A stretch of 64,000 nucleotides of DNA, taken from positions 26,410,501 through 26,474,500 of the forward strand of contig NC_092672.1 in assembly GCF_964355755.1 (NCBI RefSeq). The letters are read 5' to 3'. Shown here piece after piece: positions 1 to 64,000 of the stretch (positions are counted from its first letter, which is position 1; the number at the start of each line of letters is the position of its first letter). The DNA comes from Antedon mediterranea. Its lineage: Eukaryota > Echinodermata > Crinoidea > Comatulida > Antedonidae. The notes under the pieces are model-generated. The model was not told the origin of the DNA. It saw only the letters and a program-made list of their open reading frames with translations, and made no database searches. The translations under genes were made by a program, and so were the position numbers.

Positions 1-656
1 CATAGGCTTCAATGTCAATCGTAAAATTAACCCTGATAAATTATCTAAGCGTGAACAATGGTCAAATTTACAGATTGCCTAGGGTAAAGTTACCTTGGTT
101 GAATTTACCAGTCCAGTGCAAACAAGGTGGTAAAGCAAAACTGAGCATGCAATGAGATGAGATTTTGTAGTATAACCAGACTATGTACTGTAATTTGCAA
201 TTTCATCTATTAATGAAAATGCAGGCAATTATTGGAATCTCTCAAATCTGAGTCTGTTTTTGTGACAATTCTATTTACTTGATACTGTGCAATATATATA
301 TATATATATATGAGGGCGTATCAATTTGATCTCTGGTGCGCGTGCATACAACTGAGGACTAGTGCTGTTCCGCCGTACCACGCCGAGAATGTTAAAGAGT
401 CGCTATCCAATCGAGTTCGAACAATACCATGAAAGCCCCAGTGGTCTAATGGTTAGGACATCTGCATATCAAGCAGGCGGTCCGAGTTCGAGTCTCGGTT
501 GGGGCGACTTTTTCTCATTCTCACAGATTTCCTCATCTTTATCGTTTCAAATTAATTAATTAAATTTCAGTATATCACCGGGCGGTTTAGAATTAATGTT
601 CTTTGCCTATTGTGTTTATATATATATATATATATATTTTATTTCTCTAACAATAG
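1..656. other. VPS13D intron (partial) with AT microsatellites and a SINE
   Basis: No coding exon recognised before 657. Contains TA-dinucleotide runs near 291-311 and 617-638 and the tRNA-like SINE at 435-590. The peptides readable over 362-559 and 596-656 are not conserved coding sequence. Confidence 0.6.
435..506 (+). tRNA. tRNA-like sequence, anticodon ATC; head of a SINE
   Basis: A full cloverleaf can be drawn. The 7-bp acceptor pairs (5' arm GCCCCAG, 3' arm TTGGGGC with one G-T). The D arm is GTCT..GGAC. The anticodon stem is TCTGC/GCAGG with loop ATATCAA (anticodon ATC). The T arm CCGAG/CTCGG has loop TTCGAGT. A T-run typical of Pol III termination follows at 509-513. The anticodon would read GAT (Asp), but ATC is not the usual Asp anticodon. 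The 3' flank (507-590) recurs at about 32,106-32,200 together with the end of the T arm, which points to a SINE head rather than a working tRNA gene. Confidence 0.55.
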
Positions 657-3600
657 GATTATCCAGTTCCTTGTCACGACAGTCTTCCAGACTCTCTCAA
701 CAGGAGTCGGATCCATTAAGTCACATCTGTCTTCTGGATTGCATGAATCTTAGCCTTGAAGATATGGATCTGTTTCTTGGAAACTGCATTGATCATGCAG
801 ACTTTGACGCCAGAGATGAGACAGCTATGATCTTTCCGTCTATTGTTGTCTCAAGAAAGGTAAAGAAATAAAAATTAATTTATAAAGTTGAATGGGTAGA
901 ATATTTTTATGAGTTGAATAGAACAGTCAAGCAAATTCAACAATCAAAAATAGTGTATTTTAAATAACATTCTTTCTAAAATCTTAGTCTTATATAAGAT
1001 TTGTTTAACCATTGTGTTGTATTCAAACATTGAGAATAGTCTTGGCATCACCATGGCCAATATTCAATTCAATCTTCTTCTTCAATTCTTCAATCTTTTA
1101 TTTCGGAATCTCTGGTCCATAGAATAGAAGTAACATTACGTATAAATTAACAAAAAAATACTGTTATGACTATAATTACAATAAGACACACTCTCATCTC
1201 AGGATGGTATTCCAACAAGCATCTTTTACTTTGACATTGAGACTAAACATTTTCTACACATCGGGTCATATCAATTTTCTTTAAAATAGTAATAATAATG
1301 ACTAGATTTCAAATTGTGAGAACTGGTGAACTACTGTAAAAACTAGAGTGAGGAAGCATATTGCAACTTCTCTGCATACGCAAAGTGAGTTGACATGGCC
1401 TACAGTATTTACTGTAAGGTATTCGTCATTGCAAATCAAACGCTACCTGTTTAGTTAATACAGTATACTATTAAACATTTTAATTTGAATCTCAATTTGT
1501 TAAGTACTCTTTTTTTTATAGGGTCCACCGCTTCTGAAGCAAACTTGTCTGTTAAAACTCCAAGTAGAGAGGAATCTAGATGTTGACATTAGTAGAACAG
1601 GTTTGAAACTTTTAAATCAATAATACAATACATAGAAGATTTAGAATTCCCATCTTAGTGTCTTTTTTCACAAGCACATTATTTTATTGTAATACTAATT
1701 TGTTTTTCTTTAGTGCCTGACATCAGTATCAGTGGAGTGCTATCATCCGTCCACTGCTCAATTGATACGTCTCAGTATCATTTGATCAGAGGCATGCTGG
1801 ACCATAACCTAGGAGAACATTTAGAAGAATTTCAACCAATACAGCGCCCTCAAGCACCTATCAACCAGGTAAAATAAACTTTGGAGCCCAATGACTTTAT
1901 TCACTGTTTACAAGGATAACATCCTTACAATTACAGTTTAACAAATCCCAAATGATTACCACTTTTAACAGGAAATTCTTTAATATTTATTGATTTAAAT
2001 GAAATACTTTTATGTAAGAGAAATATCACAATGTGATTGCTGGTGAATTCCAGCAGTTACACTCATAGATACTATAGACCCTTCTAGACATTGTATTGTC
2101 AGCTACTCTACAAAGCTAGTTTGACACAAGTTCATTATCGCCTGGCAACATGAGAAACATGTAAGCCATGTTTTGACAACAAAATCTTCACATTCACATC
2201 TCACAACAAATCTAAAACTTTACTTTCAGACCGTTCTAAGTGGGCAAGTCTGGACAAGTTTATCTATGCATATTGATCTAATGAATGTGACCCTTGAACT
2301 CTTGGAGTCGCATAGTACAGCTGAACAACAAGAAGGCTCATTAGTAGAAATTAATTTTATCAAGTCACGATTCTCGTTTGAAAGTTTCTCTAACGAATCC
2401 AAGACGGTTGATTTGGTGTCTCACGCACTACGTGCTCACGATACAAGACAAAGAGGTAATTTCTTAATAAAAAGTTATGATCATAAATTATGCCTACTTT
2501 ATGAAAATGCTTTCACCTTTACATGTAGATCTGTAAGTAATTAAAATAAATTTTTACAGAATATTATTTCATATTTCTTAGGAAAACCTGAATCTTCATG
2601 GGGTAATGTTTTTCACGAAATTCTGACGCCCTCAAAGCATAACCAACAGGCAAGTCAGAATCCCTTACAGATGGAGCTTCACTATGCGTCACGACCCGAC
2701 CACACACGTGCCACGTTGCTTCTTAACAATATGCGGGTTATGTGTATATTAGATATTTGGCTTGCTGCTAAGGACTTTTTACTTAGTTATAATGCACAGA
2801 TGGTACTTCCACGTAAGTACATTTTTGAAGATTTGAACAATGAATTGACACAATATTAATTAATGATGATTGTTTATGATGTTTTAACATGCTTCAACAA
2901 TTAACAAGTTTAAGAGGAGTATTTTTCTAGAAAAATGCAGATTTTTTTAAGCCTTGTCACCATTTTAGGACATTTTTTAAACATAACTTGGAGTGTTAAA
3001 ATAAATCCTTGAGATTTCATATCAATCCCAGACTCAGGGGTTAATCCTAGGGTCTTCAGATTAATCCTGGGTTCTTCAGAATAATCCTGGGTCTTCAGAT
3101 TAATTCAGGGGTCTTCAGATTAATCCAGGGGTCTTCAGATTAATCCAGGGGTCTTCAGATTAATCCAGGGGTCTTCAGATTAATCCCATGGTCTTCAAAT
3201 TAATCCCAGGGTCTTCAGATTAATCCCAGGGTCTTCAGATTAATCCCAGGGTCTTCAGATTAAAGAAGAGACTACAAAATGAATTATCAATCATGGAAAC
3301 TTCTGATATTTTCTGAAAACTTATTCATAATGAATTGATTTACTCATTCAGCCGAACATAGGTATTTATACCAGCCTCCTACTGTAACAACCGGTACAAA
3401 CTCTGCCGCTGAAGGAAGACCATTTGAAGTAAAGTCTGAATCTAAATCATCAAAACAAAAAAGATCAACAACACCAATCAGTGTGGCATCTGGTATTGCT
3501 ACTAAAAGAGTGCCACCAATGCATCAGGTATGTGCATTAAAGACAATATGTACTGCATTTCACTGCTACAATACTCCACACAACTTTCAATGCTTACATT

Positions 3601-5612
3601 GGTGCAATCACCTTAAAGCAGACTTGCTCTTGAAAATGTATTTCAATTATAATTATGCCTTGCAACTCGTCATCACTAAAGCATCATAACTATACAGTTC
3701 ATCAGAACAAAGCATCTAGCACCGGTACTTAATGTATTTACCCAATAAAAAGAAAACTTTTGATATGTTAATAATGAAGATGAATAAAATGGAATTTGAA
3801 TTAAATAGAGAGAAAACAAATATTATTTATTTTTTACTCAGGTCATCAATAAATATAGGGTAAGCTAAGTTGTCGCATATCAGCTATAAAAAGCTATGTT
3901 TTTAATACATAGGCCTTAATATGTCTTTGCTTTTTACATTGCATATGGTTCTTTTTTTATATATATCGTGATAGTATTTAATTATATTAATTTGTGGCTA
4001 TGACTTAAAGATTCTTTGCAATCTTATTTTGGTGACCTACCACACACTTACATACTTGTATCTTTCAATTATTTGTCTTTGTATTAAAATGTGTGTGGTA
4101 AACGAATGAAACAAACAAAAAAACAATGTGTGGTGTGGGAAAACTTTTCTTTAATATGTATTCTTGCTGTACAAGCCTTCAAATAAGAATCTATTTTTTT
4201 TATAGAATGAAAAAACGTTTGAGTTACGTCTAAACTTTACAGAGACTGAGTTTGTGGTTGTGGAAGATCCATCATTCATTGATACAGATGCTATTATACT
4301 CAAGGTAAAATATTTAATTGAGTTTCAAATTTAGAAAAATTTGTTCTCAGTCTGGAACATTATCATAACACATGTGCTAATGCACTACTTCCACAGTCAA
4401 TTAACCCAGTGAAACAACAACACGGATACAATAAAATAAAGTTTGTAGATAGTAAACTGATGAAGTATAGCTGTGACTTGGACAAACTGTCTTGGAAAAA
4501 CGTAAGTTTTACACTAAAACCAGATGAAATTGTTTACACTTAATAATTATACCCATGTTGTTCACCAGGGTTAATTGACTGTGGATGTAAAATTACATGA
4601 GTGAGTTGAGTGGTCGCGCGGTTAAGACAGTGGAACCGTAATTACGTAGCCATAACATCGGCAGGGGTTTGAGGCTCACTGACTCCATGGTTCTGGTGGT
4701 AGAACAAGTCTTCTCGGATAAGGACTATAAACCGTAGGTCCAGTGTACACATCTAGTTCGTGTGCACTTTAAAGAACCTAGTACATCTTTCGAGACGAGT
4801 AGGGGGTTACCCCGGTGTATTTAGTACATCACAGCCATTATGGACCATTGCTTAGAGTTTGTGGTGTATGACAAAGTTAGGCGTTGGCTTGTTTTTTTTA
4901 TCAATAAGTAGAATGAGGTTACGTTTGTTACTTCCTATAATTCTTTGGAAATTTTATTCAGTAGGGTATTTGCAGTATAAGTTAAATATCTTTCTTATTT
5001 TTGATAAATTGATATAATTTCTATTTTCTTACACAATGATAAAATAGAAAATGTACCATTTAAAGGCAAAACAATAGAACAAATAACAAAAAATTGATTT
5101 AATAATCGACTGATAGTAATTTTAAATAGTTGATAAAGATAAGACTGATATTTTACTTATAATAGTTCAAACGTCCAACTGAATTAATTTCTGGCGAATA
5201 TAGGAATGATTTACCAATCAGAATTCCTGGGCTGACCTAAAAGGTATCGATTTCTGAGTATAATTCAAGGCCTTAAAAATAAGAATCTATTTCTATCTAG
5301 TTGCATCAGTAGTGTGAGTTCTTATACTTCAACTAATTCATTATCATAAGAATACATTATGTTCACATTTCCCAGGTTGCCTGTGCAGTGACCTCTCTGA
5401 AACCAGAGAGCATGTCGCATCCATTTTCGTGCACTTTACAAGAGCTTGAAGTGTTCTCTTGTCGGATGGGCTCTGAGACAAACACCGCCCTCTCTATTAT
5501 CGATCCGATCACTGTGAATGTTGAACTAAAGGCTAACCATACTCACTTACATGGACGTAGTGGAGGTTTATTGGATGCAACCCTTGACATGGATGTTCCC
5601 ACAAGCCTTGAG
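657..5612 (+). CDS. VPS13D: VPS13D exons before the UBA domain (9 exons)
   Basis: Exons at 657-859, 1522-1600, 1714-1868, 2230-2455, 2582-2812, 3352-3527, 4206-4304, 4397-4501 and 5376-5612. They encode the repeating beta-groove segments in the middle of the protein. Recognisable stretches are [37 protein letters not shown] and [20 protein letters not shown]. The exon at 3352-3527 is a lysine/serine-rich, less conserved linker. All splice sites are GT-AG and exon phases are continuous. No promoter is expected here because the gene starts outside the window. Confidence 0.92.
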
Positions 5613-8600
5613 GTAAGTTAGCACTGCAGTTACACTGGCTGCAAATGTGATAGATCTCTTTTTTGTGGAAATCATTGTATGGTTCTCAATACCAAATTCA
5701 AAATTATTTTTCAGGCCGGGAAATTCATGACAAATTTGGTTTATATTGTATTATGAAATGTTCAATAACAAAAATGAATAGAAATATAGAATCACATTTT
5801 GTTTTTTAACACTACACATTATTTCAACTTGTTATGATAACGTTTTTAAAAGTCAAGGAAAGGTCATCAAATTTTGGCTAGAAATGTCATGGAAAGTAAA
5901 TCTTGAGAAAGTACATGAACCCCGTAGCAATCTGCTGAGGTTGACACACTAGGGACTTTTAGATTTTCACGTCGACTATGTTGACTTCTACCATATTACG
6001 TCATTTTTATGATATGCGTACACCCCTACGTTCAGAATGAATACAGGACTCACCTCACACGCTAGGAAACTGGTACGTCGACTGACAGATTTGAGCACGT
6101 AAATGTCCACTTAATCTAAATGTTCATACAGTATATCTGTCGACGGGAACAGTCGACTACGACCCATGTGGATGTGGCCGTCGATTTCAAGGTCTAGGTG
6201 ACAAGCATTATTGACACATCATTTTTGTTACCTAGGTAGGTCATGCTCTGTATTATAAGTCGACCTGTCAAATAGCTCTTAATAATTACTGCTTTGAAGA
6301 TGAATTATTATGATCGTAGTATTTTGTTTATAGGTACATTTTCAAGGTCCACTTACTATCCGTGTATCTTACCATGATGTCAATCTATTTCAAAGTCTTT
6401 TGAAGTCCCTTCAAACACAAATGGTACAGTCCAACGAAACAATAGAACTTGCAGATGAGAAGAAGAAAGAGTTATTAGGTATGATAATAATCCACTACTA
6501 TTGTAGCATTTATTTTGTCCATAACAATTGGAAATTCATTTCCATTTACTACTCTATGACATTTAAAATATAAAATGTCTAAGACATTAAACAATGTTTA
6601 CACAACTATATTTATTAATATGATACCATAAATATATTTACATAAATAATTAAAGACATCTACTGTACTGTTAATTTAGAGAGGAATAATGGTGCAGTGC
6701 TGAAATTGCTAATTGTGTAATAACTTCTTTGGATTTTAGTAAACTCTTTATGCAAAATTACCTACATAGTATAATTTGTATATTGTATTATTAAAAAAAA
6801 AAAACCTACTTTGGCCATTTTTCGCAAAAAATCCCTGTACTATTTTTCCAAAAATGGCCAAAATGGGTATTTTTTTTTAATAAGCTTTTTTGTATTCAGT
6901 AATCCAAATATGGTTAATAATAAACATTTTTTTTTTTCTACAAAGTACCTAAATTACTAGAGCTTGGTTTTGCCTATAAGGATTGTATGAGAGCATTGGA
7001 AGAAAGTAACAACTCAATTGATGAAGCTGCCAATTGGCTGCTGGAGAATGCCACGCCCATCAAAGTTGTGGAGAAAAAAGAGAGCAGTGATGAAGAGAAA
7101 AAGAAACTAGAAGTTGCAGGAGTTGAGGTCCGTATAGTTTGGTATGTCTAAATATGGTAATACAAATTTACCATATATGACCATGTATAATCCCATGCTC
7201 AAGTATAATCCCATCCACTAATTTAGGCTAAATTCGGACAGAAGAATCCTACCTATATTGCAATTTTATATCCAGGCACCCCCTAGACATATAAATTATA
7301 AAATATATATTATTTTACACAATACATTTGTTATGGTATAGTCCGATCAGATAGCAAAACCAACAAATGTTTGTTGTTGTCATGACCATACATGCCCTTA
7401 CCTTACCTCGACTCTATCATTTCCTGTAGCCCTCCTCTACACAAGTCACAAGTCACATATGATATGTCATCCTTCCAACTGCGTTCTTGACTTCTTTTGT
7501 CGATTATCTGTTGTCTTCTCTTCTTGCTATATGACCTGCCCATACCCATTTTACTTCTTTTACATTATATTTCATACCTTCATTTTTTTAATGTCTTAAA
7601 TTTTTAACTAATATAATAACTTTATTTCTGTGAAACTTAGGTACGTGCAGTATCTATTTCCATCTGTCTAATTGATGACTGTCGTGATATTGACATACCA
7701 CTAATGGAGCTGTCGATGCAGAACTTGCATTTTTTCCAGAAGTTGCTACCCAGCATTGAGGGGCAGGCTAGCTGTACACTGGTGGGAGAATATTACAACC
7801 GCAGCCTATCAGGATGGGAACCTTTTCTAGAACCTTGGAAGTAGGCATATCAGACTTGTTATTTATCTACCATACAATTTGAGCTCCATTCCAATGGTTA
7901 GGAATAGCATTTTGCTAATCAAAAAAACAAGGAAAACGTTAAAAACAAACTCACACCCTTCCCACACCCTATTTAAAAAAAACATGTGAAATCACAGGGT
8001 TTTATCCAGGGAACACAGTAAGAAAACACATGAAAACCAAGATAAACTAAAAACAGATGAGATAACATTAAGCCTTGTAAAAATTTATTCACCGCCAATA
8101 ATGTTTTTTAAGAAGTGTTATAATACATTATCATTTATTTTAGGTGTAAGGGAGAATGGATCTACCAACAAAAAAGAACTTCATATCCATCAAAGCTATT
8201 CATACAAATAAAAGGTAATATTATGCACAGTAGTAAATTATCACGCTATATATTAATGTAATCGTTTTGTAATATTAACCAACACTGTGCAATCTAAACC
8301 ATTAATAAATAGTTTATCTCTGGGACATAAAAAAGCATGACATTTTGTCTGGAGAATGACAACAAAGTAACATTTATTTACCATTGTTTTTTGGAAATCG
8401 AACAATAACCACCAGGACAATATACCCACCCATTATGGACTGTACCATTGTTAAAGTATATTCATTTTTTTTTTTTTTCTTTTAGTGGATGAACGTCTGG
8501 ATTTGAATGTAACCAGTGCTTTGATAGACCTGATACAAATTACCAAAGAAAACTGGACAGAAGACTACTACAAAATGGCTTCTACAACCAAAGAAAAGTA

Positions 8601-11600
8601 AATGCTTAATGCCTCCAGTCTTCGGATTATCGTGGGCATTTCCCAATATTTTGAGTGTGCCACTAAAAGTGCAATTTCTTCTTATTGTTTTGGATATACA
8701 AAAAACATCTAGGCCCCTTTTCAGATTTAAAGAAAGTAAAAAATGCATCACTCTTTACTGTTTTTCATACAATTAACTGGCACTGGCACTGTTTATAATT
8801 TTAAACAAAAGTATTTCTTAGGCATTTGTTTCACGAATTAACAGCCTTCTATCAACTGCCAAGCCAAGCATTTTTTTATGATTTTTTACATGAAAATTTC
8901 ACTGAAACACTCGTTTAGTAAAAAAAATGTCTACTTTAATAACAAAATTATTGTAGGCCTACGTGGCTTGGCTTGAACATACAGTACACTTTTGTAAAAG
9001 TGGCACAATTTACTAAAAAACACATTACAATACTATTAGGGCGTGTGGCGCAGTGTGTTGGACATTGGACTACCGATCGTCAGACCTAGGTTCGAATCCA
9101 ACTCTTGCCGCATTGCTTGTATCCGTAGGCAAGATACTTTACTTACGTTTGCCTCTCTCCACCCAGGTGTATAAATGAGTACCCAGTTAGATCTAGACAC
9201 AACTGCGCTGGTTACCGGCTGCATTATGGGAGTATGTTTCCATACGTGTTTGATCCCAAAAAATACTGGGGTAATAATCCTTTGAGCATTATTACTCATG
9301 AAAAGGGCGCTATATAAATGTGGTATTATTATTATTATTAAATTTATAACAATTATAATTATACAAATGTAATAATAATGAGACAACCAAACAGTACCCT
9401 GCTCCAATGTACAGCCTCTACAAATCCCCATTGTCTTCAATCAACATAACATTAATGACATGTGAATTTAAATTAATACAAATAATATATAGTAATAATT
9501 TAAAAATTATATATAGCATGCCCTCTATTGTTTACCCTCGGTTTTTTTTTTCTGTTTACCCAACATTTCATTTTTTCAACTTAGGACCTCTGTGTACATC
9601 AGTTCACCAGCTGCATCTGGCATGCCCAATACTAATAGATGCAGATGCCCTAGATTTTTCAAAAAGCATACTCTACGTTTGGATTTTTTAAATAAAAATA
9701 TAACTCCCTCGGTGGCCACACTTATATAAAGTTTTTCGATATCGTTTGACCTTTGAAATAAAGACAATACAATACAAATTTTGATAAACTAAAATGTTAT
9801 CTTTTCTTTTTAGCAAACGTCATCGAAAACCATTTGTACCGTTTGCTCTACGCAACAAGACTGGTTGTTTGCTTTGTTTTGCTACAATGACAACAACACC
9901 AACAATGTAAGTTCATAGTCATAAATCAAGTAAGATCATTCTATATTCATTACTCTCCTCTATAGTGTAGAGTAAATACCCGGTGTTCTGGTCTATCACA
10001 GCCCTAGCTGTTGTTGAAAGACGAGTGAACTCTGTTTGGTAGCAGCTGGGACAACATGAATTGACCCTTAGTGAAAATGAAAATGGTCTGTGCACAATTC
10101 AGCCCTGTAGGCTGTGAGTCATCCAATTTATTTGAAACTGTACATTGCTTGTGTCATGCAATACATTCTGAAGCTAAAATTTATCTTGTTTTAGTGTTGC
10201 CACGACAACAGGTGAGGTTTCTAACAGTGAGAATGTTAGTTCGTGGATACAGGTCAAACAGGAGGAAGAGGTCACATTTCAGTTTCAGGAGAAAGATAAA
10301 ATGCGGCATAGGGTAAGATATTCCTTGAAAATTAGTATTTTCTTCTTTTTTTTTAATTCTTTACATTCAGAGGATTTTTTTTCTCTTATTTTTTTTTACA
10401 ATCATTTTTTACTAACATGTAAAATGTATGTTAACATACAGAGTACAAGAGAGCCACATATGCACCAAGTTCTGGTAAAGGTTGACGGATGGCATAAGGT
10501 ATCACCAGTGTCTGTGGATAAAGTTGGAGTGTACTTTAGACAAGCGAATCCACAAAGAAACCAAGCTTCAAATGTTGTAAGTTAACCTTTAATTAAGTAG
10601 CATGACACCACAAAGTTATGTGAGACACTATCCATGTGAAATAGATTTTGAAGTTGACACTAGCTTTAGTTAACTAATATTACAATTATAAACTACACCT
10701 TAATTTTAATAACTGAATTTACTAACATTACAGACAGATCTCTTATTCCATTTATGTTAGATGTTTATTGTTCAGCACTATACTACGTTTTTGGGAAATG
10801 CTGTTTTTATTAAAGAATAAACAGCCATTGTCACTTTGTGTCACACATTATATGTTAACTGGAAATGGTTGCATATCTGTATTCAAAGCCAAATTTGTTT
10901 TGTTACAGTTCTCCAGCAGTCACCCAGCCAGGTTAGTATTTGAAGTGACCTTAGAAGGAAATGCTAGAAAAGTGATAACAGTGAGGTCAGGTTTAATGGT
11001 AGTCAGTAGGCTTAGCATCCCAATGGAGCTCAGGGTCACAAACCCAGAATCAACTTCAGTGGGTGAGTATGTCATGTCATGTGTCCCATCCATAACAGAA
11101 CCATGTCCAACGTTGCTTAACTTTGGTCAGATCACCTAATCCAAATTTCCTCAGTTTCCAGTTACGCTTGAAGACGATAATAAATACAGTTACCTTTTTT
11201 GTCCAAATGTATACACAATTTAATACGTTTTCTTTTTTAAATCATCAATTTTTGGGTATCAAAATTAAATTATTCTTTTTCACTCTTTTAGATTATGAAA
11301 ACTTGGGAATTCTCGAGCCTAATTGTGAGGTACCCATACCGCTCCATAGAATATCATGGCATCTTCGTGCAAGACCCAAGAATGGCGGAGTGGAGTTCTG
11401 TAAACGTGCCTTCCTTTGGCAACGAGTTACAGACTCTGAAACCTTGGTGATGGAATGCAAAACACATGATGAAGAAGAAGAGGAACTTTTTAGGTGAGGT
11501 TGTTTATTTAAGGAGGTTTTTATTTTACCAATAGTAAATTAATCACTGTCCTATAAGGTAGGTGTTTCCACCACTAGAACTTGGAGTGAGTTGCCTTTGA

Positions 11601-14600
11601 ACCCATGCCATGAAAAAACAGCTTTCGTTTTTGTCAAGTCACCAGCTACTTTGACCAATTATAATGGTTCCAATTTAGAAGTTTGTTGTTGTTGAAACAA
11701 AAACAACACCTTGGCATATTAATCCCCTTTTGATGATTTATCCCTGGTGCTATACACATGATTGTGTTTTTTGTTTGTTCATATCTGTAATGTCTGTATG
11801 TATGGTGTATCAAAATAAATCAAATCAATTACTGCTGAAAATTTGTAGGTTTTGTTGTTGGGTGAAGCGAGAAGCATATCCAGTAGATCCATTAAGCAAG
11901 AGACAGCCGTCATCGATAGAACTTGCACGACGTGTTGAGACCCCTCCACAGCCAGGTCATACGTTAACACTGCTACCAACTCTGGTAATGACCAACCTGT
12001 TGCCATACGAGATTAAATACTTTGTGAAAGGAACAACAATGAAAGGAGAAATTGCTCCTGGCAAAGATCAGCCATTATATGGGGTGAGAGTGCAATTGTT
12101 ATTTTTATCACTGTTGGTATTATTATTATCCAAAACAACATCAGCACCACCGTCCAGCTCACCACCATCATCATCATTAATACCAGCATGACCACCACCG
12201 TCATCATTACCATTAGCATGACCACCACCTTCATCATAAAATATGAACACCACAATCATCACCATCATCATCATTACCATCATTACCAGCATGACCACCA
12301 CCTTCATCATTACCATTAGCATGACCACCACCTTCATCATAAAATATGAACACCACAATCATCACCATCATCATCACTGTCATCATCATTTCGATTATTA
12401 CTACTAGCATCATTATCACCACCATCATCATCACCATACCCCATTAGATTACCACCATCATTACCAGCATGACCACCATCATCATCACTACCATCATCAC
12501 TGCCATCATCACTACCATCATCATCACCACCAGCATCACCATCCATCATCACCACTATCATTACCATCATGACCACCATCATCATCACTACCATAATAAC
12601 CATCATCATCACTACCATCATCATTATCAGCAAGACCACCATCATCACAATCCATCAGCACTTCCATTATTTTTTAATTGTATTTATTTATTATCATCAC
12701 CACCATCATTACCATCATCACCACCACCACTGTACAGTAGTAATTGTCATCACAATATATGTAGCCATTGTTATTTTTCAAAACTCAAATTAATTGTGTG
12801 AACTCTTTTTCCTTCCAAGGTTGACATCAACCGTGAAGTAAGCTTCAACTTCACCATAGAAAACTTTCCAAAAGGAGCAGCAATAAATCTTCCTGCAGGA
12901 ATAGTAGATGATATGCGTGGAGATATCCAAATCTTTGACACCAAAAACAGACTTCTAGCATTGCATGCCAAGGTAGAAGTCAGGGCTTCCAGAGCATTAA
13001 AGGTATAAACCAATGATCTAATTCATTAATACAATTCTGATGAATGACTGAGTAGTGAGTGGTTAAGACAGTACAACCATAATATGTAGCCATAACATCT
13101 GCAATGGTTTGAGGCTCACTCTCTCTATGATTCTGGTGGTATAGTCTTCTCGGATAATAATAAACTGTAGGTCCCAGTGTACAAAAACTACTTGTGTTAA
13201 AGAACATTGTACATTTTGAGATAAGTAGATGGTTTGTATACACAGCTACTTCCACACACAGCCATGCATCATAGTCCTGTACGCTCCTCTCTGAGAACTG
13301 AAGAGGTCACCCACCCAAGAATGTATAATAACAAATGATGATTATCATAAATACTTAAATACAGCTATTGTTCACATTTAGATATCAAAATATTGTCCAA
13401 TATAGATTAATTAATGAATAACATTACAGATTACAGTCCTTTTTTTTCAATTACTTTTGATACAGTGTCTAATCTCTGCACCTTATTGGCTTATCAACAA
13501 GTCAGGACTACCGCTAATCTTTAAGCAACATGAAGGTGATGATGAGTCTGCTGGACAGTTTGAAGAACATGAAGCAGCAAGGAGCATGTCACCACTTCTG
13601 TACTCCTTCTCAGATTTTGAGAAGCCATACAAGTAAGTATGATGGTAGTGAATTGATTTTAAACAATGTTTAACAGGACCATGCCTTTAATTCTGTACTC
13701 TGTATACTGTAACTATCCTTCATTGTTCTTCTTTTTCTGATAATTATAATGTATACTGATATACTTATAGATATATATATATAGATTTCTTCTATCTAGC
13801 GCTTAGATTTATATGTTACACTTTTCAAGTACTTGCCTCCTCTAAGGTCAGGTTATGTCTGTGCAGCCGATTAAGGACCTCTCCTCTGTCTACTCACAGT
13901 ACCTGTCTAGAAAGATGTACTTGGTTCTTGGAGCACATTTGTTTGTGTACACAGAACCTACATTTGATTGAATTGAAATATTTTATTTATACTGGGCGAC
14001 CTCTTCAGTCAAAGACTGGTCTCCCAGAGGGCCCAGTTATAATCAGTGGCTGTGATGTACTAATACACCGGGGTAACCCCCTACTCGTCTCGAAAGATGT
14101 ACTAGGTTCTTTAAAGTACACATGAGCTAAATGTGTACACTGGACCTACAGTTTATAATCCTTATCCGAAAAGACTCGTTCTACCACCAGAACAATGGAG
14201 TGAGTGTGCCAATAACACTTTACAATATTATGGTTATTTAATACCACTTACTGTACTAGTGGTAAAGTATCCCCAAACTTACTGTGAAAGGTAGGTAATT
14301 GATCATTAATTCTTTTTCAAATTTATTTTCTAGATGTCAAATGCGGCTTGGTAAAGGATTTGCCGGACATGAAGGTCGACCTTATTGGTGTAGTGACTTC
14401 TCCTTGGATAGAGGTACTGGAGTTCGCTCACTAAGACTCTTGCAAAACAATGGAAGACCACAAAAGTAAGTTGTACTGACAACAATATTTATCTATCATC
14501 TATTGTATGCCTTAAGCTCTGTCTACACTATCAAACTGTATGTGACAAATAAAATGTGATGCGCCCATTATGGAGATGATGTCATATCAGTACCATATTT

Positions 14601-17600
14601 GGGCATATCACACTTTTTTGTCAAACTAGTTTGATAATGTAGACAGAGCTTTACACACACATCACTTAGTAGGGATAACCCTCTAATTCCACAAAATTTA
14701 CTTTAATTTTTTAACAGGGTGTTTCATCTTGGTATTGATGTTGTTTCTGGCAAAGGTCGATATATGTCTACCCACATTGTAACATTTGTACCTCGCTTCC
14801 AATTGGTCAACTTTGCAGGATGTAAATTAGCATTTGCTCAAAGGCATCTTGTCAAAGGCATGGTGAGTATCGTTTATAATACAATTTCAGTACTGAAGTA
14901 TATTTTAAGTTATTTTTATGTTACTATTTATTTTTTACGATTATTAATACTGTTGTCAATTTTTGCAGTGGACCAAAGTCCCAGAAGTTCATCTCGTTGT
15001 CATGCCAGAGTCAAGTGTTGTCTTCCATTGGCCACGAGATGACCTAGACAAATTGCTTTGTGTTCGAATGTCAGACGTCAAGGATTGTAGATGGTCAGGC
15101 GGATTCAGGATAGATCGGCCAGTCTCATTTAACATTAACATGAGGTGAATGCATAGACATACTACTAAACTAATTGAGAGTCAACTAGGTAAAGTGATGC
15201 AAAACAGGGGATGGCCTTTTCAAGATGGTTGTCGTATATCTGCTAAAAGTATTACAGTTATTATAAATTGTATTATATTCTTGTGTGGCTATGCTCAACT
15301 CACTGCAAGTTTAGTACTGCTTGATTGAATAGTAGGCATGGTTTCAAACTAGCATCTTAAATCCAATAATGCCTCTCCAATTTTAAATAATTGTGTTAAA
15401 GTTAACCCTAGAAGTTTGATATTATGGTTGACTATTTTTATACTACTTTATATGGAGTAAAGCGGACACAACAAGCTGAAATAAATTGTCTCAATTATTG
15501 TTGGAAGATTATTCTATTAATCAAGTTTGAAATCAAAAATCAAAATAACATTTATATCCTTCATTTATAAACAAACATGAGTATAATTTCTTACAATATA
15601 CATGAAGGAGGCACTGATTTCAAAAAGCAAAGCTTGTGCTAAAAGTGACAATATAAAGTGTAATACTCAAGAATACAATTTAAAAACAATAACATTTATA
15701 TCTTTAATATTCATATGTGTTTCTCTTATCTTTCACAGAGGCTCTGGTAACAACTCTACACTTCTCCACGTGGAAGTTAGTCTCAGGGGAGCCACCTACT
15801 TTGTTGTGTTCACTAATGTTGATAAAATGCCCCCACCGTATAAAATAGACAATAAATCAGATGTAAGTATGATCAACTTGTAATTGTATTAAACTACTGT
15901 GGAGTAGCTTTTGCGAGTAGGGCAAAACAAAGCTACTCCACAGTAGTTTAATACAATTACAACCCTGTTGGTGCAGTACCCGCTGCTTACTTGGGCTCGA
16001 ATCTAACCACTAGCCATCACTGCAAGCTTGGTGGTCTAGAGGTATGAACGCCAGGTTAGTGATCTGGCGGTCGTGGGTTCGAGTCCCACCCGAAAATTAC
16101 TTGCGAATTTGTTTCCGCTGGTATTCTCAAATGTACTTAGTATAAAGTACAAATAACGCCAGAGTAGGGCAAAACATCTGACCAATTATGATCAACTTCA
16201 AATCATTCAACAGAGTTGTAACTTTGTGGTTAAGATGCATCCTGGTTGTCAGGATTGTTTTCCCATGACAATAAAGACTTTCGAAGAATGTAATATGATT
16301 GTTTGCTGTTCAGTTTGTCTTATACACATTTATGATTAAAATTTTGAGAAAAAAAATATAAAATTCTATCTTTTAGGTTGATGTGATATTTTGTCAAGTT
16401 GATGTCGCTGATGACTCATTAAATACAACACTGACCTCGCAAGCTTGCGTTGCTTATGCATGGGATGAACCAGAGCTTCCAAAGGTATTGCAATGTACAG
16501 TTAAAGGAGGATCTAGCGCATATTACAAACTTGATCAAATTGGTGAGGGGGAACGCCTCTACTATGAAAATTTTATCTACATTACGATGGCAGCTACTTT
16601 TAATGGGTATGTCAATTTATTTTTTTGTGATAATCATCATCATCCTTAATTCTCGTAGATTTACTATAACTACTAGATAAAGAGATATTTATTTTCATCC
16701 TCAAGCTTAACTGGGAATGGGGATTAGGCCCTCTATGAACCCAATGCAGCCAGCTGGACAGCTGCTAACAGATCAGCACACCGATCCTGTACTCTTTTCG
16801 AATAGTGTACCAAGTTCTCAAGTTCTAACATGCACTATATGTACATGGGACCAATGGCTTTACGTCCCATCTGAAGGATGAGGCAATATGCCTAAGGATG
16901 CAATCAGTATAGTACAATAGGTTTGAACCCATGTCTATCACATGTTAGTTTGATATTATCAATACACTGTCACCTCCATTATATACAGCATCCAAAGTGA
17001 TATTCTCACAAAGAAAGGCTGATGTGATACACAGTGGTGATGAAGATGACACATTTAAACATATTGATCCCCAGTAAAAGTTTGTAATAGATTAGAACAT
17101 CTTTGACAAAAGTGGTTTGTTTTACTCAAATGCAAATACTCAACCATTAGACTACAGGACCAGCATTTATCAATCATTTTAAGCCAAAGATAGTTAAAAA
17201 CTATAGTGCTTTTAAAGTGAAAACTTTGTTTTCCAAAAATGAGTTATCAAATTGTGCTAAGGTTTGGAAACTGACTTAAACAAAACTGTTGACTTAAAAG
17301 TTAAGATGATTGTTTTTCTAATTTAGTTTGATAAATAGACACTTTAATCTTCTTGTATGTTTTAAACTTAAAATTTAAAGTTGAATGTCAATTCTCTTCA
17401 CACAGTGGAACTTTCCATGTTTTTTCCAGCTTTATTGTTGAGTTGAGTTTTTTTTTTAAATTTTCAAATGTTTCACTATTTATAGATTTGTTTGTGAATG
17501 ATTGAATGAAACAGTATACATTTTTTTCTAGATCAAATTGCAATTTACAATCACTTATCAATGGCAGCCAATCAGGACTACATCGTAATCAACAACTTGT

Positions 17601-20600
17601 ACTTGATGCAGTAGATGGCTACAATGTTGTATTAATGAAAAAGGTAGGAGAAATAATTTGTGACATAAGTAGGCCATATTGACCAAGTCAAAATTCCTAT
17701 ACTTTTGCCTGATCTGAGCTCTCTACATTAGGTCCCTTGTTTATATTGACTCTTTAGGTATGGTAAATGGCCCCCTTGCCTTATCGCTCGACCATTTGAA
17801 TCTGTTCATGAGGATAGGTGGCTTTAAACCAATTGACAGGTAGCCCTTTCACATCGCCAAGCAAAAGTTTGGAGTTTATACACTGGAGCTATAACACTGA
17901 TGTTTGGTCTACTATAGTTGATATAAATATTTGTTTTATAGGAGCCGGCCAAGCGTAGCCAGCTGTGGAGAATGACAAGTACCGGTATGCTTCAAAACGA
18001 AGGATCATGTTCACCACGTAACCCCAACGCAAAACGCAAAGGCCCTCTGGAAGGCCTTGTTCTTGATATTGCAGAGATGGCAGCAGACTCTACAAAGCCT
18101 GTAAATCTGATCTTACAAAAACCAGAAGATGAAAGGAAGGCAACACAAACATGGTATTTTACAGAGGTACGGTTCTGTCGAAAAGGCATCCTTTTCACAC
18201 ATATATACATGTTCTTTTTCGGTATAGTTGAATACAGTATCATATAATCTGTAAAGGCATCCTGTCCATACACAAACACAAATACATATCTATGATTTTC
18301 AATCATCAGTGGATACTGCCTAAATTGTATACAGCATCGCATCCACACATGAACATTTGACTTTCTGTATTGCAGCCTGGGTTTATATCGTCATTATATA
18401 AATGTCAACTATTACACAATACTTTTTACAGTTCTCTTTACTAATGTACTGTAGAATTATTCAATTAAAACCTGTTTTTTGTTTCTAATTTGCAAAAACT
18501 GTTTGTATTGTTATTATTATTTAACAAGCCTGTGTAGGTTTCGTGAGGATTTCCTTTTTGTCTCTTATTTTAGCAGAATTAATTTTGGGACAAATAAAGA
18601 AATGTATGTAAGAATGGTCATTAATCTTTTTAAAAAACCAACATTAGAGATAGTTATTGTTATATATTTTGAATATTTCAGGATGGTCGCTTGCAATGTA
18701 GTTTTGGTGGACTGACAGTTCAATCAAGGCATGGTATTATGGGATTAGAACAAGGTAAGATTTTTTTTTTCTGAATGATTAAAGTTTTAAAGTAGAACCA
18801 TTTACTACTGTACCTGAGGCAGACAGCGAAACACAGAGGTCTGTGAATTACAGAGAGAATTACATTTAGGGCATGATAGCTCTGTCTATTATTATTCTTT
18901 ATTGACAACTAGGGATAACAGTGTCCAACATGGCACACAAATAGTAGGTGATCATACAAGCATGAAAATAGCAATAACAGACTTAGATAATATTTTCACT
19001 ATCTACACTATCAAACTAGTTTGACAAAAAAGTGTGATGTTCCCAAACATGCTGGTGATATGTCCAAATATGGTATTGATACTGTATGTCCACATTTTCG
19101 TTCACATAAAGTTTGATAGTGTACAGTAGGTTTTGGGCTAATTCTCATTGAAAATCCGGGGTTTGAGGCCAACACTGCAGGTGTAGGGTCAAGACTGTGC
19201 TGATTACTAGCTGCAACATTATGGGAGTACATTTCCATAAGTGTGACTGGTGTAATAATGTGAAGCATTAAGTGCTATATGAGAATGACACATTATTATT
19301 ATTATTATTTAATCCCCATCGCTTTTCGATTTATTTACTTCACACAAATTCCTGTTGTCCATTTTGTAAATTATGGGTAGACATATACTTTAGTATTTAT
19401 GTATTGGTGGAAACTTGTAATCTTATTTGTTGTACATGAAATCTGCAAGTGGTAAATGTATGATGTTGAAAATGTCCCATAATACAAATGGAAATGCAAC
19501 AATTGCAATCCACTGAACACAACCTCAATCATTTTAGTGCAGTTTGTCATGAACTCCATTGCGGATGCATCTGCTTGATTATGATGAACAGGATATAAAA
19601 ACAAATATAAAATAGAGCATGGCTAGTTTTCTAGGCTGTATTTATTTATTAACTTCCAAATGACCAAAAAATATAAGTTTATATATTTAATATGTAGTAT
19701 TATTGATACAGTATACTGTAGGCTATATTAATGAATAGAAGTTGGCTAAATAACCATATACCCATACTTATATACAGTATATATATTATATAATATATGA
19801 ATATGCACTGAGAGCTCTGCAATTTTTTCTGACTTTTTTACTTTAATGTTTTTATTTAAGTTTTTGCTTATTTTATTTATATCTCCATATACATCATTAT
19901 TTCAGTGTTTATTTGTACCTTCATTGAGATCCAGCCACTGATACCCACAGCAATGTTATATTTGCAGTAATTTGCCTTTTAATTTATAATATTTGGATAA
20001 GTAACATAAACTAACATAATTAAAATGGTGGTTTCATGATTTTAAAACTTACAAATCCAATATAACTGAATAGGACTTAAAAATAAAATTTCCCTGAAGT
20101 TTTCAAATAATAGCTGCTTTGCTTTAGAATATAGCTTTGTAGAAATAAAGTATTAAAATGCTTTTACAAGTACTCTCACATGACATTATACTTCTATTAG
20201 AAATTTATATCCTTTCAATATCATAACAAATGCTTTGTAGTTTTCTGTTTGCTGTTTGTATAGAGTAATTGTGCTGGTTGGAGGTGGGCAGTGACACCCA
20301 TTATTCTACCATATCCTTTTTAATATTATTATACAGGGAATAATTTCGCCAGTGTAGCATAGCAAAAAGCTATACAAAACAACCTTATTGCTACACATTT
20401 CTAAAATTGTGTAGCAAAAAAGACAATACAAAACTATGTTTCTCGACTAAAAAATCAGTTTGATTAGCAATAACTGCTAAACAAAATTTTAAAATGAAAT
20501 TTTTCCCTGTTATAACAAATGCTTTATCTTGTTTGAAGGTTTACATGGGGAAATCAAATGTTGATATATACACCATGTATGTTACCACATACGTGGTGTA

Positions 20601-23600
20601 CCACAAAATATGTGGTGTACTGCAAAATCTATATCAACAAATGCTTTATCGTTTTCTATTTTGCTAATTCAGTCATGCTATTTTGTAATGTTTCCGTATG
20701 CTATACATGATGAATTATGTACAGTAACTTTGCTAGTTGGATGTAGGCAGTAAACCCCCTTTAAATTCCTCCCACCCAGCCTAAAATTTAATTTAAGGCC
20801 TTAATCCACCCAGCTTAACTTCAACACAGCACCGATTCAAGAATCCTGGAGTGAAAATACTGTTTATTTTTCAACCCACTCTTGTTGAGTTCAGTAAACT
20901 TTTCTAGATATTACCCTTTTTCCACCCACACTTTTCCCTAAACTTTTTAGACAATAACCTTTTTTCCACCCACTTATTTTTGACAAAGACCCCCTATATT
21001 TTTGTAGCTAATACCATGTTTAAAATGCTGTCTTAAAATTAAAATTCAAGAAATCGTTCAAAATAAATGATAGTATGTAACTTTAGTAATGAAATAGCAA
21101 ATATCAAGAACATTTAATTGATAGAAAACCTATAGATCTAAAATCCTTATACATAAAAATCGTTAATTTATGTAATTAATTAACAATAAAAATGTTTATG
21201 TAAATTTTGGCTCTGATGCTTCACCTGCACTCAATTTCAATATAGCTTTGTTTGACTTGTAAGGGGATTCATCGTACCAAGTACCAAGATTCAGAATTTC
21301 TATGAAAATTAATAACAATGTTGACAATATAAAAGAAAATGCATTTAATAATAAAGCCAAATTGAGTTTGGTTTCTGGTTTCCTGGTTGAATATACTAGG
21401 AGGATAAGATGACTGAAAGGAACTGGCCACTCTACCACAAAATTCTGAGGCTTGGTAAAAATGAGCTTCTAACAGCTCATTCCCCTATATTCAGAATGAA
21501 CATGGGACGCACCTTTATCTTACAGTACATAAACATCAGATAAGTATTTTCAGAAAGATAAAGTCAGACCTCTTAAAAAACGAAAAAAGGTTTTGCCAAC
21601 TCCCTTCCAAACACTTATCAAAACAACGGAATTGCTCACCACATTTAAAAACTCCTTATATTGTTTGACCATACTTTCATAAAGTTTCCCGCTATACTAC
21701 TGTTTCTGCTTTCTCCATAAGATGTCTATGTGTAGTTTTGTTGTGATTTTTGTTGTGATGTCGAGTACCAAACAAACTTTTCCTGTGAATGTGAATTTGA
21801 GTGTCCAATTGTTTTAATTTACTAAATGGCAATGATTCTCTACAAATTGAATACTTCTGTAATAATATTTCCGCTGCTAATTTTTGTAAAGTCTTGTCTC
21901 TTTTCGTGCATCTATTTTTAGCTTTGCGTAACTTGTGAGCATTTCCCGAGTTCTCTGCCTCCTCCCTTGAAGAGTTCTCTAAGTGGCTAAAACACATATT
22001 TCCATTATTATACATGCCGTTATTATCTTCATCTTCTTGTGAATTTAAATCTGCTACATTCTTCAAATTCACAAATAAAGGTTCTTCAGTAAATATATGT
22101 GATCTAAATTCCGGAATGTTATCTTCTTCAACTATATGATTTATCTCTGGTCTTGGCTCTGACTGGTTATCTTCCTGATCATCAGGTATAAAATTGTTTC
22201 CTTGGGATTGTTCATCTTCCCGACTGTGCCGCTTAGCACGGAATATGCATAAACAAATAAGTGATGTAAAGACAACCGAGATGAAAGCAGTTATGACAGC
22301 AAAAACAATGCAACAATGCTTAAAGCAATCTTGGAACATATCCTATTCAAAAGAGAATAAATTTACAGTAATAAATGAACTTCAAAATAAAAATTATTCC
22401 AAAAATGGACTCTGTTCCTGAAAAATGCATTCGAGTTGATGGTTTTGGACCAAACACATAATTCCTAACCCATGTGACCGATTAGATAGCAAGCAGGGAT
22501 TCCCCCTTTTTTTTATTTGATAAATTTTAATGATGATGCATGCAACGTATTGGCAGCTATGTTCAACACCCAGTGGGGAAATTAATTGTTTGTTTTGGTT
22601 GACTGGTCTTTCTTGTAGGGAATGACTGCAGTAGCTTGCTGGACATACAGGTCATAGGTCATTGACTGTACTGTACTGGATTCTCATAGGTTATACTGTA
22701 TCACTGCTTTTATCTTGGCTGTCAGGGGAAAATTTGAATTTTCATTCAGTTTTGACTTTTGGAAATTCAAATAGGCTACTGTACAATGTGATTTCCAATA
22801 TTACTTAATATTATACCAGACGACTATTAATATCAGCATTGGTATTAACATGTTAATTGAAAAACGATATACATAAAACACCAATTCAAAGAATTCAAAG
22901 AAATTGTGGTTTTAATGTTTTTGATGCTTTAATTATCTAAATTATTAGGAACACAATTTAATGCCCAGTTTGCCAGTAAACCATCTGTATACTGTGTAGT
23001 ATATAAATCATATTGTCAAATTATAGAAACAGTAGTTTATCAGTATTTAGGAAACAAGAATTCCTGTAAATACCAGTTTCTTCTATGTTATTTTAGGAAA
23101 ACAATAAATAAATGCCCAGTCGTCCAGTAAACCAGCTAGGTTTTGTAATATATCAGTATTTAGGAAACACAAATTCCTGTAAACACCAGTTTCTATCTTG
23201 TAAGAAAACAATAAAAACAATGTAATGCCCATCAGTCATCCATAAACCAGCAGGGTACTGCAGTATTTGGCAACAAATCCCCTGTAAGTACCAGCTTATC
23301 AGAAATCAAGTCAGTATTGAGTTGTATACACACAATCATAAAAGGAAGTATGAAAATATAGAAATGTTGGATCCGAAATGTTTATCTTACCTTCTCTTCA
23401 GATGTCAGTGCTGTAATGTTTTGTGTCCAGATGACTATGGCTATTTATACTGATTTAGTTTATGTTATTTTCCAACCATGTACACGTTGTGTTTCTTTGA
23501 TTATAAATAAAAACTTGTCAAATTTTTATTGTATTTGTACAGTACTAAACCACTTGCTTTTATCACAGTTTATTAGCCACAATTAACAGCCTGTACACAG

Positions 23601-26600
23601 ATTGTACGAAACCGTTCAGGTGTATCAACAAGTGTGCTGAACTTGTAGACTTCCTGGATATTGTCTGCTATTGCTGTGTTATATTGTTAACCCATGTTTT
23701 GTATTCATTTTCAAACAACTTCCTTATATATAATTATTTATTTGGTAAACAATAAGCACATGACTCAGCAATTACTGAATAGGATATCAACCAATGATTT
23801 TGTAAAGGTGAAGTCTCTTATGAGGCATAGTATTGGCACTGTTTTGGGCATAAGAATAATGCTCCTACACCTGACACTGACAGTGGCAGGCATGGTAACA
23901 ACCAAGCTAGCATTAACTAAAATGTACCAACTCATGTCAGACAATTATTGCCACAGTATATAGTACTAATTTTAATTTAAATTAGCTTAAGTATCCGTAT
24001 TCGTCATTTTATGTTAATTGTGTTCAATGTGTGTGCCACCGATGTAAAGGTGCAATTTCCAAATAAATTGATTGATTGATTGATTATACCACTATTGACA
24101 TGTTTAATGTAGGCCTTAGATTTTTTTTTTTGATTTTTTTTTTTTAACCATATTTAATGAGGGTAATCCATCCAGCTATTGCTGATCATTAGGGACCCTC
24201 AGAGGTTCACAAGACAAACATACACAAGATGCTCTACATAAACAAAGTCTTATTACAAGTCTTTGGGAGTGGAGTAATTTGGTCCTTAGAAAAAATCCTG
24301 ACATGTGACGGGACTTGAACCCAGGGCCCTTGGAGTGGTAGCCAAGCATCATAACCACCAATCCACAACTCCACTCCGAATTCGAATTGGTTGACATATC
24401 TGGCCATTAAATGTTAAATCATAATTTAGATTAAACTATTTGTTTGGTTTGAAAGAGCAGTACCTGTTATACCATTTATATTCCCATTCATCTGTCTCCA
24501 ACGACCAGTACAACAGGGTGATCCCTACTCTAAGTGCATATACACTGGACCTCCAGTTTTAAGTCATCCAAGAAAACTTGTTCTACTGCCAGAACCACAA
24601 GCAGAATCTTTAAAAACCTGTTCTGATTTTGTGGCTAGATTTGCAGCGATATCCTCCCCCCCCCCCCCCTGCCATCAGGTGTGGGAAGGTTTGATTAAAT
24701 ATGATAATTTTATTTATATTACAAACAAAATTGAAATTAAACTGTAAAAAGAAAATCCACTACCAATTCCAATCACCATAAATATTTATTAACTCAAATG
24801 TAAAAAGTGTCTTAGAAATGATAAGCAAAATATTTTTTAAGTCAGTTAATTGGTTAATCAATCATTGGCAAATTGTGTTTCACATTTCCAGGCCTCACAA
24901 AACCAAGGTTTTGTTGTTCCCCTGAGGGGCAGCCAGTTTGGTTGCCCTCTCAATATCTTAATGGCCAAAACTGATGCAAAACATTATTGTACTCTTTCAT
25001 TGGATTTTTACTTGTTTGTCCACCAGGGCTGACCATTTTAATTAATTTTTAGCTGCTCTACATCCATTTACGGTTGCCCCGAGGCCAACTGATTCTGCGA
25101 GCCAAGTATCATATGTGACACCTGTATCATAGGCAATAAGCCTATGACCTAAACATAATACAGGCGCACCTGTGATAGCTTAGGTATATGTGACTTGATA
25201 TAATGCTGTATGTTGAGATTCAGTACATAGAAAATCGGGTGCAAAATAATATTACAGAAACATGGTTATATAGAAAAACCCTTTTTTTCTTCAAAAGGAT
25301 AGCACAGCACCTTTAATGTTTACTGACTCCGGTGGGTTTTCAATATCAACTTTGCTATCAATAATTCGAAGTTCAGATCCAGCAGGTGTGGGTGACACTG
25401 TAAAATAAAACCATTGCATTTGTTATTATGTTATCTAGTAAAACGCATTCTTAGTTTTATTCATCATCATCAAGATGGCTCACATGGTCCAATTATGAAA
25501 ATCTGGGCCTATTAAAAACCTTTATTTTAGAATATCTTTTGGTTTTCTGTTATGAGAAAGTTGAAGCCAGTCTACTTATTTTTAAACAACCTTGTCTACA
25601 CTATGAAACTTATGTGACAAATTTGATGTGCCCATAATATGGACAGGATGAATATATTTGATCATATCACTACCATATTTGGGCACATCACTCCTTTTTT
25701 GGTCTTATAATACTGTAATGTCACTTACATTTTGCCTGTTTGCAAGTTCTTTGCAAAATCGCTTGCATCGTTGATAATGCCTGTTCACATGCAAACTGAA
25801 ATATAGATAATGAACTAAAAATATAATCAACCTTATAATCATTGGAGTTTTCTAAAACAATGCTCTGAGATGAATGTCATAATACATCCTGTGGAGCAAA
25901 TTTCATTTCATTTCATAGTAACATTTATTTCCTTCATAATATACAAAATAAATAATATAATACAAAATTCATGACGAGAAGAAAGATAGTTAAAACAATA
26001 CAATTTTTTTTTTTTTTTTTTTTCTCATCTTTAAAATGAATAAAACAATATTATGAAGGAGGCACAGTTTCTAAAAAGCAAAAGCTTGTGTTGAAAGTGC
26101 CTGAACAAAACAAAAAGTAACTAAAATCAAATTAGTAAATAATAGTAAATGGGATAGGAATAAAGTAATTACGATAACGGAATATGAAAACAATAAAAAA
26201 CTGATACCTAGAATATAACTAGTTAATTAATTTACTTTTGTATTAGATATTGTTTAGTGTTAAAGACGAAGCTATGTTTGTTTGCAGAAGTTGTAATTTT
26301 GTTAGGAAGTGAGTTCCATATCTTGGGTCCAGTAAATCTAATATTATGTTGAAAAGAAGTCTTTTTGTGTTTAGGAATATGAAGGTTATTGAGGATTCTT
26401 GTGGAATAGCCGTGAAATTCATAATTGGGAGAAAACATATCGCGTAAATGAGATGGAAGAAGAGCATTTTGGCTTTTGTAAATAAATAAACATTGTTGGA
26501 AAATATTAATATCTGTTAATTTTAATAATTTGAGAGAACGAAATAAAGGATCTGTACTAGTTCTAGGTGAAACATTTGAAATTATTCGAATGATTTTCTT

Positions 26601-29600
26601 TTGTAGTATTTGAAGTTTATTTAAATTAGATTTTATTTCATTTCATTTATTTATTTCACTTTACAAATATATAAATATAAAGTGGAGGAGCCTAAAAAAA
26701 AGCAAAGCTTGTGGTGAATAGGCTCCTCAAAACAAAACAAATAAAATATAAATAATATAACACAATTAGAAACTCCAAAAAAACAACAATTAAACTAATA
26801 TCTTTTCTCTAACACATAAGTTTAACATGTTTAGAACTAAAAAAACAAGTAAAAAATAGATTATAAAAATTATTTAAGAAATATCAAATATATCAATAAT
26901 AAAAGAATTTACAAAGAACCTTCAACCAATAATAGTTTAAATTGACGTTTAAATAAACGTTTAAATAAAGCACAGTTATGAGATTTTTTAAGAGATAAAG
27001 GAAGAGAATTCCAGAGTTTAGGTCCAGTATATACAAGGGTATTCATTTTAAGTCTAGTTCGAGTAAATGGCAGGTGATACTGATCTTTTTGTCTTGTTTG
27101 GTGAGTGTGGTATTGTTTATTTTGAGTGAATTTACTGGATATTATAGGTGGTAAGTGTCCGGCGGTTAATTGAAACATGATGACACCAACATTAAATCTA
27201 TAGAGATCCTCAATTTTTAATATTTTATTTGTTTGAAAGAGATCTTGGGTGTGAGCACGAAAAGTTACCCCTGAGATAATTCTGACAGCTCGTTTCTGGA
27301 TTAATAACATTTTAGTAATAATTGATTTTGAAGCATTTCCCCAAGCAAGAACACCATAATTTAAGTACGATAAAATAAGAGTAGAATATAAAATATTTAA
27401 TACTTTTTGAGGAAATATTGATTTCAATTTATACATCATGCCAACATTTTTTGATAATAATTTGGGAATGTGTCACACCAAACGATATTGCAATATAAGA
27501 GATATGGCAAAACAAGGGAGCAGTAGAGTGTTCGGAGAATATGATGTGGAAGAAAAGATGCCAGTCTACAAATTATACCAATATTTTTTGAGATTTTGTT
27601 TTCTGTCTCAATAACATGGGGTTTCCATGTCAGACGACTATCAATGGATACACCCAAAAATTTAGCATGATTGACCATGGGGAGAACAGAACCATTTAGT
27701 TTAATTTGCAATGGACCTAATTTAATTGGCATCGTACTACTTCTAAACAAAACATAGCTGCACTTTTTTAGATTTACAGAAAGGCTGTTTGCCAGAAACC
27801 ATTCGGATACATTAATTAAACTTGTATTTACAGTGTTAAATAACGACTCTAAGTGTCGATTTTTACAGATTAGTGTTGTGTCATCTGCATATAAAAAGTA
27901 AGATAAAGATACTGACGAATTGTAAATATCATTCACATATAAAAGAAACAGAAAAGGACCTAGTAATGAACCTTGTGGTACTCCACAGGTAATAGGCAAA
28001 TAGTCTGATTGGGAATCACAAAACTTGGTACATTGGTAGCGGTTGGATAAATAGCTCTTAAATAAATTGAGAGGAACACCGCGAATACCATAGTGATACA
28101 GTTTTGAAAGAAGAATGGGATGGTTAATGGTATCGAATGCTTTCGATAGATCGACAAAAACACCAATTGCAAACTCATCATTTTCAAATGCATCTATTAT
28201 TTCATTGGACAAATCAATTAAGGCCATTGCGGTATCAAAATGTTTGCGAAATCCAAATTGCTTATTGAATAGAATATTATTTTTTTCCATAAAGGCATAG
28301 GTTCTATTATAGATAATTCTTTCTAATATTTTAGAAAATAGCGAAAGGACTGAGATCGGTCGGTAATTAGATAAAGTGTCCTTTTTTCCTGCTTTAAAGA
28401 TGGGAGTAACTCTTGCCAATTTCAATTTATTTGGAAAAACTCCTTTTGTTAAAGACAGATTAAATATGTGACATAGAGGTTTAACCAAAAGGGAAATTGA
28501 TAGTTTAATAACTTTTGGACTGAATTCATCAAGTCCTTGCGCTTTATTAGTTTTAAAACAAATTCAAGAGTAAGAAGAAAACGTTTTAAAGAATCCATCT
28601 TGCCCAAGAGACTACGTGTATTAAAATGGATAGTAGACAAAACATTTTTATCATTGTTATGCTTAGAGAAATTCTCTGAGAATGTTTCTGGATCAAAATA
28701 ATTAGATTCATTTAAACTAGCATAAAATTGAGAGTGTGGATCAACATTTTCGTTAATATTCATGTTCTCGTATGCCACAAAAGGGTTAAATTTCACATCA
28801 GTTGTAGGGTTGGATTGGCACATTAATTATAAGGTATCATAGATAATTTAAACATTAGGTAAAAGTTAACAATAATATAATAAAATAAAAAACTAAATAT
28901 AACAATAATTAAACATAAAACAATTCTGTATAGTGCTGCCGTATTACTGGTAGCGTAAGCGTTGCACTCCCCGTGTATAAAACGGAGAATAATACATTAG
29001 GTATGCAACCGGGTATGCAAAGGTATAATTTGCATAATAATGGTACGTAGCGGACATACTTGGAATTTAAACAAGCAAAGCCAGGTTAAATATACTGAAA
29101 TTACAAAATGAAAGAAGGCAGAGAAAAAGAAACCATTCATATCTCAGTTCCTCAAATCACCGTAAAAGTTACTTGAATATATAGGGAGTCCCCGTAGAAG
29201 TTCGCCATTTACCAGCAGAGAATTTAAGTTTAGTTCCATTGTCATATAAAGCTTTAACTTGAAATTTCCATTTCTTCCTTTCTTTATAATCCACTAAGGT
29301 CAGATCATCTATCACGTAAAACTGTTTATCTTGTAAGGCAATATTCTTCTGTTTCATGACTTGAATTTTAGAGTTATAACTAAGTAGTTTAATTATAATG
29401 TGTCGGGGCCTCACCGGTAGTACAGGACCGACTCGATGTGCACGCTCTATCGTTGGTATTTCACTAAATTCAAAGTTATCTATTAGAATGTTCCTGGCCA
29501 AGACAACACAATCCTCACCTGATTCTTCTTTAAGTCCCACAATTCGAACGTTGTTACGTCGGCTGAAGCGTTCGGATTTGTTGGCCTCTAGTTCAAGCTT

Positions 29601-32600
29601 CGCAACCGTAGATGATAATTTATCAACCGTTTGTTCGAGTTGACCAATCTTGTTAGCCTTGATAATATCGTTTTCTTCGAGTGCTGCGATTCTGTCCGAG
29701 TTAAATCCAATAGCTTGGTTCAAATCCTCTTTAATTTTTGCCTGCCCATCTAATAATGATTTTAGGGAAGCATGTACAAAATTGTTAAAGTCCACAGGGT
29801 TGGAACAAGCACTTTCAATATCGGCTGGGCGAGAGCGAGTCTTGGGTTTGGTGGCCATGATGCATACACGCCGTGTAAATTGTAGTCAAATGAGGAGCGC
29901 TCGCTATACACGTCTTATCCTGAGCACGTCATTGATATACTATAAATGTCGCCCTCTATACAGTACTATGTTTTTTTATTTATATTTGTTCTATTTTATA
30001 TAATGCATATCCTTGGTTAATGGTTGGTTATTAATATGATGCTTAAATTCTCAATTATTAGGCCATTAAAAAAGGCAGCATGCAGAATTTTGACCGCGCA
30101 GTAGAACAGTTTTAAGCAGCACACACTACAGGTTGTTTTTTCGAATGTCACCAATGCTGCAGCATGGCACAACATTTTTACAACAAACTGAACATGCAAT
30201 AGAGCCATTTAATGGAACCATTATATTTTACTTCTACTTCATATGATGCAGAATTAGAACAAATGGCAAGGGATATTCTTTTATCATGTTATAATGTAAC
30301 CAAATGAATTAAAGCAATAACTAGTAATATTAAACAAACCTGAAGGTTGTCTGGATATCTATGACTCCATACAAGTAGAAGAGCAGAGAAGACATCACCA
30401 GTTCCTTTAAATGACATCTCTACCTTGGGATACTCAATTTTAAAACCAGTCTTCTTTCCATCTATAGGCAAAAGCACACAGTGCAACATGTTTATTATTG
30501 GTCCCTGGGTAAAGACATTGAGCTTTAGAGCAAAAGCACAGTCTCTGACCCCCACTCACAATCTCAATGGATTTCCTTTAGTGGTGGACACTCCTCAAAT
30601 GAACCAAATATTTATAATATACTACTCACATTACTCTCAAATTTTGAAAATTTAACAACAAGTGATTCCTGCTACTGTATGTATAATTTGTTGAACTGTA
30701 GGCAACTGTAATTTGTTGCATGCAATTATTGTAATATGTATCACTTGTGATGCCTGTATCGTATGTCATAGACCTATCCTCCACCATAAAATACGGTACT
30801 ACAGGCACCAGATGTGATTCATGCAACACAACAGAATTGCCTTTCAGACTGGATAATTTATGCTTGAATTTGGAGGTGTACAGAGAATTTGAATCATTAT
30901 GCAATGGTCATTACCTTTGATCTGTGTTCCAATCAATGTTAGTGTATTTTCATTGCCTGTTTCATAGCTGCTAAGTATAACTGTCTTTACTCCTTTATCA
31001 TGTAGAAACTGAGTAGCTTTTAATGCTTCTTCTTCATTGGTTATTTTCGTCCCACTTAAAAGTCTAACAACCAAAAATGTGAAAGATAACTGTTTTGAAC
31101 TATCCGATTATTCTGGGACCGATAGATCCAGGAATTATGAAATAGGGTCGAGCACCTAGGGCCTAAACATTGTTAACAGCTTAACTTATGTCCTTTCCGT
31201 TTGCACATTTCAATTTTCAAACTTGTAGTTAGAAGCCAGCTAAATCCACATATTCATACGTGCATATCAGTTGCACGCATGTGAAAGGCATGATCACATA
31301 TGAAAGGTTGTAAGTAATCAATATTGTAATTGAGTATTGAGAATTTACAATCTTTTTTTATTTTCCTGGTCACCATTGAATCTAATTGTAGGAGCTAATC
31401 AAACTTTTGTCAAATGGTAACTCTTCCATGATTGTTGTCCATAGTTCGAAATGTGTGCATTTAGGAATTCTTGGCAGATTCAGAATTTTTAACAGAGGAG
31501 CACTAACTATAATATAGTATGTTTAAAATATATATCAATAATTTCATTTTAAGAGAGATTGCGCCCCCTGTATCTGTTCCTTGGCTTTCCAATGTAAAAT
31601 GTTACCATAAAGTCAACTTTTAACTTTGACTTACTCAGCCTCAAACTGATTTGGTGTAATTATGTCTGCCAGTGGTAACAGTTCATCGCGATAAATTGGC
31701 ATCAGTTCTTCTGGGACATAGTAGCAGCCGTTATCACCCATGACTGGATCACACAGATATATCACATTTGGATTGGCTTGTTTTGCATCTTTTACCACCT
31801 GTACAATCTCACGAAGGAAAGATGGTGAGCCTACACCACCTGTGAATAATGTAATATACTTGTTACAGATTCTTTTGGATTGCAAAGTAATTGCATTGTA
31901 TGTATTATTATTATTAGTTGACATTCATGGCTGGTGTAGTGCTATTTTTAACCTTCTAAACAAAGTATCAGTAGGCTGCTGAGACTTAGCACAAATGCAA
32001 TTTCATGAGGTGTATATTTAGTGTAGCGGTACATCCTGTCTAAATTCTGAATTTTCTATATTCATTTTCTATTTATACATAATTTCATTTGTATACCTAA
32101 TAATAATGTAGTCTCGGTTGGAGTGGCTTTTTCTTATTCTCATAGATTTTCTCATCTTTCTCATTTTTAGTTAGTTAATTAATATTCGGTATATCATTGA
32201 CAAAGCAAAACATACTAATACAAAAATAGAATTGTTATCTTGATATAACCCACCACCTCCTATATGAAATTTCCTAAATCAACAATACATATAATACTCT
32301 ATAGAAAAAAAGAGGATGATTTAATCATCAGCCCCGACTAATTCCACTAGGACACAGGGATGCATAAACAACAAAAATAAAAGCACTTAGAAACTGAGTG
32401 AAGTACTTGGCAACAGAGTGGCGTGTTAAAAGAAAAACAAAATTATTTGTAAAATTATTAAATTTTCTTGAATGTTTGTCATGCAAACAAACGTACAAAG
32501 CAATTGTACTATATAATAGCAAGCTTCTGTTTTTTCAAGTAATAAGTAATAATAAAAGCATTTTAATAAACAAATTATAAATAAGATTGAATCTAAAATT

Positions 32601-35600
32601 AAATCACCACTCAATAACTAGTGCAGTTCAGAGCATACAGTACTTACCAGTTAAAATATGAGAATAAATATTTATGTCATTTTGCTTGATACAATCATAC
32701 AGACGTTTGAGATCATTACCATTTAAGATCTGACCATCGTTCCAAACCTTATATGCTATGTTTGTGCATTGCTGCATTGCATTGATAATATCTACTTCAT
32801 ATCCAAGTACCTGAAAAAATTAATTTAAATGTATGCAACAACACTTAAATGTTCAAAAATATGGTTTCTTTCTCATTTCGTCAGTACAGTATTGAGCACC
32901 ATCCAAAATATGACAACTGTAATAAATTTGAACTGCACTTTTTTTTTCTAAACCTTTTCTTGTAATATAACTAAAACAATGCTTTCAATATACTGTATTT
33001 TGAAGTCATTACCAACAAAATGTTTGTGGTGCCATATTATGTTTTTGAAGGCTAGAACATTTATTATAACTTTATTTACATATTATATTATGATTGATAA
33101 CTTAAAATCGGTGCTCTATGGTCTTTTTTTATTGTTTGTATAATTTGTTGGAGATACTGTGATTAATATTTTACAAAATGTAGTTTTGGTTAGGCATTGT
33201 ATAGATTCCTTGACCCTTTTTTATTTTATTTTCTTGGTTTCTGGTTTGATCGAAGGCATGACAAGGATGCTAGGATTAATGAAGTTCTTTAATATCAAGA
33301 TTCAATTGATTCAAGACATTGTAATTTATCAAGCAATTAAACATGCGTGTGATTTTCCTCTGCCATTGTCATATAAATATATGCTTTTTATCAGCTGGTA
33401 ATAGTAATTAAACTACAATATGGTATACACACTCACAAATAATATTTAATAGATTAATGTTATAATATAGTAAACATTTATATTCATAGTCCACACAGCC
33501 TAATAATATTTAATAGTTTATAGTAATGTTATATTTGGTCATTCATGTTTTTCATATTGTATCATGCAATTATGAAGTACAAATATGCTTATTCATCATA
33601 AACATTGAAAATACTGTATTTACAGTGTTTAAATAAACAGAAAGAACCAAAATTGTTTCTTAGTCCAAGCTTTGGACTCAAAATTGTCGAGTCGAGTGGC
33701 CGAGCAGTTTGGTTTAAGGCCCTCGACCATTTTTTTTTGTGGTAGAACAATTCTTCTCGGATAAGGACTTAAAACTAGAGGTGCAGTGTACTCATCTGGC
33801 CAATGTGCACTTTAAAGAACCCAGTACATCTTTCGGAAGAGTAGGGAGTTACCCCGGTGTACTGTTCCATTCATCCCCTGCCGTTGAGGACAGACGAACA
33901 GGCGCCATTTGGTGGCAGCACTCGACATGAATGGATCCTTAACGGAGAAGAAAGTTTTGTATGTGTAGTCCACATCTGTTCACAATTCAGCCCTGTAGGC
34001 TGCCAGTCGCAGGTTATTCCCCCATTTACATTTATATATAGATATATAAATTTACAGGCATATATACTGTAAATAAATTTGATGGTCAAATAAGAAATTC
34101 TAAACTGCCTATATAAAAATAATATAATTAATAGATATATCATAAATTGATCATATTTTTTAATAGAATATAAATTTTACTATCAAAACAAACATGTTTT
34201 GGTTTGTCCAAACACTGGACAAAAATATCTCTGATAAAAACTGAATAAATTAAATTACAATGTAAAGATCTTTTCTTCAAGAGAGAGTGACCCATCTACT
34301 ACTGTAAATTTGTACCTTGCTGGAACATTATCACCATCCTCTTCCTTGTTTTTCACTCCTTTTGTTTTTCACTAAATAAAATGCACAATATCTAACCTGC
34401 ATTGGAAACACAGCTGCCTTGTTTCCAATATATCCAGACACAACATGAATTTGTATGGACAAAACACGGCGCTCGTGTACCGACATTTTTGATTGTCAAA
34501 AAAGAAAATCGACACAATTAGATACAAACACACTTGTAAGAGCTCCCAAATTAAACAAAGTGATCAAAGGATTTTTTTTATACTGCCGTCATAAAGTTAC
34601 AGTAGTCATTTTGACTAGATCCGCCTACCTATTGCATATTCAATGATTTTGATGACATCATCATCATGAAAGTCAGTTATTTTAGACTTGATTGTCCAAA
34701 CCTGTTGCATATTCAATGATTTTGATGACATCATCATCATGAAAGTCAGTTATTTTAGACTTGATTGTCCAAACCTATTGCATATTTAATGATTTTTAAG
34801 ACATCATCATAATAAAGTCAGTAATTTAAGACTTGATCTGCCTACCTATTGCATATTCAATGATTTTGATGACATCATCATGATCAAAGTCAGTCAATTT
34901 GATAATGTGCCAATTCAATTTGTATCCCTAGATCCCTGGATCTAAATTTCCTGTATATCCCCTTATTATGTTGTAATTTTCACCATACTGAGGAGATAAA
35001 AATTGTCACAGATTGTCTGTCTCCCTTCCCCTATTTTATGTAAGACTTGTTTACGGTGTGGTCCTTTGTGGTGAATTTGGCAGTACACCGAGAGGCGATA
35101 CCCTACTCTTTTTCAAAGAGTATACTGATAGTTCTTTAACATGCACATTAGCCATGTTCCAAAACAACTTAACGTCTTCCAAAAGACTACTACTGTTTAC
35201 ATGACACACGGAGAATGTCGATGGGAATTGAACCGTACACCAAAGGAAACCTATAGTATTTCATGGTTCAGCACACAACACAGTGGACTACCACCACTTT
35301 AGCCAACTGTGCTAAAGATGTCACTATCTCATAAAAATATATATTTTAATTTACCAGATGAGGCAAATACTGTACATCCTACCATCATATTTATTATTTA
35401 TATTATGGTTAGTAGTGTGATGATGATATTAAATTATTTGTATTATTTTTTGATGATTTTCAATGGAGTGATCCTTGACCACATATCTCATATCATATCT
35501 GTATTTTCATTTTAGTAAAGATCTTGCAATTACTTTTCGAGTAATCCTGCTAACAAACAAACAGACAAACAAACACGCGCGATCGGCTACATATACTTAG

Positions 35601-38600
35601 TGGAGGTAAATAACAAAAGCTGACAGAGAGTTGTAACCTCCGGCAGGGAGAAAATGTGAAGACAGATCTAAAATTATGACTCAGATCCTAACCAAAATCT
35701 AATAGAGTTTACCTTTTACAAACCTTTGCATTCCCTGCGCAAAAATCTGCTCATCCGTATTGGAATTTATAAAACATTCTCTTTAGAGGATAACCGAAAG
35801 TTGAATTCATGACATGTTTAAACTTCACAATGATTATATGTTCTACTTTCAGGCACTCCAGCTGTGCTCGGACCTATGAGCTCCATTAGTAATGATAAAA
35901 CACCACCACAAGAGCAGCGTGTAGAACGACTGAAACATCGGCCTGGCTCAGGAAGCCTTACTTGCAAAGTGATATCAGATGGACCTTCTAAAGTGCTAAG
36001 AATAACAGACAGCTTTCCACAGGTACACATTGTACTTACTGTATTATTAACCCGATTCTCTGTATTGCATCTCACATATGGCATCATTTGTCCAATATCA
36101 TACAGTAGGCAAACTATGTATACTCTGTCACATATGTATCACATGTGTCGCCTGTAACATGTAAAGGTTATAGGTTTCTGGCTTAGCCATCACACGTGAT
36201 ACACACTATATGTGACACTGTATTAGAGAATTTGCCTATGATAGGGACACATTATAGATAGATCCGGATATTAAAAATATTAATATAAGTACTGTGGAAC
36301 TTTCATACTCCAATCCTAGTGGTTATTCCAAGCCCCGTAGCCAATGGGGGTTTCAATGGATCAAACAACCTCCTGAACCAGCAATAATAAAATGCAGACC
36401 ACCAGCGGAAAAGTGATCGTAACTTATGCTGATTTTTGCCCCTTTTGTAGAACAATTGAATTCCTCAGACAAAAAAAATATGTACCATACTAAAAACCAT
36501 TTATTTATAATAGCAACATTTTTTTTTACAGAAACATTTTCAAGTTTCAAGTGTTGTGAGCAACTCTGGGTTTGTATCAGATTGGGAAGTAGTAAATAGT
36601 CAAGAGGTCAAAAGTCAAGAGAAGAAGAAGTCAGCAGATCCGGCTGTAACACCTAGTGATGATGCTGATTCCATGCAAGAACTTGAAGTAAATTTTGTTG
36701 TTAAATAACTATACTAATAGTGTTATATGTTAGAGATGTTTATACTGAGCATTCTGTTCATAACATTGTTCGTTCATTTGACAGTGCTCCATAAATTGGC
36801 AGTCCATTTGTAGTAAAAATTGACATGCTTCAAATGATGTCATTTTAGTGTTTAATAAACCAGGTCATGACACCCACAACCATATTCATATAACATCATT
36901 TTTAGGGTATTGGAAACTAGTAATAACCAACATCATTGGTATAGAATTTGTAGTTTGTTATCTCAGCATAATTCATTTCTTAATGTAGGTGGCACTATGG
37001 CTGAAGAGTGGGATTGGAATTTCACTTGTTAACAGTTTGCCAGAGGAGATATTGTACTGCTCACTCAACAACATTGATGTTCATTACCTTGATGCGGTGA
37101 CTGGCCTATATATAGATGCAAACATAGATGATATTCAGGTATTGTAGTAGTGATAATAAAAATCCTCAAATTTCCAACCCCAGACATGAAACTAACTAAC
37201 CCTACAAAGGATGTTTTGGCATCATTGTTTTAGAACCAGCACCATAGGTTTAAAACCATTGTCATTGTTGGTTTAGAACCAGCTTTCATTCCATATCCAT
37301 CAGTGAAAATCTTTTAAGCAATTTAAGTAATCTCACCTCAGTAATTGCTGTTGGTCTTTTTGCCCTGGGAGACACCAGCAAACAGAGCTTTGTAATGTTT
37401 ACTTGACCTACAGTAGTTATCCATGAACTTTCACTTGAATAGTTTTGATTTTCAGTCATTTTTGTTTTGAATAAAACTATTTTTTTACTTAGGTTGATAA
37501 CCAATTAATGAATTCCTTGAAACCAGTAGTATTGTATAAAAATCAAGAGAACAACAATAAAGCTCCATTACTTGACTTCCACATCAACAAGTTACCGTCA
37601 GCTGGACATGATATCAATATTTATAAGGTAATAATAAATACAGTATTAATTTAAACAAATAAAAAACAAACTTCTGATGCATGTACTTGTCCACTATACA
37701 ATAATATTCACTCATTCATTTATATTGACCCCCAAAAACATTAAAAATGAAGGTTAATAAATCAGACTTACTTTTGAATAGGCTACTTGTAGTTTTAATA
37801 AAATTAATCACTGAAAAAAGATGCAACCAAAAAGACAAAATGATTTGTATTTTTTTTTTTTTGTATTTTGTATTAATATTTGTCCTCAGTGAGGAAATTC
37901 GGATTAGGCCCTCCACGGACCCACGGCAGCCAGCAGTGCAGCGCCTACAGATTTCACTTATAGAAAAACAAAATAAACAGTTAAATTTAACCAAAAACTC
38001 ATTGTCTGAAAGAAAGATTTACTAATGTTTACTTTAAATTATTTATCAGGAAAATAAACTTTTTTAATACAATTTTGAATATCTATGTTATTTTTTCAGG
38101 GGAACAATATATTTTTTAAGTATTCACAAAAATAATGGTGAAAAGGATTTTTAAAAAAGTAACTAATAATAATAGTTCCAGCCCAATATTTTGCACAAGC
38201 ATAATAGAACATTTAGTTGTTGTTTAAGCTTGGTTTCCACTAGGACGCAAGTCATTTGACCAATCAGAAGCAATGGATTATTCAAACTTTGGCTTATCAT
38301 TGATCAACTTGCTTGCATCGTGTTACATTGTTGCGTTGTGTTGTGGGAAACAAGCTTAAGGCAACATCCACACATATTATATTGTACTATCTTTTTCTTT
38401 TTATTACATCTTTTTATGTCTAGACTTTGATGATGAACATGCAGAATGTGATTCTACAAATAGAAGAGCTAATGTTGCTGAAGTTGTTTGAATTTTTCAA
38501 GTATGGAGATGAGGAATCCAACATTGAAACATCAAATGAAAGCCGTTATGATGTATTCAGGTTAGTGAGTTTGACTAAAGGAGCCCAAGACTCAGTGGCG

Positions 38601-41600
38601 TAACTGCTATGAGCGCTCACTGGCTAAACCCAGGGAACTCGGAGCTTAAAGAGCCCTGATTCAGTCTGTTTGAAGACCCTACAGATTTGGTTAAGATTAA
38701 AAAATATATATTGTCCTGCGCTAAGCACTTAAAAACATATTGCTTGTTTTATTTGTTAATCATTTAGGGTATAATACTGTAGTAGTGTAAATAACTCCAG
38801 CTTGCCTTTGCCTCATCTTAATGTTCTGTACCCATTATGTTAACATCAACTGTTTGTTAAAGGACAACTTGACCGACGACCATATTTTTACAACGTATTA
38901 GGGATGTACAGCCGTCGCCGTCAATTGCTGTGACGTCAATGGTGCATTGCAATACTTCTCTTGTATGTTAACAACAGTGAAAACTAATTAAGTAGATGCA
39001 CGATTGATGTCACAGCAATTGACGGCGACGGCTGTACGGCGAGCGCGTGCGACGATATCCTTAATCTCGCGATTGTTCTGAAATCATATGTACATCCCTA
39101 ATACGTTGTTAAAATATGGTCCTCGGTCAAGTTGTCCTTTAAGAATATTAATATACTATGTAATCTGCTAACGGCTAGGCTACTCCCTGCTCAGAAATAA
39201 TATTGAGTTTACAATACAAATTTCAACATGCTTAAAGAGAAAGCACCTCACTGGCTTTTAATAAATTTAATTAATTTACTTTATTTCAGAACAAATGCTT
39301 CATTAAGCCAAGCTAAAAGATTTTTCTTTGAAACCATCAAAGTAAGCACAGCAGAGTTTCGCTTGACAGTTTTGAAATCCGTCCAGTTGCCTCCACGATA
39401 CAAGCAACTCAAATCCAGGATGCAACTTATGTTGATACAGTTTCAAGATGCACCAGTGACTCTTGACCCCTTCACACGTGTACACGCCTTTGAGACCCAA
39501 GAGTTATTGCTTGAAGCGGTTTCTAAACACTATACTGAAGTGAGTAATTTGATCATATAATAATACCTTTTTCACACCAATATGAGGTTTGCATAGTGTG
39601 AACGCAATTTTGTGGAAAATCTGACTCTATGAAAGACACACACCAGCAAGGACGAGGACAGTTCTGACTGTTCCGAGTTGTTACTATACATGTATTGTAT
39701 ACTGTACTTCAAAATTGCCCTTGTATTTAACTGACCAGTCCATGCATAATAATAAAAAAATGGCACCCACTATACCTTTTTCCAAGATTTCACAAGGTTT
39801 TTTTAATGTGTGTATGACAATGCATAATAAACCCAGGAGATCAAAGTAATGTAACAATTTTAATGCAGATGTCAAAATTGTATACTGTAGGTGTATTGCC
39901 ATTTTGTATCTTGAGCCATGCATTACTTTTTATAATGACTGTGCTATTGCAGCACACTCAGTTGTACACATTTTGAGAATTTGTGCAAATTATCCTGTAA
40001 AAAACATATTGTAGTCGAAGGCTTAAATAATTGTTATTTCACAGGAATTGAAGAGCCAAGCAGTAAAGATCCTTGGAGCTGTGGACTTCCTAGGCAATCC
40101 TATAGGATTACTACAAGACCTCCGTGATGGTGTAAGGGAAGGGTTAGAAGGAAACGTAGCTGGACTGTTAAGAAACGTTACTCATGGCATGTCCAACACA
40201 ACAGCAAAGGTAAGTGAAATATTTATAATTATATTTTACAGACAAAAATATTTTGAAATTGAATATTATCATACCATTTGATATTTAAATATTAATATTT
40301 ATTTCTATTTTTTGCATACAAAAACAAAGTAACTTAACAAATTTATTTTAATGATAAAAAAGATTGACTTTTCGAAATCTTCTGATGGTTTACAAAATTG
40401 CAATTTTTGCAACTAATTATAATAAACATCTCCCCAAAATAATATATTTAAACAATCATTTCAAAAAAAATGTTTTGTTGAGTTCCGATAACGTAATAAT
40501 AATAAATAATAATACATTAAATTCAAAATCATTAAACATTAATTAATTTCAGATGGCAGGGACGATTTCAGCAGGTATTGGCTTGGTCACTATGGATCGA
40601 AAACATCAGGATATACGCCATCAGATCCACAGATCTCACGGTGAATCTGGTGTCGGACATTTTATGGCTGGTGTCAAAGGTCTTGGATTTGGAGTTGTTG
40701 GTGGGTTAACCAGCGTCTTTACGCAGTCGTATCAAGGTGCAAGCAAAGATGGCGTTGAAGTATGTGTACTTTTGTGTCAATAATATATTTTTAAAAGATG
40801 AATCCAATTACGAAGAGAATGAAACATGTTTTCTAAAGCTCTGTCTACATTATCATAACTATTTGACAAAAAAAGTGTGTTGTGCCCAAATATGGTTTTG
40901 ATATGACATCATCATGTCCATATATAGTATGACATCACATTTTTTGTCACATAAATTTTGATAATGTAGACAGAGCTTTTAGGAAAACTAAAGGCTAGAA
41001 GTAGGCTTTGTTGACACAAAAATAGAAATATATATTTAGAGGCTCAGGTTTTTTTTTCTTACAGTAGAAGCCCTATTTTAATAAGTGGATACCTTAAGGA
41101 ATAAAAATGTGTCTCCTTTATAGTGGTGTCCCCTGAATAGAAGTTAATGTTTCTGTTAATCTAAAAAAGTGCTGTTGTATGGTGTTCAAAAATTCACAAA
41201 TACCACTAAATACTAGTACTTTTAAACTAAAAATTAAAGATCAATTAATACCTATTGTTGAGAAAACTAAATTTCTTGGTGTTTATCTGGACTGTAAGCT
41301 AAATTGGAAACATCAGATTACTCAAGTCGAAAACAAAATATCCAAAAGTTCTGGTATCATATATAGATTATCATCTTTCATCCCTCGAAACATACTCCGG
41401 ATTCTTTACTGTTCACTAATCCTCCCTTACCTCACTTACTGTAATATTATTTGGGGTAATACATACCCGTCCTACTTAAACAAACTGTTATTGATCCAAA
41501 AGAAAACCGTAAGATACATAGCAAATGCTCCTCCTTTATCCCATTCCAATCCTTTATTTTCTTCATTTGGTCTTCTTAAAATTCAGGATATTAACCATCT

Positions 41601-44600
41601 TCAACAAAGTGTTTTCCTCTATTCATGGCTAAACTCGATCCTGCCATCACACTTTAATGATTTATTTAGTTTCAATCTTAATTTTCATAACCACAGTACT
41701 CGGAGCGCAAATCAAATACGTATTCCTTTTTTTAAAACTACTTCTTTTAAACATAGCATTAAGTTCACTGGTCCTAAACTTTGGGATAACGTACCAGTTA
41801 ATATAAAAAGTGCTTTGTCTAAGAAGAGTTTTTCTTTTAAATTGAAACGGCACCTCTTATCTAGTTATGTTTAATTATCCTTTCACTCATTGTAGTTTTG
41901 ATATTTAGTCTTTTCGGTACCCTGAATCTAAAAGTCTTCATTACTGTTTTTGTCCTGTTTCCGGTTCCCGTGTTGTCCTGTTTTTTTTTTTTTCATTTTC
42001 TATGGGCTGCCTTATACAAGCTTTGCTTTTTAGGAATGTTGCCCCTCTTATTTCAATAATTTTTACTGCTAATTTTTATTTTCTATGAAAGACAAGAGAA
42101 ATAAATGTTACTTTGATTGATTGATTGATTGAATGGTTGTGCTAAAACATACATTTCCCCTTGTTCGGTTCATAGGAAAGTATCCATTTGATAGCTTTAA
42201 TAGGGGTGTCCCAAAGGAGGAGTTCTACTGTGTACTGTATACTGTTACATATGCTATGTTAACTCACCTAAATCCTATTCTTCAAAGTCCCAAATGTTTT
42301 GTAATATGGAAAACGCATTATGAAGCCTTTTGAATCATATGATGAGTGTGTGATTTCTGACAATTGTCACTGTAAAATAAATATTGGAAGAAATGTAATT
42401 ATGTTTTGGTTTATTATTAATTTTTCAAAAATGTTGTTTAACAGGGTCTTCTAGCGGGGTTTGGCAAAGGCATTGTTGGCACGTTCACTAAGCCTGTAGC
42501 TGGTATGTTTGACCTAGCCTCTGGTACTGCAGCAGCCCTAAGCTACACCACAAGTAGCGCAACCAATCAAATGCCTTCAAAAGTGCGCAAGATACGATGC
42601 TGTGTCAATCAGGCTGGTGTTTTACCTCAATACACAACACATGATTCTACGGGACAGGAATATATGAGAAAGATTAGTGAATCAGAAAGCAAAGAAACGT
42701 AAGTGAAGTGAAATTGATTTTAGGATTTTAAAATAACTAGGACAGCACAATTTTGTTCAAACATTATTAATAAACTTCGGTCGGTCTACACTATCAAACT
42801 TCATGTGACAATAAAATTTGATGTGCCCATATATGGACACAATGATGTAACATGTTTTTTTCACAAGTTTGTACTGCCATTCCTGGTACCACTAGCAGGT
42901 GTCATTCAAAAGATGTGATCATAATGCCACTCTTATAGAATGTGTAATTTCAATTCATTGTAAGATTTCAGAGCCATTTTAAAATGATGTTCTTTTTGTG
43001 CAGTAAATTTATTTTATTTATTTTTTGTTGTTAATCGATAAGATTTGCCATTTTGCTTGCATGTATCATCAACATAATTCATTACTCTTAAATTAGTTTA
43101 TCATATTCAAGTACAAAATCTGTATCCATAGAAACTATAAAATGAATTCGTTATTGCAAATATGATTATTATCTATCTGAATTAAGAAAACAAGGAGAAC
43201 AAAACATAAAAGAACTTAGACAATCCAATACATCTATAATATACAAAACCAACCAACCTCAGATTTTATTTAATTTCATTGTTTTTTTTCAGGTATGTAG
43301 CATTTGAGACTTTAAGAGATAATGCCACAGAAGGAATGCAAGCCTTGATAACCAGTGAATGTGTACACTTTCTTGCCGATTCGGACCCTCTTAACCCGGT
43401 GCTAACGGTCTGGTACTCAGAACTATACCATGCTAACCATCTGAAAGTTGGTGAGTTACTCATCTTAACAACTAATAAAGTCTAGAATAATTGTTATAAA
43501 TATTAAAGAGGAAATTTAATGTGAGAGCAATTGTTGTCTCTTATTGACATCCTATCGTGCATCTCCCAAGTACCCCAAAAATTGCAAGAGATTCCGGCTA
43601 AACTGACAATTTTTCTGGACTGTTTTGGATATGCCAAAACATAGCAATATAAGACATAAATTAACCAAGACTCGACTACTAGTTTCTTTTTAATAACTAA
43701 AGCATTGGTTGGCACATTATCAGTATATTCCATGCTTTGGAAAGTTTCCAAATACATTTTCCCAGTAAGGATCTGTGCGTCTTGTCTGGTTTTGACTACA
43801 TAATTTCCCATCCCAGGGGTGTCCGGTATTGTTGATGAGATAGGTTGACAGTAATCCTGGGGTTTGACTTGACAAGAAATTTCTTCTTGCAATTTCCTGT
43901 ATTAATGTAATTGTTGTATTGTTTAATTAGTACCATTTTTTTTTTTTTGTTGACCATTGATAGAAATTAATAAATTCATGTAGAATCAGTACAGTACTTG
44001 TATATCTCTACTATTCTATCACAGGGCCTAAACATTATGTCGAACTAACAAAACAAGCATATACAGAGGCTGGTGTTAGCCACCCTCATCTAAGTCCAAA
44101 AGAAAGGCCAAGAGTAGGATGTGATAATGAGAATATTGCACTCAAGGTACGTAATGAGAAATGTAGTTGCTTGGTTGCCACTAGGAAGTAACACAAGGAC
44201 GTAAGCACTATGCAAGAGATTTGACCAATCACACGCAATGGATTATTCAAACTGTCGCTTGTCATTGGTCAACTCGTCTACATTCTTGTATTTTGTGCCG
44301 CTAGTGGCATCTAAGCTTTGATGTTGCAATAGTACGACAATAATAAACAAAATAATAAATGTTTATGATTAATTGGGGAGATTATTTTTTCCTTGAGAAA
44401 ATTAACTAATCTATTTAATGGAGCTGAGACCAGGCGTTCAAAAGCCTGCCGTGTAATAGAACCATTAAATAGAATGGTTACCATGCAGTAGAACTAATAC
44501 TGAATGGCACATGATATTCAATTAACCATTTAGAGTAAAAATATGCTCAAGTGTAATTTTTATATTAGGCCAAGTAAACAAAAGTTTCCTGTCCAATATG

Positions 44601-44811
44601 TTGATGTTTGTGGCTTGAATTGTGATGGGAAAATGGGAAGGAAAATAGAATTCCCGCAAGGAAAAGAAACTACTTTTGTACCATGTTCTTAAATCTTTGT
44701 TTTTTTCTTTAGGTTTCTCAACAGATCAATTATGCTAAAAGTAAATTTGAAGAAATGAACCAGATGGTGGCTACTGGTACACAAGATCCTAGTCTTCTGC
44801 TCATTTTATGA
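657..44811 (+). CDS. VPS13D: VPS13D-like intermembrane lipid-transfer protein, C-terminal half (5' end outside window)
   Basis: VPS13 proteins are rod-shaped bridges that move phospholipids between membranes. VPS13D acts at ER, mitochondria and peroxisomes and is needed for mitochondrial size control and mitophagy (family knowledge). I chained 42 exons with GT-AG borders whose phases all agree, about 6,728 coding bases and 2,241 residues ending in TGA at 44,809-44,811. VPS13D rather than VPS13A/B/C is indicated by a UBA domain inside the chain (exon 6946-7127), followed by VAB repeats, the VPS13 C-terminal region and a PH-like end. About 1,690 residues follow the UBA start, close to my recollection of human VPS13D. 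The N-terminal chorein part lies upstream of base 1. The first visible exon begins with two bases of a split codon. The 17-kb intron 18,755-35,852 contains two antisense genes. Confidence 0.95.
860..4205. other. VPS13D introns without recognised genes
   Basis: The introns 860-1521, 1869-2229, 2813-3351 and 3528-4205 contain no ORF with recognisable similarity on either strand. The only structured sequence I see is the 20-bp tandem repeat listed separately. Confidence 0.6.
3037..3262 (+). repeat. Minisatellite, 20-bp unit, about 11 copies
   Basis: The unit is close to taatccaggggtcttcagat. Units run in direct orientation. The middle copies (about 3120-3180) are identical and the edge copies have drifted. 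It is inside the VPS13D intron 2813-3351, about 90 bp before the next exon. Confidence 0.9.
4597..4890 (+). mobile_element. tRNA-Leu-like SINE
   Basis: Begins with an A-box-like gagtggtcgcgcggttaag and a B-box-like ggtttgaggctcac, giving a tRNA-derived head. A body follows with tctcggataaggactataaa, tgtgcactttaaagaaccta and gttaccccggtgta. The same body is found at 33,690-34,035 (+) and in degenerate form at 13,042-13,230 (+), 14,025-14,215 (-) and 24,500-24,610 (-). It lies in intron 4502-5375. Confidence 0.7.
5613..6333. other. VPS13D intron with a cluster of GTCGAC hexamers
   Basis: No gene seen. Five exact GTCGAC palindromes lie within 294 bp (starting at 5971, 6077, 6139, 6152 and 6259) in otherwise AT-rich DNA. 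I do not recognise a known element. Confidence 0.5.
6334..7127 (+). CDS. VPS13D: VPS13D exons with the UBA domain
   Basis: Exon 6334-6478 ends the preceding groove repeat with a lysine/glutamate-rich tail. Exon 6946-7127 encodes a UBA domain of about 45 residues beginning [20 protein letters not shown] and ending near NWLLENATP. The hydrophobic GF loop of helix 1 (L-G-F) and the terminal A-x-N-W-L-L helix are both present. In VPS13D this domain binds ubiquitin, preferring K63 chains as I recall, and it distinguishes VPS13D from the other VPS13 paralogues. A charged, glutamate/lysine-rich linker follows. The donor of the UBA exon is gtccgt, weaker than its neighbours. Confidence 0.93.
6786..6885. 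repeat. Imperfect inverted repeat (fold-back element)
   Basis: The left arm reads from ttattaaaaa through tactttggccattttt. The right arm reads aaaaatggccaaaatgggta followed by T-rich sequence to aataa. The loop is about 20 nt. It lies in intron 6479-6945 just before the UBA exon. It could be a very short inverted-repeat transposon remnant. Confidence 0.55.
7641..18754 (+). CDS. VPS13D: VPS13D exons of the VAB (adaptor-binding) region
   Basis: Nineteen exons: 7641-7840, 8144-8214, 8486-8597, 9814-9906, 10195-10312, 10442-10576, 10909-11062, 11292-11493, 11849-12083, 12820-13002, 13466-13632, 14334-14465, 14718-14862, 14969-15144, 15739-15862, 16377-16606, 17532-17643, 17942-18166 and 18682-18754. 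They encode the end of the groove ([15 protein letters not shown]) and the beta-rich VAB repeats. Hallmark strings are [65 protein letters not shown] and [19 protein letters not shown]. In VPS13 proteins the VAB region binds adaptors carrying a P-x-P motif that target the protein to organelles (family knowledge). The last exon ends in phase 1 and joins the exon at 35,853 across the 17-kb intron. Confidence 0.93.
9036..9345 (+). mobile_element. tRNA-derived SINE with (ATT)n tail
   Basis: The 5' head has an A-box-like gtgtggcgcagtgtgttgga and a B-box-like aggttcgaatcc. The body contains ctgcattatgggagtatgtt and actcatgaaaagggcgctat, and the element ends in an ATT microsatellite. Two further copies occur: a degenerate one at 19,140-19,310 (+) and a truncated one at about 63,676-63,855 (-). 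An ORF-like reading on the opposite strand here is not a gene. Confidence 0.75.
9650..9780 (+). mobile_element. Possible retroelement 3' end with tandem tail
   Basis: The sequence ends in tttgaaataaagacaataca followed by a second atacaa unit, a form common at LINE/SINE 3' ends. There is no coding remnant, so the assignment is tentative. Confidence 0.3.
9975..10125 (+). mobile_element. 3' part of the tRNA-Leu-like SINE
   Basis: Starts near the cccggtgttc motif and contains tgaattgacccttagtgaaa and cacaattcagccctgtaggc, which match the end of the copy at 33,690-34,035. The tRNA-like head is missing, so this is a 5'-truncated copy in intron 9907-10194. Confidence 0.6.
12115..12770. repeat. Long imperfect CAT/CAC trinucleotide microsatellite
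   Basis: About 650 bp of atc/acc/atcatcacc-type repeats, interrupted by an internal longer duplication: the segment around cataaaatatgaacaccaca occurs at about 12,234 and 12,339. It fills most of intron 12084-12819. The histidine-rich or methionine/valine-rich ORFs on both strands here are by-products of the repeat. Confidence 0.9.
13042..13230 (+). mobile_element. Degenerate tRNA-Leu-like SINE
   Basis: Matches 4597-4800 in order: a head with agtgagtggttaagacagt, then ggtttgaggctcactc, tcttctcggataat and aaagaacattgtacattttg. It has many substitutions and small deletions, so it is an old copy. It lies in intron 13003-13465. Confidence 0.6.
14025..14215 (-). mobile_element. tRNA-Leu-like SINE fragment, reverse orientation
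   Basis: Reverse complement of the SINE body: ggggtaaccccctactcgtc, gtactaggttctttaaagta, tacagtttataatccttatc and ttctaccaccagaac appear in the order expected for the minus strand. It lies in intron 13633-14333. Confidence 0.6.
14514..14651. mobile_element. MITE with GCTCTGTCTACA terminal inverted repeats, copy 1
   Basis: Termini are aagctctgtctacactatca and its near reverse complement tgtagacagagctt. Internally, tgatgcgcccattatgg and ccatatttgggcatatcac form a longer fold-back. Related copies are at 18,999-19,126, 25,590-25,718, 40,835-40,981 and a half copy at 42,783-42,850. All are non-coding. Confidence 0.75.
15545..15690 (-). mobile_element. 3'-end fragment of a LINE, reverse orientation
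   Basis: The plus strand reads catgaaggaggcactgattt then caaaaagcaaagcttgtgct. This matches the 3' UTR of the LINE fragments at 26,050-26,095 and 26,680-26,735 and, inverted, 42,000-42,045. No coding sequence is left. It lies in VPS13D intron 15145-15738. Confidence 0.55.
15878..15962. repeat. Perfect 34-bp inverted repeat next to a VPS13D splice donor
   Basis: Arms at 15,878-15,911 and 15,929-15,962 are exact reverse complements, separated by 17 nt. The left arm begins 15 nt after the donor GT at 15,863. The spacer contains the first copy of a 15-bp direct repeat (15,915-15,929 and 16,162-16,176) that flanks the SINE next to it. Confidence 0.9.
15930..16161 (+). mobile_element. tRNA-like SINE flanked by a 15-bp target-site duplication
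   Basis: gagtagggcaaaaca occurs at 15,915-15,929 and 16,162-16,176, as expected for target-primed insertion. The insert contains a tRNA-like part at about 16,023-16,096 with perfect T arm GTGGG/CCCAC (loop TTCGAGT), anticodon stem CCAGG/TCTGG and a loop reading AGT (Thr). The acceptor stem does not pair, so it is not a functional tRNA gene. The first 33 bp of the insert are the inverted copy of the upstream flank. Confidence 0.6.
16690..16960 (-). mobile_element. Probable tRNA-derived SINE, reverse orientation
   Basis: ggtttgaacccatgtc near 16,919 reads as an inverted B box. The far end, ggggattaggccctctatga with cccaatgcagccagc, recurs at about 37,893-37,945 as attaggccctccacggaccc. It lies in VPS13D intron 16607-17531. 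The rest of that intron shows nothing I recognise. Confidence 0.45.
18999..19126. mobile_element. MITE with GCTCTGTCTACA-type termini, copy 2
   Basis: Contains atctacactatcaaactagt, caaaaaagtgtgatgttccc and, at the other end, aaagtttgatagtgtaca. The outer bases of the terminal repeat are eroded. Confidence 0.6.
19140..19310 (+). mobile_element. Degenerate copy of the (ATT)n-tailed SINE
   Basis: Shares the order of the 9036-9345 copy: gcaacattatgggagtacat, gtgctatatgag and an ATT-repeat tail at 19,289-19,309. The 5' head is poorly preserved. Confidence 0.55.
20334..20509. mobile_element. MITE with CAGGGAA termini and TTATA duplication
   Basis: The left terminus cagggaataatttc and the right terminus gaaatttttccctg are inverted repeats. 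TTATA occurs on both sides (20,329-20,333 and 20,510-20,514), a 5-bp target duplication. A related copy at 50,957-51,152 shares nearly the whole body. Length 176 bp, non-coding. Confidence 0.7.
21196..21438 (-). CDS. Small hypothetical hydrophobic ORF (80 aa)
   Basis: Not recognised. The reading contains one clear hydrophobic helix ([20 protein letters not shown]) followed by a polar C-terminus. It lies about 250 bp downstream of the antisense membrane-protein coding region on the same strand and could be its 3' UTR, a separate exon, or chance. There is no splice evidence linking the two. Confidence 0.2.
   Translation of the reverse strand: MVEWPVPFSHLILLVYSTRKPETKLNLALLLNAFSFILSTLLLIFIEILNLGTWYDESPYKSNKAILKLSAGEASEPKFT
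21692..22339 (-). CDS. Unrecognised single-pass membrane protein, 215 aa, antisense inside VPS13D intron
   Basis: I do not recognise the family. Residues about 9-33 form a cysteine-containing transmembrane segment ([20 protein letters not shown]). A positively charged stop (RAKRHSR) follows, then a long acidic Ser/Asn/Glu-rich region, a basic patch ([14 protein letters not shown]) and a His/Asn/Lys-rich tail. The charge pattern predicts a tiny outside N-terminus and a large cytosolic tail. The ATG lies two bases downstream of a good acceptor (ttctcttttgaatag at 22,343-22,357), which suggests a 5' non-coding exon. A matching donor is at 23,384-23,390, just below a TATA box. A 215-codon frame is long for this AT-rich DNA. 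Function unknown. Confidence 0.6.
   Translation of the reverse strand: MFQDCFKHCCIVFAVITAFISVVFTSLICLCIFRAKRHSREDEQSQGNNFIPDDQEDNQSEPRPEINHIVEEDNIPEFRSHIFTEEPLFVNLKNVADLNSQEDEDNNGMYNNGNMCFSHLENSSREEAENSGNAHKLRKAKNRCTKRDKTLQKLAAEILLQKYSICRESLPFSKLKQLDTQIHIHRKSLFGTRHHNKNHNKTTHRHLMEKAETVV
22955..23315. repeat. Three diverged tandem copies of a 115-155-bp unit
   Basis: The block cagtatttaggaaacaagaa, ttcctgtaaataccag and gcccagtcgtccagtaaacc recurs at about 22,960, 23,114 and 23,228 with substitutions and length changes. It lies inside the proposed intron of the antisense membrane-protein gene, just downstream of its promoter. Confidence 0.65.
23391..23449 (-). promoter_or_regulatory. TATA box and short 5' non-coding exon for the antisense membrane-protein gene
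   Basis: On the minus strand TATAAATAG lies at 23,441-23,449. A donor GAAG|GTAAGAT has its exon end at 23,391. This leaves a first exon of about 25 nt if transcription starts some 25-30 nt after the TATA box. The intron 22,343-23,390 would then join the coding exon. The arrangement is inferred from signals only. Confidence 0.4.
23960..24090 (+). mobile_element. LINE 3'-end fragment with (GATT)n tail
   Basis: Ends in ccaaataaattgattgattg and further GATT units. The layout is the same as the end of the LINE fragment at 41,170-42,130. No coding part is recognised. Confidence 0.5.
24140..24398 (-). mobile_element. tRNA-derived SINE, reverse orientation
   Basis: On the minus strand a head with ggattggtggttatgatgct and a B-box-like gggttcaagtcccgt is followed by a body ending in cattaaatatggtt and a T/A-rich tail. 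The ORF covering it is not a gene. A degenerate tRNA-Leu-like SINE fragment follows at about 24,500-24,610 (-). Confidence 0.6.
25291..34486 (-). CDS. PDXK: Pyridoxal-kinase-like protein, complete, 7 exons, 300 aa
   Basis: Pyridoxal kinase phosphorylates vitamin B6 vitamers with ATP in the cytosol. Exons in transcript order: 34486-34397, 32810-32648, 31839-31635, 31063-30915, 30461-30340, 25795-25729 and 25397-25291. Together they give 903 nt with all phases consistent and GT-AG borders. The start is [20 protein letters not shown]. Family landmarks follow: [63 protein letters not shown] and [13 protein letters not shown] with the catalytic-base Asp. The C-terminus has [13 protein letters not shown] and GAVLSF. 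The residues that hold pyridoxal in the human enzyme appear replaced (Ser12 to Ile, the SNHTGY motif to CTNIAY, Tyr84 to Gly), while the ATP side is kept. It may be a divergent paralogue or have changed specificity. It is nested antisense in a VPS13D intron, and intron 5 carries the LINE cluster. Confidence 0.9.
25590..25718. mobile_element. MITE with GCTCTGTCTACA-type termini, degenerate copy 3
   Basis: Contains ttgtctacactatgaaactt, aatttgatgtgcccataata and accatatttgggcacatcac. The right end is diverged. It lies within intron 6 of the antisense kinase gene. Confidence 0.55.
25905..26640 (-). mobile_element. LINE fragment C: 3' end of reverse-transcriptase ORF plus 3' UTR
   Basis: Minus-strand coding remnant from about 26,635 to 26,232, in order [31 protein letters not shown] and [11 protein letters not shown]. 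It aligns in order with the end of the LINE fragment at 41,179-41,874. A 3' UTR with the aaaagcttgtg motif (about 26,078) and a repeated GAAAT tail near 25,905-25,915 follow. It is 5'-truncated, as usual for LINEs, and lies in intron 5 of the kinase gene. Confidence 0.75.
26641..27439 (-). mobile_element. LINE fragment B: 3' end of a different reverse-transcriptase ORF
   Basis: ORF 26,909-27,439 (176 aa) encodes the thumb/C-terminal part, including [40 protein letters not shown] and [13 protein letters not shown]. Its 3' UTR holds aaaaagcaaagcttgtggtg and the tail is aaataaataaatgaaatgaa. It abuts fragment C on one side and LINE A at 27,439-27,440 on the other. Sequence differences show it belongs to another subfamily. 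Confidence 0.75.
27436..28823 (-). pseudogene. LINE ORF2 remnant: endonuclease start fused to reverse transcriptase, 3' truncated
   Basis: 28,823 to about 28,562 encodes the ORF2 N-terminus and the first strand of an APE-type endonuclease ([19 protein letters not shown]). Then, in another frame, the reverse transcriptase starts at [19 protein letters not shown]. The catalytic part of the endonuclease is absent. RT motifs visible are [13 protein letters not shown] (motif A Asp), [20 protein letters not shown] (B), [10 protein letters not shown] (C, two catalytic Asp) and KFLGVSID. The ORF ends by running into fragment B at 27,440. Not capable of autonomous insertion. Confidence 0.8.
29169..29858 (-). 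CDS. LINE ORF1 protein (coiled coil, RNA-binding type), 229 aa
   Basis: The N-terminal basic start is [16 protein letters not shown] heptad-rich coiled coil runs over about residues 55-95 ([20 protein letters not shown]). The RRM-like stretch [17 protein letters not shown] and the downstream [20 protein letters not shown] follow. This is the layout of L1/CR1-group ORF1 nucleic-acid chaperones that form retrotransposition particles with ORF2. The ORF is open from ATG to stop. Confidence 0.8.
   Translation of the reverse strand: MATKPKTRSRPADIESACSNPVDFNNFVHASLKSLLDGQAKIKEDLNQAIGFNSDRIAALEENDIIKANKIGQLEQTVDKLSSTVAKLELEANKSERFSRRNNVRIVGLKEESGEDCVVLARNILIDNFEFSEIPTIERAHRVGPVLPVRPRHIIIKLLSYNSKIQVMKQKNIALQDKQFYVIDDLTLVDYKERKKWKFQVKALYDNGTKLKFSAGKWRTSTGTPYIFK
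31064..31634. other. Intron 3 of the pyridoxal-kinase-like gene, nothing recognised
   Basis: No repeat or ORF I can assign on either strand. Confidence 0.5.
32097..32205 (+). mobile_element. 3' fragment of the SINE seen at 435-590
   Basis: The T-arm remnant and the following T-rich body (tctcggttggagtggctttt, then tcttattctcatagattttc) match 491-590 with substitutions. The 5' tRNA-like head is missing. It lies between exons 2 and 3 of the antisense pyridoxal-kinase-like gene. Confidence 0.55.
33690..34035 (+). mobile_element. tRNA-Leu-like SINE
   Basis: The head is gtcgagtggccgagcagttt. The body shares tctcggataaggacttaaaa, gtgcactttaaagaacccag, gttaccccggtgtact and the 3' part cacaattcagccctgtaggc. 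It is the longest copy in the window and sits in intron 1 of the antisense kinase gene. Confidence 0.7.
34628..34897. repeat. 73-bp tandem repeat (3.7 copies) upstream of the pyridoxal-kinase-like gene
   Basis: Units start at 34,628, 34,701, 34,774 and 34,845 (spacing 73, 73, 71). The first two are nearly identical and the third is diverged. Most units carry gatgacatcatcatcatgaa, containing a TGACATCA motif that resembles ATF/CREB half-site pairs. The array begins about 140 bp 5' of the kinase ATG on its own strand, in the promoter position. Confidence 0.85.
35025..35312 (-). mobile_element. Probable tRNA-derived SINE, reverse orientation
   Basis: Inverted B-box-like gggaattgaacc at about 35,223 and inverted A-box-like ccactttagccaac at about 35,294, with a body containing ggcgataccctactcttttt. 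The spacing suits a tRNA-like head reading on the minus strand. Confidence 0.45.
35853..44811 (+). CDS. VPS13D: VPS13D C-terminal exons (VPS13_C / ATG2_C-like and PH-like regions)
   Basis: Twelve exons: 35853-36022, 36532-36687, 36989-37138, 37493-37627, 38424-38560, 39290-39539, 40045-40209, 40553-40759, 42445-42698, 43293-43450, 44025-44146 and 44713-44811. Conserved stretches are [40 protein letters not shown] and [20 protein letters not shown]. The amphipathic ATG2_C-like segment around [20 protein letters not shown] follows, then a PH-like module starting near KVRKIRCC. This end attaches the bridge to the acceptor membrane or lipid droplet in the family. Splice phases close exactly to the TGA stop. 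The intron 40,760-42,444 carries a LINE fragment, and the intron 38,561-39,289 carries a 278-bp TTAA element. Confidence 0.94.
36080..36240. repeat. Short dispersed repeat with tatcacatgtg and gcctgta motifs
   Basis: Related patterns, each with internal inverted symmetry, occur at about 25,085-25,200 and 30,735-30,800 (for example tatcatatgtgacacctgta and tatcacttgtgatgcctgta). They are probably eroded copies of one small element. Evidence is limited to short motif sharing. Confidence 0.3.
38228..38355. mobile_element. MITE with GCTTGGTTTCC termini, TTAA flanks
   Basis: gcttggtttccactaggacg on the left and tgtgggaaacaagc on the right form inverted termini. TTAA flanks both sides (38,224-38,227 and 38,356-38,359). 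The body tttgaccaatcagaagcaat and its neighbours recur at 44,166-44,318 and 46,697-46,815. Confidence 0.6.
38857..39142. mobile_element. 278-bp non-autonomous Kolobok-type element in a VPS13D intron
   Basis: The element at 38,861-39,138 is flanked by TTAA at 38,857-38,860 and 39,139-39,142. Both ends begin aggacaacttgaccga, nearly the same as the 6.3-kb element at 51,571 (aggacaactgtaccga). Shared internal blocks include ccgtcgccgtcaattgctgt and acgtattaggg. The left arm lacks about 65 bp present on the right, with the break inside a gtaca direct repeat. Non-coding, it would depend on the autonomous element's transposase. Confidence 0.85.
40835..40981. mobile_element. MITE with GCTCTGTCTACA terminal inverted repeats, copy 4
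   Basis: Both termini are well kept: taaagctctgtctacattat on the left and ataatgtagacagagctttt on the right, with the shared body gtgcccaaatatggttttga. A half copy of the family lies at 42,783-42,850. It is in the VPS13D intron 40,760-42,444, just upstream of a LINE fragment. Confidence 0.75.
41170..42130 (+). mobile_element. LINE fragment D: reverse-transcriptase C-terminal half with (GATT)n tail
   Basis: ORF 41,179-41,874 (231 aa) starts in the RT connection region ([17 protein letters not shown]) and continues with [34 protein letters not shown] and [13 protein letters not shown] to a stop. The 3' UTR has tacaagctttgctttttagg (inverted form of the motif in fragments B and C), and the tail is repeated GATT. 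It is 5'-truncated. It has the same coding end as fragment C. Confidence 0.8.
44166..44318. mobile_element. Second copy of the GCTTGGTTTCC-type MITE
   Basis: gcttggttgccactaggaag, tttgaccaatcacacgcaat and ccgctagtggcatctaagct follow the order of the copy at 38,228-38,355. It lies in VPS13D intron 44,147-44,712. Confidence 0.55.
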
Positions 44812-44812
44812 A

Positions 44813-44818
44813 AATAAA
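44813..44818 (+). terminator. Candidate polyadenylation signal for VPS13D
   Basis: AATAAA begins two bases after the VPS13D stop codon. If used, the 3' UTR would be only about 20-40 nt. Longer alternatives may exist downstream, so use of this signal is an inference. Confidence 0.4.
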
Positions 44819-45153
44819 AAAGTTTCATTTACTATTTGCATAAATTAACATCTTTTTGCATCTGAATACAGTACTTTGTATTTTTTTTTACATTAAATCA
44901 ATGGAAAAAAATATTTCTGAAAAAAAAAACAATTGACATAATTATTACAAAACTCACATAGTCTGGTTAAAGTATTCATTTCTTTTATATAACAAAATAA
45001 GTAGATCCTTGTCATTTGATTGGAGGATTGCGGGTCACATGATATTCAATAAATCGCAGAATGGAAATGTGGAAAAAGCACACTGTTAATAATGTTAAGG
45101 GTGTGTTTAAACTTACAACTAGTGTGTGAATTGGAGTTCACTTCCTAGATATT

Positions 45154-45419
45154 AGGGCTGGTACACACAAGGAAAAATGTTTACATATTATTTTTTTAAT
45201 TATTTTCTAACGATTACCATAACAGAGTGAGGAGAGGTGAACACTCCCAATTGAACAACTCTAAATCATTTTGCAATAAACGTAGAGCGCTAATGTACTT
45301 TCTATTAGGTAGGGTTAAGTTCGCCAATGCTAATCGGTGGTTCAAAGTGTATTAGTGATGAGAATTCAAGGCTCCACCCTTGTGAACCAACTGAACAGTG
45401 CTCTAGTGTGTACCAGCCA
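45154..45419. mobile_element. Putative MITE with GGCTGGTACACAC termini
   Basis: ggctggtacacac near 45,154 and gtgtgtaccagcc at about 45,407-45,419 are exact 13-bp inverted repeats spaced as in a small DNA element of about 266 bp. No clear target duplication and no second copy seen in the window. Confidence 0.5.
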
Positions 45420-46696
45420 TCACTGGACTACATATGGTCAATGCTTTTAATTGTTATTCAAGGACTGAATCATTTGAACCTTGTCATATTTATGATATTT
45501 ATTTTAAAATTAACAATGCAATTGACATTTTTTAAATAAGTGATAGATTAAATTTAGGAAAGTTTAAGACTTCGATCAAAACAATTATAAAGTATTAAAT
45601 TTTACCATGGATACTGCCATGCTTTCACTAACCAAATACCGTCTTTATCAATTAACAAAATATATGTTGAATCAACATTTTATTCAATCAAAACCTGTTT
45701 CAACTGGTTTGAACCTATTTGAACCGATTTAGCCCGATTTAGCCTAAATATGTTTGAACTAATTTTATATTTATTTAATTTTAGAAATATTACGATTAAC
45801 CAAAATACTATTTACCGTCATTTTTTTCTTAATTTAAAATTATATATTTTATAGTAAATGTTTGCATTTAAATTACTTGTTCTGCTTCTTAAATGTGATG
45901 CTCGATTTTGTTTACAGTTGCAATATATTCTACTACATTATTTTACCTAGCAATGCTAAATGTCTATATTAAAATATTAAAATCGTTTTATTTTTTTAGG
46001 GTGTTTTTTTTTTTTTTTTTTTTTTTACTGAATTACAGTGTCATGTTTCCACTTACTATAACTTCGCTTGTCATTTGCTCAACACAAATGCATCTAAATT
46101 ATATTGCTTACACTCATTGTCATTACTGTATTTTTTTAATTTTTTTTCAATTTACCGTTGTTATTTCTCCATAATTTTACATGCGGATAATGTAGCAATG
46201 AATAGGAACATGTACCTATTGAATTCAAATAAATTATTAATCTGTTTTTAAATTATCATAACGTTTGATATCATAGTATCAAGGTTCGCTATGATCTAGT
46301 AGTTATGATGACTGCCAATTCGACTAGAAGACGAAACAAAACGAAATTAATTTCCTATTTTGGTACATTATTGTTACCCTTTGTTTTTTATATTACTCCT
46401 GGACAATCGTTTTTATAACTTGGGAAAAATTATTTGTATGTGCTATTATTATACATTAAGCTTTAACATTATTATAACAATGTTTTACTTTTTTGCTATG
46501 CATCACTTTATTTTTTTTTTCTTGGGTTCGAAAATAATTGTATAGGATAAAATATGTAAAGTTTGAAATTTAAAGAGAAATATTAATAAAAAATATATTG
46601 TGATTTTATGTATTTTTGTCGATGAATTCTATATTTTTGCATCGTCGTATATTACGTTCGCAGTCTCTCTGGTCCGGAACGCAATTTTGGTACGGG

Positions 46697-46815
46697 TTAG
46701 CTTGGTTCCCACTATAACGCAACGCAGGGACGTAGACGCAACGCAAGACTAATCGTGAATTATTGATCGCTTGTGATTGGTCAAATGTCCTTGTGTTGCG
46801 TCCTAGTGGGGTTGC
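46697..46815. mobile_element. Third copy of the GCTTGGTTTCC-type MITE
   Basis: gcttggttcccactataacg, tgattggtcaaatgtccttg and tgcgtcctagtggggttgc. The left part repeats acgcaacgca-type motifs. It is intergenic. Confidence 0.55.
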
Positions 46816-49800
46816 TTCTCCCACAAATGACATTATAATTGCGAAACAATAGTTTACAAGACATGAGTAATCTACAGTGGATCTCACGTGCCGCTTATAG
46901 ACGTACCTGGATATCACACGCATACCACACGCAAAGAAATGGCCACTTATAATGTATTATTGTAGGCCTTTTTTTAACTTGATTGTGAAATACAGTATAA
47001 CAGCAATGTAAAGCAAATGAAGATTCCCGTTTGAGCTTTCGTTTAATCGACCAAAATACAGTCCCGATGCGATAATAAACGGAACGTTGTATAGGCTCGT
47101 ACGCATGCGCAGATTGATATTTTGTATAAACCATCTCCTACGTTAATTAGAACCTCGAAACGAGCTTATGAAACAAACCAGACTATAAATGTTGTCTGTC
47201 GATGTTAGTTAATATACCGCCACAATACGTATCAATTGTGTACAGAGTCTATCGATTATAACACTGTAATATTATGTGCATTGTTATTGTTAAACACACG
47301 CACACAGTCTTGTCCTTTTTACTTACCGACAAACCAACGTGTGAATAGCAATTGCACGTACACCTTTATATGTTTAGCCAATAATTAATTAAAGATCCTT
47401 CCGAATGGGTTACTTTGTATAACTTAAAGCTTACTGAAGTGGAATGAAGAAATCGAATCAAATAATATGATAATTTTATATATCGTTTACTATGCAATGT
47501 TTGCGAAACTGTATAGTATGTCGGTGTATTGCTTAGTCTGTTTATCATAGAGGTTGGATTTTAATATTATTGTTTGATACCAGTCGGTACTACTGAAGTA
47601 AGCAGGGACATTGAATTGGTAGGTTAATATATTTTGGTTTATTTTAATTTTTAATGTATCGTTGTGCAGCTAATGTAGTAATATCTAATAAGAGATAAAA
47701 AAATATTGATATCACAATTAGGTCGAATACAAATTAAAATCAAGTAGCTCTTACAAAAATTCGGGACATGTGAGAGTAAAATTCATCGGGTTGCTTAAAA
47801 TCTAATGGAATTTACACAAAAAAAAAATAATTTGTAAAATCTCTGTGTTGTTCTGGTTTAAGAATGACAAAAATGTAACATTCCTCATATAATTATACTT
47901 TTAATGTATGATGACGTAGGCATAACACTTTATAGTACAGTTTGAAAATTGAATATCAATTAAGAGTAATCTCGATATTATTGACTTAAGCCTAAGTGAA
48001 ATACTTTGCCTAGACGCCGAAGATGATAGAAAGTCGGCATAATAGTTATCTAACTACTAACTACTAGCTCCTGTTATAAAGTTGATACTTCCGATGCTTG
48101 AACTAATCTGAAAATTATAAAATTTTATTCTAATTTGAATATTTCCTCCACACTTTTACTAAACACGTGGGCCGGGTAATTTTAGGTTAATCCGCGTTCC
48201 TAATTCCTTCATGATTATCCAACCAATTAAGATCGTTGGATTATTCTTGAAGAAAGAGACTGTGGCTTTAAGATTATTGACGAAAATCTTCAACACAAAG
48301 AGAACAATTAAGATCAGGTTAATTGTGTATACATTCCACAGTCCTTGCTGCAATTCGATTATTGATTATTAACGACAAGATACAATTGACAAACTCGTCT
48401 GAATGCGGCGAATGATAGAAACAGCTAGTCGGATATTTATGTTGGATCATAACAAACAGAAGTATGTTGTAATTATTGATTTGTTACAACGAATTTAGTA
48501 GCCTACGGTAATCTTAGTGCCTGAAACATGTAGTTTGGAGTATACTCCACGCTGAACAGTTCACTGTGCCTGCAGCTGGTAAAGTACTGTGAAATTTCCG
48601 CCTCATTATTTCCAAAGAAAAGCAGCACACGACCATTTTGTAGTTGCTATATTACGATAATTGCTGTACTTTCTTGTCAAACCGCGCAGTTTGTGAGATT
48701 CGTTTCAATTTTCAAATTCTCAAGTTGTTAACAAATAAAGTAAGTAGATTTTTTATTTATGTTTTAATGTTACCTATAACCGGTAGTAGTGTGATGATGA
48801 ATACTTGGCAGTAGGCCTAAGATACCATTAATTTGGTTCGATAATCAGCCACAAATAAGACTTTCGTCTTAATAACCTATTCATAAAAAATATGCAGCTG
48901 CAATGGGCATGTAGAAACACATTTGCTAATGTTTGAAGAATACAATGTTTTACCTATTAATATCAACTGCAGGTGATCCATTTCAAGCTTTGTTGACCCT
49001 TAGAGAAATATAGTTAAACCCTTTATGAAAGTAAAAATTGGGCTACTGTTGTGTCCATCTTAAACCATCACATAGTCCTATATTAGTAAAACCACGGGGT
49101 TAGGGTTAAGATGTATATCTTCCTGATAAAACTATTCCATGAATTACATGTTTGATACAAAATGACCGTTCATAAAAGATACTTTTCCATACAATGCAAT
49201 GCGTTTCTATTTATATGGTGTTATAATTCTTTTGTTACACATTTAGGCATATCCTCAATTATAATTTGGTAAAACTTCATTCTCATTGTTCTTTTTGCAT
49301 CTTTGCGGTCAATGAATATGCAAGAGTTTTTCTTATTTGTCTTCTATTCACATTAATCACAATTTCATCAAGAAAGAGGAGAGAAAATATATAGTTTCTG
49401 TCGTCTATTTGCCTACGTCAGCGTAGGGGAAATATTTAGGCCTAAAGCCCTAAACTACGGATTATATGCCACTGTTTTAGGAATTTTTCATAAACAGTAT
49501 GCTTTACAATAACTATGAATAAAGGATATATCCTACCGTAAACAATGTATACAACCACGTACGTTCCAATTTTCAGATTTAAACAAAATACATTTCTAGC
49601 TAACTTTCACTAAACAGTCATTGCTTCCACACACAAAAACATGTGGATTACCAGAACAAAGTCGCCGTTTTAGTTTTCAGGTACCCCAATTAAGTAATGC
49701 TAATCCGATTGTATAGTTTTAGTAAATACAAAGGGTAAGCCTGATGTAGTACAGATTTCTATAGCACATGTCTTTACAATTGATTTTATCTGATCATTGA

Positions 49801-50229
49801 TCATATTAATAGAAGGTGTTTATTAGTTTAAAGAATTTTTCTTGATCATGATTTTTACAGTTCATGTGAAAAAATAACCATGTAGGCCCCCTATATTGTA
49901 GGGAATATATTAACTTTTATCATCCCATATACTGTATTTTGAACGACTGTTCCAGATTCACCAATACAGTATGTATACGGTTGTTGCGACAAACAAAAAC
50001 ATAAACATGCGTAAAAAAACAATATTTTGTTTTAATATTCGTTTTAAGGCTTCTAATTGTTTTTAATATTAATTTGTATAATATTGTGATGCGATACTAT
50101 GGGGCGCCATAAGCAGCAAAAGTGTGTAGCTGAAAAATGTATGTGTACATTTAAAATGTGTGTGTGTGTAATTGCAAAATGTATTTGTAAACCTAAAAAT
50201 GTGTGTGTATTTGTAAAATGCATGTTTGT

Positions 50230-50355
50230 AATTGTAAAACGTAGTTGTACACTTTTAAAATGTAGTTGTACACTTTTAAAATGTAGTTGTACACTTTTAA
50301 AATGTAGTTGTATACTTTAAAATGTAGTTGTACACTTTTAAAATGTAGTTGTAAC
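50230..50355 (+). repeat. 21-bp tandem repeat with gtagttgtacacttttaaaa unit
   Basis: Five to six copies of a unit close to aatgtagttgtacactttta, preceded by a looser run of aaatgt/gtgtgt units from about 50,110. A cysteine-rich ORF (50,099-50,320) results from the repeat and is not taken as a gene. Confidence 0.85.
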
Positions 50356-50689
50356 AAGGAATGTATACTTGTAACGCTTGGTTAGAGATCTCTAATCAAG
50401 CGTGAAGACCATACCATTTCTCGAAAGGGGTTTATCGTCTAGAATGGCTAGATGACCGGCGGCCTGCCACCGATGGTATTTTGTTATCTGTTTTTATTGA
50501 CAATGTATGAAACACATTTGATTGACATGCGCATTAGTCAACGTTGTCGATTATTGGCGCGAATAACGATACGCAACCAACCGCTACCCACCCTCATGGT
50601 ATTCAGCGAGTGAGACGAGCATGCACCACATGTTTGGATGGAATCTGGAATGCATACCCACAACTGTCAGTATCATCCTATTGTTGAGG

Positions 50690-50930
50690 TAGGCCTACAG
50701 TACAGTATGTAAAGTAGCCCATTCCTTAGAGCTGTACTGTAAACCAGTATAGGCCTAGGCCTAGCCTAGCTAGGGAGGCATAATAAATAGTATCCTAGCC
50801 TAGCTAGGCCTACTGGTTCACAGCTACAGTAGCGCCTAGCTAGTCTACTAGGGCTAGGCCAAGGGGCATAGGCTTAGCCTAGGCCTACTGGGCCTAACTA
50901 GGCAGGCCGCATAAACTAGCTAAATGCCTA
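50690..50930. repeat. TAGGCCTA-rich low-complexity DNA
   Basis: Dense, irregular runs of taggcctag, cctagcctagct and aggcctac. Similar islands lie at about 51,285-51,330, 52,560-52,760 and 56,780-57,220, the last two inside the transposon. Confidence 0.6.
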
Positions 50931-50956
50931 CATCACGCAGCTTAAATGCCTACACA

Positions 50957-51152
50957 CAGAATAATTTCGCCAGTGTAGCATAGCAAAAAGCTATACTAGC
51001 CTAGGCCTATTAGTATTACAAAACAACCTTTTTGCTACAGATTTTTAAAATTGTGTAGCAAAAAATACAATACAAAACTATGTTTCTCGACTTGAACATC
51101 AGTTTGATTAGCAATATTGCTAAACAAAATTTAAAAATGAAATTTTCCCCTG
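50957..51152. mobile_element. Second copy of the CAGGGAA MITE, with a small TAGGCC-containing insert
   Basis: Matches 20,334-20,509 from gaataatttcgccagtgtag through gaaattttcccctg. A stretch of about 20 bp with tagcctaggcctattag interrupts it near 50,996. CTACA is present on the right and, two bases displaced, on the left. Confidence 0.65.
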
Positions 51153-51570
51153 CTACATCACGCAGAGCTTGCTGGCTATAGTAATTAGTAGACCGAATTT
51201 GCTGTTCAATTTAGCCAAAATTGTTTTATTCTTTATTAATGACATTTCATTTGTACATTGATTGTTTATAAATGTAGGGTATCCATATATAGGCTATATA
51301 GGCTATATATATATAGGCCTAGGCCTATATAAAGTTATTGTCATGCTTTTGTTATGTTATGCACAATTTGAAATTGGGCATGACAACGTTTCGCTATTTG
51401 AACAGACTAAAATAAATATGTTACTGTTGAGTGTCAGCGTTTACTGTACATGTCATCAATTTAAAGGATTTATTTGTTTATACATTTTATAAGGGTCAGA
51501 CGTGAGCCTACTTATGAGGCCTACTTAAAGCCTAAATCCAAGATTTGCTATTCATGATATAGTTAGTTAA

Positions 51571-52048
51571 AGGACAACTGTACCGAGGACCATATTTTAA
51601 AAACGTATTAGGGGTATACATATGATTTCAGAACCATCGCGAAATCGAGGATATCGCCGCACGCGCTCGCCGTACAGCCGTCGCCGTAAATTGCTGTGAC
51701 GTCACAGGTGCATCGCATAATCTACTTAATGAGTTTTCGCTGTTGTTACCATACAAAAGATAGGTACCGTCACTTCAATTGCTTATTTAACCTTTTAAAT
51801 TACTTAAATTTGCCAAAATGTTTTCCTGGTATTTTGAAGAAACACTTCAATATCCAGATAGGCAAAACAAACAATAAAAAAATTCAACTTTTATATTTTT
51901 TACGATTTATTTAAAAAGTGTGTTTACTAGAAATGTTCGCGCTTTGCGAGACTTGTCTATGGGACCCGAAGAGTAGCTAGTAGAGAAACATGACGTATGA
52001 CGTTCTGGAATCATTCAACCATATCGGACTCAAAACTTTTTCTCTGCT
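51571..52048 (+). repeat. Left terminal inverted repeat of the Kolobok-type element
   Basis: Pairs with 57,411-57,886 along its full length. Only a handful of substitutions and one 2-bp indel (tagtagagaaac versus tagtagaaac) are seen. It begins aggacaactgtaccgaggac. It contains a CpG-rich stretch and the palindrome TGACGTCA (in ctgtgacgtcacaggtg), a CREB/ATF consensus site. Weaker similarity of GTG-rich sequence continues inward to about 52,125. Confidence 0.92.
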
Positions 52049-52151
52049 AGCTAGCGATTTTTGGGCCGTGTGCGAGCTTCCTCCTCCTCGTGTGTGTGAC
52101 GGTGGTGTGATCAACATTGTGTAGAGTAGTAGTAGAGAGAGGGAACTGAAA

Positions 52152-55100
52152 ATGCCGGCGTGTGTTGTTTCAAATTGTCGGGAATACGAAAAAGCCCGAT
52201 TAGATGGAATACCCTTTCATACCTTTCCAAATGATAAGGCGTTGGCCAGAAGATGGTTAACTGTTATTAGAAACGCTAATTTGAATCCCGGCTGTAAGCC
52301 GTCGACATACAGAACTTTGCGAGTTTGTGGAAAGTACTTCATGAAGTCAGATTACCTACCTGACCCAAAACACGATCTAGCTCCGCATCTTTACAAGCCA
52401 AAACACCGCCTGAAACCTGACGCAGTACCAAGTATATTTGCATTTAACAAACCTAGTAGTACAACTATGAGAAGTGCATTTAAAAAAAGACAGGAGGCTG
52501 GTAATCAAGAATCGGTAAGAACAATGATGAATTTACCACCAGAACAATAATATATTAATAATTAGGCCTAATATATCAAAGTAAAATATAGGCCTAATAA
52601 GTTTTTTTTTTCTTTTTATGTTTAGGCTAAGCCTAAAAAAAAATTAACAATTGACTGGGCCTACTACTCTGTACATTATTAAAATATTACATTTATGATA
52701 TAGGCCTAGGGATTTTAGGCTATGCCTAGCCTATAAATCCAAACAAGAAAAAATATAGCCTATGCTAGATAGTATTACTACTACTACTAGCTAGAGATAG
52801 GCCCTTTCTTAGTGCATTATTTTTTTTAAATGAAAAATGCTATAATGATGATTACTACTAACTAGGCCTACTAACTACTAGCCATCATTTGGTGATTGAG
52901 AACAACAACAAATAACACTAACTATAGTTTAAAAAAACAATTCTATTTTTTGTTACTGTGTAGAAATGGTATTAAAGAAAAATAAATATATTTAGGTTTT
53001 CACAGGCTCAGAATCATCGCATACATCACATGATGTCCAAGAAAAAAAATCAGTACATGGCAATGATGATGAGGTATGATTATTTATGGTTTATCTATCT
53101 TCACCAACTTGTGAATGCGTAGTGTATGTAATAATATCAAATTCTGTAAACTATATAATATTATAATTTTACAGGACTTAAATGTAAGCTTTTCATCATC
53201 ACATGGAAATGAGTCGATGGGATGGATACCAGAAGAGGACAGTTCTTCTCCCTCTGAAGAAGAAATAGAAGTAGTAGATGATAATGTTACAGGAAAAGTG
53301 ATAGTCAATGTTGATAGTGTGCTTGAAATGTTTAAGCGATGCCAAGAATGCGGTCAGAAGATAATATCAACAAATGTGTTATACAGGGGAGCACAAATAA
53401 TTGTACATTGGCAATGTACTGAATATCACTTTGGCAAATGGGAAAGCTGTCCAGATGTTCGTGGAATGGCAGAAATCAATTTACTTACAGCCTCTGCTAT
53501 TTTGTACAGTGGAAACACATATCAAGCAATTAATAATTTTGCTAAAATTCTTGATATGCATTTTTTATCATCATCAAGTTTTTATCAAATTCGAAAATGT
53601 TATTTGTTGCCAGTCATAAATGAAGCATATAAGGAACAACAAGATGTGATGATTGCCGAACTCATTTTAAGAAGTTTGGATAATGAGACTATCTCAATTT
53701 TGGGGGACGCCCGGTCAGACTCGCCAGGGTATTCCGCAAAATATTCTACGTACTCTTTTATTGAAGAGAAAAGTGACAAAATTGTTGATGCTCGGCTGAT
53801 ACAAGTGACGGAATGTTCCAGCTCAGTAGCAATGGAAAAGGAAGGTTTCATCAGAAGTTTAGAGTTTTTGTTGGGTCATGGCATCAACATCAAAACAATC
53901 ACAACTGACAGATCACCATCAATCAGAAAAGTTATGAAGGACGAATACTGGGAGATATCACATCAGCTTGATTGCTGGCATGTTTGTAAAGGTATGATTG
54001 ATACAGTAAAATAATTTTCTAACAAACTAAAACCAAATTAAATCCTTCATTTTTTTTACTCTCATCAGTATATAAATAAGCACCATATACATATTGTACA
54101 AATGAGCATTATATGAGTTTGCTCTAATCTATCTCATCTCACACAGTGTAATTTCAATTGACACTTCTTCTAGTCTACTAGTGTAGCACCAGCGAGTACA
54201 GTATATACTGTAATCATGTTTGTAAAGTTCATAAATTGTTTTACTAATACTATATTGTATATTTTATCAAATATTTCAGGCATTAAAAAGAAAGTCTTGG
54301 CAAGTGGTAAAAAGAAGGGAAATGAGCACCTATTATTGTGGACCAAGAGCATAACAAACCATTTGTGGTTCTGTTGTGCAACTTGTAAAGGTGATGTCCA
54401 GGTATGACCACTAGTGAATTTTTTTTTCAATCGACAGGGGTGAAGAGGAAAAGCAAAAGTAATGAAACTCTCATCTTGTGATGTGCTTAACAAGCCCTGT
54501 CAATATACTGTAAACAAAACAAAAATATATATTTATGTACATCATCATATTGATAATTGATATATAAAATACTCAAAATTAAAAAATCAGTTCTGCTTTA
54601 TACTGTGTTTATTATTAATAAGTACTATATAATTAATACAGAAATAAAAATAAAGTTGTGTCCAATAAAAAATATTGCAGTACTATATAAACTGCTCTTA
54701 TACTAGTATAAAAGAAAAAAGAGCACCATCATCATCATTCTCTAAATTGAGCTTTACACTATTTTTTTACTAATGTTTAGGTACTCAAAAACAGGTGGAA
54801 ATCAATTTTAAATCACGTGGTAAATGTTCACAGATGGGAGGAAGATGGGATTGAGAATACCTGTGCACACAGTGCCCTAACAGAAGAAGAAGCAGAAAGC
54901 AAGATATGGCTAGAATATGATTCGCCAGCCTATGATGCTTTGAAAAAAATTGTACTGGATAAAAGATTAGATAATGATCTTGGTCAACTTGGAGAATTTA
55001 AGCATACTGGTGGGTGTGAAATGTTTTTTGTGTAGACAATAAGAATTAAACGTTAGTGTAAAACCCATTTTACTTACTCACTGCTCAATTCTTCAATTCA

Positions 55101-55649
55101 GGTACCTTAGAGTCCTATCATGCCTCGTACACCAAGTTTGCCCCAAAACGAATTCACTTTCATTATGGTTCTATGCAAGGCAGGACTCAGCTAGCAGTTA
55201 TAGATCATAATGCTAATGTTGGCAGGAAACAGGCACAAACAATTGCAGGTAATACTTATAATGCATGTAATAAAATAATACGACACTTTAAGTTAATATA
55301 CAACATTTTATTATATTCTCTGTTCACCCATGTCTAAACTGTCTAGTCCAGCTACATAATAGGCCTATTAAAAATGATTTGTTTTTCTGAATTTAATTGT
55401 AGGTGATCTTCGATACAAAATGGTTTGCCCAAAAAAATTTATGAAGCTAAAAAATATGATTACGTTGTTGATCTGGTTGAGAAGACGCTACAGAGACGAA
55501 TGGACCCAGGTATAAGGTACAAATATACAGAATCTGCAGTGCCTCTTCCAGAATTACCAAAAAACATCTCAAAGCAGGAACAACCTTCTAAAGATTTATT
55601 AATAAATGAATATTGTCAAAGAACCGAGCAAATTATGGATAATCAGTAG
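52152..55649 (+). CDS. THAP-domain transposase (Kolobok type), frameshifted near its C-terminus
   Basis: Cuts and pastes TTAA-flanked DNA. Exons: 52152-52514, 52996-53073, 53175-53991, 54280-54401, 54781-55009, 55102-55248 and 55403 onward, with phases consistent. Residues 1-85 form a THAP zinc finger: MPACVVSNC gives the first two Cys (C-x4-C), then FHTFPNDKALARRW and LRVCGKYFMKSDY. The usual C-x2-H ends here as C-x2-Y. An acidic linker follows. The catalytic part has QECGQK, ILGDARSDSPGYSAKYSTYS (Asp), ITTDRSPSIRKVM (Asp) and QLDCWHVCKG, and later HASYTKFAPKRIHFHYGSMQ. In the last exon the frame closes soon after KMVCPKK. The family-like continuation IYEAKKYDYVVDLVEKTL runs in another frame to 55,649, with an A7 run at the junction. 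Confidence 0.82.
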
Positions 55650-55692
55650 ATGATTATGATGGTGATGATTTAAATACTGTTGTTATACAAAG

Positions 55693-55698
55693 TTTATT
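55693..55698 (-). terminator. Polyadenylation signal for the ballast-domain gene
   Basis: AATAAA on the minus strand about 21 nt after the TAA stop at 55,719-55,721. Confidence 0.55.
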
Positions 55699-55718
55699 TT
55701 TCAGTTTAATCGAACAAA

Positions 55719-56695
55719 TTATGCATCATCAGTAGCAGGCCAAGAAAAACCTTTGTATGTTCCATCAGGTGAAGGAAACTTTTCTCTAATTTTCTTGACC
55801 AAACAAGCTGGCAATACCATTCTGTTCTTGTAGCCTAGTTTTTCACCTTGTAGAATCCATTGTAGTACAACTCTGTAAGCTACAAGGCGGTATTGTCTGA
55901 TAATTTAAAAAAATGAATGACTTTAGCTAAGTCTGTTAAAAATAAAAAGTGCCATGTTTTCTATATTTTGTTTTACTCACTGCTTGTTGATATCTAGTAT
56001 TCTATATAGTAATTGGTTATTAGAGTGACTTTTGAAAACATGGTCATGCAAAACAGATTTAGTGGTCAAATGTATTTTTAAAAACAAAACATATTCTTGT
56101 GCTTATAGAGTAGTTCTCTTGAGTTTAACACAATGGAACTAGCGGCAAAATGAATGTATTATGTAGAAAGAATAAAAAAAATAAATAAAGGAAGAAAGAT
56201 ATCTTGAATAAAAAACCAAAAGCCTTACTCATTATTTAGTTGGCCATGTAGGCCCCTTGGTTTCGGAAATTGTTTCCAGTTGTGTCGATGACTTCGAAAA
56301 AATGTTGTCAAAACACTTGTATTTAAGTGTGCTTCAAGATCACAATGAGATGTAATGCACCGTAATAATAAATCGTCATCTTTTTCCATTGGAGTTGTAG
56401 TAGGCCTCTCTCTCTCTAACAAAGACAATGTTTGTTGAACTTCATTGCAACATACACATTCGTCTTCCGTTGCCATTGGTGTACAAAAACCACATGTACA
56501 CCAAAAACTGTCATTCAGTCTACTTACTAAAGCAGTTGGCAGGGGTGCAACTGCACTATTATTCTTCTCCTTTCTTCTGCGCTCTATCTCGGTTGGTGAG
56601 TATTGTGGTTCAAATAAATATGGTTTTGGAACAGAATAAAAAATATCGTCGTCACTTCCATACTCTTCTTCTTCTGTTTCATGCACTTCAGCCAT
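55719..56695 (-). CDS. P2X7 ballast-type zinc-binding domain protein, 214 aa, transposon-borne
   Basis: Two exons, 56695-56229 and 55896-55719, joined in phase (467+178 nt). The N-terminus is acidic (ETEEEEYGSDDD). The body matches the cytosolic C-terminal 'ballast' domain of P2X7 receptors: WCTCGFCTPMATEDECVCCN (W-C-x-C-G-x-C and a CC pair), RCITSHCDLE, then across the splice QYRLVAYRVVLQWILQGEKL, VLPACLVKKIREKFP and DGTYKGF. In P2X7 this domain holds a zinc cluster and a guanine-nucleotide site. There is no channel or transmembrane segment here, so this is the stand-alone form. The stop is TAA at 55,719-55,721. It converges with the transposase gene inside the same TIR pair. Role unknown; a transposition accessory or cargo protein is possible. 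Confidence 0.85.
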
Positions 56696-57410
56696 GTTTT
56701 ATCGTTATATGTGTCTATGATGAAATTAAATGAGAGTATTAAATTGGGCTATATTAAATACCGATTTGATATGCACTGCCTAGTAGGCCCTGGGTCTACC
56801 TAGTAGTATTCAATCCATCTGCCTAACCCTTCCTCTAGCTGGGCACAATATGATTATGAGTGAGGATTTCGAGTAAAATATTATTAATATTATTATAATA
56901 AGTTCATGAATTTTTAGGCGTTCATAAACGGCGGCCATGCCCCACCCACCATGCCATGGCCAAAGGCCCAAAATAATCAGACCCACTCTAAGCTAGTAGT
57001 AGAGTACTACTAGGCCTAGGCTGGTACTAGGTAGGCATAGTACTATACTAGGCTCTTGCGCATATCAATTAGTAGCCTATTTATTATAGGCCTAGCCTAG
57101 TAGAATAGGCTTACCCAGACTCCTACTAGGACTAGGCTAGGCATATATATAAAAGAAAACAGCGGCAGCAGAGCCAGAGCAGAGGGGACCTAGCTAGGCC
57201 TAGGCCTAGGGTTAGGCCTAGTTTTGTTTTCCAAAATTGAAATTACGAGACCCTGACACAAAAACAAACATAATCTAATTTTTTTTTTAAACTTACGTGA
57301 TAAGCCCACGATCAATGCTAAAAAACTTGTCTGGAAAAATTACAACTATCTCACACACAGAGTTTACCACATCACCACACGTCACATACACACCACCACC
57401 ACACAGCAGC

Positions 57411-57886
57411 AGCAGAGAAAAAGTTTTGAGTCCGATATGGTTGAATGATTCCAGAACGTCATACGTCATGTTTCTACTAGCTACTCTTCGGGTCCCATAG
57501 ACAAGTCTCGCAAAGCGCGAACATTTCTAGTAAACACACTTTTTAAATAAATCGTAAAAAATATAAAAGTTGAATTGTTTTATTGTTTGTTTTGTCTATC
57601 TGGATATTGAAGTGTTTCTTCAAAATACCAGGAAAACATTTTGGCAAATTTAAGTAATTTAAAAGGTTAAATAAGCAATTAAAGTGACGGTACCTATCTA
57701 TTGTATGGTAACAACAGCGAAAACTCATTAAGTAGATTATGCGATGCACCTGTGACGTCACAGCAATTTACGGCGACGGCTGTACGGCGAGCGCGTGCGG
57801 CGATATCCTCGATTTCGCGATGGTTCTGAAATCATATGTATACCCCTAATACGTTTTTAAAATATGGTCCTCGGTACAGTTGTCCT
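57411..57886 (-). repeat. Right terminal inverted repeat of the Kolobok-type element
   Basis: Reverse complement of 51,571-52,048. It ends cggtacagttgtcct followed by the TTAA duplication. The CREB/ATF-type palindrome is conserved. It probably supplies the promoter for the minus-strand ballast-domain gene whose ATG is about 715 bp inward. Confidence 0.92.
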
Positions 57887-57890
57887 TTAA

Positions 57891-58185
57891 CACATTTGGA
57901 GTTGAAACAGCAGTAGGGCTGGTGTTAGGCTAGCCAAACCTGCAGGGTATGGCCTAGCCTAGTAGTAGCCCAGCTAGCCCTACTAGACCTGGGTAAAACA
58001 ATCAATATTTTACTACTAAAATAACAAAATGCGATATTCTATTCTTCTTGTAATGTAGAATAATCCTTTAAAATATATCTAAACAAAATATGGGCTTCAC
58101 CACTAGTACTGTAGTAAGATAGTTAATTCAGTACTGTATCTGTATTGATGAATTTAATTATTAATAATAATTTGTTTTGTTTCAG
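57891..58185. other. Spacer between the transposon and the HECT gene
   Basis: Contains more TAGGCC-type sequence and an intron-like end: a T-rich tract and acceptor tttgttttgtttcag at 58,171-58,185. A 5' non-coding exon of the HECT gene may lie here or upstream. No promoter motif is identified. Confidence 0.45.
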
Positions 58186-61100
58186 ATAACTACTGTAAAA
58201 AATAAAGCCATGGCATCGCTTTCAACAACTGATATAGATAATTTAACCAAATCCCTACTATCAAATGACAATTTTTTAACAATCATTCAGAATGTAACTC
58301 CAAATGCTCAACCTCAAACACATAGAAATACTACAAGAAGACCACACCAAGATCTAAATAGTGAAATGAATAGTTTATTTACCACACCAAGATCAAGAAA
58401 TACCACCAGAAGAAGAACACAAGATAATTCAAGGTCTCGTTCATGCTCTAATTCTAGGCAAAACCAAAATTACTTCTACTTAAAAGAAGTCATTTTATTG
58501 GATACATCATAAAGCGATCAAATACCCAGGGCAAATTACTATGGTAAACTAGATGAAAAAGGTTAGTTATTTATTATGATTATTATCCTAATCTACTATG
58601 TATTTCAGTTTTTTATTCAATACTAAAAAAAAATATTGTTTCTTACAAATTTTTGTTTCAGAAAAGAAATCTTTTCTTTTTTGGCACATTCATTTAAAAA
58701 AATGTATTTATAGTCTAAACATTTTAGGTAATGAACTTTTTTAAACAAAATTCCTTCCTAAAAGTCAATTGGGATTCATGAATAAATATATAAAAAAAAG
58801 TATAGAATAGTGTCTTGAGTAAAAAATCAATTTATTTTTTTTTCAATCTTTTGAAAGTTGATAAACATTTTCAAGGTTCAACATGGCCTATTTATTTTTG
58901 TCTGCATGAGAAATCATATTTACTGATTATGTATCATTAAATTTGCTTTTAACACTACAGGTCATGTTTATCATCATGTTGAACTAGAACAATGCATGAC
59001 AGCAAAAGAAGTTTACAAAAAATTGGAAAATATGTTTTCAGATATATTGGAAATTGAAAGTGATCCAATTAAGTAAGTTCTTTTGATTTATTTAAATTTA
59101 AAATAAAGTACTGTAACTGTAGTGAAAACTAAAATGTTAAATTTAGTTTACAAGCAATGTTGGATTTGCAAAAAAATATTTTGAATAAGTACATATTTTT
59201 GCTCAGCGAAAGTGGGATTCTGATTCTTTATTTTTGGTTACAAGCATGACTGATTCATGGAAACAACATTCCAGCTTCCTTTTCATCTTCAAAAGATTAA
59301 ACAAAATGCCTTGCAAAATCTTAACTTTGAGCTTTCAATATAATGTGATAGTACCAACATAAGAAGTTTGTTAACCTGTGTGCAATGATATGATGTACAG
59401 TTAAGATCAGAATAATTTTTGAAGCATTTACATACTCACTGTTGACTAATAATAATAACAGGATTTTTATAGCGCACATACCACTCAAGAGTGCTCAAGG
59501 CGCATAGTAGTTGATTTCTTATTGCAAGACTAGAACAATTTTCCATTTCTACAAGCAATCATTGGTCATTACAATATACATACCAGTACATATTCTGAAT
59601 GTTTTTAATAAATAACTATAATAATAAATGAACTGTACCTTGATATTTTGGTGCTGAGCATTCTAAGTCAGAAAAAAAAGAATGCCTTGTGTACAGCTTT
59701 CACCTCCCTTCAGTAAATGTTTTAAGTATAACATTTTGTCATCTACATTTTATAAATTATATCTTTTAGGTTTGAGTTTATGATTGGAATGGGTTCACGA
59801 TTAACTAAACTACGTTTAACTGATGATCAAGAAAGGAATGCACAGCTTTTGCATCGTTTATATGGAAACAAGAGGGTGTACTTGTTGCCTTCCCGAGATA
59901 TTGTTAGTACAACTAACAGTAACATTAGTGACTATTTATTACCTCTTAGTCCTACATCTGATGCAAAAGAAAGTGATACTGAAGTAAGATACATAACATA
60001 ACATTTTTGTTTATAACCGGTTTTGTCTAAATCTTTTCAGTGCAATTGTAAATGAATTAATTGTATTGTGGTATTATGATATGAGATTTTTTTTTTTTTT
60101 CAAGATTCAAAAGTTGTATTATAAATCTGAATTGTCAATTCAATTCAAATAAAGATTTATTTCTTCCAAGTAAAATTAAAAAAACATTTCTTTTTATTTT
60201 CAAATTATTTGTGAAATTATAAAAGAATAAAAATATAAGAAATGTCTAAAAAATGTTAATGAAAGCGGCAAAAAAAGCTAGAAATATTTATAATGTATGG
60301 AACATACTGTATGCAAACAAGTTATTTGCAGTTATCAGTATATGGTATCTACAATCTGTTAGAGTAATATACAATAGTATTACATGTACAACATGAATGA
60401 TGAATGTATTTATTATTTAATTTTATTATTCATATGTAGGTTGTAGACTCAATACAGTGTGTAAACTGTTACAAAATGATTTCCAGTACTGAAAAACACC
60501 ACTGTAACGGTGGAAGTTCACAGCCTAGAGGTGCAAATGAGTGTTCAAGGCAAACTTTAGATTTGTCTAATAAGCAGAGTGTGAGATCATATATATATGA
60601 AATGTTCCCAAACCAGTCGACTAAGAGTATTGAAGACGCACTTAACTTGGCTGACGTTAATGATGCCATCGACCTTCTCACAAACAACATCTCGAAGGAG
60701 GAATGCATAAAGAGCTTTAAAAAAAAGTGTTTGGAAGAAACAGAACATCTTCAAATTAGAAGGAATGAACTGTGGCGTGATGGAGTCCTGTTCTACAAAA
60801 AAAGTTTGGCCGAAAAATCAATGTTAACAAAAAAACTGTGCATTGAGTTCACAGGAGAAGAGGGCGTAGATGGTGGGGCCCTTAGTATAGATTTTTTTGA
60901 CACATTTTTCAAAGAGTCCATTAATCGTTTGTTTGACAAGACTGACGTTGGTTTTATTCCAAATCGTTCAGGAAACAATCTAGTTCCCTTTAAGATTCTG
61001 GGGTTGGCAATTTCGCATAGTTTGTTACATGGTGGGCCACCATTTCCAAATCTACCTATGTGGGCCTATTTATATATTGCAGGAAAACCAGAAGAGGAAA

Positions 61101-61798
61101 TAGATTCTATATTGTCAGGGCATCAACCCAAAGAAATAATCCCATTAAATGCAGCAACTGCCAATTTGTTGGCTTTTTTGAATGGATTGGATAATTGTAA
61201 GAGCACAGAAGAGATAGATAACCTTATGGATGAATCAGCAGAGGGGCCAGCCTATGAGCAGTTAATCAATTCAAGTCAATGGCCAGTTGAATGTAAAATT
61301 TCAATTGAAAATGTTGAAACATTAAAAAGTATGCTAATCAGAGATGAAGTAGTTGGCAAACGAGAGAAGCAACTACGAAGCATAAGAGATGGCCTTCAGT
61401 ATACAGAACTTATGCCATTCATTGAAAGATGCGATGAAATGTGTTCTATTTTCCTAATGAAACATGTGGATATGACACCCGAGTTGATGGTAGACATAGT
61501 AGAGTGGGATACTCTGGAGAATGTTCATAAAGAGAAAGAGTGGTTACGGGAAGCAATTAATGAGATGTCATGCCAAGAATTAACATGTATGCTAAAATTT
61601 TGTACCAGCTTTACACAGTTCGACAATATTAATAAGCCAAGAATATACCTGGAAAAGAAAGATGACAGGATGTGGCCAGAATCATCTGTTTGTACGTCGA
61701 CTTTATTTTTACCTTTAGGGTATACCAACAAAGATGAGTTCAAATCTTGCATAAAAAGTGCTTTTAAATATGGGCATGAAGGCTTTGGAAGATTATAA
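58186..61798 (+). pseudogene. CUE plus HECT E3 ubiquitin-ligase-like gene with one in-frame stop
   Basis: HECT ligases pass ubiquitin through a catalytic Cys. Exons: 58186-58561, 58961-59072, 59770-59983 and 60440-61798, all in phase. The first ATG is at 58,210. The N-terminus is Ser/Arg-rich, then KEVILLDTS, a TAA stop at 58,510-58,512, and the same frame goes on SDQIPRANYYGKLDEK into the next exon. The last exon has CVNCYKMISSTEKHHC (zinc-finger-like), a CUE-like helix set (YEMFPNQSTKSIEDALNLAD, then DAIDLLTNNIS) and an HECT domain from RRNELWRDG, with FTGEEGVDGGALSIDFF. The C-terminus has WPESSVCTSTLFLPLGY, where the Cys aligns with the catalytic T-C-F-N position, and ends EGFGRL. It resembles G2E3-like HECT proteins expanded in fish and invertebrates. 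A downstream start could bypass the stop. Confidence 0.75.
59455..59520 (-). mobile_element. SINE 3'-end fragment in a HECT-gene intron
   Basis: aataataacaggatttttat followed by agcgcacatacc and gtgctcaaggcgc resembles the inverted 3' end of tRNA-derived SINEs such as that at 63,676-63,855 (ttatatagcgcccttttcat). It is short and diverged. The other HECT introns (58,562-58,960, 59,073-59,769 and 59,984-60,439) show nothing else. Confidence 0.4.
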
Positions 61799-64000
61799 CA
61801 GAATTATAGCATTGTTTTCTCAAACCAAAAATGTTGTTGATAGCTGATCTTATTCAATTGTTATGTTTCTTTGAATGCTTGAGCATTAAGGCTTTAGACA
61901 ATTTAGTTTTTACTGTAGCAATAATAGCTTTAAAATGTTTAGTAATTAAGTGCTAACATGTTTAATACAATAATGACATTCAGTTTTGTTATTGTTAATA
62001 TGTTTTTATTGTTTTAATCAAGCTTAATTCAAAGTCTTAATTCCAATTTAAAAAAAAAATATTTTGCAATTAGTGGCTACATTTTTTTAAACAATTTTTG
62101 TTTAATAGATTTGTTGGGAAACACAATCATAAAGTTAATTTTATCACATACAGTGGTAGTTATATTTTGAACACCAGTTTTAACATAGTTACATGTATGT
62201 TTTAATGATGGAGGGTTTTATTCTTAAATCACATTTAAATAATTATATAATATTGAGAGTTTTTTTCCCTAAAAATCATATTATGAATTGCTCATTTATG
62301 TCAGACTTCAATACTTGATTTTTATGTATAGAAATTGATTTTCTACTGCATCTTAAATGTATAAAGATAATTTCATGTTAAATATCTTCAATGCTTGTTA
62401 CTTTCATTCATTTAATACCATGTACCACATTTTTTTTCCTGGTACTTTTATACTTGAAATGCATATAAACTATACTTTGGTAATGTTTGGGTTACTTATA
62501 AACCAAAGGAGGCATTTCTATTGAAAAAAAAAATTTGGTTTAGAATAAAAGAACAGCCTCTATAATAATCTATTTCTTTGCACTTATGGGTATGTTAAAT
62601 AATTCCACAGAAATTTTACTTAACAACATGCTTCTTGTTATTAGATTAAAAACTGATTTTATAACGTATTTATAGTATGGTACCTTCATGGAGTTTGGCA
62701 TACTTTTTAAAGTTTGTGATTGTATTTGAAACAATTAAACACTGCATTAAAAGTATTTTTGAGTCTCTTATTTTGTTGTTTGTTTGAACTTATTGAAAGT
62801 ATACCACTGCAAAAACAAGGTCACAAAGGTTAATTTTGGAAGTTGATGCGACAAATAATATTAGTATACTATACGAATCATGTACGTGTGTAATTATATT
62901 TTTAGGTGATCATTTAGAATAAAATGATCATCTATTATTATTGTATGAAATCTTTATTGTTATTTTTTTTCTTTTTATTGTTTCTGTACACTATTTTGTG
63001 TAACAATTATCTCAAAAAGTTCACTCATCTGTGACGTAATTTATACGCAATTTTGTGAAATCACATTATCGATCATATCTCTATATTACTTGTAATCACA
63101 TGTCAATAAAATTTACTATACATAAACTGCATGTCAAGGGTAAAAAGAATAGCAAATAAAATAAAAATTAATAGTGAAATCGCGCGTTAAAAATTTAAAA
63201 AGCTCAAGATTACATTCACCAAATTTGAGTCTATTCCGACTTTAAATAACGCTATACGAGCAGGTTAAAAAATGACAAAATGCGCACATTAATTGCACAA
63301 AAGTGTCAAAAACGGTAAAAAATAAGGCCTTATAATATATAAATATAACTCTTCAGAATGGACGCTTACCCCCATTTTTTTAAACTGATTATGGAAGCCA
63401 ATGAGTTGGAGTTATGAATGCATCATGTACATATTAGACGTACAAAATTATATGATGTCATCATTTGGCCACAAGAATAACAAAAATTGGATTTTTTTCG
63501 TTTCATCTTAGACAATCATATTGAACAGGGGGCATCTCGCTTATCTGTGATCGATTTTCTTTAAATTTTTAATATTCTACCTCAACCAATTATGTTACTC
63601 ATGAGTTGCCAACATTTCCATTTAGATGATTTCATCATGTCTAAAAATTTAAATAACGCTGATTACGTAATTTAATAATAATAATATAATAATACCAGAT
63701 TTATATAGCGCCCTTTTCATGAGTAATCATGCTCAAAGGCGCTTTACAAGCATTATTACCCCAGTATTTTTTGGGATCAAACACGTATGGAAACATACTC
63801 CCATAATGCAGCCGGTAACCAGCGCAGTTGTGTCTAAGAGTATCTTGCCTACGGATACAAACAATGCTAAATAAGTCAGTAAAACCACAATTAGCAAAAT
63901 TTATTTTCATTTATCCACTATAAACTTATAATGCAATGCAATTTCACCTACAATGGATATTTGAATACCTTGCAGCTCTTTTGAAATAAGTTGACCTTGA
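61799..64000. other. Downstream intergenic region
   Basis: HECT 3' UTR and intergenic AT-rich DNA. A candidate AATAAA lies at about 62,543 (in tagaataaaaga). There is no ORF or RNA gene I can support, only the SINE fragment at 63,676-63,855. Confidence 0.5.
63676..63855 (-). mobile_element. Truncated copy of the (ATT)n-tailed SINE, reverse orientation
   Basis: Reading the minus strand gives cgcaactgcgctggttaccg-like sequence, then the gcattatgggagtatgtttc block, the tactggggtaataatg block and actcatgaaaagggcgctat, ending in ATT repeats. This matches 9195-9345 closely. The 5' tRNA-like head is absent. Confidence 0.7.

Follow-up and report, generated by a model that had tools for sequence, protein, structure and literature searches.

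A Kolobok-type DNA transposon of Antedon mediterranea carries KolX, a stand-alone gene with a P2X7-type ballast domain

The original Kolobok families of DNA transposons, termed Kol0, encode the protein KolX besides their transposase, while other Kolobok lineages possess a nuclease or a helicase as the accessory protein (Kojima and Bao, 2022; PMC9587614). According to the same work, KolX is similar to residues 476–595 of P2X7, a region with the cytoplasmic ballast fold; P2X7 arose when a P2X4-like gene was fused to KolX, and domestication of KolX probably gave rise to Nanor in fish. Rump et al. (2020; PMC7016195) described the ballast domain in stand-alone proteins across Metazoa and in Nanor of fish, and reported that the synteny of some of the stand-alone genes is conserved from sponge to sea urchin. 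ZCD and Nanor are treated there as host genes, whereas the KolX described below is a transposon gene; the string 'transpos' does not occur in the main text of that paper.

The DNA analysed here is a 64,000-nt stretch of the Antedon mediterranea genome, referred to in its entirety as the window. A preliminary description had presented the ballast domain as known in vertebrates as the tail of one receptor, a statement at odds with the stand-alone proteins and Nanor already on record (PMC7016195). It had also proposed that a transposon gene was fused to a P2X channel, which is the published view of Kojima and Bao (PMC9587614). Because these authors already state the link, the present finding rediscovers it. 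What is new is a well-preserved example, which supplies independent support, from a 354-Mb genome, for the relation between the P2X7 tail and a transposon gene published in 2022. The gene is very probably the KolX of a recently moved, Kol0-type Kolobok cut-and-paste transposon, and its product would act in trans as an accessory to the transposase. Young copies in which both genes are full length provide material for testing the role of KolX in transposition and, with it, the original function of the P2X7 ballast domain.

The element and its transposase gene

The earlier claim of a TTAA-flanked element bounded by terminal inverted repeats is borne out at positions 51571–57886 of the window, with TTAA on both sides and inverted repeats of about 478 nt. 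The element ends and TTAA sites were called by pattern, and identical ends were found at copies with different flanks.

51567..51570: left TTAA target-site duplication, read from the sequence
51571..57886: complete DNA transposon of 6,316 bp, a Kolobok and, judged by its KolX gene, of Kol0 type; termini AGGACAAC...GTTGTCCT
51571..52048, plus strand: left terminal inverted repeat, 478 nt
57411..57886, minus strand: right terminal inverted repeat, 476 nt
57887..57890: right TTAA target-site duplication, read from the sequence
38861..39138: 278-bp MITE, a separate non-autonomous relative whose ends are of the same type and are flanked by TTAA on either side

The two inverted repeats differ by 4 mismatches and 2 gap columns, and appear in the repeat listing as 419 nt at 99% plus 65 nt at 100%. 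Both the 4-bp TTAA target-site duplication and the termini, AG...CT, agree with Kolobok, whose 5'-RR and YY-3' termini distinguish it from piggyBac (PMC9587614). We counted TTAA/AG...CT/TTAA ends together with a THAP/DDE transposase for Kolobok identity; placement in the Kol0 lineage, made by the presence of KolX beside the transposase, is a probable one. Since the 278-bp MITE possesses ends of the same type and TTAA, it suggests that the ends suffice for mobilisation. This MITE is partly palindromic.

The transposase gene lies on the plus strand, convergent with the minus-strand KolX gene, and about seven exons were predicted from AG/GT signals and reading frame.

52152..52514, plus strand: predicted exon 1, THAP domain (Pfam THAP, 3.8e-13 in the open frame, 4.5e-12 in the spliced protein)
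52996..53073, plus strand: predicted exon 2, from AG/GT and frame
53175..53991, plus strand: predicted exon 3, GDARSDSPG (first D), TTDRSPS (second D) and the DCWH signature
54280..54401, plus strand: predicted exon 4, FCCATCKGD, the Cys part of a zinc-finger-like motif between the second D and E
54781..55009, plus strand: predicted exon 5, NHVVNVH
55102..55248, plus strand: predicted exon 6, TLESYH, the third acidic residue
55403..55649, plus strand: predicted exon 7, frame lost in the window copy, giving 622 aa instead of 676

A THAP domain is usual in Kolobok transposases (PMC6004289), and the THAP match of the spliced protein reaches 47 bits against a cut-off of 23.9. Pfam Mutator matches the unspliced frame of exon 3 (3.2e-7) and is absent from the matches of the spliced transposase. 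The predicted DDE triad, with the C/DxxH signature between the second D and E, is found at GDARSDSPG 324, TTDRSPS 390, DCWHVC 413 and TLESYH 538, motifs that were chosen by eye; a stretch rich in C and H stands before the final E motif. In the window copy the last exon lacks 28 nt (site 55428–55437) that are present in the other 6 of 8 aligned copies.

KolX and the P2X7 ballast domain

The preliminary description had also claimed a two-exon, 214-aa protein on the minus strand, and we found the same exon coordinates with an ATG start, a stop and a GT..AG intron, whose splice sites are preserved in 8/8 aligned copies of the element.

56229..56695, minus strand: KolX exon 1, acidic N-terminus and cysteine clusters C66, C68, C71, C82, C83, C113
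55897..56228, minus strand: KolX intron, 332 nt, GT..AG, donor GTAAGG, acceptor TCAG
55719..55896, minus strand: KolX exon 2, RxxAYR...W...LPAC...KIRxxFP...GxYxGF; Pfam P2RX7_C

A profile search of the 214-aa product, the check proposed for it, returned Pfam P2RX7_C with an E-value of 2.9e-15 and 57.1 bits against a curated cut-off of 23.5. Exon 2 by itself matches the same profile at 1.3e-9, and exon 1 by itself at 0.038, under the cut-off. At E up to 1 the 214-aa protein matches no family other than P2RX7_C, and no P2X channel domain was found, in agreement with the earlier description of a product that has no channel part; in P2X7, by contrast, the ballast domain sits on a channel. Among sequences of solved structures, a search at E up to 10 gave 8 matches, the 4 significant ones all being P2X7 (best 6u9v, 5.5e-6) and the remaining 4 Autophagy protein 16 (0.13–0.96). 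Local alignment of KolX to the P2X7 ballast stretch scores 105, compared with 66 for the best of 2,000 shuffled KolX sequences. For this alignment we used residues 473–595 of P2X7 in the letters of PDB entry 6u9v, which we take to be rat P2X7. Identical residues number 40 of the 117 aligned, two of which (S33 and P34) are strays that the aligner set well outside the domain. The KolX N-terminus is acidic, with D or E at 9 of the first 20 residues. We also note a 28-nt direct repeat (86%) at 55622–55649 and 55708–55735, where the 3' ends of KolX and the transposase gene face each other; it may be due to chance.

The earlier reading of a ballast cysteine pattern and C-terminal signature agrees with the P2RX7_C match and with the alignment of all seven candidate zinc cysteines: C477, C479, C482, C498, C499, C506 and C572 of P2X7 correspond to C66, C68, C71, C82, C83, C113 and C187 of KolX. 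These are considered candidate zinc ligands because they coincide with the cysteine clusters of PMC7016195 and the seven conserved cysteines of PMC9587614. By its description, the published KolX (PMC9587614) resembles the gene found here in being the second gene of a TTAA Kolobok beside a DDE transposase, in its similarity to the P2X7 ballast domain and in its seven conserved cysteines.

The GDP site of rat P2X7 comprises R546, H547, R574, R578 and K583 (PMC7016195). Two of these five, R546 and R578, are retained in the window KolX, whereas H547, R574 and K583 are replaced by L, V and S. The stand-alone ZCD and Nanor proteins likewise keep R546 and R578 and, like KolX, are short proteins that end in a ballast-type domain (PMC7016195). 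In an alignment of seven KolX families of this genome with P2X7, nine positions are invariant in all 8 sequences, namely the equivalents of R546, Y550, R551, W556, P570, C572, I577, R578 and P582; since some of the aligned proteins are full and others partial, the C-terminal half is the only part that all of them cover. The other KolX sequences are 30–39% identical to the window KolX, and conservation at this distance is a stronger sign of probable selection than the within-family counts given below. An equivalent of H547 is present in 5 of the 8 sequences, rat included. Rump et al. reported no H547 from invertebrates (PMC7016195), but it occurs in 4 of our 7 aligned KolX families; the R546–H547 pair is retained in the KolX of L018, L026, L033 and L045, which represent these four families. 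The gene structures differ as well, the ballast domain lying within exon 13 in P2X7 (PMC7016195) and being split by an intron in the window KolX.

Copies of the element and further KolX families

With the 982-bp KolX region as query, the same genome (18 contigs, 354 Mb) yielded 14 matches, 7 of them full length at 99–100%, the window copy included. Nine further regions were fetched, and seven of these were aligned with the window copy, two (L016 and L017) being left out as decayed and rearranged. All flanks that were read differ. TTAA is present at both ends of the window copy, L010, L013 and L014; L009 has TTAA at the right end and CTTA at the left site; in L011, L012 and L015 the right end alone was found, with TTAA. 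The 214-aa KolX frame is open in 6 of the 8 copies with their different flanks, so that the outcome named beforehand as refuting the transposon gene, namely other copies without it, did not occur. In L011 and L015 KolX exon 1 is shorter by one nucleotide, with loss of the frame. An uninterrupted transposase frame of 676 aa is present in L010, L013 and L014, and one of 675 aa in L015; three of the 8 copies have both genes at full length.

The window copy differs from L009 by one nucleotide in 6,316, and the two share the 28-nt loss in the last transposase exon, with 622 aa each. This near-identity, together with the common loss, indicates that a copy with a shortened transposase moved recently; either it was helped in trans or the truncated enzyme still works.

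Selection on KolX within the window's family is only hinted at by codon comparisons. Among the 6 open copies there are 4 silent and 1 replacement codon changes (P = 0.014 against a neutral fraction of 0.755), a weak test given that L012 alone accounts for 3 of the 4 silent changes. Transposase exons 1–6 show 1 silent and 6 replacement changes among 5 copies.

A P2RX7_C profile search of this genome gave at least 70 matches, all over the Pfam cut-off; matches were counted exon by exon, so that one gene may give two, and the counts of matches found are lower bounds. The same profile gave no match in 14 control genomes. Context was examined for all but 29 of the 70 matches, and the best 30 loci fall into 7 clusters. 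With the window's transposase as query, a Kolobok-like transposase match lies downstream of KolX, in convergent orientation, in 5 of the 7 clusters, the weakest being that of L026 (39 residues at 1.9e-5). In family F3, for instance, L049, which belongs to the same copy as L025 and lies on the downstream side of its KolX, matches transposase residues 19–115 and 187–591. Two clusters (F6, comprising L032–L044, and L020) showed no transposase match within about 1.5 kb of KolX. TTAA/AG ends with different flanks were found upstream of KolX in four clusters: in 5/5 copies of F3, in 4/4 of F5 (L028–L031), in 9 of 10 copies examined of F6, L042 having an altered site, and at 2 distinct sites among 3 loci of F7, L045 and L046 having one site in common. 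The pairing of two convergent genes in one element thus recurs in the window's family and in other families of the genome.

One F6 copy (L034/L048) has a far end, TTAA/AGATCATGG, about 3.1 kb from the near end, and the window's transposase gave no match in L034 or L048. With ends at this distance and no such matches, F6 looks like a non-autonomous element of about 3.1 kb in which KolX was retained. Selection on KolX was considered for F6, whose frame seemed well kept, and was dropped: the last KolX exon of 13 copies shows 15 replacement and 4 silent changes, which fits a neutral fraction of 0.75 (probability of 15 or fewer of 19, 0.74), and the frame is lost near the KolX end in 2 of the 13 (L040 and L041). 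By these counts KolX in F6 appears to be a passenger in neutral evolution, which fits a protein acting in trans. Near the other end of F6 lies an inverted stretch whose translation resembles the N-terminal frame of its own KolX. Beyond this genome, pattern searches for relatives gave 51 matches in IMG/VR viral contigs and 413 in prokaryote genome contigs, and none was confirmed.

Possible functions of KolX

The most likely reading is that KolX assists the transposase in trans. KolX would be produced from the element, would use its seven conserved cysteines to fold around zinc, and would act with the transposase in assembly, end pairing or repair; copies lacking either gene could then still be moved by proteins made elsewhere. 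The nuclease or helicase that serves as accessory protein in other Kolobok lineages (PMC9587614) favours such a role in DNA steps. In an early jawed vertebrate, following the published inference, a related KolX and a P2X4-like gene would have fused to give P2X7. Points against the main reading are the two clusters with no transposase match near KolX, the short match of L026 and the weak selection test within the window's family; moreover, the conserved synteny of some stand-alone ballast genes (PMC7016195) fits host genes better than mobile ones.

It is possible, though distinctly less probable, that KolX is no transposition cofactor and instead regulates or shields the element, for example by acting on host silencing or repair or by limiting copy number. 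The direct contact of KolX with the transposase is putative, and the acidic N-terminus and zinc-stabilised domain would also suit a protein–protein adaptor. The ballast domain of P2X7 gives no guide here, since the functions of its GTP/GDP and zinc sites are called unknown (PMC9859053). The accessory enzymes of the other Kolobok lineages, on the other hand, point to DNA steps (PMC9587614).

A bolder reading, which we consider improbable, makes the accessory a guanine-nucleotide-binding cofactor. GTP is a cofactor of the Drosophila P element transposase (PMC7776569), an enzyme that possesses a THAP DNA-binding domain, as does the window transposase. KolX might supply in trans to its THAP transposase what the P element enzyme has built in, and the GDP site of P2X7 might be a relic of that role. 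This analogy stands on two or three conserved residues, the equivalents of R546, R578 and Y550 being invariant in the seven aligned KolX families. The systems differ in that the P element transposase has its GTP site within an insertion domain of its own, GTP use by Kolobok being hypothetical. GTP, GDP and guanosine do not occur in the main text of PMC9587614, and in the open-access literature we found no paper combining at least three of Kolobok, GTP, P element and ballast.

That KolX is here a domesticated host gene within an old insertion has a parallel in the proposal for Nanor in fish (PMC9587614) and is very improbable: the ends and TTAA sites are intact, and near-identical copies elsewhere in the genome, one of them a single nucleotide different in 6,316, mark the element as young. 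Least credible, to the point of being negligible, is a host ballast-domain gene trapped by chance between two inverted repeats, which is rejected by the recurrence of KolX in copies of the window's family with different flanks and across other families of Kolobok type in this genome, and by its published standing as a lineage trait (PMC9587614).

The window has several other features. Just outside the element, plus-strand frames extend over 58171–61798, and one of them matches a HECT ubiquitin-ligase domain at 3e-10. A VPS13-like gene is represented by frames at 10726–12191 (VPS13_VAB, 1.3e-5, over the cut-off, and 0.0061, under it), and a reverse transcriptase frame at 27436–28563 (RVT_1, 3.4e-34). 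Two Rfam tRNA matches, of 57.9 and 34.8 bits, are found at 435–506 and 16028–16093, respectively, and tandem arrays at 12159–12661, 34627–34894, 3041–3263 and 50133–50353.
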